39,196 nucleotides of DNA from Blastococcus sp. CT_GayMR20 (lineage in GTDB: Bacteria > Actinomycetota > Actinomycetes > Mycobacteriales > Geodermatophilaceae): NCBI RefSeq assembly GCF_004570345.1, contig NZ_SPQM01000032.1, positions 1-39,196 on the forward strand, read 5' to 3'. Every line of letters begins with the position of its first letter. Position 1 is the stretch's first letter. Positions 1 through 39,196 of the stretch are shown one piece after another. The translations under genes were made by a program, and so were the position numbers. The notes under the pieces are model-generated. The model was not told where the DNA came from. It did no database searches and was given only the letters and a program-made list of their open reading frames with translations.

Positions 1-3000
1 CGCGGGCGGCGTCCCGGTCGGATGTCGCAGGTCGACACCTTGCTCTCCTGGATGTGGGTGTTCGGATCCAGGACGATGCCCAGCAGGTCGTTGCCCGAGT
101 CGCCGGTCGAGACTCCCCGCGGGCCCCAGTGGTACGGGACGCCGATCTGGTGCACGATCCGGCCACCCTTGAGGCGCAGCGGACGGATCCGCTCCGTCAC
201 CAGCACCCGCGCCTCCACCGCCGCGCGTCCCGTGACGACCGTCGCCCAGCCGCCGTTCTCGAGCCCGCGCTCGTCGGCCAGCTGCGGACTCACCTCGACG
301 AAGAACTCCGGCTGCAGCTCCGCCAGGTACGGCAGGGTGCGGCTCATCGAGCCGGCCGTGTGGTGCTCGGTCAGCCGGTAGGTGGTGAACGCGTACGGGA
401 AGACGTCGCTCTCCGGGGGATGGGTCCGGTTCCACGGCGCCCGGATCTGCTCCTTGAGCGGGTTCGACTGGACGCTGTAGAGCGGGTTGCCCACCGGGGA
501 CTCCGCCGGCTCGTAGTGCGCCGGCATCGGCCCGTCGACAACACCCTTCGGCGCGAACAGCCAGGCCTTCCCGTCGCTCTGCATCACGAACGGGTCGGCA
601 CCGCCGATCGCGTCCTGCGCCCGGGCGTCGTCCGGGGGCACGTAGTCCGGGCGCTTGGTCGCCTCGAAGTCGGGCACGTCCTCACCGGTCCAGCGGCCGG
701 CCTCCTCGTCCCACCAGACGTACTTCTTCCGCTCGCTCCACGGCTTGCCGGCGGGGTCGGCCGAGGCGCGGTTGTAGAGGATCCGGCGGTTCAGCGGCCA
801 TGCCCAGCCCCACTCGGGCGCCACCTCGTTCTGCTCCTGGCGCGGCTTGCGGCGGGCGGCCTGGTTGACCTCGTCGGCGTAGACGCCGCAGTAGATCCAG
901 CAGCCCCCGCTGGTCGACCCGTCGTCCTTCATCTGCATGTAGCTCGACAGCGCGCGACCGTCGGGGCCGACGCCGTTGATCTCGCGCAGGATCGCCTCGG
1001 CGTCCGGGTCTGCCGTCTCCCCGTGCGTCGGGTAGTCCCAGGTGAGGTCGAGCAGCGGCCGGTCCCGCGGATCCGTGGAGTCCTTCAGCCGTTCGCGCAG
1101 GATCAGGCCGAGGTGGTAGTAGAACCACAGGTCGCTGCGGGCCTCCCCCGGCGGCTCGATGGCCTTGTCCCGCCACTGCAGCATCCGCTGGGTCTGGGTG
1201 AACGTGCCTTCCTTCTCCACGTGCGAGGCGGCCGGCATGAGGAAGACCTCGGTCGCGATCTGGTCGGTGACCAGCTCCCCGGTCTCGATCTCCGGCGAGT
1301 CGTACCAGAAGCTGGCCGACTCGATCTCCTGCAGGTCGCGGACGACGAGCCACTCGAGGTTGGCCAGCCCCAGGCGGTTCATGCGGGAGTTCGGGTGGCC
1401 CACCACCGGGTTCTCCCCGACCAGGAAATAGCCGGACACCTTGCCGGCGATCATGTCGCTGATCGTGCGGTAGGAGCTGTGGTCGCCGTCGATCCTCGGC
1501 AGGTAGTCGAAGCAGAAGTCGTTCTCCGGCTGCGCCGCGTCGCCCCACCACGCCTTGAGCAGGCTGACCATGTACGCCCGCTTGTTGCCCCAGAAGCCAC
1601 CGGTTCCGGCGGCGTCCGCGCAGTAGTCGTCCAGGGACTCGTGCTGGTGGGCGTGCGGCATCGGCAGGTAGCCGGGCAGCAGGTTGAACAGCGTGGGGAT
1701 GTCGGTCGAGCCCTGGATGCTGGCGTGCCCGCGCAGCGCCAGGATGCCGCCGCCCGGCCGGCCGATGTTGCCCAGCAGCGCCTGCAGGATCGACGCCGTC
1801 CGGATGTACTGCGCGCCCACGGTGTGCTGGGTCCAGCCGACCGAGTACACCCACGCCGTCGTCCGCTCGCGGTTGCTGTTGGCGGTGACCCACTCGGCGA
1901 CCGTGAGGAAGACCTCCGGCTCGATGCCGCAGACCTCCTGCACCAACTCCGGCGTGTACCGGGCGAAGTGCCGCTTGAGGATCTGGAAGACCGATCGCGG
2001 GTGCTGCAGGGTCTCGTCCCGCCTGCCCTTGCCGCGCAGCGGCGGACCGCCGGAACCGGCGGCCTCCGCCTGCTTCGCGTCCTTCACCGACTCGGTCTGC
2101 GAGAGCCGCTCCTGCTCCCTCGCCCGGGCCGGGTCGTCCTCGGCGATGCCGTCGTGGCCGTCGTCGTCCAGCTCGTACTGCCAGCTCTCCTGGTCGTAGT
2201 GCCGCTTCTCCGGATCGAAGCCGGAGAACAGGCCGTCGAGGTCCTCGGTGTCCTGGAACTCCTCGCTCACCAGGTTCGCCGCGTTCGTGTAGGCGACGAC
2301 GTACTCCTCGAAGTACAGGTCGTTGCTCAGCACGTGGTTGACCAGGGCGCCGAGGAACACGATGTCCGAGCCGGCCCGCAGCGGCACGTGCAGGTCGGCG
2401 ATCGCGCTGGTGCGGGTGAACCGCGGGTCGATGTGGATGACCTTCGCACCCCGCGCCTTCGCCTCGGTCACCCACTGGAAGCCCACCGGGTGGCACTCGG
2501 CCATGTTCGAACCCTCGATGACGATGCAGTCGGAGTTCGCCAGGTCCTGCTGGGTGTTCGTGGCACCGCCACGACCGAACGAGGCACCCAGACCGGGCAC
2601 CGTGGAGGAGTGCTATATGCGCGCCTGGTTCTCGATCTGGATGGCGCCCAGGGCGCTGTAGAGCTTCTTCATGAGGTAGTTCTCCTCGTTGTCGAGGGTC
2701 GCCCCTCCGAGGCTCGCTATCCCCATGGTGCGGTTGACGCGCCTGCCGTCGCAGTCGTCCTGCCAGGCCTTGCGACGGGCGTCGAGCACGCGGTCGGCGA
2801 TCATCTCCATCGCCGTGTCCAGGTCGAGGTCCTCCCACTCCGTCCCGTACGGACGGCGGTACCGGATCGTCGTGACGCGCGTGGGGCTGGTGACCAGCTG
2901 CTTGCTCGCACTGCCCTTGGGACACAGCCGGCCACGGTTGACCGGGGAGTCGGGGTTGCCCTCGATCTGGACGATCTTCTCGTCCTTCACGTAGACGTTC

Positions 3001-3173
3001 TGTGCGCAGCCGACCGCGCAGTAGGGGCAGACGCTCTTGGCGACCCGGTCGGCGGTGGCGGTGCGCGAGACCACCGCTTCCGTGGCCTTGCTGCGCGCGG
3101 CCTTGCCGCGGCCCAGCGGATCGTTCCCCGTGAGCTGCCGGTACACCGGCCAGGCGTCGAGCCAGGTCTTCAC
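1..3173 (-). CDS. fdh: Formate dehydrogenase catalytic (alpha) subunit, selenoprotein with UAG-coded selenocysteine; 3' end cut by window edge
   Basis: Molybdopterin/tungstopterin formate dehydrogenase of the FdnG/FDH-O type, oxidising formate to CO2. Seen: Cys49, Cys52, Cys56 and Cys84 form the N-terminal 4Fe-4S site, with CPKG at 84-87. The ATG at 3173 overlaps the stop of the upstream ORF (ATGA). The frame stays open to base 1 except for one TAG at 2613-2615 (residue 187), set in NQARI-*-HSSTVPG. E. coli FdnG has NQARV-Sec-HGPT there, so the TAG sits at the selenocysteine and is followed by the conserved catalytic His. Downstream blocks such as AECHPVGF, IDPRFTRT, GWTQHTVGAQ and NRRILYNRAS are all intact. 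About 1,057 residues are visible, ending in STCDIRPGRR, so only a short C-terminus should be missing. There is no twin-arginine signal, so a cytoplasmic location is likely. A charged low-complexity insert lies near 2040-2200. Partner subunits probably lie beyond base 1. Confidence 0.93.
2583..2615 (-). promoter_or_regulatory. UAG selenocysteine codon with bacterial SECIS-like hairpin
   Basis: Reading from the T of the TAG as base 1, bases 15-21 (GGTGCCC) pair with bases 27-33 (GGGTGCC) to give a 7-bp stem with two G-U wobbles. The 5-base loop is GGTCT. E. coli fdhF has the same GGUCU loop at the same bases 22-26 after its UGA. The residues known to matter for SelB binding there, the loop G23 and U24 and the stem U17, are all present here. 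By family knowledge this element recruits SelB with Sec-tRNA. That it acts on a UAG codon here is inference from sequence and from reports on Geodermatophilus and Blastococcus. Confidence 0.85.
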
Positions 3174-3469
3174 ATCCGGAACTCTGCCACTCCATTCCCG
3201 GTCCGGCGCGTCGACGGTGCCTGCTCCCGGCCGTCTGACGAGGCAAGAGGCCGGCCCAGCCGGCTGCGGAGGGAGTCGGCGTCCCGGCGGCGCTTCTCCG
3301 CACCCCGGCCGAGCACGGCCGCCTGGACCGGGTCGGCACTGTTCCGCGCCCGCCGTTCGAGGACGTCGGCCGTCTCCTGCAGCAGGAGCATCCGTCTCAG
3401 GTCCTCGGCCCTCCGCTCACGGAGATGTCCCCGGGATTCCGCGTCCGACTTCCGTCCCCCTGACGCCAT
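3170..3469 (-). CDS. Small charged, probably coiled-coil protein upstream of fdh
   Basis: A 99-residue product with no family I recognise. It starts MASGGRKSDAES, has an Arg/Glu/Leu-rich middle (RERRAEDLRRMLLLQETADV) that looks helical or coiled-coil, and a polar tail. Its TGA overlaps the fdh ATG (ATGA), which predicts translational coupling and argues that it is a real member of the fdh operon. No strong ribosome-binding site precedes the ATG at 3469. A longer form starting at 3577 or a shorter one at the internal MLLLQ is possible. The role is unknown; an assembly or accessory function for the dehydrogenase is only a guess from position. Confidence 0.5.
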   Translation of the reverse strand: MASGGRKSDAESRGHLRERRAEDLRRMLLLQETADVLERRARNSADPVQAAVLGRGAEKRRRDADSLRSRLGRPLASSDGREQAPSTRRTGNGVAEFRM

Positions 3470-3527
3470 GGCCGAATGTTCGCGCCGCGGTCGGCCACGC
3501 GCTACTCGACAGTGGCGGGCGGCCCCG

Positions 3528-3665
3528 TCAGCCGACGGGCGTCGCGAACCCCCGGGCCCGGTCCTCCTGGAGGCCACCCCGGATGACGAGGGTGCACCCG
3601 GCGGCCGTGAGGACGGACAGCAGGAACCACACGGCGAGGGCGGCGAGCACCACGGCGGCGGTCAT
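3528..3665 (-). CDS. Small single-pass membrane protein (45 aa)
   Basis: The 45-residue product begins MTAAVVLAALAVWFLLSVLT, a clear hydrophobic segment of about 20 residues, followed by a short polar tail ending FATPVG. It lies 58 bases upstream of the next minus-strand ORF (start 3469) and in the same direction as fdh. It could be the first gene of that transcript. No good Shine-Dalgarno is visible upstream of the ATG. I do not recognise the family. Support is the hydropathy pattern, codon choice and position only. Confidence 0.4.
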   Translation of the reverse strand: MTAAVVLAALAVWFLLSVLTAAGCTLVIRGGLQEDRARGFATPVG

Positions 3666-3674
3666 GCAGCAATG

Positions 3675-3711
3675 GTGACCCATGCCGCTTCTGTCCGCGA
3701 CTCCGGGTCAC
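3675..3711. promoter_or_regulatory. Inverted repeat upstream of the fdh operon
   Basis: GTGACCC at 3675-3681 is the reverse complement of GGGTCAC at 3705-3711, with 23 bases between. It sits in the only gap between the tyrosine kinase gene (ends 3725) and the first fdh-operon ORF (starts 3665), where the operon promoter must lie unless transcription comes from further upstream. An operator role is inference; the arms are short. Confidence 0.3.
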
Positions 3712-3724
3712 ACCAACGTGCCGA

Positions 3725-5101
3725 TCAGCTCCCGTCCGGCGCCTTGGGCCCGTACGCGTACGTGTACTGGTAACCGAACGCCGCGGTGACGTCGGACTTC
3801 GGCGGGACGACGTTCAGGATCACGCCGAGCGTCTTCGCGCCCACGCGGTCGAGGGTCGCCCGCACCTGCCGCAGCTGGTCCTTCTTCGTGCTCCCGTAGC
3901 GGACCGAGAGGAGGACGCCGTCGACCAGGACCGCGACACCGGTTCCGTCGGCCACCGGCAGCAGCGGAGGCGTGTCGACGATGACGTAGTCGTTGTCGTC
4001 GCGCAGCTGCTTGAGCAGCGCCGCCATGTGGCTGGACGCCAGCAGCTCACCGGGGTTGGGCGGGACCGGGCCGGCGGCGATGACCGACAGCTTCCCGTCC
4101 CCCCAGGGCTGCAGGACGTCCTCGACGTCGGCGTTGCCGGTGAGGATGCTGGTGAGGCCGGCGCCCTCGATGAGACCGAGGTACCTCGCGACCATCGGCT
4201 TGCGCAGGTCCGCCTCGATGAGGGTGACCCGCCGCCCCGCCTGGGCGAGGGCGATGCCGAGGTTGACGGCCGCCGTGCTCTTGCCCTGGGACGGGATCGC
4301 GCTGGAGATCATGATGACCTTCGGCGGCTTGTCCACGCTCAGGAACTGCAGGTTGGACCGGAGCTGCCGGTACCCCTCGCCGGCGCCGCTGCTGCGACCG
4401 CCGTCGCTGACGACGTGCTGGGCGTCGACCGAGTCGTCCTTCAGGATCATCCCGATCACGGGTGCGCCGGCCAGGTCGGAGGCCTCCTCCGGGTCGCGCA
4501 CCGAGCGGTCCCAGCGGGCCCGCGACAGGGCGAGGACGACGCCGAGGACGAGCCCGAGCACGATGCCCATCGCGATGTTGCGCACCGTCAGGGGCGAGCT
4601 GGGCACGGCCGGGAGCTCGGGCGCCTGCGTGACGGTGACCGTGATCGCGGACCCGCCGTCGTCCTGCCCCTCCAGCTGCGTGACCAGGCGCGGGAACTGC
4701 TCGCCGAGGGAGTCGGCGATCTGCTGCGCCCGTGCCGGGTCGGGATCGGTCACGGTCACGTTGATGAGGACGGTGTCCGTGACGACCGAGGCGGTCACCT
4801 CGGCGGCGAGCTCGCCCGGCGTCATGTCCAGTTCCAGGTCCTCGATGACCCGGCCGGCCACCTCGACCCCGGTGAGCAGCTCGGAGTAGGACGTCACGCG
4901 CTGCTGCGACAGCTGGCTGCCCTGCAGGGCGTCGGTCGCCGACAGGGAGCCCGTGGTGGACACGAAGAGCTGCGTGTGCGCGGTGTAGAGCGGCGTCGTC
5001 GTGAAGCTCAGGACCAGGGCGATCAGCCCGCCGATCACCAGACCTGCCACGGGGAGCCACCAGCCGGCCCGTATCGCGGCCCAGGCGTCCCTCAGATCCA
5101 C
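3725..5101 (-). CDS. Polysaccharide co-polymerase / tyrosine autokinase (Wzz domain fused to BY-kinase)
   Basis: A 458-residue membrane kinase that controls chain length and export in Wzy-dependent polysaccharide assembly. Seen: a Wzz domain with transmembrane helices near 13-33 and 173-193, and a Pro-rich PELPAVPSSP (161-170) before the second helix. The cytoplasmic BY-kinase domain has Walker A AIPSQGKST (268-276), Walker A' TLIEADLRKP (293-302) and Walker B YVIVDTPP (372-379). The C-terminal Tyr cluster YQYTYAYG is the expected autophosphorylation site. The A' motif reads E-A-D where D-A-D is usual. Start: GTG at 5101 preceded by GGAGGAG. The gene diverges from the polymerase gene across a 310-base gap. 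The phosphatases at 16371 and 19950 are its likely antagonists (inference). Single-chain Wzz-kinase fusions are common in Actinobacteria. Confidence 0.92.
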   Translation of the reverse strand: MDLRDAWAAIRAGWWLPVAGLVIGGLIALVLSFTTTPLYTAHTQLFVSTTGSLSATDALQGSQLSQQRVTSYSELLTGVEVAGRVIEDLELDMTPGELAAEVTASVVTDTVLINVTVTDPDPARAQQIADSLGEQFPRLVTQLEGQDDGGSAITVTVTQAPELPAVPSSPLTVRNIAMGIVLGLVLGVVLALSRARWDRSVRDPEEASDLAGAPVIGMILKDDSVDAQHVVSDGGRSSGAGEGYRQLRSNLQFLSVDKPPKVIMISSAIPSQGKSTAAVNLGIALAQAGRRVTLIEADLRKPMVARYLGLIEGAGLTSILTGNADVEDVLQPWGDGKLSVIAAGPVPPNPGELLASSHMAALLKQLRDDNDYVIVDTPPLLPVADGTGVAVLVDGVLLSVRYGSTKKDQLRQVRATLDRVGAKTLGVILNVVPPKSDVTAAFGYQYTYAYGPKAPDGS

Positions 5102-5411
5102 AGTGCTCCTCCAGTGCCGGTCGCAGACGAGTCCCCCGCCGCCAGTGCGATCGACCGAGGATAGGTGTCCGGACGGCGTATTTCGGCCGGTTCCACCTCC
5201 GAAGGGGGAAGGTCGTGCAGCCCGCCACCTGCGCAGGGGCTCACCCTCTCGCGGCAGGAAGCCGCCCCCGGCCTCGACAGACGCCCCCCGGGACGCTCCA
5301 CTGAGGGGCGCGCGGCGAGCCCCAACCGCGGCCGGGAAGTGTCAGAGTGGGGAACCCGTCGGCCGCCGACGGTCCGACGCGCAGTGGTGGACGAGCAGGG
5401 GGCAGGGGTCG
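5102..5411. promoter_or_regulatory. Divergent promoter region of the exopolysaccharide locus
   Basis: This 310-base gap has no convincing gene. It must carry the promoters of the tyrosine kinase gene (minus) and the polymerase operon (plus). On the minus strand TATCCT (plus 5158-5163, aggata) is a possible -10 for the kinase, with no clear -35. GGAGGAG at 5105-5111 (minus) is the ribosome-binding site of the kinase GTG. On the plus strand a G-rich run ending at 5409 precedes the polymerase ATG. No operator could be identified by eye. Confidence 0.4.
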
Positions 5412-6905
5412 ATGGCGAGCGGGGGGGCACGATTCAGCCAGCACTACACCGTGGTGCCCGGCGCCGTCCTCCTGCTCGCGCTGCCCTGGCTGTGGATGGT
5501 CGACAACGGCCTCCAGGCGGCCCTCCTGGTCACCCAGCTGCTGCTGTGCACGTTCGGCATCGTCAGCAGCTACGTCACCGGCCTCCGCCCCGTGCGGCTG
5601 GTCTTCTTCAGCTTCGTGTTCTCCTGGCTCGGGGTCGGCCCGCTCTACCAGGTGTCGCACCGCCAGCTCGCCTGGCAGGACTCCGACCTGCTCAACAGCA
5701 CCGACATGGTGACCGCGGCGCTCGGCCTCACGGTCCTCTTCACCGCGGCCGTCTCGGCGGCGATGTGGCAGGTGGGCACCCGGGCGGCGCGGACGCCGCC
5801 GCCGCGGACGATGGTCGTGCCCCGGGAGTGGGCGCCGTGGGGCTTCCTGGGCGCGCTGGTGGCGATCACGCCCTACGTCGTCGCGACCAACGGCGGGGTG
5901 GGCTCGTTCTTCGCCTCGCGCCAGGACCGCGTCAGCGAGCTCATGCAGGGCGGCGTCTCGCTCGCCGGCGCCGGCGGCGCCTCGGTCGCGCTCGCCCAGA
6001 TCGTGCCCGCCGCGCTGGCCGTGGCGACGGCGCACCTCTTCATCCTGCACGCCCGACGCACGAGCACCGGAGAGGGCTGGACGACGACGGCGCTGCCGAC
6101 CGCAGCAGGCCTCGGCGCGGCGCTGTCCTTCGTCGTCCTCTACGCCAACCCGCTGAGCAACACGCGGTTCATCAGCATCGCGGCGTTCGGCTCGCTCGCG
6201 TTCGCGATCGTCCGGCCCCGCTCGCCCCGGGCCGGACAGTGGATCGCCGTCCTGCTGTCCGTCCTCACGCTCGCCGTCTACCCGTTGAGCTACCTGCTGG
6301 CGCCGGAGGCTCCCGGCGCCGGCGACCGGTCGTCGTTCGCGGTGTTCGGGAGCCAGGACTTCGACGGCTTCCAGCAGATCGTCAACTCGCTCATCTACGT
6401 GCAGGACCACGGGTACAACCTCGGCCGCTACACGGTCTCGGCACTGCTGTTCTTCATCCCGCGGGCGGTGTGGCCGTGGAAGGCCACGCCGTCCTCGATC
6501 GACGTCGCCGCGAACCGTGACTACTGGTTCACCAACCTGTCGATGCCGGTGCACGCCGAGGTCTTCCTCGACGTCGGCCTCATCGGCATGCTGATCTTCG
6601 GGTTCGTGCTGGGGCACGCCTGGGCCCGCATCGACCACGCCTGGCTGACCAGTCCGGCGAGCCTGGGCGCCTGGCTGGCGCCGTTCCTCGCGATGGCTCA
6701 GCTCGGCTTCATCCGCGGCCCGCTCGGCTCGCTCTCGCCCATCTGGCTGACCGTCACGGTGCTCCTGCTGGTGGGCGTCCGGCGGGTCCCCGTCGACGTC
6801 GCACCGGAGGCCGCACCCGCCGTGCCGCCGGCCGGCGACTACGTCATCACGCGGGCCGGCGCGGCCGACACCCGGCCGGGTCCTCCCGGCCCGGGCACCG
6901 GCTGA
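5412..6905 (+). CDS. Wzy-like oligosaccharide repeat-unit polymerase
   Basis: A 497-residue polytopic membrane protein. About ten or more hydrophobic helices are spread along the chain, for example VVPGAVLLLALPWLWMV near the N-terminus and LSPIWLTVTVLLLVGV near the C-terminus. A periplasmic-loop-like stretch holds the SQDFDGFQQIVNSLIYV, FIPRAVWPWK and SMPVHAEVFLDVGLIGML segments, which resemble O-antigen/EPS repeat-unit polymerases. It would join lipid-linked repeat units outside the membrane. The ATG at 5412 is chosen because hydrophobic sequence begins just after it and a G-rich ribosome-binding region precedes it; the open frame further upstream has non-coding composition. It is first in a plus-strand run with glycosyltransferases and a flippase. 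Wzy proteins diverge strongly, so the call rests on topology, short motifs and context. Confidence 0.82.
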   Translation: MASGGARFSQHYTVVPGAVLLLALPWLWMVDNGLQAALLVTQLLLCTFGIVSSYVTGLRPVRLVFFSFVFSWLGVGPLYQVSHRQLAWQDSDLLNSTDMVTAALGLTVLFTAAVSAAMWQVGTRAARTPPPRTMVVPREWAPWGFLGALVAITPYVVATNGGVGSFFASRQDRVSELMQGGVSLAGAGGASVALAQIVPAALAVATAHLFILHARRTSTGEGWTTTALPTAAGLGAALSFVVLYANPLSNTRFISIAAFGSLAFAIVRPRSPRAGQWIAVLLSVLTLAVYPLSYLLAPEAPGAGDRSSFAVFGSQDFDGFQQIVNSLIYVQDHGYNLGRYTVSALLFFIPRAVWPWKATPSSIDVAANRDYWFTNLSMPVHAEVFLDVGLIGMLIFGFVLGHAWARIDHAWLTSPASLGAWLAPFLAMAQLGFIRGPLGSLSPIWLTVTVLLLVGVRRVPVDVAPEAAPAVPPAGDYVITRAGAADTRPGPPGPGTG

Positions 6906-7062
6906 GGGGCAGCGACCGGGCAAAACGGTTGCAGACTCCACCCATCGAGGGAGAACCCCTCCTGCGGGACCACCCGATTCGGTTAACGTCCCCAGGCCAG
7001 ACCAAAACCGGCGTTTTCTCGGGTCGCCGACCCGGGTCCGCCGGCTCCGCAGGGGGAGATCC
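6906..7062. promoter_or_regulatory. Gap with two short inverted repeats before the first glycosyltransferase
   Basis: AAAAC (7004-7008) and GTTTT (7013-7017) flank CGGC, and CGGGTC (7020-7025) and GACCCG (7029-7034) flank GCC. GGTTAACGT near 6981-6989 could contain a -10 element. AGGGGGAG ending at 7059 is the ribosome-binding site for the GTG at 7063. An internal promoter or a leader hairpin is plausible but unproven. Confidence 0.3.
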
Positions 7063-8121
7063 GTGGACGCCAGCGATCTGACCGTTCTCCACGTGCTGCC
7101 GCACGTGCAGGAGATCGGCAACGGCATCGTGGACGTGACCGTCGATCTCGCCATCGCCCAGGCCGCGGCCGGGCTCTCCGTCGTGGTGGCCTCCGGGGGC
7201 GGTGAGTACGAGGACCTGCTCACCCGGCACGGCGTGACCTGCATCCCGCTCACGCTGCGGCCCGAGGGCCTCCTCGAGAGTCGCCGGATCGTCCGGAGGC
7301 TGCGGCCCTCGGTCATCCACACCCACACGCTGAAGGGCCTGGCGCTGGCCCGCGCGACCGCGGGGGGCATCCCGGTCCTCAACACCGCGCACCGCGACCT
7401 CGGTCGCTGGTCCCGGGGCATGCGCATGGCCCACCGCGTCCTCGCCGTCAGCGACGGCATCGCCGAGACGCTCGGGCAGGTCATGGACCCCGCCCGGATC
7501 ACCGTCGTCCGCAACGGCGTCCTGGGTGGCCCCCGGCGGCAGCCGCTGCTGGACCTGCCCGCCGCGGACCTCCGTCGTCCCTCCGTCGTCTTCGTCGGCG
7601 GCATGTACACGCACAAGGGCGTGGGCGTCATCCTGCGGGCCTTCCGCCGTCTCCTGGACGACGAGCCCGGCCTGGGTGCGCGGCTGTACATGGTGGGCGA
7701 CGGCCCCGACCGCGCCCAGTACCAGGAACTCGCCACGACCCTCGGCATCGCCGACCACGTCGAGTGGGCGGGCTTCCGCCGCGACGCCTACGCCTACATC
7801 CGCGGCTGCGACGTCTTCGCGCTGCCCTCGCTCGAGGAGACCTTCGGCCTCGTGCTGGCCGAGGCCCGCGAGGCGGGCGCACCCATCGTCGCCGCAGCCA
7901 CCGGGGGCGTCCCCGAGGTCCTGGAGCACGGCCGCGCCGGGCACCTCGTGCCCCGGGACGACGTCGACGCCTTCGCCTCGGCCCTGCGCGCGGTGCTCCT
8001 CGACGAGACGGAGCGCATCCGGCTCGGGAAGGCCGCGAGCGAGGGCCTGGACTGGCTGGGCGTCGACCGGATGCACCGCGACGTCCTCCGTGCATACGAC
8101 AGTGTCCTTGAAACCGCATGA
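7063..8121 (+). CDS. Glycosyltransferase family 4 (GT-B fold)
   Basis: A 352-residue cytoplasmic or membrane-peripheral retaining glycosyltransferase, presumably adding one sugar to the lipid-linked repeat unit. Seen: an N-terminal Rossmann-like segment (TVLHVLPHVQEIGNG), PSVIHTHTLKG in the acceptor half, and FVGGMYTHKGVGVILRAF opening the nucleotide-sugar half. The GT4 EX7E motif is E259-E267 in LEETFGLVLAEA, followed by a Gly-rich ATGGVPEVLEHG. The GTG start has AGGGGGAG just upstream. The stop overlaps the start of the flippase gene by four bases (ATGA), predicting coupling. Donor and acceptor sugars cannot be read from the sequence. Confidence 0.9.
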   Translation: MDASDLTVLHVLPHVQEIGNGIVDVTVDLAIAQAAAGLSVVVASGGGEYEDLLTRHGVTCIPLTLRPEGLLESRRIVRRLRPSVIHTHTLKGLALARATAGGIPVLNTAHRDLGRWSRGMRMAHRVLAVSDGIAETLGQVMDPARITVVRNGVLGGPRRQPLLDLPAADLRRPSVVFVGGMYTHKGVGVILRAFRRLLDDEPGLGARLYMVGDGPDRAQYQELATTLGIADHVEWAGFRRDAYAYIRGCDVFALPSLEETFGLVLAEAREAGAPIVAAATGGVPEVLEHGRAGHLVPRDDVDAFASALRAVLLDETERIRLGKAASEGLDWLGVDRMHRDVLRAYDSVLETA

Positions 8122-9512
8122 ACGACACCCCCGCACAGGGCCCGGTTGCCGCTACGCTGCGGCGCCGCGGGCCTGAGGCGGACGAGTTCGTCCCATCCGC
8201 CGGCGCCCCGGCAGACGAAGACACCGCGAACGGGCCCGGCGCCCGACGACGATCCGCGGGGGGGTGGGTGCTGAGGGCGGTCCGGCGGGTGTCCATCCCG
8301 GTTCCCGTGCGGCGCATGTTCGTCTTCGCCCTGATGCCTGTCCTGTCGACGCTGTCCAACCTCGTGCTCCTGCCGACGATCAGCTCGACCTTCGGCCAGG
8401 CCGGGTGGACCAGCGTCGTGCTCGGCCAGGGCATCGGGGCCGCCGTCTCCGTCGTGTGCTCCCTGCAGTGGCCCACCGAAGGGCCGGCGCTGGTGGCCCG
8501 AGCCCCGTCGCCGCTCGCGCAGGCGATGCTGCGGGCCAGCATGCGCAGCCGCCTCGTCGCCCTCGTGGCCTGCCTCCCGTTCGCCGTCGCGCTCATCGTG
8601 ATCGTCGACCCTCCGGAACTGCTGGTCTGCGTGCTGAGCTGCCTGGCCACCGCCGCCATCGGCATGTCCCCGATGTGGTACGCGGTCGGCATCGGCCGGC
8701 CGTCCATCCTGATCTGGCTCGAGGGCATCCCCCGACTGGTCGGCAACCTGCTCTCGTTCGGGCTGATCCTCGGGGGCGCACTCCTGTGGACCTATCCGGC
8801 CGTGATGCTCGCCGTCTCGGTCTTCACGGCGGTGGTGTCCTGGTTCCTCCTCGCCGGAGGCATCCGGGGCAACGGGCAGGTGTGGCGCAACGAGCAGAAC
8901 CGCCGCTCGGTGAGCTTCGCGACGCTCGCCCGTTCCCTGGACGCGGGCTACAACTTCATCCTGGGCCCCGTCGTCGCGCTGCTCGCGCCCGCGGCCTACC
9001 CGGTCTTCGGGGCGTGCGACCGCCTCGGCAAGGTCGTCATCAGCGGCCTGTCCATCGTTCCCCAGGGAGCGGCGGGCTGGGCGGCCGAGCCGCACGACGA
9101 GTCGGTCCGGATCCGCCGCGTACGGCTGGCGCGGGCCTGGATCATGCCCGTGGCGCTTCTGCTCTTCGTCTTCCTGACGTTCGCCACGCCCACGCTCGTA
9201 CACCTGCTCTTCGCAGGCACCGTCGAGGTGAGCCTCTCCACCAGCGCCCTCCTGGCCGGCGTCGTGTGCATGGCCTTCCTCGCCCAGTTCCTCTTCCTGA
9301 CGGGCCTGGCCCCCACCGGTCACGCGACCGCCGGGTACCGGTACCTCGTCATCGGGTTCGCCGTCGGACTGCCCTCCCTGGTGGTGGGCACCCTGCTCTG
9401 GGGCGCCAACGGCGCCTTCCTCGGCGTCCTCACCGCGGGAGCGCTGCTCGTCGGGCTCTCGCTGTGGCGGATCAGGACCGCCATCCGGCAGGTGAGCGTC
9501 GCGGCCGCCTGA
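8118..9512 (+). CDS. Wzx-like polysaccharide flippase (MOP superfamily)
   Basis: A 464-residue polytopic membrane protein with a polar N-terminal tail of about 65 residues and then roughly 12 hydrophobic segments in repeated pairs. The first is MFVFALMPVLSTLSNLVLLP. Overall length and topology fit Wzx/PST-type exporters that flip undecaprenyl-linked repeat units. Recognisable stretches include FGACDRLGKVVISGLSIVPQ and the terminal NGAFLGVLTAGALLVGL. It overlaps the upstream glycosyltransferase gene by four bases and is followed after 61 bases by another glycosyltransferase. Sequence identity within Wzx is low, so the assignment leans on topology and on sitting between glycosyltransferase genes in an EPS locus. 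Confidence 0.8.
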   Translation: MNDTPAQGPVAATLRRRGPEADEFVPSAGAPADEDTANGPGARRRSAGGWVLRAVRRVSIPVPVRRMFVFALMPVLSTLSNLVLLPTISSTFGQAGWTSVVLGQGIGAAVSVVCSLQWPTEGPALVARAPSPLAQAMLRASMRSRLVALVACLPFAVALIVIVDPPELLVCVLSCLATAAIGMSPMWYAVGIGRPSILIWLEGIPRLVGNLLSFGLILGGALLWTYPAVMLAVSVFTAVVSWFLLAGGIRGNGQVWRNEQNRRSVSFATLARSLDAGYNFILGPVVALLAPAAYPVFGACDRLGKVVISGLSIVPQGAAGWAAEPHDESVRIRRVRLARAWIMPVALLLFVFLTFATPTLVHLLFAGTVEVSLSTSALLAGVVCMAFLAQFLFLTGLAPTGHATAGYRYLVIGFAVGLPSLVVGTLLWGANGAFLGVLTAGALLVGLSLWRIRTAIRQVSVAAA

Positions 9513-9573
9513 TCGCGGCCCCCGCACGACCGCCACCGCTTCCCCGCGTCCCGGTAACGGAGGAACCTGATCC

Positions 9574-10761
9574 ATGCGCAGAGTCATGTTCGTCGGTCAC
9601 ACCGCCAAGACCTCCGGCGGTGAGATCGCGCTCGTGCGGCTCATCGACGCCCTCCGGGGGCGGATCGAGCCGGTCGTCGTCCTCGGGGAGGACGGCCCGC
9701 TCGTCGGCACGCTGCAGGGCATGGGGGTCGACGTCCGCGTCGTGCCCCTCGGCGACGACACCCGCAACCTGCGCAAGGAGCGGCTGGCCAATCCCCTGGT
9801 CGCGCTCGGCCGCGTGCGCGACATCGTCCGGTACTCCCGGGGCCTGGCCGCCCTGATGCGCGAGCTCCGCGTCGACATCGTGCACACCAACACCCTCAAG
9901 GCGGGCTTCTACGGCTGCCTGGCCGCGCGCCTGGCGGGGATCCCGAGCGTGTGGCACGTCCGCGACCGCCTGGCCCCCGACTACCTGCCACGGGTCGCGG
10001 TCCTGGCCACCCGCCTGGGGACGGCGGTGCTCCCCACCCGCGTCCTGACCAACAGCCGCGCCACCTTCGCCACGCTGTCCCCGCGGTCGTTCGCGGTGCT
10101 CGGCCGGAAGGCCGCCCTGACGCCGCCCATCGCCGACCCGCTGGACGCCGGCACGGTGCCCCAGGCGCCGCCCCGCGCGGAGGGTGCACCCTTCCGCATC
10201 GGCATGGTGGGGCGCCTCTCCCCCTGGAAGGGCCAGGTCGTCGCCGTCCGCGCCTTCGCCGCCGCCGGTCTGCCCCCCTCCGCGCGGCTGGTGCTCATGG
10301 GCTCGGCCATGTTCGGCGAGCAGGAGTACGAGCGGGAGATCCACGCGGAGGTCGACCGGCTCGGCCTCCGGGACCGCGTCGAGTTCGCCGGCTTCGTCGA
10401 CGACGTCCTCGGCGCCCTGGGCACGTTCGACGTCCTCGTGCACGCCTCGACCATCCCGGAGCCCTTCGGGCAGGTGGTCCTCGAGGGCCTGGCCGCCGGC
10501 GTACCGGTCGTCGCCACCCGCGAGGGCGGCCCCGGGGAGATCGTCACCGACGGCGCGGACGGACTGCTCTACGACGCCGGCGATGCCGACGCCCTCGCCG
10601 AGCGCCTGCGCGAGCTCCACTCCGATGCCGCGCTGCGGGCGCGGCTGGCGCGGGGCGGCCGCGCACGCGCGGCAGACTTCGCACCGGAGGTCGTCGGCGG
10701 GCAGGTGCTGGCGCTCTACGACGGCATGGTCGGCGCACGGCGATCGGGGCAGACGGCATGA
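9574..10761 (+). CDS. Glycosyltransferase family 4
   Basis: A 395-residue GT-B enzyme of the GT4 family. The N-terminus MRRVMFVGHTAKTSGGEIAL and VDIVHTNTLKAGFYGCLAA are typical of the acceptor-binding half. IGMVGRLSPWKGQVVAVRAF opens the donor half. The EX7E motif is E296-E304 in PEPFGQVVLEGL, followed by VVATREGGPGEIV. GGAGGA about 12 bases ahead of the ATG supports this start. It ends in an ATGA overlap with the next glycosyltransferase gene. It probably adds a later sugar of the repeat unit; substrates are unknown. Confidence 0.92.
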   Translation: MRRVMFVGHTAKTSGGEIALVRLIDALRGRIEPVVVLGEDGPLVGTLQGMGVDVRVVPLGDDTRNLRKERLANPLVALGRVRDIVRYSRGLAALMRELRVDIVHTNTLKAGFYGCLAARLAGIPSVWHVRDRLAPDYLPRVAVLATRLGTAVLPTRVLTNSRATFATLSPRSFAVLGRKAALTPPIADPLDAGTVPQAPPRAEGAPFRIGMVGRLSPWKGQVVAVRAFAAAGLPPSARLVLMGSAMFGEQEYEREIHAEVDRLGLRDRVEFAGFVDDVLGALGTFDVLVHASTIPEPFGQVVLEGLAAGVPVVATREGGPGEIVTDGADGLLYDAGDADALAERLRELHSDAALRARLARGGRARAADFAPEVVGGQVLALYDGMVGARRSGQTA

Positions 10762-11831
10762 GGACCGTGGTCGTCCACGACTACTTGACCCAGCGGGGCG
10801 GCGCCGAACGCGTCGCCCTGGAGATGACCCGGGCGTACTCGACGCGCGAGTTCGTGACGTCCATGTACGCCCCGGACCGCACCTTCCCGGAGTTCCGGGA
10901 GCTGGACGTGACGACGCTGCCCGTCGACCGGGTGCCGTTCCTGCCCAAGGACCCACGCCTGGCCCTCCCCGTGCTGGGGGACCTCTTCCGGCGCCACCGG
11001 ATCGAGGACGCCGACCTGGTGCTCGCCTCGTCCTCGGGCTTCGCCCACCAGGTCTCGAGCACCGCGCCGAAGGTCGTCTACTGCCACAACCCCCCGCGCT
11101 GGCTGCACCAGCCCGAGGACTACCTGCCCGGGGTCGGAGCCCCGGCCCGCCTCGCCCTGCGGCTGGTACGCGGCCGGCTCACCCGCGGCGACGCCCGCGG
11201 CGCCGGCAGCGCAGCGGGGTACGTCGCCAACTCGCGCAACGTGGCCGACCGGATCCGGCGCGTCTACGGCATCGAGGCGCACGTGGTGCACCCGCCGCGG
11301 GGACTGGAGCCCGACGGTCCGCTGGAACCGGTGGAGGGCCTCCCTCCGGCGTTCCTGCTGACGGTCGGCCGCGCCCGTGGCTACAAGCGGACCGGCCTGC
11401 TCATGGAGGCCGTCGCGGGCATGCCCGACCTGACGCTGGTCACTGTGGGCAGCGACTCCGCCGACGAGTGGCCGGACAACATCCGGCAGCTGGTCGGGGT
11501 GTCCGACGGCCAGCTGAGGTGGCTCTACCGGAACGCGACCGCCCTGCTCGCGTGCTCGCGCGAGGACTTCGGGCTGACCCCGGTGGAGGCGTTCAGCCAC
11601 GGCACCCCCGTCGGGGCGACCGCCGAGGGCGGCTACCTCGAGACCTGCGTCGACGGCCTGACCGGCCGCTGGCTCGACGACTCCTCGCCGGAGTCACTCA
11701 GGACGTCGATCCGCCGGCTCGTGTCCGAGGACTGGGACCGGGACGTCATCCGCGCCCACGGCGAGCAGTGGTCGCCGGCGGCCTTCCACCAGCAGCTCGC
11801 CGACGCCGTCTCCGGGATCGTGAAGGCATGA
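10758..11831 (+). CDS. Glycosyltransferase family 4
   Basis: A 357-residue GT4 enzyme beginning MRTVVVHDYLTQRGGAERV, the typical start of mannosyl/rhamnosyl-type GT4 proteins. It contains VYCHNPPRWLHQPEDYLPG, a donor-half start LTVGRARGYKRTGLLMEAV, and an EX7E pair E269-E277 in REDFGLTPVEAFSHG. The ATG overlaps the preceding stop (ATGA), so the two glycosyltransferases are translationally coupled. A 226-base gap follows before the adenylation-domain gene. The CHNPPRW motif recalls mannosyltransferases of the WbaZ type, but the sugar is not assigned. Confidence 0.9.
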   Translation: MRTVVVHDYLTQRGGAERVALEMTRAYSTREFVTSMYAPDRTFPEFRELDVTTLPVDRVPFLPKDPRLALPVLGDLFRRHRIEDADLVLASSSGFAHQVSSTAPKVVYCHNPPRWLHQPEDYLPGVGAPARLALRLVRGRLTRGDARGAGSAAGYVANSRNVADRIRRVYGIEAHVVHPPRGLEPDGPLEPVEGLPPAFLLTVGRARGYKRTGLLMEAVAGMPDLTLVTVGSDSADEWPDNIRQLVGVSDGQLRWLYRNATALLACSREDFGLTPVEAFSHGTPVGATAEGGYLETCVDGLTGRWLDDSSPESLRTSIRRLVSEDWDRDVIRAHGEQWSPAAFHQQLADAVSGIVKA

Positions 11832-12057
11832 CCCGGGCGCCGTCCGCCACCTCCGTACGGGGTGAGAGCGCGGAGGATTGTCTTGACGCTCGCATAACGC
11901 TGGGCAAGGGTCTGGCTTCGCGATGGAACCACATGGGGGCTCGGATGTCGGTCACGGCCTGGGGGCGGTCAGTCCCCGCCGGAGGAACAGCGACCCCGGC
12001 GACGCAGCCACGAACAGCCACCATGGCACCGAACAGGAACACGAGGATCTGAGCGAG
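11832..12057. promoter_or_regulatory. Gap before the adenylation-thioesterase gene
   Basis: This 226-base stretch has no convincing gene. TTGACG at 11882-11887 could be a -35 element, but no good -10 lies 16-19 bases downstream. The last bases before the ATG at 12058 (GATCTGAGCGAG) give at most a weak ribosome-binding site. A separate promoter for the downstream gene is possible. Confidence 0.25.
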
Positions 12058-14784
12058 ATGACTTCAGGAACCACGGACTCGAGTCTTCCCCCGCTCGTGA
12101 TGCCCGGGCCCTCCACCTCGGTGAGCGAGCGGCTGGAGGAGGTCGCCCGCCACCTCGGGGACAAGGTCGCCGTCGAGTCGGCCGACGGCCGGCTGACCTT
12201 CCGCGAGCTGGTCGACCGCGTCGACGCCCTGGCAGCCGAGATCGCGCCACTCCTGCGCGACATGCGCGACACGGACAACGGGGACACCCCCGTGCGTCGC
12301 CCGGTCGGCCTGTTCGCCGAGCAGGGCACCGACAGCGTGGCCGCGATGCTGGCCGTCATGAAGTGCGGCCACCCGTGCGTCGCCCTGGACTCGGTCCTGC
12401 CGGACGCCCGCGTCAGCCAGATCGCCGAACTGGCCGACGTCGGGATGATCCTGACCGACGCGCCGCGGCGCGAGATCGCCGCGTCCTTCCCGGGATCGCC
12501 GATCGTCCGCGGACTCCTGCCGGAGGGCTCCGCGCCGGCGACGCCGGTCGACCTCCCACCGCCGAGTCAGGACGACGTCATCTCGCTGGTCTTCACCTCC
12601 GGGACGACGGGCAAGCCCAAGGGCGTGGTGTGGACGAACCACACGCTCCTCTCCATCTCCTACACCGCCCGCGACACCATCGGGTTCAACCCGGACGACC
12701 GGGTGTCGATGATCATGCCGCAGGCCTTCGCCGCCGGTCAGATGCTGATCTTCGCCGGCCTCCTCAACGGGGCGTCGCTGTGCGTGCGCGACCCCCGGGT
12801 GCACGGCATCAAGGACATGACGGAGTGGCTGCGCGCCATGGACGTCACCACGCTGCACCTGACCCCTGCGCTGCTCCGTGCACTGCAGGACGAACTGCCG
12901 GAGGGGACGGTGCTGGAGTCCGTCCGCGTGGTCACCACGGCCGGCGACAAGGTGTACGGCAAGGACGTCGACTCCTTCCGGCCCTACGTCTCGCCGGACG
13001 CGGTCTTCGTCAACTGGCTGGGCAGCTCCGAGACCGAGGCGCTGACCTATTTCAAGATCGGACCCGGCGACCCCGTGCCGGAGGGCGTCGTCCCCGCCGG
13101 CAGAACCGTGATCCTCCGCGAGCTGAGCATCCGCACTCTCGAGGGCGAGCCGCTGCCGGCCGGCGAGGCCGGCGTCCTGCACTGCACGTCGGCCCACATG
13201 TCCGTCGGCTACTGGAAGGACCCCGAGGGCACCGCGGCGGTCTTCACGCCGCTCGAGGACGGCCGCACCACCTTCCGCACCGGTGACCGGGCCACGCTCA
13301 CCGAGGACGGGATGCTGCACCTGCTCGGCCGGGCCGACGACGCGGTGAAGATCCGCGGCTACCTCGTGGAACCGGGCGAGGTCGAGTCGGTCCTCCGGAA
13401 GTTCCCCGAGATCGCCGACGTGGCCGTCCGCGCCATCCCCGGTCGTGACGAGGAGAAGCGGCTGGTCGCGTGGGTGGTGCCCGACCCGCACCACACCAGC
13501 ACCCCGTCGCCGGCGAGCGTCCGGTCGACGCTGTCCCGCCTGCTGCCGGCGTACATGGTTCCCGGCGACGTCGTCATGCTGACCGCGATCCCCCGCAACG
13601 AGCGCGGCAAGGTCGTGGCCGCGGAGCTGCCGGCACCGCCGACCCGTCCGGAGCCGACACCTCCGGCAACCGACGGCGAGGCGGCGATGCAGCGGATCTG
13701 GGCGCCGATCCTGCGCCTGGACTCCGTGGGCCGGGACGAGAGCTTCACCGCTCTCGGCGGCGACTCCCTCGCCGTCGAGGAGATGCTGGCGGGGGTCGAG
13801 GCGCAGTTCGGGGTGTCGCTCACCACGGCCGACCTCGCTGAGCACCCGAGCCTGGCCGAGTTCACCGAGCTGGCCGAGTCGGGCCGCGAGAGCGGCTCCG
13901 TCGTCCGGGCGGACACGCTCGTCCGGCTGCACCCGGCCGGCACCGCGGCCCCGCTGTTCTGCTTCGCCGGTGCCGGGGGCGCCGCCGCGCTCTTCGAGGT
14001 GCTGGCCGAGGCCATGGGCCCGGACCAGCCGGTCTACGCGTTCCAGGTCAACGGCTTCGAGAACCCCGGGATGCCCGACTGGACCGTCGGCAGGGCCGCC
14101 CGGCGCTACGCGCGGATCATCCAGCAGGTCGCGCCGGAGGGCCCCGTGGTGCTCGCCGGCCACTCCCTCGGTGGACTGTTCGCCCTGCGGGTGGCCCGGC
14201 TCCTCGGTGAGCAGGGACGCGAAGTGGCCCTGGTCGGGCTGCTCGACACCATCCTCCCGCCCGCCGCACGCGGCGGCGAGGAGGACGGGCGGTGGTCGAA
14301 GGCCCGGCTCCGGCGGCGCCGGCCGGTGCTCGTCGCGGCGGCCCTGTACGAGTTCCTGCTGCCGACGACGCTCCGGCGCCGCCGGAACGCCCGCCGGGAG
14401 GCGGCGGAGGGCCTGACGCGTCCCGAGGACTCGATCCGTCCCCAGCGTTCCTACCTGCGCACCCGGCTGCGGATCCTGGGCGCCGGATTCGGCAAGTACG
14501 ACTACGCCGAGCGCAAGGACATCTTCAACCTGCACGGCATCGGGATCGCACAGTTCCACCGCCCGCGACCGTGGCACGGCCGCGCCCTCGTCTTCTACTC
14601 CGACGAGAACCGCGACCCCCACAGCTGGTGGGACGTGCTGCTCCCGGGGCCGCACGAGTTCATCACGATCGAGGCCAGCCACGTCGCGGTGCTCAAGTGG
14701 CCCTACGTCGAGCAGATCGCCGGCCCGCTGATCACGGCGATGGAGGAGCTGGGTCTCCGACGACCGGCCACGGCCACGCGCTGA
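12058..14784 (+). CDS. Single-module NRPS-like protein: adenylation, peptidyl-carrier and thioesterase domains
   Basis: A 908-residue enzyme. The adenylation domain (about 20-525) has core A3 LVFTSGTTGKPKGV (178-191), the A5-like NWLGSSETE, FRTGDRATLTEDGMLHLLGR and the catalytic Lys518 in NERGKV. The carrier domain has LGGDSL at 566-571, with Ser570 as the phosphopantetheine site. The thioesterase domain (about 640-905) has GHSLGG at 701-706 with nucleophile Ser703, a likely acid in LLDTIL and a likely His in EASHVAVLKW. By family it would activate a carboxylic or amino acid, load it on the carrier and release it by hydrolysis or transfer. There is no condensation domain. Inside the EPS locus it may supply an acyl or aminoacyl decoration of the polymer (inference). 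The ATG at 12058 is the first good start before MTSGTTDSS; upstream codons look non-coding. Confidence 0.9.
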   Translation: MTSGTTDSSLPPLVMPGPSTSVSERLEEVARHLGDKVAVESADGRLTFRELVDRVDALAAEIAPLLRDMRDTDNGDTPVRRPVGLFAEQGTDSVAAMLAVMKCGHPCVALDSVLPDARVSQIAELADVGMILTDAPRREIAASFPGSPIVRGLLPEGSAPATPVDLPPPSQDDVISLVFTSGTTGKPKGVVWTNHTLLSISYTARDTIGFNPDDRVSMIMPQAFAAGQMLIFAGLLNGASLCVRDPRVHGIKDMTEWLRAMDVTTLHLTPALLRALQDELPEGTVLESVRVVTTAGDKVYGKDVDSFRPYVSPDAVFVNWLGSSETEALTYFKIGPGDPVPEGVVPAGRTVILRELSIRTLEGEPLPAGEAGVLHCTSAHMSVGYWKDPEGTAAVFTPLEDGRTTFRTGDRATLTEDGMLHLLGRADDAVKIRGYLVEPGEVESVLRKFPEIADVAVRAIPGRDEEKRLVAWVVPDPHHTSTPSPASVRSTLSRLLPAYMVPGDVVMLTAIPRNERGKVVAAELPAPPTRPEPTPPATDGEAAMQRIWAPILRLDSVGRDESFTALGGDSLAVEEMLAGVEAQFGVSLTTADLAEHPSLAEFTELAESGRESGSVVRADTLVRLHPAGTAAPLFCFAGAGGAAALFEVLAEAMGPDQPVYAFQVNGFENPGMPDWTVGRAARRYARIIQQVAPEGPVVLAGHSLGGLFALRVARLLGEQGREVALVGLLDTILPPAARGGEEDGRWSKARLRRRRPVLVAAALYEFLLPTTLRRRRNARREAAEGLTRPEDSIRPQRSYLRTRLRILGAGFGKYDYAERKDIFNLHGIGIAQFHRPRPWHGRALVFYSDENRDPHSWWDVLLPGPHEFITIEASHVAVLKWPYVEQIAGPLITAMEELGLRRPATATR

Positions 14785-14856
14785 GGCCGCGGCTCCGGGT
14801 CCCGCGTGGGCCCGGAGCCTCCGTGATCGACCCAGCAGGACCACGGGGACGGTGAG

Positions 14857-16347
14857 ATGCGCCAGGGGTCCGGCGGCCTGAGGGACGCCGCACGCCGACC
14901 GTGGGCCGTCGGGGGCGTCGTCCTCGTGGTGCTGGCGGCCGTGGTGGGTGTCCTGGTCGTGCGCTCGGACCGTTCCCCGGGAGGTCCGCTGCCCTTCGAC
15001 CTGCCCGCCGGGTCCTCCCTGGAGGACTCACCCAGGAAGGTGTTCGCGCACTACTTCCCGCCCTACCCGATCTCGCTGGACAACGAGGACCCGGACCGCG
15101 ACTACTACGCCGTCCACTACCTCGACCCGCTGGGGGAGGAGGGCAGGCATGCGGCCTACGGCGGCTTCCTGCGCGAGCGCCCGCTCCCCCGGCCGGTGAG
15201 CGACGACCCCGACTGGGCCCTCGAGGACATGCGCACGGAGATCCGCCGCGCGACCGGCGCCGGCATCGACGGGTTCACCGTCGACCTGCTCGGGCTGGAG
15301 GGCAGCGACTACTGGCCGACGGTCCTGCTCCTGCTGCGGGCCGCGGACGAACTGGACTTCGACATCGTGCTGATGCCGGACGCCACCACCGAGACGGTCA
15401 ACGATCCGGCCGTCCTCGCCGACGCCGTCGCGGGGCTCGCGGAGGAGCACCGGTCCCTCTACCGGCTGGACGACGACCGGCTCGTGGTCTCCCCGTTCTC
15501 CCCCGAGACCGTCGGCGCCGGGTGGTGGTCGGGCTGGCTGGACACCATGCGCACCGGGCACGGGCTCGACGTGGCGCTCGTGCCCTGCTTCGTCACCCTC
15601 GACGCACCGGCCGCCGACGCCTTCGCGCCGATCAGCCACGGACTGTCCAACTGGGGGGACCGCAGCCCCGCGTTCAACACCGACCTGCAGCGCAATGCGG
15701 CCGACGCCCACGACCGCGGGCTCATCTGGATGCAGCCGGTGTCGGTGCAGGACCAGCGCCCGGCCCAGGGGGTCTTCGACGAGGCGAACAACACCGAGAA
15801 CCTGCGGGTGACGTGGCAGGGGGCGATCGACGGAGCCGACTGGGTGCAGCTGACCACCTGGAACGACTACTCGGAGGGCTCCGAGTTCGCCCCGTCGACG
15901 CACATCGGCTGGGGTCCCCTGGACATCAGCGCCTACTACCTCGTCCGGTTCAAGACCGGCCGGTGGCCGACGATCACCGACGACGTCCTGCACGTCTCCC
16001 ACCGCGTGCAGTTCGCCGACACCAGACCCAGCCGCCAGTCCCGGTTGATGGAGCTCCGGCGGGGAAGCAGCCCGACGCGGGACGACGTGGAGGTGCTGTC
16101 GTTCCTGACCGCCCCGGCGACCGTGACGGTGACCATCGGGCAGGAGACGCACGAGTACGAGGCGCCCGCGGGCGTCTCCGCGTTCCGCGCTCCCCTGCAG
16201 GTCGGCGAGATCTCGGCGGGGGCGGTGCGTGAGGGATCCGACGACGTCTCGGTGACCTCGCCGTTCCCCGTGCAGGAGACGCCGGAGATCCAGGACGAGC
16301 AGTACTACTTCGTCAGCAGCGCCCGTCCCCCGGCGTCCTCAGGCTGA
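14857..16347 (+). CDS. Membrane-anchored GH71-like glycoside hydrolase (possible alpha-1,3-glucanase)
   Basis: A 496-residue protein with one N-terminal transmembrane segment (about 17-37, VGGVVLVVLAAVVGVLVV), which predicts a catalytic domain outside the membrane. The domain begins VFAHYFPPYPISLDNEDPD and includes GIDGFTVDLLGLEGSDY, IWMQPVSVQDQRP and TWNDYSEGSEFAPS. The last resembles the WNDYGE motif of glycoside hydrolase family 71, known for alpha-1,3-glucan hydrolysis. A related alpha-glycosidase family such as GH99 is the alternative. It directly follows the adenylation-thioesterase gene (72 bases), so it probably trims or releases the polymer made by this locus. It converges with the phosphatase gene at 16371, leaving 23 bases. 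Confidence 0.75.
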   Translation: MRQGSGGLRDAARRPWAVGGVVLVVLAAVVGVLVVRSDRSPGGPLPFDLPAGSSLEDSPRKVFAHYFPPYPISLDNEDPDRDYYAVHYLDPLGEEGRHAAYGGFLRERPLPRPVSDDPDWALEDMRTEIRRATGAGIDGFTVDLLGLEGSDYWPTVLLLLRAADELDFDIVLMPDATTETVNDPAVLADAVAGLAEEHRSLYRLDDDRLVVSPFSPETVGAGWWSGWLDTMRTGHGLDVALVPCFVTLDAPAADAFAPISHGLSNWGDRSPAFNTDLQRNAADAHDRGLIWMQPVSVQDQRPAQGVFDEANNTENLRVTWQGAIDGADWVQLTTWNDYSEGSEFAPSTHIGWGPLDISAYYLVRFKTGRWPTITDDVLHVSHRVQFADTRPSRQSRLMELRRGSSPTRDDVEVLSFLTAPATVTVTIGQETHEYEAPAGVSAFRAPLQVGEISAGAVREGSDDVSVTSPFPVQETPEIQDEQYYFVSSARPPASSG

Positions 16348-16370
16348 CCGGTCCGGCGGTCCGCCCCGGC

Positions 16371-17015
16371 TCAGGCCGACGCGACCGTGGACCGGACCCG
16401 CAGCTTCGTCCCGGAGATCGCCGGCACCGTCCGCGGCACGTCCGCGAACAGCAGCTCCGCGAGCGGACGCAGGGCCTCGGCGATCGCGTCGCCGACCTGG
16501 CGGTGCACCTCGACGGGCCGGCCGATCGGGTCCTCGATGTCGTCGTCGGCCCCGCTCGGCCGCTGCGCGCGGCCGGCGTTCAACCGGCCCGCCAGCTCCC
16601 GGACACGGTCCCGGGGCGGCAGGGCAGCGATGCCGTCGGTGTCCGCGTGCAGGAGCAGGTCGGCCGCCTCCCGCAGCGTGAAGGTCCGGCGCATCGCCCG
16701 CGGGGCACGCTGCAGCACCGCGCGCCGCTGCTCCCGCGTCATGGTGAGCACCAGGTCGGCACCGTCGGCCAGCTCGCCGGTCAGCGCACGCGAGGTGAAG
16801 CCGCCGGGGTCGCCCCCCAGGGCGCGCAGGACCGCCGCGCTGTCGGCGTCCATGGCGACGCCGTCCGACGCAGCCATTCCGGCGCTCGCGATCCGCAGCT
16901 CGCCCGACCGGTGCCCGAGCAGCGCCTTGCCCCAGGCCGTGGCGAGCCGCTCGGCCAGCGGCGACCTGCACTGGTTGCCGGTGCAGATGAAGAGCACCTG
17001 CGCGTCTGCGGCCAT
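16371..17015 (-). CDS. Low-molecular-weight protein-tyrosine phosphatase
   Basis: A 214-residue cytoplasmic phosphatase. The CX5R catalytic loop is C11-R17 in FICTGNQCRSP, and the general-acid Asp is in DIEDPIGRP near residue 169. The chain is longer than the usual 150-160 residues of Wzb/Etp enzymes because of an extra helical section, common in actinobacterial members. The ATG at 17015 places the catalytic loop at the usual distance from the N-terminus; GGAAGGACG lies upstream. An in-frame extension to 17108 has no family match. Likely substrate: the Tyr-rich tail of the kinase at 3725-5101 (inference). The paralogue at 19950 flanks the other side of the PIG-L gene. Confidence 0.9.
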   Translation of the reverse strand: MAADAQVLFICTGNQCRSPLAERLATAWGKALLGHRSGELRIASAGMAASDGVAMDADSAAVLRALGGDPGGFTSRALTGELADGADLVLTMTREQRRAVLQRAPRAMRRTFTLREAADLLLHADTDGIAALPPRDRVRELAGRLNAGRAQRPSGADDDIEDPIGRPVEVHRQVGDAIAEALRPLAELLFADVPRTVPAISGTKLRVRSTVASA

Positions 17016-17104
17016 CGAACGTCCACGTCCTTCCCGTGCCGCATCCCGGGGAGAGGAAGCGGTCCTGCTGTCGATCGAGGTGGCGCCGGACCCGGTCAGG
17101 GCCG

Positions 17105-19627
17105 TCATGCGCCGTACGCCTGGAGCTCGGCCAGTCCCACGTTCTGGGTCGTCCCGCTGACCGACGTGATCGTCAGCCGCAGGCTCGTCGTCGAACGCGC
17201 CGGGAACGTGACGGTCGTGCCGGCACCGGCGTTGTCGAGCGCCGGCACGGTGACGGTGGACCCGTCCGAGAACGTCAGCGTGGCCGTGAGCACCTGGTCA
17301 CTGGCGTTCGGCCGGTCGTAGAGCACGACCCTGCCCACGCTGACCGCGCCCGTCCAGGCCAGCTGGAGCCAGCTCCCGGCCCGGCCGCCGCTGGTCGCCC
17401 ACTCGGCCGTGGTGTTCGCCGGGTAGCCGGCGACGATGCCGTCCACCGCCTTCGTCGCCAGCTGCCCCGTCCCGGTGTTCTGGGAGGACGCCGTCACCGC
17501 GGCCGACGACGCCAGGTTGGTCGTGACCGGCGGCGACGAGGTGGTCGTCGGCGGCGTCGACGTGGTCGTCGTGGTGGTGGTCGTCGTGGTGGTGCTCGGT
17601 GGCGTGGTCGTGGTCGGCGGCGTGGTCGTCGTCGGCGGCGTCGTGGTCGTGGGCGGCGTCGTCGTGGTCGGCGTCGTCGTCGTGGTGGTGGTCGTGGTGG
17701 TCGTCGTCGCCGGCGCGAAGGCCTGGAGCTCGGACAGGCCGGCGTTGGCCGTCGATGCGCTCACGGACGTGAACGTGATCCGGAGGCTCGTCGTCGTCCG
17801 GGCCGGGAACGTGACCGTCACCGCGGCACCTGCGTTGTCGAGCGACGGCACCGCGACCGTCGAGCCGTCCGAGAACCTCAGCGTCGCCCCGGTGACCTGG
17901 TCGCTGGTGTTCGGCCGGTCGTGCAGGACGACCCGCGCGAGCTGGACGGGGGCCGCCCAGCCGAGCTCCAGCCACGTCCCTGCGCCGCCCTCGGGCTCGG
18001 CCCACTCGCGCTCGTAGTTCCCCGGCCACCCGTCGACCACCCCGTCGACGGCCTTGATCGCCAGCTGGCCGGTCTCGACGTTCTCGCCCGAGGCGTCCAC
18101 CGTCGCGGTCGGCGCGAGGTTCGTCGTGCTCGGCGGCGGCGTCGTCGTCGGGGGCGTGGTCGTCGGGGGCGGGGTGGTGGTCGTGGCGGGTGGGGTGGTC
18201 GTGGGCGCCGTCGTGGTCGTGGCCGACGTCCACGCCTGGAACTCCGCGAGCCCGACGTTCCCGGTCGTGCCGCTGACCGACGTCGCCGTGAAGCGCACCG
18301 ACGACGTCGTCCGCGCCGGGAAGGCGACCGTGACTGCGGCGCCGCCGTTGTCCAGTGCCGGCACGGCCACGGTGGAGCCGTCCGAGAAGGTCAGGGTGCC
18401 CCCGGTGACCTGGTCGCTGGCGTTGGGGCGGTCGTGGAGGACCACGCGGTCCAGCCGGACCGGCGCGACCCAGCCCAGCTGCAGCCAGCTGCCTGCGCCG
18501 CCGCCGGTGGTGGCCCACTCCGCCTGGTAGTTGCCCGGCCAGCCGTCCACCGTGCCGTCGACGGCCTTGATCGCCTGCTGACCGTCCGCGGGGTTCTCCG
18601 ACGACGCGGTGACGGTCGCCGACGGCGCGACGTTCTGCCCTCCGGTGGGTGGCGCGGATCCGGCCCGCTGGCTCACGGCGTGATTGCGCGGGATCCAGAG
18701 CGCCTCGGTCCGGCCCTGCGACTGGCACACCGAGTAGGAACTGCACATGCCGGAGTCGAACGGCGCATAGGCGTTGAAGGCGTTGATCTTGGCGGTGAGG
18801 TCGGCGCCGGTCACGTTGGTCGGGAGGCCGGTGACCTGGTAGCCGTAGTAGCCGGTGATGGAGGCCGTGGGGACGGATGCGTTCCGGGCCTCGACGGTCA
18901 GGCGCGCCACGGTCAGGTGGTCGCTGTGGTCGCCGGTCCCGTACTCGTGCACGTCGTTCAGCGTCCGGACGACCGAGGGTGCCGCCGCCGCGAGCAGCGC
19001 GCCCAGGGTCTGCACCAGGTTGGCGCGGGTGTAGGTCTCGGTCGGTGTCACGACCGTGCTGATGGACGGGATCTGCCCGGTGTTGAGCTTCTGCAGCGTG
19101 GCGAAGCCGGACCGGGACGTGCCACTTCCGTCGGGCATCCCGTCCGGAAGGCGCATGAAGACCACACCGACCGTCGGCCTGGCCGCCAGGGAGAGCGTGG
19201 TGATGCTGTGGCCGGCGAGGGTCTGGCTCGAGGTCGTCCAGGTGTTGGCGACGCCGGCCATGGTGGCGTAGGCGGCGCGGATGCCGCTCTCCCGGCTCTG
19301 GAAGTACGCGTTGGGGCCCCCGCCGTCCCCGGAGGTCAGGAAGACGGTCGTGCTGCACCTGCCGGCCTGGATGTCCTTCGCGATGGCCGGGTTGATGAAG
19401 AAGAGGTCGTCGTCGGGGTGCGCGACGACGTTCACCGTGCCGCCGGAGCAGGGCGCCGCGGACGCCGTCGTGGCCAGCACCAGGGTGCCGACCGCGAGCA
19501 GGGCGGTGAGCACAGCCGCGGTCCACGCGCGGACGCGCGGCATCCGGCGCGCGACGGGCGGTCGGTTCGTGCTGCTCCCGGGGCCCGGAAGAGCCGGCAC
19601 CGCCCGCTTCATCCGAAACTCAGACAT
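17105..19627 (-). CDS. Secreted PIG-L (LmbE) family deacetylase with three tandem discoidin-like domains
   Basis: An 840-residue exported protein. A signal peptide (hydrophobic core about 34-55, cleavage near TTASA-AP at 58-59) precedes the PIG-L domain. That domain carries AHPDDD (69-74) and HSDHL (234-238), the Zn-binding motifs. Three copies of an F5/8-type C-like module follow (about 331-467, 503-640 and 705-840), each with NxAxxAxVxAS, AVDGxVxGxPxN, LxDRPNxSDQV and FSDGSTVxVPxLDN signatures. Thr/Pro linkers separate them. By family the catalytic domain removes N-acetyl groups from amino sugars, and the C-terminal modules should bind carbohydrate. Placement in the EPS locus suggests extracellular deacetylation of the polymer. 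ATG 19627 is preferred because GGTGGAG lies just upstream; 19612 or a later Met are alternatives. Confidence 0.87.
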   Translation of the reverse strand: MSEFRMKRAVPALPGPGSSTNRPPVARRMPRVRAWTAAVLTALLAVGTLVLATTASAAPCSGGTVNVVAHPDDDLFFINPAIAKDIQAGRCSTTVFLTSGDGGGPNAYFQSRESGIRAAYATMAGVANTWTTSSQTLAGHSITTLSLAARPTVGVVFMRLPDGMPDGSGTSRSGFATLQKLNTGQIPSISTVVTPTETYTRANLVQTLGALLAAAAPSVVRTLNDVHEYGTGDHSDHLTVARLTVEARNASVPTASITGYYGYQVTGLPTNVTGADLTAKINAFNAYAPFDSGMCSSYSVCQSQGRTEALWIPRNHAVSQRAGSAPPTGGQNVAPSATVTASSENPADGQQAIKAVDGTVDGWPGNYQAEWATTGGGAGSWLQLGWVAPVRLDRVVLHDRPNASDQVTGGTLTFSDGSTVAVPALDNGGAAVTVAFPARTTSSVRFTATSVSGTTGNVGLAEFQAWTSATTTTAPTTTPPATTTTPPPTTTPPTTTPPPSTTNLAPTATVDASGENVETGQLAIKAVDGVVDGWPGNYEREWAEPEGGAGTWLELGWAAPVQLARVVLHDRPNTSDQVTGATLRFSDGSTVAVPSLDNAGAAVTVTFPARTTTSLRITFTSVSASTANAGLSELQAFAPATTTTTTTTTTTTPTTTTPPTTTTPPTTTTPPTTTTPPSTTTTTTTTTTTSTPPTTTSSPPVTTNLASSAAVTASSQNTGTGQLATKAVDGIVAGYPANTTAEWATSGGRAGSWLQLAWTGAVSVGRVVLYDRPNASDQVLTATLTFSDGSTVTVPALDNAGAGTTVTFPARSTTSLRLTITSVSGTTQNVGLAELQAYGA
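17541..17711 (-). repeat. Thr/Pro-coding low-complexity repeat (linker 2 of the PIG-L protein)
   Basis: About 170 bases built from GTGGTCGTC- and GGCGTGGTC-like units on the plus strand, read on the minus strand as runs of Thr with TTPP blocks. It separates the second and third discoidin-like domains. Such linkers are typical of extended, O-glycosylatable spacers in secreted actinobacterial enzymes and are prone to length change. Confidence 0.85.
18125..18227 (-). repeat. Thr/Pro-coding low-complexity repeat (linker 1 of the PIG-L protein)
   Basis: A second Thr/Pro linker of about 100 bases between the first and second discoidin-like domains, encoding TTPP and TTTP blocks. It is similar to but shorter than the linker at 17541-17711. 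The flanking domains are themselves direct repeats of about 400 bases (roughly 17108-17517, 17710-18115 and 18230-18640). Confidence 0.8.
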
Positions 19628-19949
19628 CTGACCCCGTCGCTCCACCTGTCCGGCAACTGCTGCGCGGAACTTCACGGACCGTAACCGACCCCGGGAGGCA
19701 CCGGAACCCACTTCCGCTCGGACGGGTCACTCATCTGGGGAAAGTCACATTCCGGGCTCATCACTCTGTGTGACGGCAGGGCGTCGTTGTGCGCATGGCC
19801 TCGGAACGGAGGCACGTCCGGCACGCGACCTCGGAGCAGGGCTTGACCGTTGGTGACCGATGCCGACCCGACAGCAATGGCTCGCCGCGCGGCGCTCCAG
19901 CCGCGCCGGGCCCCCGCCCGCGGGTCCCGGCAGCCCCTACGGTGCCGCC
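19628..19949. promoter_or_regulatory. Divergent region between the PIG-L and second phosphatase genes
   Basis: About 320 bases with no convincing gene unless the phosphatase starts earlier at 19860. It must hold the PIG-L promoter (minus) and the phosphatase promoter (plus). An inverted repeat GTCACA (19744-19749) / TGTGAC (19769-19774) with a 19-base spacer lies near the middle, together with a lower-GC patch around 19735-19775. Neither -10 nor -35 elements can be assigned with confidence. Confidence 0.35.
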
Positions 19950-20687
19950 GTGCGCGTCCTCTTCGTCTGCACCGGCAACATGTGCCGGTCGCCCCTGGCC
20001 GAACGAATCCTGCGCGCCCGGGTGACCGACACCCTCGGCCCCGAACTGGCCGCCACGGTGTCCGTGGCCAGCGCCGGACTGGAGACACGGCCCGACCTGC
20101 CGATGGACCGGCACACCGCCAAGATCCTCACGCGCGCCGGCCTGGACTCCGAGGGGTTCCGCACCAGGACCTTCGACCGCACGCTGGCGGAGGAGTCCGA
20201 CCTCGTCCTCGCCATGACGTGCCGGCACCGCACGACCGCCCTCGCCCTCGCGCCCCGCACGATGCGGCGGACCTTCACCCTGATCGAGGCCTCCGATCTC
20301 GTCCGCCAGGCCGACCTCACCGGCCTGGACCAGGTACCCCTCGCGCACCGGGGCGCCGAGCTGGCGACGCGCCTCCAGGACTGCCGGGCCAGGCGGCCGG
20401 TCAACAAGCTCGACGACGTGCCCGATCCGATCGGTCGGAGCATGCGCATCCACAAGGACGTCGCCCGGCGGGTCACGGCAGCGCTCCAGCCGATCGCGGA
20501 CGCCCTCCTCACCGGCGGAGCGGGTGAGGAGCCGGAGCCGAACGTCGTCGCGGACGTGGGCGGTGCACCGGCGGTCCCGTCTCCCCTGGCCGACCGCCCG
20601 CCGCCGGAACGCCGCGTCGATCCGCACGCCTCGGTCCGTCACCCGAACCGGCAGCGGGGCAACACGAAGTCCTCCGGACGTCGCTGA
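19950..20687 (+). CDS. Low-molecular-weight protein-tyrosine phosphatase (second copy)
   Basis: A 245-residue phosphatase. The GTG at 19950 gives VRVLFVCTGNMCRSP, placing the CX5R loop at C7-R13 as in the family, with the acid Asp in DVPDPIGRS. The C-terminal 55 residues or so are Pro/Arg-rich and probably disordered. An ATG at 19860 would add 30 residues of low-complexity sequence; no strong ribosome-binding site decides between them. It is similar in plan to the copy at 16371 (both carry RRTFTL and ADL stretches after the catalytic loop), so they look like paralogues. Together they flank the deacetylase gene. Likely role: dephosphorylating the EPS tyrosine kinase or related proteins. Confidence 0.88.
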   Translation: MRVLFVCTGNMCRSPLAERILRARVTDTLGPELAATVSVASAGLETRPDLPMDRHTAKILTRAGLDSEGFRTRTFDRTLAEESDLVLAMTCRHRTTALALAPRTMRRTFTLIEASDLVRQADLTGLDQVPLAHRGAELATRLQDCRARRPVNKLDDVPDPIGRSMRIHKDVARRVTAALQPIADALLTGGAGEEPEPNVVADVGGAPAVPSPLADRPPPERRVDPHASVRHPNRQRGNTKSSGRR

Positions 20688-20702
20688 CCCGACCGGCGGC
20701 GG

Positions 20703-20957
20703 TCAGCCTGGCCGGCGGGTCCGCCGGAGGGTGCTCCAGCGGAAGGCCGCGAGCGCCAGGCCGGTGAGACCGGCCAGATCGGCGCCGGTGAGCCCGTGGC
20801 CCGGACCGACCGTGAGCAGGACCGGCCCCTCCATGGGCTTGTTCACCAGCAGCCAGAGCACGGACACCCCGGCCAGCACCGCCGCGCCCGTACCGCCGGA
20901 CCGCCCGGACAGACCGGCGGCCAGCACCAGCCCGACGAGCGCGAGCGCAGCGACCAT
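20703..20957 (-). CDS. Small membrane protein of unknown function
   Basis: An 84-residue product with two or three hydrophobic segments: MVAALALVGLVLAAGLSG, AAVLAGVSVLWLLV and LTGADLAGLTGLALAAF. It ends in a basic tail (RRTRRPG). It converges with the phosphatase gene (15 bases apart) and lies 70 bases downstream of the Val/Pro-rich protein gene, in the same direction. I do not recognise the family. Confidence 0.6.
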   Translation of the reverse strand: MVAALALVGLVLAAGLSGRSGGTGAAVLAGVSVLWLLVNKPMEGPVLLTVGPGHGLTGADLAGLTGLALAAFRWSTLRRTRRPG

Positions 20958-21027
20958 GAGCGCATCCTGGCCGAGACATGGTGCTCCTGGGCGTCCCGGA
21001 GACCCGAGACCCGGGCGGGACCGTTCG

Positions 21028-21951
21028 TCAGCCCGGCAGTGCCCCCGTGAGGCCCTCCGTCACCGGGCCGAGCACCGGTGCCGTCACCCCTTCTGCGGTC
21101 TCGGTGATCGGTGCCACGACCGCGTCGGCTGCCTGCTCGACCGGCGCCGGCACCGGGTCGGCCGCCTCCACCACCGGCTCCGTCGCGCGGACCACCGGCC
21201 CGGCCACGGGTTCGGACGCCTCGACCACCGGCTCGACAGCACGCGTCACCGGTTCGAGTACGGGTCCGGGCGCCGCCGGTGACTCCGGAGCCGGATCCGG
21301 CCCTCCCGACGTCGGTGGCTGATCGCCGCCGGAAGACGGGGCGCCGGGCGCTGACCCGGACGCCGGCGGCGCCGCCGGGGAGCCCGCCGAGCCGGCCGAC
21401 GGCGGGGACGCGGTGCCGCCGGCGTCCCCCGGAGCTGCCGGCGGCCAGGACGGTGCGACCAGAGGCCCGGCGGCCACGCCACCCGCAGGCACCGCGGGAC
21501 CGACGATCGCCGTCCTGCCTCCAGCCGCCTGTGCTGCCGACACCCCGCCGGCCTGCTGCGCCGCCGCGAGCCACGAGCTGATGCCCCAGCTGTCGCCGAT
21601 TCCGCCGCTGTCCGGTGAGAACCGTCGGCCGACCTCGGCGATGTCGCCCGCGCCGCTCCTGGACACGCCCGGATCACGCGGCGATGGCTCCGCCGGTCCG
21701 TAGTCGTACGGCGGTAGCGCCAACAGGTTCCCCGGCTCCTGGGTCCCGGTGAACACGATGACCGCCAGTGCGGCGGCGGCGAGCGCCCCGGTCGCTCCCC
21801 ACAGCCCCGAGACCGCGACCTCCTGGGTCGCGACTACGTCGGGCCGGAGCTCCTGCGGAGGGCGGTGCCTCCCCTCGCCCGCCGCCCGGTGCTGTCCTGC
21901 GTGTCCTACGTCGTCCGGTGACCGGTGCCGGCCGTGCTGCCGCGCGCTCAT
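21028..21951 (-). CDS. Single-pass membrane protein with long Ala/Pro/Gly-rich outer region and Val-Glu-Pro repeats
   Basis: A 307-residue protein of unknown function. It has a polar N-terminus of about 48 residues, one transmembrane helix (about 50-68, LWGATGALAAAALAVIVFTG) and a short ordered-looking segment (YDYGPAEPSPRD to SWGISSWLAAAQQAGGV). A disordered Ala/Pro/Gly/Ser region follows, and then a C-terminal block in which EPV and ATEPV-like units recur about every 8-11 residues (VTRAVEPVVEASEPVAGPVV). Such repeats may form an extended stalk through the cell wall. It diverges from the c-di-GMP genes. No enzymatic motif seen. Confidence 0.65.
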   Translation of the reverse strand: MSARQHGRHRSPDDVGHAGQHRAAGEGRHRPPQELRPDVVATQEVAVSGLWGATGALAAAALAVIVFTGTQEPGNLLALPPYDYGPAEPSPRDPGVSRSGAGDIAEVGRRFSPDSGGIGDSWGISSWLAAAQQAGGVSAAQAAGGRTAIVGPAVPAGGVAAGPLVAPSWPPAAPGDAGGTASPPSAGSAGSPAAPPASGSAPGAPSSGGDQPPTSGGPDPAPESPAAPGPVLEPVTRAVEPVVEASEPVAGPVVRATEPVVEAADPVPAPVEQAADAVVAPITETAEGVTAPVLGPVTEGLTGALPG

Positions 21952-22211
21952 GCTCTCTCCCCACAGCGCCGTCCCGAGCTGCTCAGCAGTCCGCCCGCCG
22001 ACCCCGGCCGGCGGACGACACCGGACCGGAGGGAGGACGCCTGTCTGCCCCCGTGCTGCAGAGCGTGACGTCCGCGATACCCGCCGCTGCCCGGATCACG
22101 CGCGCAGTCGGCGAAGTTCCGGAAACAGACGCGGCCGGGCCGGTCACCCGAAAAGGTGACAGCTCCGTAACGGTGCTGCAGCAGCACGCCCGGGGAACCG
22201 ATCAAGACGAG
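21952..22211. promoter_or_regulatory. Divergent region upstream of the c-di-GMP operon
   Basis: A 260-base gap. GTCACC (22143-22148) and GGTGAC (22155-22160) form a perfect 6-bp inverted repeat around CGAAAA, 52 bases before the GTG at 22212. Codons in the open frame between 22053 and 22211 are unusually AT-ending for this genome (ATA, GAA, GTT, AAA, GTA), so the region reads as non-coding. I looked for c-di-GMP and c-di-AMP riboswitch cores and found no convincing match. Confidence 0.4.
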
Positions 22212-24164
22212 GTGACCACCGCCCCCGTCCTGGGGCAGCCAGCGGCTGCATTCCCGGTCGTGCCCCGGAACGGGCGCGCCGGGCTCGTTGCTGCCAGCGG
22301 AGTGGTCGTCGCCGTCGTCGCCGTGCTGGGTGGTCTCCTGGCCGTGCGCGTCGACACCACCGCGGGCGCGGTGATCGCCGCAGCCTCACTGGTCGGCTTC
22401 ACCGGCGCCCAGTTCGTGCTCCTCCGCCGTCAGCGCGCGCTGGCCGTCGACCTGCACCGCAGCCAGTCCTCGTTCCGCACCCTCGTGAAGAGCAGCGTCG
22501 ACCCGGTGGTCATCGTCGACGAGGCCCTCCGCGTCACCTTCGTCTCCCAGGCCGTCGCCGACCTCCTCGGCCTGGACCCGGCCGGCGCCCTGGGCATGCC
22601 GCTCATCGACGCGGTCCACCCCGACGACCGCGCCTCGCTGGCGGTCGCGCTGAACGGTCCGCCCAGCGCGGCCGACGACTTCGCCGTCCGCACCGCCCGT
22701 GTGAAGCACGCCGACGGCCGCTGGCGACTCATCCAGGCCACTGTCCGCGACCTGCGCTCCGACCCCGACGTCGGAGCGCTCGTCCTGTACTGCCGCGACG
22801 TGTCCTCCCGGGTGCCCGCACCCGGCATCGACCCCGAGCTGACCGAGTTCTCCCTCACCGACGCGGTGACCGGGCTGCCCAACCGCGCCGCCCTCGTGCG
22901 CCGGCTCGGCGCCGTGCAGCGCGAGACCGGCAGCGCGTTCGCCCTCGCCCTCATCGGCATCGACGGCATGGGCGCCGACATCCTGCCCGTCGGCACGGAG
23001 GACGACGTCCTGCGCGGGCTCACGGCCCGGCTGACCCGCGCCCTCCGCGGCGAGGACTGGCTGGCCCGCGGCAAGGACGGCGACTTCGTCGTCCTCGTCA
23101 CCGGCACGATCGCCGAGGCCGAGACCGTCGCGGCCCGTCTGGTGGCCGCCGTCGGTCCTGTCCCCACCACCCTCGGACCCGTCCGGCTCACCGCCGTCGC
23201 CGGCGTCACCGCCCTGGCCGACGACGTCGACACCGGTGAGGCGCTGCGCCGCGGCGACCTCGCCCTCCGCAGCGCCCGCATCGCCGGCGCCGGCTCGGTG
23301 CACCGCTACGACGACGCGCTGCGCGTCGAGCAGGACCGCCGCACGGCTCTGCGCGCCGACCTCGACGGGGCCCTCGACCGCGGCGAGCTGCGCCTGGCCT
23401 TCCAGCCGGTCGTGGACGTCGTCATGCAGCGCACCGTCTCCGTCGAGGCGCTGCTGCGCTGGCGGCACCCGCTGTTCGGCGACGTCTCCCCCACCGAGTT
23501 CGTGCCCCTGGCCGAGGAGTCGCCGCTCATCACCGAGCTCGGCCGCTGGGTGCTGCGCGAGGCGTGCACGACGATCGCCGACCTGGGCGACACCGACCTC
23601 AGCGTCGCCGTCAACGTCTCCGCTCGCCAGGTGCGCAGCGGCGAGCTCGTCCCCGACGTCATCAGCGCCCTGGAGACCAGCGGCCTGCCGGCCAGCCGGC
23701 TGATCGTCGAGATCACCGAGTCGGTGCTGCTCGACGACTCCCACGTCATCGAGGACCTCACCGTCCTGCGTCAGCTCGGCGTCCGCATCGCCGTCGACGA
23801 CTTCGGCACCGGCTGGTCGTCGCTGGCCTACCTGGTCGGGATGCCGGTCGACGTCCTGAAGATGGACCAGTACTTCCTGGCCAACGTGGAGCACGACCCG
23901 GCCCGCCGGGCGATGTGCCGCGCGGTCCTGCAGCTGGGTTCCAGCCTCGGCCTGCCCGTCATCGTCGAGGGCGTCACCAATCCCACCGTGCTCAACCTGC
24001 TGCGCGACATGGGCCACCGCTACCTGCAGGGCTACGTCTTCGCCCGGCCGCTCGAGGCCGAGCAGCTGGCCGACGGCGCCTGGGAGGCCTGGGTCGAACT
24101 GCCGGCCACGGAAACCACCACTTCTGCGTCCGTCCGGGCAGAATCCCCCGCGATGCCGTCATGA
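22212..24164 (+). CDS. PAS-GGDEF-EAL protein: predicted c-di-GMP phosphodiesterase with degenerate GGDEF
   Basis: A 650-residue membrane protein. Two hydrophobic segments (about 25-45 and 51-71) precede a PAS domain (about 85-200). A GGDEF domain (about 212-370) keeps DAVTGLPNR, but its active motif reads KDGDF (288-292) instead of GGDEF, so cyclase activity is unlikely. The EAL domain (about 380-640) keeps Glu412 (EALLRW), Asn468 (NVSARQ), Glu500 (EITES), Asp529-Asp530 (DDFGTG), Lys550 (KMDQ), Glu586 (VEGV) and Gln606 (QGY), i.e. the full metal and catalytic set. Predicted: hydrolysis of c-di-GMP to pGpG, with the GGDEF domain perhaps acting as a GTP sensor. GTG 22212 is chosen on codon composition; there is no good ribosome-binding site. 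It overlaps the next gene by ATGA. Confidence 0.88.
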   Translation: MTTAPVLGQPAAAFPVVPRNGRAGLVAASGVVVAVVAVLGGLLAVRVDTTAGAVIAAASLVGFTGAQFVLLRRQRALAVDLHRSQSSFRTLVKSSVDPVVIVDEALRVTFVSQAVADLLGLDPAGALGMPLIDAVHPDDRASLAVALNGPPSAADDFAVRTARVKHADGRWRLIQATVRDLRSDPDVGALVLYCRDVSSRVPAPGIDPELTEFSLTDAVTGLPNRAALVRRLGAVQRETGSAFALALIGIDGMGADILPVGTEDDVLRGLTARLTRALRGEDWLARGKDGDFVVLVTGTIAEAETVAARLVAAVGPVPTTLGPVRLTAVAGVTALADDVDTGEALRRGDLALRSARIAGAGSVHRYDDALRVEQDRRTALRADLDGALDRGELRLAFQPVVDVVMQRTVSVEALLRWRHPLFGDVSPTEFVPLAEESPLITELGRWVLREACTTIADLGDTDLSVAVNVSARQVRSGELVPDVISALETSGLPASRLIVEITESVLLDDSHVIEDLTVLRQLGVRIAVDDFGTGWSSLAYLVGMPVDVLKMDQYFLANVEHDPARRAMCRAVLQLGSSLGLPVIVEGVTNPTVLNLLRDMGHRYLQGYVFARPLEAEQLADGAWEAWVELPATETTTSASVRAESPAMPS

Positions 24165-26746
24165 CCGCTCTCCGCAGCATTCCGCGCGAGGTCCGCTGGA
24201 CCGTGCCCCTGGCCCTGATCGGCCTGGCGTTCGCCGTGCCCTTCAGCGCTCCGGACGGCACCGGCATGCAGTGGGACGAGCTCGTCCTGGGCACCGTCGC
24301 CGCCAGCTCCGCGTGGACGCTGTTCCGGCTGACCCGGCGCATGACCCCGCAGGCCGCCCGCCCGTGGCGGTTCATGACCGTCGGCATCCTCATGTTCATG
24401 ACCGGCCAGTTCCTGGCCGGCTTCTTCCCCGGCCCGGAGTTCGACGGCTTCGGTGCCGACGACGTCCTGCTGCTCGCGGGCGCCTCCACCCCGCTGGCCA
24501 CGTGCGCACTGCTCGCCCGCCGGGTCAGCCGGACGCGCTGGCCGGCCCTGCTCGTCGACGGCGCGGTCATCACGACCGCGCTGCTCGTCGTGACAGAGGT
24601 GCTCCGCACCCCCCTGATCAACCCCGTCGATGCGCCCGACGACCTGCGCTCGCTCGTCCTCGCCTACGGCGGCTATGCGGCCGTCATGCTCGGCGGGGCG
24701 GGGGCGCTGTGCACCGTCTCCACCGCGGCGCTGCGCCGCTCGGTCAGCATCATGATCGGCGCCGTCGCCTGCCAGGGTGCGGCCGCCTGCTTCGAGGCCA
24801 TGGCGATCATCTCGCCGTCCTGGCTGTGGACGGCCGGCTCCGACGTCTCCGTCGCCCTCGGCCTGGTGACCGTCGTGGTCGCCGCGGGTTTCGCCCCCAC
24901 CCGGTTCTCCGACACCAGCGCCCGCGCGGCCGCTCCCCAGGTGACCCCGCTGGGCATCCTGCTGGTGCTCGCCGCCACGCTCAGCCTGCCCGTGACCATC
25001 GGCGTGAGCCTGTGGCAGGACCAGGCGCTCTCCGCCGGCGCCGAGGTCGGGTGCGCGGTCGTCTTCGGTCTCATGGGGTTGCGCCTGGTGCTGCGGATCC
25101 GCGAGGACGGCCGGGTCACCGAGGACCTCGTCCGCAGCGAGGAGGACTTCCGCGACCTCATCCAGTCCAGCTCCGACGGCATCGCGATCATGGACGCCGA
25201 CTTCAACCTGCTCTTCACGTCGCCGGCCGCCCGCCGCCTCCTCGGGCTGGCCGGCGACAACGACGCGGAGATCGGCCTGCTGGACCTCGTCGACCCGGCC
25301 GACCGCGAGCACGTCCGCGAGGCCACGCTCGTCCCCGCCGGCGAGGGTCCGGCCATGCACTTCCGCGTGCGGACGTCGGACGGCACGTCGCGCGAGCTCG
25401 AGGCCACCTCGACCGAGCGGCCGGGCAGCGGACGACGGGTGCTCTACCTGCGGGACGTCACCAAGCGCCGTCGCCGCGAGCGCGAACTGGAGCGCATGGC
25501 CTACACCGACCACCTCACCGCGCTGCCCAACCGCGCGCACCTGTTCCAGGAGCTGGCCGCGCCGTCCCTGGACGAGCGCTGCCTCCTGGTGCTCGACCTC
25601 GACGGCTTCAAGGCCGTGAACGACGTCGCCGGCCACGAGGCCGGTGACCAACTGCTGGTCGAGGTGGCCCGCCGCCTCAACACCGTCGTCCGCGAGGACG
25701 ACCTCGTCGCCCGACTCGGCGGCGACGAGTTCGCCGTCCTCGTCACCGGCTCGATGGTCGAGGCCGAGGACGTCGCCCAGCGCGTGGTGGACGCCCTCGG
25801 GCTGCCGCACCGCACCAGCGACTGGGCCTTCGCCGTCGGCGCCAGCGTCGGCGTCGCCCCGCTGAGCCCCGCCGGGGGCCAGCTCGCCTTCCGGGAGGCC
25901 GACGAGGCGCTGCGTGCGGCCAAGCAGGCCGGCAAGGGCTGCGTCCGGCTCGCCCACCACCGGTCCTCCCCGGCCGTCGTCGTCCCGGACGGCGACCTCG
26001 CCGCGGTCGTCGACGAGGGCGTGCTCCAGGTGCGCTTCGACGCGGCCTGCGACGCCGACGGCCGCATCCTCCTGCTGCACGCCGTCCCGATCTGGCAGCA
26101 CGCAGAGCACGGCACGGTTCGCGGCATGGAGCTGTGGACGGCGGCCGAGCGGCAGGGCCGCTCGGCCGCGCTCCAGCGCTGGCTGCTGCGGCAGGCCTGC
26201 CTCGAGGTCGCCGGCCTGGCCGACGACCGGATCGGTGTCGCGGTCAGCCTGCCGGCCGGCCACGTCTTCCCCGACCGCCTCGCCGCCGAGATCGCCGACG
26301 CGCTCGACGCCGCCGACCTCCACCCGTCGAGGCTGACCATCTCCTTCACCGAGGAGACGCTGCTGACCGCCTCGGCCGCACTCGTGCCCGAGCTGGAGGC
26401 CACCCGCAGCACGGGCGTGCGCCTCTGCCTGGACAACTACGGCATGGGCCACAGCCTCTTCGCGCTGCTCGCCCGCATCTCGCTGGACATGGTGCGGGTC
26501 GACCTGGCCGCGCTCGCCACCCGTGACGACACCGGCCGCGCCCTGCAGGTGCTGGCCGCGATCGTCCGGACGACGGCGAGCTTCGACCTGCTCACCATCG
26601 CCGGCGGCGTGAGCACGCCCGAGGCGCGCACGTCGGTGCTGGCCGCCGGCGTCCAGCTGCTGCACGGCCGCCTGCAGCCGCACGACCTGCCGGTCGACGC
26701 GGTCGCGGCCCTGCTGCCCGGCGTGGACCCCGTCCCCGCCGCCTGA
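24161..26746 (+). CDS. Membrane PAS-GGDEF-EAL protein: predicted diguanylate cyclase with degenerate EAL
   Basis: An 861-residue protein. The N-terminal sensor (1-312) has about eight or more membrane helices. A PAS domain (about 325-435) follows, then a GGDEF domain with DHLTALPNR, an intact GGDEF at 520-524, and an upstream RxxD inhibitory site at 511-514. The C-terminal EAL-like domain (about 610-855) has lost key residues: the EAL motif is replaced around RGMELW, NVS reads AVSLPAG, DDFGTG reads LDNYGMG (757-763), the catalytic Lys is missing at MVRVD, and VEGV reads AGGV. Predicted: synthesis of c-di-GMP from GTP with product inhibition; the EAL relic may bind ligand or partner. The ATGA overlap with the preceding phosphodiesterase gene means the two opposing activities are co-translated. 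Confidence 0.9.
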   Translation: MTALRSIPREVRWTVPLALIGLAFAVPFSAPDGTGMQWDELVLGTVAASSAWTLFRLTRRMTPQAARPWRFMTVGILMFMTGQFLAGFFPGPEFDGFGADDVLLLAGASTPLATCALLARRVSRTRWPALLVDGAVITTALLVVTEVLRTPLINPVDAPDDLRSLVLAYGGYAAVMLGGAGALCTVSTAALRRSVSIMIGAVACQGAAACFEAMAIISPSWLWTAGSDVSVALGLVTVVVAAGFAPTRFSDTSARAAAPQVTPLGILLVLAATLSLPVTIGVSLWQDQALSAGAEVGCAVVFGLMGLRLVLRIREDGRVTEDLVRSEEDFRDLIQSSSDGIAIMDADFNLLFTSPAARRLLGLAGDNDAEIGLLDLVDPADREHVREATLVPAGEGPAMHFRVRTSDGTSRELEATSTERPGSGRRVLYLRDVTKRRRRERELERMAYTDHLTALPNRAHLFQELAAPSLDERCLLVLDLDGFKAVNDVAGHEAGDQLLVEVARRLNTVVREDDLVARLGGDEFAVLVTGSMVEAEDVAQRVVDALGLPHRTSDWAFAVGASVGVAPLSPAGGQLAFREADEALRAAKQAGKGCVRLAHHRSSPAVVVPDGDLAAVVDEGVLQVRFDAACDADGRILLLHAVPIWQHAEHGTVRGMELWTAAERQGRSAALQRWLLRQACLEVAGLADDRIGVAVSLPAGHVFPDRLAAEIADALDAADLHPSRLTISFTEETLLTASAALVPELEATRSTGVRLCLDNYGMGHSLFALLARISLDMVRVDLAALATRDDTGRALQVLAAIVRTTASFDLLTIAGGVSTPEARTSVLAAGVQLLHGRLQPHDLPVDAVAALLPGVDPVPAA

Positions 26747-26878
26747 TCCTCTCGGCACCCCCACCGAGTCGATCATCTACCGGAGGGGGTCAGGGTTCTC
26801 CCCCATTTCCGCCTGGGGCGTCCCCCACACGGGGGCAAACCGCTGGGAACTGTCGCCACCCGGGCGAATACTGGCCGC

Positions 26879-27688
26879 GTGGCGAGCCCGGAGATCCACT
26901 TCCTGGGCCACTCGACCGTCCGCGTCGAGCTGGCCGGGCGCACCGTGCTCACCGACCCCCTGCTCGCCCGCACCGTCGGCCTGCTGCGCCGCGTCGTGCC
27001 GCTGCCCGACCCTGCCACCTGGGCGGGCGTCGACCTCGTCCTGATCAGCCACCTGCACGGCGACCACCTGCACATCCCGTCGCTGCGCACCGTCGGCCCG
27101 GACACCCGGATCCTGGTGCCCCGCGGCGCCGGCGACTGGCTGCGCGGGCGCGGCTTCCCGCACGTCGGCGAGCTGTCGGCCGGCGAGACGATCCGGGACG
27201 GCGACCTGCGCATCACCGCCGTCCGCGCCGAGCACAGCGGCCACCGCTGGGGCCCGCGCTCCACGCACGGGCCGGCCACCGAGTCGCTCGGCTACCTGCT
27301 CGAGGGCGGCGGCGTGACCGTCTACGCCAGTGGCGACACCGGGCTCTTCGACGGCATGGCCGTGCTCGCGGAGCGCGCGGTCGACGTCGCCCTGCTGCCC
27401 GTGTGGGGCTGGGGGCCGACGCTCGGGCCGGGCCACCTCGACCCCGTGAGTGCCGCGGAGGCCGTCGCCCGCATCCGGCCGCGGTTCGCCGTCCCCGTGC
27501 ACTGGGGCACGCTCGCGCTCGCCGGCATGGCGCACCTGCCCTCGCCGTTGCGCGGGCGCATGCGCCGGCTGCTGGTCGACCCCCCGCACTCGTTCGCCAC
27601 CGAGGTGGCCGCCCGCGGGCTCGGCACCCGCGTCGTCGTCACCCCGCCCGGCAACCGCGTGTCCCTGTCGCCCGCGGCGGCGGCATGA
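26879..27688 (+). CDS. MBL-fold metallohydrolase (UlaG / NAPE-PLD-like)
   Basis: A 269-residue metallo-beta-lactamase-fold hydrolase. Seen: HFLGHSTVRVELAGRTVLTD at the N-terminus, HLHGDH at 58-63 (the HxHxDH metal motif), EHSGHRWGPRS, GDTGLFDGMAV with a metal-binding Asp, and VPVHWGT near the C-terminus. The pattern fits the UlaG-like / NAPE-phospholipase D branch, whose members cleave phosphodiester or lactone substrates. The GTG start follows a 132-base gap after the cyclase gene. The stop overlaps the DedA gene start (ATGA). The substrate is unknown; its coupled neighbours suggest a membrane-lipid context. Confidence 0.87.
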   Translation: MASPEIHFLGHSTVRVELAGRTVLTDPLLARTVGLLRRVVPLPDPATWAGVDLVLISHLHGDHLHIPSLRTVGPDTRILVPRGAGDWLRGRGFPHVGELSAGETIRDGDLRITAVRAEHSGHRWGPRSTHGPATESLGYLLEGGGVTVYASGDTGLFDGMAVLAERAVDVALLPVWGWGPTLGPGHLDPVSAAEAVARIRPRFAVPVHWGTLALAGMAHLPSPLRGRMRRLLVDPPHSFATEVAARGLGTRVVVTPPGNRVSLSPAAAA

Positions 27689-28314
27689 GCACCGACTGGC
27701 TCGCAGCGGTCTGGGAGGGCGAGTCGGTGGTCGGCTATCCGCTGCTCTTCGGCCTGGTGCTGCTGGGCTCCGTCATCCCGATCGTGCCCACCGGTGCCGT
27801 GGTCGGCGCCGGGGCCGCGTTCGCGATGACGACGGACACCCTCGGCCTGCCGCTGGTGCTCCTGGTCGCCACCCTCGCGGCGCTGACCGGCGACCTGATC
27901 ACCTTCGCCGTCTGCCGGTTCGGCGGGCCGTCCGCCGTGCGCTGGGTGGCGCGCGGTCAGCACCCCGAGCGGATCGACGAGGTGCGCGACCAGTTCCGCC
28001 GGCACGGCTGGCAGATCATCGTCGCCGGCCGGCTGCTGCCGGCGGGGCGGATCCCCGTCCTCCTCGCCGCGGGGGCTCTGGCCTACCCGTGGCGGCGGCT
28101 GCTGCCCGCCGCGGCCCTGGCCGCCTTCCTGTGGGCGCTGGCCTACGCGCTGCTCGGCGTCGTCAGCGGCGGGATCTTCGACTCCCCGCTGCTGGCCACC
28201 CTGCTCGCCACCCTCCTCGTGCTGCTCGTCGGCGGCGTCCTGAACGTCGTGAGCGCGCGCCGCCGCAAGCCCGCACCCACGGCGCCCGAGCGCGAGCCCT
28301 GCGAGACGTCGTGA
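27685..28314 (+). CDS. DedA family (VTT domain) membrane protein
   Basis: A 209-residue polytopic membrane protein. The VTT-type core is visible as SVIPIVPTGAVVGAGAAFAM, LAALTGDLITFAVCRFGG and the conserved GRLLPAGRIPVLLAAGAL stretch. There are about five hydrophobic segments and a short basic tail. DedA proteins are known or proposed lipid carrier transporters or scramblases, for example for undecaprenyl phosphate or phosphatidylethanolamine. Its start overlaps the MBL gene (ATGA) and its stop overlaps the next gene (GTGA), so all three are translationally coupled. Confidence 0.88.
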   Translation: MSTDWLAAVWEGESVVGYPLLFGLVLLGSVIPIVPTGAVVGAGAAFAMTTDTLGLPLVLLVATLAALTGDLITFAVCRFGGPSAVRWVARGQHPERIDEVRDQFRRHGWQIIVAGRLLPAGRIPVLLAAGALAYPWRRLLPAAALAAFLWALAYALLGVVSGGIFDSPLLATLLATLLVLLVGGVLNVVSARRRKPAPTAPEREPCETS

Positions 28315-30470
28315 CCGCGTTCCCCGCCCACGGCCGGCTCCTGCGGACCGGCCGGACGATCGCCCGTGTCCTGCTGACCTGGGCGATCGCCACCGGTGCG
28401 CTCGTCGCGCTCGACTCCTGGCTCTCCGGCTTCGCGATGCGCTCCTGGTGGCAGCCGCCCGTCGCCGCTCTGCTGCTCGGCCTGCTCACCGCCGGGGTGT
28501 GGCCGCTGGTCCTGCGGGTCGCCCTGCCCCTGGCCCTGTTCACCTTCGGCGTCGGCGGCTTCCTGCTGCTGGGCGCCGGGGTGCTCGCGGTGTTCATGGC
28601 GATCCCCGGCGTCGAGGTGACCAGCTTCGCGACCTCCGTGGTGGTGGCCGTGTCGATGGCGGCGGTCTCGGGCGTCGTCAACAGCGCGCTGGCGGTCAAC
28701 GAGGACGAGGTCTTCTTCCGCCGCGCCCGCCGCCGCGCCGGCAATGGCAGCTACCCCGAGCCCAGCCCGCCCGGAGTGCTGTTCCTCCAGATCGACGGGC
28801 TGTCCTACGAGACCGCCCGGCGTGCCGTCCGGGACGGGTCGATGCCCACCCTGGCCGCCTGGCTCCGCTCGGGCAGCCACGTCCTGACCTCCTGGCACAC
28901 CGACTGGAGCTCGCAGACCGGTGCCAGCGTCAGCGCGATCCTGCAGGGCTCCAACTACGACATCCTCGGGTTCCGCTGGTACGAGAAGGACCGCGACCAC
29001 GTCACCCGCGTCTCCCACCCCACGGACGCCGTCGAGGTCGAGCGCCGGCACTCCGACGGCCGCGGCCTGCTCGCCGGCGGCGGCGCGGGGCGCGGCAACC
29101 TGTTCACCGGCGACGCCCGGCACGTCAGTCTCACGATGAGCTCGCTGTCCCACGTGGTCCCGGCCCGAGCCCGGCGCATGCGCCGCCGCGACCGGGTCGG
29201 CGCCGGCTACTACGCCTACTTCGCCAACCCGGTGAACGCACTGCGCACGATCGGCGTCTCGGTCGTCGACATCTACCGCGAGCTGCGGGCCGCCGCGCAG
29301 CAGCGTCGGGCCGACGTCCGGCCCCGGGTCTCCCGCGGCGGGATCTACCCGCTGGCCCGCCCCGGCACGACGGTGATCGCCCGCGACGTGGTCGTCTCGG
29401 CGCTGCTCGAGGACATGCTGGCCGGCCGGCCGGTCGTCTACGCCGACTTCCTCGGCTACGACGAGGTGGCCCACCACTCCGGCCTCGAGCGGTTCGACAG
29501 CCTCGAGGTGCTCCGCAGCATCGACCAGCAGATCGGCCGGCTGTACCGGGCCACGGCGCTGGCGCCGCGGCCGTACCACCTGGTCTGCCTGTCCGACCAC
29601 GGTCAGACGCAGGGCTGGGCGTTCGCCGACCGGTTCGGGGAGTCGATCGAGGAACTCGTCGGGCGGCTCTGCGGCGCCGACGTCGTGGCGCGGAAGCGGC
29701 ACCTCACCGGACCCAGGGACAGCCGGCGGACGGCGGAGGGCTGGCAGGTCACCGCTGCCCTGGGCGAGAGCGCCGGGCCGATCGCGCGTCGGCTGCGTCA
29801 GCGCGTGGAGCGGGCCGAGGCGGTCGACCACGAGCACGAACTCGTGCCCGGCGTGCCCGGCGAGGTGCCGAGGGTGGCGCCGGGTGTGGTCTGCGTCGTC
29901 TCGGGCCACACCGCGATGGTGTCCTTCGCCGACATCCCCGGCCGGGTGTCGCTGGAGGAGATCGAGCGGCACTGGCCCGACCTGCTGCCGGGCCTGGTCG
30001 ACCACGACGGTGTGGGCTTCCTGCTCGTGCACTCCGAGGAGTTCGGGCCCGTCGTCCTCGGGCGGGACGGGGTGCACCGGCTGGCGTCCGGCGTCGTGAT
30101 CGGCGAGGACCCGCTGCTCGCGTACGGCGAGCACGCCGCCGCGCTCGTCGCCCGCGTCTCGGCCTTCCCGCACTGCGCGGACGTCGTCCTCAACAGCCGC
30201 TACGACCCCGACACCGACGAGGCGTCGCCCTTCGAGCCGCACGTCGGCTCGCACGGCGGGCTCGGCGGTCCGCAGCAGCTCGGGTTCCTGACCCACCCGC
30301 GTTCGTGGCCGGCACCGGGCGAGATCGTGGGGGCCGAGCACCTGCACCGGGTGCTCCGCGGCTGGCTCACCGACCTGGGCCACCCCGAGCCGACCGGTGA
30401 GGGGGCCGCCGTGGGGGAGCAGAGCCGCACGGCGCTGGAGCGCGTCGGCGCCGGCGCGCCCCGCGGCTGA
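28311..30470 (+). CDS. Membrane-anchored alkaline-phosphatase-superfamily phosphodiesterase with holin-like N-terminal domain
   Basis: A 719-residue protein. The N-terminal 135 residues hold four hydrophobic helices (VLLTWAIATGALVALDSWL, PPVAALLLGLLTAGVWPLVL and two more) like the phage-holin-4 / membrane family. The large outer domain resembles type I phosphodiesterase / nucleotide pyrophosphatase. It has LFLQIDGLSYE (metal Asp), DWSSQTGASVSAIL (candidate nucleophile region), DFLGYDEVAHHSG (Asp and His), CLSDHGQTQG (Asp-His) and HVGSHGGLGG. By superfamily it hydrolyses phosphomono- or diesters with two metal ions. The GTG start overlaps the DedA stop. It converges with the small membrane-protein gene, leaving three bases. 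The substrate is not known; a lipid or teichoic-acid-type phosphodiester is possible. Confidence 0.85.
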   Translation: MTAFPAHGRLLRTGRTIARVLLTWAIATGALVALDSWLSGFAMRSWWQPPVAALLLGLLTAGVWPLVLRVALPLALFTFGVGGFLLLGAGVLAVFMAIPGVEVTSFATSVVVAVSMAAVSGVVNSALAVNEDEVFFRRARRRAGNGSYPEPSPPGVLFLQIDGLSYETARRAVRDGSMPTLAAWLRSGSHVLTSWHTDWSSQTGASVSAILQGSNYDILGFRWYEKDRDHVTRVSHPTDAVEVERRHSDGRGLLAGGGAGRGNLFTGDARHVSLTMSSLSHVVPARARRMRRRDRVGAGYYAYFANPVNALRTIGVSVVDIYRELRAAAQQRRADVRPRVSRGGIYPLARPGTTVIARDVVVSALLEDMLAGRPVVYADFLGYDEVAHHSGLERFDSLEVLRSIDQQIGRLYRATALAPRPYHLVCLSDHGQTQGWAFADRFGESIEELVGRLCGADVVARKRHLTGPRDSRRTAEGWQVTAALGESAGPIARRLRQRVERAEAVDHEHELVPGVPGEVPRVAPGVVCVVSGHTAMVSFADIPGRVSLEEIERHWPDLLPGLVDHDGVGFLLVHSEEFGPVVLGRDGVHRLASGVVIGEDPLLAYGEHAAALVARVSAFPHCADVVLNSRYDPDTDEASPFEPHVGSHGGLGGPQQLGFLTHPRSWPAPGEIVGAEHLHRVLRGWLTDLGHPEPTGEGAAVGEQSRTALERVGAGAPRG

Positions 30471-30473
30471 GGC

Positions 30474-30683
30474 CTACCGGCGGGCGAACCGGACGATCAG
30501 CAGGGCGATGGCGGCGACCACGATCGGTACCGCGATCGCCAGTGGCACGGAGACGAAGACCGCCATGACCGTGAGGGCGACGGTCTCCAGCACGATCACC
30601 AGGCCCAGGAATCCGGCCAGGGTCCAGCCCAGCACGGTCGGCAGTGTCCGCGGTTCCCGCTCCACGCCGACATTCTTGGCCAT
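30474..30683 (-). CDS. Small two-helix membrane protein
   Basis: A 69-residue product, MAKNVGVEREPRTLPTVLGW and onward, with two hydrophobic segments (about 17-40 and 45-66) and a basic C-terminus (RFARR). It ends with TAG, one of only four in the window. An alternative GTG at 30719 overlaps the stop of the ANTAR gene (GTGA) and would add 12 residues; neither start has a good ribosome-binding site. It is probably co-transcribed with the upstream GAF-ANTAR gene. Unknown function. Confidence 0.6.
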   Translation of the reverse strand: MAKNVGVEREPRTLPTVLGWTLAGFLGLVIVLETVALTVMAVFVSVPLAIAVPIVVAAIALLIVRFARR

Positions 30684-30715
30684 GCCGGAGGGCCGCGCCC
30701 AGGGGACGGTGTTCG

Positions 30716-31444
30716 TCACATCGGGTGTTTCGAGCCGGGGAGGACCCCGGTCGTGACCAGCTCCTCCGCGATGTCGCGGAGCTTCCGGTTGTTCTGCATC
30801 GAGAGCCGGGCCAGCACCTGGAACGCCTGGTCCGCGGTGAGCTTGTGCCGCTCCATGAGGATGCCCTTGGCCTGGTCGATCACCGCCCGGGAGTCCAGGG
30901 CGGTCTGCAGGTTGTCCGCCAGGTCCCGTGCGTCCTGGTAGGCGTACATGTTCGAGACGGCGACACCGGCGTAGGGGGCGAACCGCTTCGCCGCGGACCG
31001 GCTCTCGGCGTCGAAGCCGTCCACCTCGAGGCTGTAGATGTTCAAGGCGCCGTGGACGCTCTCGTGCACCGGCAGGGGGATCGACAGCGAGCTCAGCGCG
31101 CCGCGCTCGGCGGCCCGCCTCGCGTAGTCCGGCCAGCGGGTCTCCGTGCGCGCATCGGCGATCTCGGTGACCTCGCCGGTGCGGGCGGCGTGCAGGCAGG
31201 GCCCGTAGCCGTGGCCGTACTGGCTCTCGTCGCAGTCGAGGGCGAGCTGCCCGGTGAACGCCGCGGTCGTCGGCGGCTTGTGGTCGAGGATGGAGATCGA
31301 GACCTCGACGGGGGTCGGCATCGCCATCTTCGTCAGGTCGACGACCCGCTGGAGCAGGCTCTCGACGGAGTGGCCCCGCAGCGCGAGCCGGCCCAGCTCC
31401 TCGAGGGCCTGGGTGGCCGGTCCCTGGTTCTGTGCGTTCGTCAT
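30716..31444 (-). CDS. GAF-ANTAR domain regulator (RNA-binding antiterminator type)
   Basis: A 242-residue protein. The GAF domain (about 20-165) includes DESQYGHGYGPCLHAARTGE, a ligand-pocket stretch common in actinobacterial GAF-ANTAR proteins, and LSIPLPVHESVHGALNIYS. The ANTAR domain (about 175-235) has the three-helix pattern with LQTALDSRAVIDQAKGILME and AFQVLARLSMQNNRKLRDIA. ANTAR proteins bind paired RNA hairpins and prevent termination; the target here is unknown. The ATG at 31444 gives a typical N-terminus, although the frame is open to 31561. It diverges from the small HTH gene at 31683. Confidence 0.9.
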   Translation of the reverse strand: MTNAQNQGPATQALEELGRLALRGHSVESLLQRVVDLTKMAMPTPVEVSISILDHKPPTTAAFTGQLALDCDESQYGHGYGPCLHAARTGEVTEIADARTETRWPDYARRAAERGALSSLSIPLPVHESVHGALNIYSLEVDGFDAESRSAAKRFAPYAGVAVSNMYAYQDARDLADNLQTALDSRAVIDQAKGILMERHKLTADQAFQVLARLSMQNNRKLRDIAEELVTTGVLPGSKHPM

Positions 31445-31682
31445 CGCGGCCGACTTCCCGAGCACGGTGCACCGGGGGTGAGCGACCTCGGCGGCGAGAC
31501 CCGATCTGGGTCCCGCACACGGCGCGCCACTGTCTGACGCACGTCGGGCGTCGAGATGCACGCCGTCGAAATGAGACCCTACGCGGGATACGCCTCGCCG
31601 AGGGACTTTCGTCGGATCGGATTCCGCCTCGTCCCCGGCTTCGGTTGGCCGCCCCGTCCGTGACCGTTCTAACCTGCTCTAC
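31445..31682. promoter_or_regulatory. Divergent promoter region, with a candidate leaderless promoter for the plus-strand gene
   Basis: A 238-base gap. TAACCT at 31670-31675 ends only seven bases before the GTG at 31683, the usual spacing of a -10 element for a leaderless actinobacterial mRNA. TTGGCC at 31645-31650 is a possible but poorly spaced -35. No ribosome-binding site precedes that GTG, which agrees. Nothing distinctive was seen for the minus-strand ANTAR gene. Confidence 0.35.
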
Positions 31683-32000
31683 GTGCCCGATCAGCGCCCG
31701 GTCACCGAGGCCGACGCCGTGCGCATCCAGGACGCCCTGGACGGCGTCCGGAGGGCGCGGGACGCGCTGGAACAGGCCGTGGCCCGGGCGCTGCGGAACG
31801 GGGCGTCGGTGCGAGCCGTCGCCGACCTGGGTCTGGCACCGAACACCGTGCAGAAGTACGGCCGGGCGCACGGCTGGCCCACCGCGGACAACCGCCGGCG
31901 GTTCTACGAGTCGCGCTGGGACCGCGACGAACGTGACCGCCGCGCGCACGCAAGGGGCGACCTCGCCGGCCTACCGCGCGCACAGGCCGACGAGGCCTGA
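31683..32000 (+). CDS. Small helix-turn-helix protein
   Basis: A 105-residue protein. The N-terminal half is a helical stretch (ADAVRIQDALDGVRRARDAL), followed by a likely HTH (ALRNGASVRAVADLGLAPNT, then VQKYGRAHGW) and a strongly charged C-terminus rich in Arg and Asp. It resembles the short HTH proteins common in Actinobacteria that have no enzymatic domain. A DNA-binding role is inferred from the HTH-like pattern only. GTG start, probably leaderless. Confidence 0.65.
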   Translation: MPDQRPVTEADAVRIQDALDGVRRARDALEQAVARALRNGASVRAVADLGLAPNTVQKYGRAHGWPTADNRRRFYESRWDRDERDRRAHARGDLAGLPRAQADEA

Positions 32001-32097
32001 CCGCTGTGCTCTGTTCTGAACGGCACCGGCTGAGGACGACGCTACGCGCGTTCGGGCCATCGCGTGGTGATCTCGTCAGGGGCTGACACGTCGACGG

Positions 32098-32460
32098 TCA
32101 GCGGACGCCGTCCATCCGTCGCTGCAGGAGAACCGTGATGACCCGCTGCACCAGGTCGTACGGGATCGGCCGGGCGTACCTCAGCTGCATCGTGTCGGTG
32201 GCCGCCCGGTACGGCGCGACCGCCGCGGCGAGCTCGTCGTCCATCGGCGGCAGCGGATACAGCCCGATGTGCTTCTTCCAGGCCGCCACGTGCACCAGCG
32301 GCAGTCCGTCCAGGACGAACGTCGGCATGTTGTAGCTGATGGTCTCCCCGACGTCGGGCACGACGGACCGGATGAGTCCGCGGATCCGGTCCATGACGGG
32401 GCGGACGTCCTCCGGGAGCGAGGTGACGTACTCGTCGACGGACGTGAACGTGGCTGCCAT
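32098..32460 (-). CDS. DUF1801 (YdhG/YjbR-like) family protein
   Basis: A 120-residue protein matching the DUF1801 pattern: FTSVDEYVTSLPEDVRPVMD at the N-terminus, GETISYNMPTFVLDG in the middle and AAWKKHIGLYPLPP after it. The fold is known from YdhG-type structures; the biochemical role of this family is not settled. AGGA lies upstream of the ATG. The next gene upstream (32470-32682) is only nine bases away in the same direction, so they probably share a transcript. Confidence 0.85.
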   Translation of the reverse strand: MAATFTSVDEYVTSLPEDVRPVMDRIRGLIRSVVPDVGETISYNMPTFVLDGLPLVHVAAWKKHIGLYPLPPMDDELAAAVAPYRAATDTMQLRYARPIPYDLVQRVITVLLQRRMDGVR

Positions 32461-32469
32461 GGCGTGTTC

Positions 32470-32682
32470 CTACCGGGTGCTGACGGCCTCCGACAGCTCG
32501 ACGGTTCCGATGCCGGTGCCGACGGTGCCGTGCCCGGCGTCGTTCAGGTCCCCGAAGGCGCCCAGGCCGGCGAGGGCGAGTGCGCCGCCCAGGACCGCGG
32601 TGGACAGGACGAGTCGCGCGCCGGTGACGCGGCGGGTCAGGGCAGCGTCGGTGCGGATCGTCACGAAGTTCTCCTCGGTCAT
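32470..32682 (-). CDS. Small membrane or exported protein
   Basis: A 70-residue product starting MTEENFVTIRTDAALTRRVT with one hydrophobic segment (about 22-43, ARLVLSTAVLGGALALAGLG) and a Gly-rich polar tail, possibly exported with an uncleaved anchor. GGGGGA precedes the ATG. The stop is TAG. It lies nine bases ahead of the DUF1801 gene. No family recognised. Confidence 0.55.
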   Translation of the reverse strand: MTEENFVTIRTDAALTRRVTGARLVLSTAVLGGALALAGLGAFGDLNDAGHGTVGTGIGTVELSEAVSTR

Positions 32683-32857
32683 GGGCGGCGGTCGTCCCCC
32701 GCTGAGAACTCTGGACGGCGAACCGCAGGTTGCCCGCCCGGGATCCGCAAGGAATCCGCAAGTTCCCGGGCAACGCCTGGGCCAGGAGGCGGTGACGAAC
32801 GCGTGAACTCCCCGCGCCCTCCTGGCCGGCGTCGTCCTCCTGGTCGAGAGTGAGCTG

Positions 32858-33850
32858 ATGAGACCCGACGCGCGCGCCTGGTTCCAGCACCGGACGACGT
32901 CCGCCACCTCTCTCGCCGAGATCGATCTCGACGCCCTCCTGCGCGCCAAGCGCCGGGGCGGGCACCGCGTGAGCGTCGTCCTGCCCGCGCGGAACGAGGA
33001 GGCGACCGTCGGCCGGCTGGTCGCCGACCTGCGGGAGCGCTGGATGCGCCGGGTGCCGCTGGTCGACGAGCTGCTCGTCGTCGACTCCGACTCCACCGAC
33101 GCCACCGCGGCGCTCGCGCGTGCTGCCGGCGCCGACGTCGTCGCCACCACCGACGTGCTGCCCGCGCACGGCACCCGGCCGGGCAAGGGCGAGGCGCTCT
33201 GGAAAGCACTCGCCGTCACGACCGGCGACCTCGTCGTGTTCCTGGACGCCGACCTCATCGGCGACGTCGCCCACTACGTGCCCGGCCTGCTCGGGCCGCT
33301 GCTCGACGATCCGCAGGTCCTGTACGTGAAGGGCTGCTACACCCGGCCCCTGGAGGTGGGCGGGAACGTGCAGCCGACGGGTGGGGGGCGGGTGACCGAG
33401 CTGACCGCGCGGCCGCTGCTCAACGCGCTGTGGCCGGAGCTGGCCGGCTTCGTCCAGCCGCTGGGCGGTGAGTACGCGGGACGGCGGTCCGCGCTGGAGC
33501 TCGTGCCGTTCGTCTCCGCCTACGGCGTCGAGGTGGGGCTGCTGATCGACCTGCTGCACCTCGGCGGGCTGTCCTCGCTCGCCCAGGTCGACCTCGGGCA
33601 GCGGCGGCACACCTCGCAGAGCCAGGAGGCGCTCGGCGAGATGGCCGGGCAGGTGGTCTCGACCGTGCTCGCCCGCGCGGAGTGCGGGCGGCCCGGACAC
33701 CACCGGCTGGACACCAGCGGACTGCTCACCCAGTTCCGCCACGACGGCACCGGGTTCGTGCCCCGCAGCAGCGCGGTCGCCGTCGACGAGCGCCCGCCGT
33801 TGGCGACGGTCGGCGAGTACTGCATGCGGCAGGCCGGCATGGTGGGCTGA
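32858..33850 (+). CDS. gpgS: Glucosyl-3-phosphoglycerate synthase
   Basis: A 330-residue GT81-family glucosyltransferase. It transfers glucose from a nucleotide sugar to 3-phosphoglycerate, the first step to glucosylglycerate and methylglucose lipopolysaccharides. Seen: VSVVLPARNEEATVGRLV, VVDSDSTDATAALARAAGAD, GKGEALWKALAVTTGDLVVF and the DxD-type FLDADL. VKGCYTRPLE and LAGFVQPLGGEYAGRRSALE are also close to mycobacterial GpgS. The ATG at 32858 gives the normal N-terminus. Products of this enzyme act as compatible solutes or glycogen/MGLP precursors, which fits a stress-tolerant actinobacterium. It stands alone, with the GDPD gene 90 bases downstream. Confidence 0.93.
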   Translation: MRPDARAWFQHRTTSATSLAEIDLDALLRAKRRGGHRVSVVLPARNEEATVGRLVADLRERWMRRVPLVDELLVVDSDSTDATAALARAAGADVVATTDVLPAHGTRPGKGEALWKALAVTTGDLVVFLDADLIGDVAHYVPGLLGPLLDDPQVLYVKGCYTRPLEVGGNVQPTGGGRVTELTARPLLNALWPELAGFVQPLGGEYAGRRSALELVPFVSAYGVEVGLLIDLLHLGGLSSLAQVDLGQRRHTSQSQEALGEMAGQVVSTVLARAECGRPGHHRLDTSGLLTQFRHDGTGFVPRSSAVAVDERPPLATVGEYCMRQAGMVG

Positions 33851-33940
33851 CCCCCTGATTCCGGACGACCCCGGATCGCGCGCTCACGGCCCGTCAAGGG
33901 AAGATCACCCGGTGCCGCTCGTTCCGCTCCTCGCACCCCG

Positions 33941-34786
33941 GTGAACGTTCCCGAGGTCGTCGCCCACCGCGGCGCGACCGCGGAAGCCGCCGAGCACACC
34001 CTGGCGGCCTACCGCCAGGCCGCGGCGATCGGCGCGGACGCCGTCGAGTGCGACGTGCGCATGACCCGGGACGGTGTCCTCGTCTGCGTGCACGACCGGC
34101 ACATCAGGCACACGTCGAACGGCCGAGGCGTCGTGTCGGCCATGCCCCTGGCCGAGCTCGAGCAGTTCCAGTTCGGGCCCCGGCGCGGCCGACGGCTGAC
34201 CGACCGGTGGGCCGACGACGAGATCCGCACGGTCACCGACGAACCGGATGTCGAGAACGGCCTCGTGCTCACCCTCGACCGGCTGCTGGAGTACGTCACG
34301 GCCACCCCGGGCACCGTGCGCCTGGCGATCGAGACCAAGCACCCGACCCGGCATGCGAAGAAGGTCGAGGAGGCCCTCGTCGACTGCCTGCACCGCTACG
34401 GGCTGCTCGCCCACGGCCGCCCCGTCGAGTGGGCCGGCCTGCCCGCCGTGCGCATGATGAGCTTCTCGCAGCTCGCCGTCCGCCGGATGCGTGACCTGGC
34501 CCCCGGCATGCCCACCGTGCAGCTCATCGGCAAGCGGCTGCGCCCGGTCCGCCGCGAGCTGCTGCAGAGCACGGCGACCGCGGTCGGCCCCGGCATCGGG
34601 CTCCTGCGGTCCGACCCCGAGTTCGTCGCCGACGCCCACGCGGCCGGCAAGGGGGTCCACGTCTGGACGGTCAACAGGGCCGCCGACATGGACTACGTGC
34701 GCGAGCTCGGCGTCGACGTCGCCATCACCGACAAGCCCGCCGAGCTGCTCCGCCGCCTCGGCCGGGGCCGTCCCGCCGCCTCCTAG
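33941..34786 (+). CDS. Glycerophosphodiester phosphodiesterase
   Basis: A 281-residue GDPD-family TIM-barrel enzyme that splits glycerophosphodiesters into an alcohol and glycerol-3-phosphate. Seen: VAHRGATAEAAEHTLAAYRQ with catalytic His9, GADAVECDVRMTRDGVLVCV (metal Glu and Asp), HDRHIRHTSNGRG, LAIETKHPTR and VHVWTVNRAADM near the end. There is no signal peptide, so it is likely cytoplasmic. GTG start at 33941. It ends in TAG, and that stop lies in the left arm of the hairpin that follows. Confidence 0.9.
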   Translation: MNVPEVVAHRGATAEAAEHTLAAYRQAAAIGADAVECDVRMTRDGVLVCVHDRHIRHTSNGRGVVSAMPLAELEQFQFGPRRGRRLTDRWADDEIRTVTDEPDVENGLVLTLDRLLEYVTATPGTVRLAIETKHPTRHAKKVEEALVDCLHRYGLLAHGRPVEWAGLPAVRMMSFSQLAVRRMRDLAPGMPTVQLIGKRLRPVRRELLQSTATAVGPGIGLLRSDPEFVADAHAAGKGVHVWTVNRAADMDYVRELGVDVAITDKPAELLRRLGRGRPAAS

Positions 34787-34844
34787 GTGCCATTTCCGGA
34801 GGAATGGCACCTGGCGGAGGGTGCCATTTCTGGGAAAAGGCACC
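34785..34844. terminator. Two tandem hairpins between convergent genes (bidirectional terminator or repeat element)
   Basis: First hairpin: 34785-34796 pairs with 34801-34812, a 12-bp stem (one G-T) starting AGGTGCCATT with a CGGA loop. Second hairpin: GGTGCC at 34820-34825 pairs with GGCACC at 34839-34844, one mismatch, then four more pairs around a TGG loop. Both contain GTGCCATTTC, so they look like two copies of one repeat. They lie between the convergent GDPD (ends 34786) and HAD (ends 34851) genes and would terminate both. The AT-containing arms stand out from the flanking GC-rich DNA. Confidence 0.7.
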
Positions 34845-34850
34845 TACGGG

Positions 34851-35516
34851 TCAGGCGAGGTCGGTGTCGTCGAGCGCGGCCGTGAGGTCGGCCGGGGTGT
34901 CGTAGATGGCGACCGCGCCGGCGTCGCGCAGCTCGTCGTCCCCGAAGCCACCGGACCGGACGACGATCGCCGGCATCCCTGCGTTCTTGGCCGCCTCGAC
35001 GTCGTAGACGGAATCCCCGACCACGACGCTCGGGGCATCCACGGGTTCCCCGAGCTTCGTCAGCGCCACCTGCAGGAGGTCCGGCGCCGGCTTGGTCTCC
35101 TCGACGTCCTCGCTGGTCGTCCACGCGTCGGCGATCTCACGGGCGTCCAGCAGGTCGAGTGCCCGGTCGACGTGGTGCGGCTTTCCCGAGCTGGCGAGCA
35201 CCACCCGGTGCCCCCGCTCCTTGAGCGCCACGATGAGCTCGCGGGCGCCGGGCAGCAGCGCCGTCTCCCCCAGCAGCGGGTCGGCCTCCTTGACCCACAG
35301 CTCGCGGGCCTCGTCGCCGATCCGCTCCTCCACCTCGTCGCCGCCCAGCGCGCGGACCAGCTGGTCGCCGCCCATCCCGATCAGCCGGTGGATCCGCCAG
35401 ATCGGGTACGTCTCGCCCAGCGACCGGAACGCCCGGTACCAGGCGAGGGCGTGCTGGTAGTTGGTGTCGACGAGGGTCCCGTCGACGTCGAGGACGGCGA
35501 TGCGCGCTTCGGCCAT
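34851..35516 (-). CDS. HAD-superfamily hydrolase (phosphoglycolate-phosphatase-like)
   Basis: A 221-residue HAD phosphatase. Motif I is LDVDGTLVDT (nucleophile Asp10, acid/base Asp12), motif II Ser in LASSGKP, motif III Lys in ETKPAPDLL, motif IV VVGDSVYDVEAAKNAG. A helical cap lies between residues 17 and 90. Such enzymes dephosphorylate small sugar phosphates or phosphoglycolate; substrate is not predictable. The ATG at 35516 is used because the motif then sits at the N-terminus; the frame is open further upstream without family match. Convergent with the GDPD gene. Confidence 0.9.
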   Translation of the reverse strand: MAEARIAVLDVDGTLVDTNYQHALAWYRAFRSLGETYPIWRIHRLIGMGGDQLVRALGGDEVEERIGDEARELWVKEADPLLGETALLPGARELIVALKERGHRVVLASSGKPHHVDRALDLLDAREIADAWTTSEDVEETKPAPDLLQVALTKLGEPVDAPSVVVGDSVYDVEAAKNAGMPAIVVRSGGFGDDELRDAGAVAIYDTPADLTAALDDTDLA

Positions 35517-35637
35517 GCGCCCGGAGCTGCCCAGCCGGCCCGGTTCCGAACCTCCGCGGACGTCAGCCGAGGGAGTGGTCGAGCAGGCACCTCCCCCCGG
35601 TCCGCACGCCCGGAACGCGTGCGGCACCATCGGACGG

Positions 35638-36069
35638 GTGCCCGCCCTCCCGTCGTCCGAGGTCTGTCCCGGCTGCGGCGCCGTGCTCGCGCCCGTGTCC
35701 GACGGCGGGGCCGTGCACCCGGGGGCGTCGGCGTCCTGCGCCCGCCTGTTCGAGGTGACACTGCGCGGGCTGCGGGAGGAGGCACCCGCCGACGCGGCCG
35801 CCGCCACGGTCGTGCGGCAGGCCGACGACGCCTATGACGCGCAGCACCCGGTGGCGGGGGATCCGGCCCGCTTGCGGGCGGCCCTCGACCGGCTCGGCGT
35901 GTCGCTCGACGGCACCAGCACCGTGGTCGACCGCCCACCGGGAGCCTGGCGGACGACGATCGCCGATGTCGCCGCTGATCTCGACGTCATCGACCTGGCG
36001 GTCCTGGTGGAGTCCTGGGCGCGCTCGGTGCACCACGACTGGTCGGCGGCCGCCTCTTCCCGGACCTGA
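35638..36069 (+). CDS. DUF5946 family protein
   Basis: A 143-residue protein. The N-terminal CPGCGA pair recalls a metal-binding knuckle. RQADDAYDAQHPVAGDPARL matches the VDAYxxQHP signature I associate with DUF5946, and the chain ends WARSVHHDWSA. The GTG at 35638 puts the Cys pair near the N-terminus. Function unknown. A 45-base gap separates it from the TetR gene downstream. Confidence 0.7.
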   Translation: MPALPSSEVCPGCGAVLAPVSDGGAVHPGASASCARLFEVTLRGLREEAPADAAAATVVRQADDAYDAQHPVAGDPARLRAALDRLGVSLDGTSTVVDRPPGAWRTTIADVAADLDVIDLAVLVESWARSVHHDWSAAASSRT

Positions 36070-36102
36070 TCCGGCGACGAGCCGATCACCACGTGTCGTA
36101 GT

Positions 36103-36117
36103 TATGCTGCCACTGTG
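36103..36117 (+). promoter_or_regulatory. Candidate -10 element of a leaderless TetR gene
   Basis: TATGCT at 36103-36108 ends six bases before the GTG at 36115. There is no Shine-Dalgarno in between, so transcription probably begins at or next to the start codon. No clear -35 is visible. Confidence 0.35.
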
Positions 36118-36819
36118 AGTGAGATCAAGGATCGTCGCGCGCAGAAGAAGGCTCAGACCCGGGAGTCGATCCGGACGGTCGCCCACCGGATGTTCGGCGA
36201 CCGCGGCTTCGACGCGGTGACCATCGCCGACGTCGCCCGTGAGGCCGACGTCGCGGTGCAGACGGTGTTCAACCACTTCGCGACGAAGGAAGAACTGTTC
36301 TTCGACGGCCGGGCCGACTGGGTCGACGCCGCCGCCCGTGCGGTTCGGGAGCGTGCTGCAGGCGTCCCTCCGCTGAGCGCGCTGCGGGAGCACCTGACGG
36401 CGTCGGTCACCGAGTACCTGGACTGGCTCCGCGACCCCGCACACCGAGCGGTGATCGCCACCCTCGAGGCCTCCCCGGCCCTGAGTGCGTACGAGCGCGA
36501 ACTGCACCACGTGTGCGTCCGCCGGTTGAGCCAGGCCCTGTCCGAGGCGCTCGCCGACGACGAACCGCGGGCCCGGGGCAGCGAGGCCCACCTGATGGCA
36601 CCGCTGACCGCGGCGGTCTGGATGGCGGCGATCCGCGCGCTCGTCATCGAGCAGCGCAGCCGCCTCACCGAGAGCGTCGACGACGCAGCGATGACCGCGA
36701 CGGTCGCCCTGCTCACCGAGCAGGTGCTCGTGCGGTTCGAGGAGATGACGCCCCGGGGGCCGGCGCCGCGGCCACGGATCACCGGCTGGCCGCATCCGGC
36801 GGTGCGCCGCGCGGGCTGA
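36115..36819 (+). CDS. TetR/AcrR family transcriptional regulator
   Basis: A 234-residue repressor-type protein. The N-terminal HTH (about 18-62) reads AHRMFGDRGFDAVTIADVAR, then EADVAVQTVFNHFATKEELF, a textbook TetR DNA-binding domain. The C-terminal half is helical and would bind an effector and dimerise. The GTG at 36115 is chosen because the family N-terminus then begins normally and a -10-like TATGCT lies just upstream. It converges with a second TetR gene (six bases between them). Target and ligand unknown. Confidence 0.92.
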   Translation: MSEIKDRRAQKKAQTRESIRTVAHRMFGDRGFDAVTIADVAREADVAVQTVFNHFATKEELFFDGRADWVDAAARAVRERAAGVPPLSALREHLTASVTEYLDWLRDPAHRAVIATLEASPALSAYERELHHVCVRRLSQALSEALADDEPRARGSEAHLMAPLTAAVWMAAIRALVIEQRSRLTESVDDAAMTATVALLTEQVLVRFEEMTPRGPAPRPRITGWPHPAVRRAG

Positions 36820-36825
36820 GCGGTC

Positions 36826-37437
36826 CTAGACGGAGGCCGGCACCGAGCCGCCGGTGCGCGCCGCGGTCACTGCGATGGGCGTCAGGACGTCGTCCACCAC
36901 CTGCTCGACCTGGGCCGGTGTCATCGCGCCGTCCCCCGCTGCGGTGTAGCGCTGCCACCAGAACGCCTCGAGGACCGAGCCGAGCAGCGCGATCCGGTCC
37001 GGGTCCACCCGCTCGCCCCGCGCCTCCGCGCGTTCGGCGATCTCCGTGACGGCCGCGGCGAGGGGACGCACGAGGGCGGCGTCGAGACCCGCCCGCAGTT
37101 CCTCCTCGTGCCGAGCGGCGCCGACGATGCTCGCCGCCGCGCGCTCCTCGCGGTCCAGCGGGTGCGTCCAGCGGTCGGCGAGGGCAAGGAGGTCCGCGCG
37201 CAGCGAGCCGCCGTCGTCCGGTGGGGAGACGAGGGCAACCCGGCCGATCGCGTGCCGCGCGAGTGCAGCCATCGTGGGCCAGCGCCGGTAGATGCCCGCT
37301 TTGCCGGCCCGCGCGCGGGCGGCGATCCGGTCGCTGTTCAGTCGGCCCCAGCCCTCCTCGGCGAGGATGTCGACGGCGACGGAGAGCAGCTGCTCGGACA
37401 GCTCCGAACTGAGCGGGCGCCCAGGAGTTCCGGTCAT
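36826..37437 (-). CDS. TetR/AcrR family transcriptional regulator
   Basis: A 203-residue protein. HTH: LLSVAVDILAEEGWGRLNSD, then RIAARARAGKAGIYRRWPTM (about 17-57), followed by a helical C-terminal ligand domain of the TetR_C type (EAFWWQRY and PAQVEQVVDDVLTPI). It stops with TAG. It is convergent with the other TetR gene at 36115-36819 but not closely similar to it. A candidate operator lies upstream at 37505-37529. Confidence 0.92.
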   Translation of the reverse strand: MTGTPGRPLSSELSEQLLSVAVDILAEEGWGRLNSDRIAARARAGKAGIYRRWPTMAALARHAIGRVALVSPPDDGGSLRADLLALADRWTHPLDREERAAASIVGAARHEEELRAGLDAALVRPLAAAVTEIAERAEARGERVDPDRIALLGSVLEAFWWQRYTAAGDGAMTPAQVEQVVDDVLTPIAVTAARTGGSVPASV

Positions 37438-37567
37438 GAGGGGATCTTGTGACGCGAGGTCATACGCACCGCGACATCCTGGCGTGTCGATGGATTCACC
37501 ACAATGACAACGAGCATGCCCCTCGTCATCAGGGCGACAAAATGGTGATTATCATCATCGGGGGCAA
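37438..37567. promoter_or_regulatory. AT-richer gap with TetR-operator-like inverted repeats
   Basis: ACGAG (37510-37514) and CTCGT (37522-37526) form an inverted repeat with outer ATGAC/GTCAT matches, 73 bases upstream of the minus-strand TetR start. A second palindrome TGATTATCA lies at 37546-37554. The stretch is clearly less GC-rich than its surroundings, as expected for a promoter. Autoregulation by the adjacent TetR protein is an inference. Confidence 0.4.
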
Positions 37568-37900
37568 TCAGGCCCCGGCTGCACTTTCCACGTGCACCCG
37601 CACCGTGGCCCCGTCCTCCGACAGCCAGCCCTTGCTGCGGGCCTTCGCGATCATCACGTCCCACTGCGCCTGCCAGTCCTCCGAGGTAGCACGCGGCTGG
37701 GCGGCCGCATGCAGCGCCGCGACGTCGAGGAGCACGGTGTCGCTGTCCTGGAAGCGGCCGAGCCCGGCGCGCTCCAGCACCTCGGCGGCCTCGTCGTCGG
37801 TGACCTCTCCGAGGGCCAGGTGCAGCGCCGTGAGGTTGTCGACGTCGACGACCCGTGCCTCCGGGCGCTCCTGCGTGCCCCCCACCACCTCGACGATCAT
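37568..37900 (-). CDS. Hypothetical protein
   Basis: A 110-residue acidic protein, MIVEVVGGTQERPEARVVDV and onward, with no transmembrane segment or signal. It contains a Trp-rich amphipathic stretch (EDWQAQWDVMIAKARSKGWL). GAGGAGG just upstream of the ATG is a strong ribosome-binding site and supports a real gene. It lies 42 bases downstream of menB in the same direction, so it may be co-transcribed. I do not recognise the family. Confidence 0.65.
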   Translation of the reverse strand: MIVEVVGGTQERPEARVVDVDNLTALHLALGEVTDDEAAEVLERAGLGRFQDSDTVLLDVAALHAAAQPRATSEDWQAQWDVMIAKARSKGWLSEDGATVRVHVESAAGA

Positions 37901-37942
37901 GCGGACCTCCTCGTCATTCCGCCTTTATGGCCATTTGTGCGG

Positions 37943-38830
37943 TCAGACATGCCAGGGGAAGCGAGAGAAATCAGGGTCCCGCTTCTCCAAGAAGGCGTCA
38001 CGGCCCTCCACGGCCTCCTCCGCCATATAGGCCAGCCGGGTGGTCTCCCCCGCGAAGAGCTGCTGCCCGACCAGGCCGTCGTCGATCAGGTTGAACGAGT
38101 ACTTGAGCATCCGCTGGGCGGTCGGGCTCTTCGCGACGATCCGCCGGCCCCAGTCCAGGGCGGTCGCCTCCAGCTCCGCATGGGGGACGACGCGGTTGAC
38201 CATGCCCATCGCGTGCGCGTCGGCCGCGGTGTACTCCTCGCCCAGGAAGAAGATCTCACGGGCGAACTTCTGGCCGACCTGGCGGGCCAGGTAGGCCGAG
38301 CCGAAGCCGCCGTCGAAGCTGCCCACGTCGGCGTCGGTCTGCTTGAACCGCGCGTGCTCGGCGCTGGCCAGGGTCAGGTCGGAGACGACGTGCAGGCTGT
38401 GCCCGCCACCCGCGGCCCACCCGGTGACGACGCAGATGACGACCTTCGGCATGAACCGGATCAGCCGCTGCGCCTCGAGGATGTGCAGCCGCCCGCTCGA
38501 GCCCTCGCTGTGCTCGTAGCCGTACCTGCCACGCACGCGCTGGTCGCCGCCGGAGCAGAACGCCCAGCCGCCGTCCTTCGGGCTGGGGCCGTTGCCGGTG
38601 AGGATCACGCAGCCGACGTCGGTGGACAGCCGGGCGTGCTCCAGCGCGGTGATCAGCTCGTCGACCGACTGCGGCCGGAAGGCGTTGCGCACCTCCGGCC
38701 GGTCGAAGGCGATCCGGACGACGCCGGCGTCCACCGCGCGGTGGTAGGTGATGTCGGCGAAGTCGAAGCCGTCGACGGGCTGCCACGCCGCGCTGTCGAA
38801 GATCTCGGAGACGTCGGGACGGGCGCTCAT
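37943..38830 (-). CDS. menB: 1,4-Dihydroxy-2-naphthoyl-CoA synthase
   Basis: A 295-residue crotonase-fold enzyme of menaquinone biosynthesis that closes the ring of o-succinylbenzoyl-CoA. Seen: AFDRPEVRNAFRPQSVDELI, the oxyanion-hole stretch CSGGDQRVRGRYGYEHSEG, KVVICVVTGWAAGGGHSLHV, FKQTDADVGSFDGGFGSAYL and the C-terminal DAFLEKRDPDFSRFPWHV. All are diagnostic of MenB rather than a general enoyl-CoA hydratase, including the YGYE and FDGG regions. The ATG at 38830 has TTAGGT about ten bases upstream and no Shine-Dalgarno, so it may be leaderless. A menaquinone respiratory chain is the natural electron sink for the formate dehydrogenase in this window (inference). Confidence 0.95.
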   Translation of the reverse strand: MSARPDVSEIFDSAAWQPVDGFDFADITYHRAVDAGVVRIAFDRPEVRNAFRPQSVDELITALEHARLSTDVGCVILTGNGPSPKDGGWAFCSGGDQRVRGRYGYEHSEGSSGRLHILEAQRLIRFMPKVVICVVTGWAAGGGHSLHVVSDLTLASAEHARFKQTDADVGSFDGGFGSAYLARQVGQKFAREIFFLGEEYTAADAHAMGMVNRVVPHAELEATALDWGRRIVAKSPTAQRMLKYSFNLIDDGLVGQQLFAGETTRLAYMAEEAVEGRDAFLEKRDPDFSRFPWHV

Positions 38831-38864
38831 GGCCCGAACCTAACGCGGTCGCGTCCGGCGGGTG

Positions 38865-39196
38865 TCAGCCGAGCGGGTTGGGCAGGCTCGGGACGACCGG
38901 GTCGAGGGTGTCCTCGACCGTGCCCACGGGGTCCTCGAGCACGTCGCCGATCTGCTCGCAGGGACAGGGATCCGGCTCGGGCTGGGGCTGTGGCTGGGGC
39001 TGGGGGGCGGGCTTGGTTCCTCCGCCCCCGCCGCTCGGCGCCGGGCCGGAACCCCCGCCACCGCCTGGGGCCGGCTGCGTCCCGCCGCCGCCTCCCGGGG
39101 ATCCGGCAGCCGTTCCGGGCTGGGACGCATTACCGCCGCCCACCGGGGCCGCGGCGCCACCTGCGGGTGCGGCCGCACCGCCACCGGCCGCTCCGC
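38865..39196 (-). CDS. Gly/Pro/Ala-rich protein, 5' part beyond the window
   Basis: The frame is open from the right window edge to a TGA at 38865, about 110 residues. It begins in an Ala/Gly/Pro-rich run, continues with GGGG and QPQPQP repeats, and ends with a more ordered tail, CPCEQIGDVLEDPVGTVEDT, then LDPVVPSLPNPLG. A GTG at 39143 could start a 92-residue protein, but the same composition continues upstream, so a longer, probably exported, protein is more likely. Function unknown. menB begins 34 bases downstream. Confidence 0.55.
   Translation of the reverse strand, partial: GAAGGGAAAPAGGAAAPVGGGNASQPGTAAGSPGGGGGTQPAPGGGGGSGPAPSGGGGGTKPAPQPQPQPQPEPDPCPCEQIGDVLEDPVGTVEDTLDPVVPSLPNPLG

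Follow-up and report, generated by a model that had tools for sequence, protein, structure and literature searches.

The window, by which we mean the whole 39,196-nucleotide stretch analysed here, begins with a formate dehydrogenase major subunit gene (fdh) on the reverse strand (Table 1). The frame opens with a GTG and runs to base 1, where the window edge cuts the gene and approximately the last 15 model positions are absent. Reading of this frame from 3173 to 1 revealed a single stop, the TAG at 2613-2615, which is preceded by 186 residues and followed by 870 open codons up to the window end. The translated frame matches the family model NF041513 (formate_DH_Act) with 1927 bits against a cut-off of 1400, the match (residues 4-1057; model positions 2-1052 of 1067) extending full-length across the recoded codon. 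Pfam identifies Molybdop_Fe4S4, Molybdopterin and Molydop_binding domains. When aligned with E. coli FdnG (PDB code 1kqf), residue 187 coincides with the selenocysteine (Sec, given as X), with NQARI-187-HSST corresponding to NQARV-X-HGPT, directly before the catalytic His. The same residue also aligned with the X of 1h0h_A. An earlier note on this DNA had placed an in-frame UAG at the Sec position of formate dehydrogenase (FDH), and both its coordinates and its alignment proved right upon reading of the frame and comparison with 1kqf. No tRNA genes were found in the window.

Table 1 Features of the fdh locus and of the second Sec locus in G014 (Geodermatophilus sp. LHW52908). Positions refer to the window unless a locus is given.
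Feature	Location	Strand	Basis
fdh, formate dehydrogenase major subunit	1..3173	-	GTG start at 3173; NF041513, Pfam
N-terminal Fe4S4 domain, 5' of the TAG	2892..3047	-	PF04879, residues 43-94
AUA isoleucine codon just 5' of the TAG	2616..2618	-	invariant in TAG copies
In-frame TAG, predicted selenocysteine codon, residue 187 (U187)	2613..2615	-	alignment with 1kqf_A
Putative SECIS region directly 3' of the TAG	2562..2612	-	covariance model R1
Predicted apical SECIS stem-loop, 7 pairs closing a GGUCU loop	2583..2601	-	fold
tRNASec(UCA), G014	L113:1169-1263	-	beside AhpD-like gene
CMD/AhpD-like gene with in-frame TGA at CFY-U-MESH, G014	L113:1579-2157	+	PF02627

The nearest relative of the window fdh on the FDH trees is that of G047 (92% protein identity), and the window copy sits inside the main clade of TAG-containing genes. 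Similarity to G047 extends over four window segments that keep the same order in both: positions 1-3217 with 90.6% nucleotide identity, and positions 22142-26724, 32792-36042 and 36097-38918, which are collinear, with 77-78%. Given the closest fdh and this collinearity, the sequence comparison identifies the window as a piece of a Blastococcus-like chromosome, and the main TAG clade together with the collinearity places it within the Geodermatophilaceae.

We inspected the codon at the Sec site in related genes. A scan of genome contigs gave 231 fdh loci, and among the best 80 of these the codon was TAG in 24, TGA in 52 and TGC in 3, with one locus (L023) lacking the site. The TAG loci among the best 80 of 231 belong to Blastococcus, Geodermatophilus and Klenkia, or to bins and strains grouping with them. 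Following addition of copies from whole genomes and removal of duplicates, the set contained 68 distinct TAG copies (window included), 52 TGA copies and 3 TGC copies; L023, which starts after the site, and L271 and L272, from which the stretch is missing, were left out of the site count. TAG occupies the site in all 67 other distinct family copies read that contain this site. At the level of genomes, FDH was found in 100 of the 112 family genomes, and 98 of these 100 contain a match that spans the site and is interrupted by a single in-frame stop, TAG, the stop position having been read directly in the 68 distinct copies. The other two are G023, whose copy starts after the site, and G086, where the stretch is missing from both copies; the genome-level listing of stops gives none for G023, and two TGA and one TAG, unplaced, for the two G086 copies. 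The G086 copies (L271 and L272) lack 93 and 74 bases (relative to L280) with the same end base, and the missing stretch holds the Sec codon as well as the SECIS; this gap is either a real loss or an assembly fault.

These data bear on the possibility that the gene is a decayed pseudogene or that the TAG is a sequencing error. The stop alone could be read in this way, as could the truncation of the gene at the window boundary. However, a read error at 2613-2615 is unlikely because the TAG recurs in all 67 other copies, and decay is at odds with the 870 open codons, the 1927-bit family match and the retention of paired third bases in the hairpin described below. We consider this explanation very improbable, in agreement with the earlier note, which had argued against a pseudogene.

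The predicted hairpin directly 3' of the TAG fits the SECIS of UGA-type relatives. A covariance model (R1), for which 34 of the 52 UGA-type copies served as input, matched the window at 2562-2612 with 73.6 bits (E = 3.2e-13), a score that derives in part from conserved coding sequence; the next best match reached 10.9 bits. The Rfam model SECIS_3 gave a weak match at 2567-2612 (24.2 bits, below its gathering threshold of 63). The loop start is 18 bases downstream of the TAG, within the distance of 16-37 quoted for bacterial SECIS loops in the available part of PMC10778597. Pairing between codons +5 and +9 at their synonymous third positions is possible in 68/68 TAG copies (51/51 in the first set, before copies were added) and in 52/52 TGA copies, as opposed to 0/3 Cys copies. 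When TAG and TGA copies were reduced to distinct 51-base stretches, pairing was seen in 73 of 73 compared with a shuffle mean of 35.7, and 0 of 5000 shuffles, which ignore kinship, reached 73. For 34 TGA copies, 100% of cells in the whole stem are paired, versus 95.3% in shuffles and at most 68.1% in slid versions, with changes on both sides at only one of the six stem pairs. Codon +7 is GGT in 67 of 68 TAG copies, while GGT makes up 355 of 4177 glycine codons elsewhere (51 copies). Folding of individual sequences was uninformative: taken alone, the window hairpin is no more stable than its shuffled versions (z = -0.47), z ranged from -2.12 to 0.17 over five copies, and a search with the short pattern CCCGGTCTGGG allowing one mismatch did no better than chance.

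The Cys-type actinobacterial enzymes (L063, L077 and L079) share the enzyme family and the frame with the window gene, but carry TGC at the site and retain neither the GGT-CTG loop codons nor the pairing of the third bases. This contrast is relevant to a model in which UAG mainly terminates, so that the products would be an Fe4S4 protein of 186 residues and a C-terminal protein with its own start, Sec insertion being marginal. A comparison with database proteins, for which the best 120 of 7997 scored were listed, contains 45 proteins with at least 78% identity. All are 868-915 amino acids long, covering 79-82% of the frame, and PF04879 (Fe4S4) is absent from all 45 among the matches listed. 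Such proteins would be compatible with separate products, but they are gene predictions, and truncation of the gene by automated annotation was anticipated in the earlier note and is borne out by these same matches. A separately started C-terminal part would be devoid of both the Fe4S4 domain and Sec, and the conservation of the SECIS stem and loop codons at synonymous sites of TAG copies, in contrast to their loss in the three Cys copies, speaks against predominant termination, which we regard as highly unlikely.

The earlier note had further proposed a search for tRNASec(CUA), selA, selB and selD, and this was carried out in relatives, using the 112 genomes of the family of G002 (Geodermatophilaceae bacterium URHB0062). 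We detected tRNASec in 108 of 112 genomes at E values of 1e-11 or better, and weaker matches to the tRNA-Sec model (up to 52 bits, some above the cut-off of 47) were taken for other tRNAs. The CUA anticodon occurs in 101 of the 112 genomes (24 + 16 + 60 anticodon calls, with G014 added from alignment) and UCA alone in 7; only G014 among the 101 has both. The selA gene was found in 109 genomes (108 over the cut-off), selB in 106 and selD in 111 (110 over the cut-off). Wherever tRNASec was detected in a genome carrying a TAG fdh, the CUA form was present, and in G047 the one tRNASec match, again CUA, is adjoined by selA, selB and selD. As an outgroup control, 5/5 UGA-type genomes searched have tRNASec(UCA). 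From its relatives, the window organism would be expected to possess the same set of tRNASec(CUA), selA, selB and selD. No tRNASec match was obtained in G076, G080, G104 and G105 among the 112 genomes searched; for G104 and G105, in which TAG fdh pieces are present, selA and selB were likewise not found. The fdh pieces of these two genomes lie on short contigs of 8770 and 3197 bases, and both genomes are therefore likely incomplete. The seven genomes with UCA alone (G075, G077, G078, G079, G081, G082 and G083; 2.5-3.7 Mb) are all without this FDH and may represent the condition that preceded the codon switch. One metagenome bin, G001, contains two different tRNASec(CUA) genes (on C25 and C168) and is perhaps a mixed bin.

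It should be noted that ARAGORN labels the CUA tRNAs of the family as tRNA-Pyl, which would fit a reading of the UAG as pyrrolysine. However, with the Rfam tRNA-Sec model (cut-off 47) these genes reach 64-70 bits, and the CUA gene of G047 adjoins selA and selB. PylS exceeded its cut-off in 0/112 family genomes (8 weak matches of 26-28 bits), and alignment with 1kqf identifies the site as the Sec site of FDH. Pyrrolysine is thus exceedingly improbable.

We conclude, with a probability of approximately 0.95, that the UAG at 2613-2615, at the catalytic Sec position of fdh, is read as Sec by tRNASec(CUA) via SelB and the hairpin. The CUA anticodon would read the UAG as selenocysteine, with SelB delivering the tRNASec by binding to the hairpin directly 3' of the codon; Sec insertion and formation of the full-length enzyme in the cell are what we infer from this arrangement. 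Compared with UGA-dependent FDH, such as E. coli FdnG (1kqf) and the actinobacterial copies, the enzyme and the Sec position are the same, and the hairpin is common to the window and the actinobacterial UGA copies, whose loop is GGUCU or a one-base variant. The codon differs. RF2 acts at UGA and RF1 is the competitor at UAG, and the recoding would accordingly compete with RF1 rather than RF2. We propose that it would be context-dependent, as opposed to a genome-wide reassignment. Of 20 frames that were selected in the window for their codon composition, four end in TAG: fdh, one antisense to fdh, a GDPD gene (33941-34786) and a TetR gene (36826-37437), the latter two with Pfam support. As these two recognisable genes end in TAG, UAG likely remains an ordinary stop elsewhere in the window organism, with context determining the recoding.

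UAG-coded Sec of Geodermatophilus and Blastococcus was reportedly established by Mukai et al. 2016 (Angew. Chem.) using 75Se or mass spectrometry. The earlier note had pointed to this precedent, and UAG-coded Sec in the Geodermatophilaceae is indeed already published at the family level, so that the window represents a further case. The available passages of PMC5330540 describe three Geodermatophilaceae tRNASec with CUA together with selenoproteins containing the matching codon (FDH, UGSC-motif proteins and an AhpC with TAG), and credit Mukai et al. 2016 for UAG-coded Sec. The use of UAG for Sec in some bacteria is also noted in reviews and other papers; the passages of PMC7609411 contribute nothing further to this. 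With respect to the published Geodermatophilus and Blastococcus cases, the family, gene family, codon and tRNASec(CUA) in relatives are the same; what differs is a further species, a set of 112 genomes, SECIS covariation, the invariant AUA, five TAG clades and a genome with two tRNASec. The literature searched, which comprised titles, abstract openings and passages and few subscription papers, contained no broader surveys, no genomes with two Sec codons and no rewriting of genes following transfer. Within that literature we did not meet five TAG FDH clades set against one SelA clade, AUA in 68/68 copies or a Geodermatophilus with two tRNASec. A natural, working shift of Sec between stop codons is rare, and here it can be traced through a whole bacterial family at the level of gene, tRNA and hairpin. 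Sec proteins of these bacteria can readily escape notice or receive a wrong label, since the Fe4S4 domain is missing from the closest database entries and the tRNA is assigned to tRNA-Pyl by ARAGORN.

The codon preceding the TAG is ATA in 68/68 copies. Elsewhere in 51 TAG copies, the 1583 Ile codons counted include 39 ATA, of which 33 occur at one other site. In the window this second site lies at 2718-2720, within M/L-G-I-A-S and 35 codons 5' of the TAG; it has ATA in 33/51 TAG copies. The base before TGA in the 52 TGA copies is T in 47, A in 4 and C in 1; four UGA copies (L036, L038, L048 and L069) have ATA before the TGA, and A at -1 is therefore not exclusive to UAG. An analysis of 5 independent pairs found the link between UAG and A(-1) to run the same way in 3.4 on average and never the opposite way (median p = 0.25), five pairs being too few for significance. 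As to the origin of the AUA bias, RF1 competition or an effect of the P-site tRNA would be a guess.

G014 combines both anticodons. A tRNASec(CUA) gene is located beside selA and selB, whereas tRNASec(UCA) is found on contig C17, next to an AhpD-like gene with an in-frame TGA (Table 1). The fdh of this genome uses TAG, and one selB and one selA were found. A 7-pair hairpin is present 3' of the AhpD-like TGA, with a stability that does not exceed that of shuffled sequences (z = -0.74). The G+C content of C17 is 64% in the first 5 kb and 70-79% further on, and frames that look transposase-like in translation lie near the tRNASec(UCA) region. Positions 43000-48000 of C17 match 109/112 family genomes including G014 (longest matches elsewhere 76-84%), and the contig is therefore not an obvious contaminant. 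Judged from these genes, two selenocysteine codons are possibly in use in one G014 cell.

The TAG copies fall into five groups among the TGA copies on the FDH trees: the main group with the window (60 rows), L117 with L233, L232, L263, and L265 with L267 and L269. The seven copies outside the main group are nested among or near UGA-type copies, and all have AUA-TAG. An AU test on 55 of the 122 tree rows, picked after the first trees had been seen, rejected a single TAG clade (p = 1.2e-7). In contrast, SelA of CUA genomes forms one clade (36/36 rows, support 100) in a tree that covers 36 of the 101 CUA genomes and in which 20/50 inner branches are weak; G052 is the only one of the seven genomes with foreign fdh copies in this tree. 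Of those seven, six have tRNASec(CUA) (G003, G031, G052, G065, G099 and G111) and none was found in G104. Since SelA points to one clade and TAG fdh to five, the reading machinery looks to have been inherited once, with fdh of other descent carrying TAG too, which suggests that foreign UGA fdh genes were rewritten to TAG.

The L263 copy illustrates this. Numbering the first base of the recoded codon as 0, the only differences of L263 from its UGA-type relative L047 in the stretch from -24 to +29 are those at -1, +1 and +2 (ATA TAG versus ATT TGA), while the resident copy in the same genome differs from L263 already at -4 and +9. Rewriting after transfer appears to be the simplest reading of this pattern. 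Gene conversion by the resident TAG copy is a possible alternative for L265, L267 and L117, with tracts of approximately 32-38 bases; for L263 and L233 nearby bases differ and would restrict any converted tract to at most about 12 bases. This comparison covered five of the seven foreign copies, namely L263, L233, L265, L267 and L117. It is also possible that the foreign copies came from an unsampled donor already using UAG. Returning to rewriting, we tentatively put forward a scenario to which we assign slightly less than an even chance: the switch from UGA to UAG would have occurred once, in the machinery, with the code thereafter filtering incoming genes; at least four foreign UGA-type fdh genes would have been rewritten in place to AUA-UAG, A(-1) being part of the signal; and the code could reopen, with G014 using UAG for FDH and UGA for an AhpD-like protein that is island-borne and has a tRNASec(UCA) of its own, one SelB serving the two codons. 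The clearest case of rewriting would amount to three changed bases, and the scenario is tempered by the possible conversion tracts and by the fold of the AhpD-like hairpin. Repeated appearance of TAG in FDH of different descent would make the crossing of genes between two codes testable, both by sequence and with reporters.

Within the window itself, the fdh and start region is closer to G047 DNA than the collinear flank (90.6% versus 77-78% identity), reflecting either strong constraint or recent exchange. Two further segments, 3218-22141 (~19 kb) and 26725-32791 (~6 kb), have no match in the G047 stretch compared. The larger contains a Wzz/kinase-like gene, a glycosyltransferase, an adenylation-carrier-thioesterase gene (11923-14784) and a PIG-L gene with F5/8 type C domains (17105-19711).
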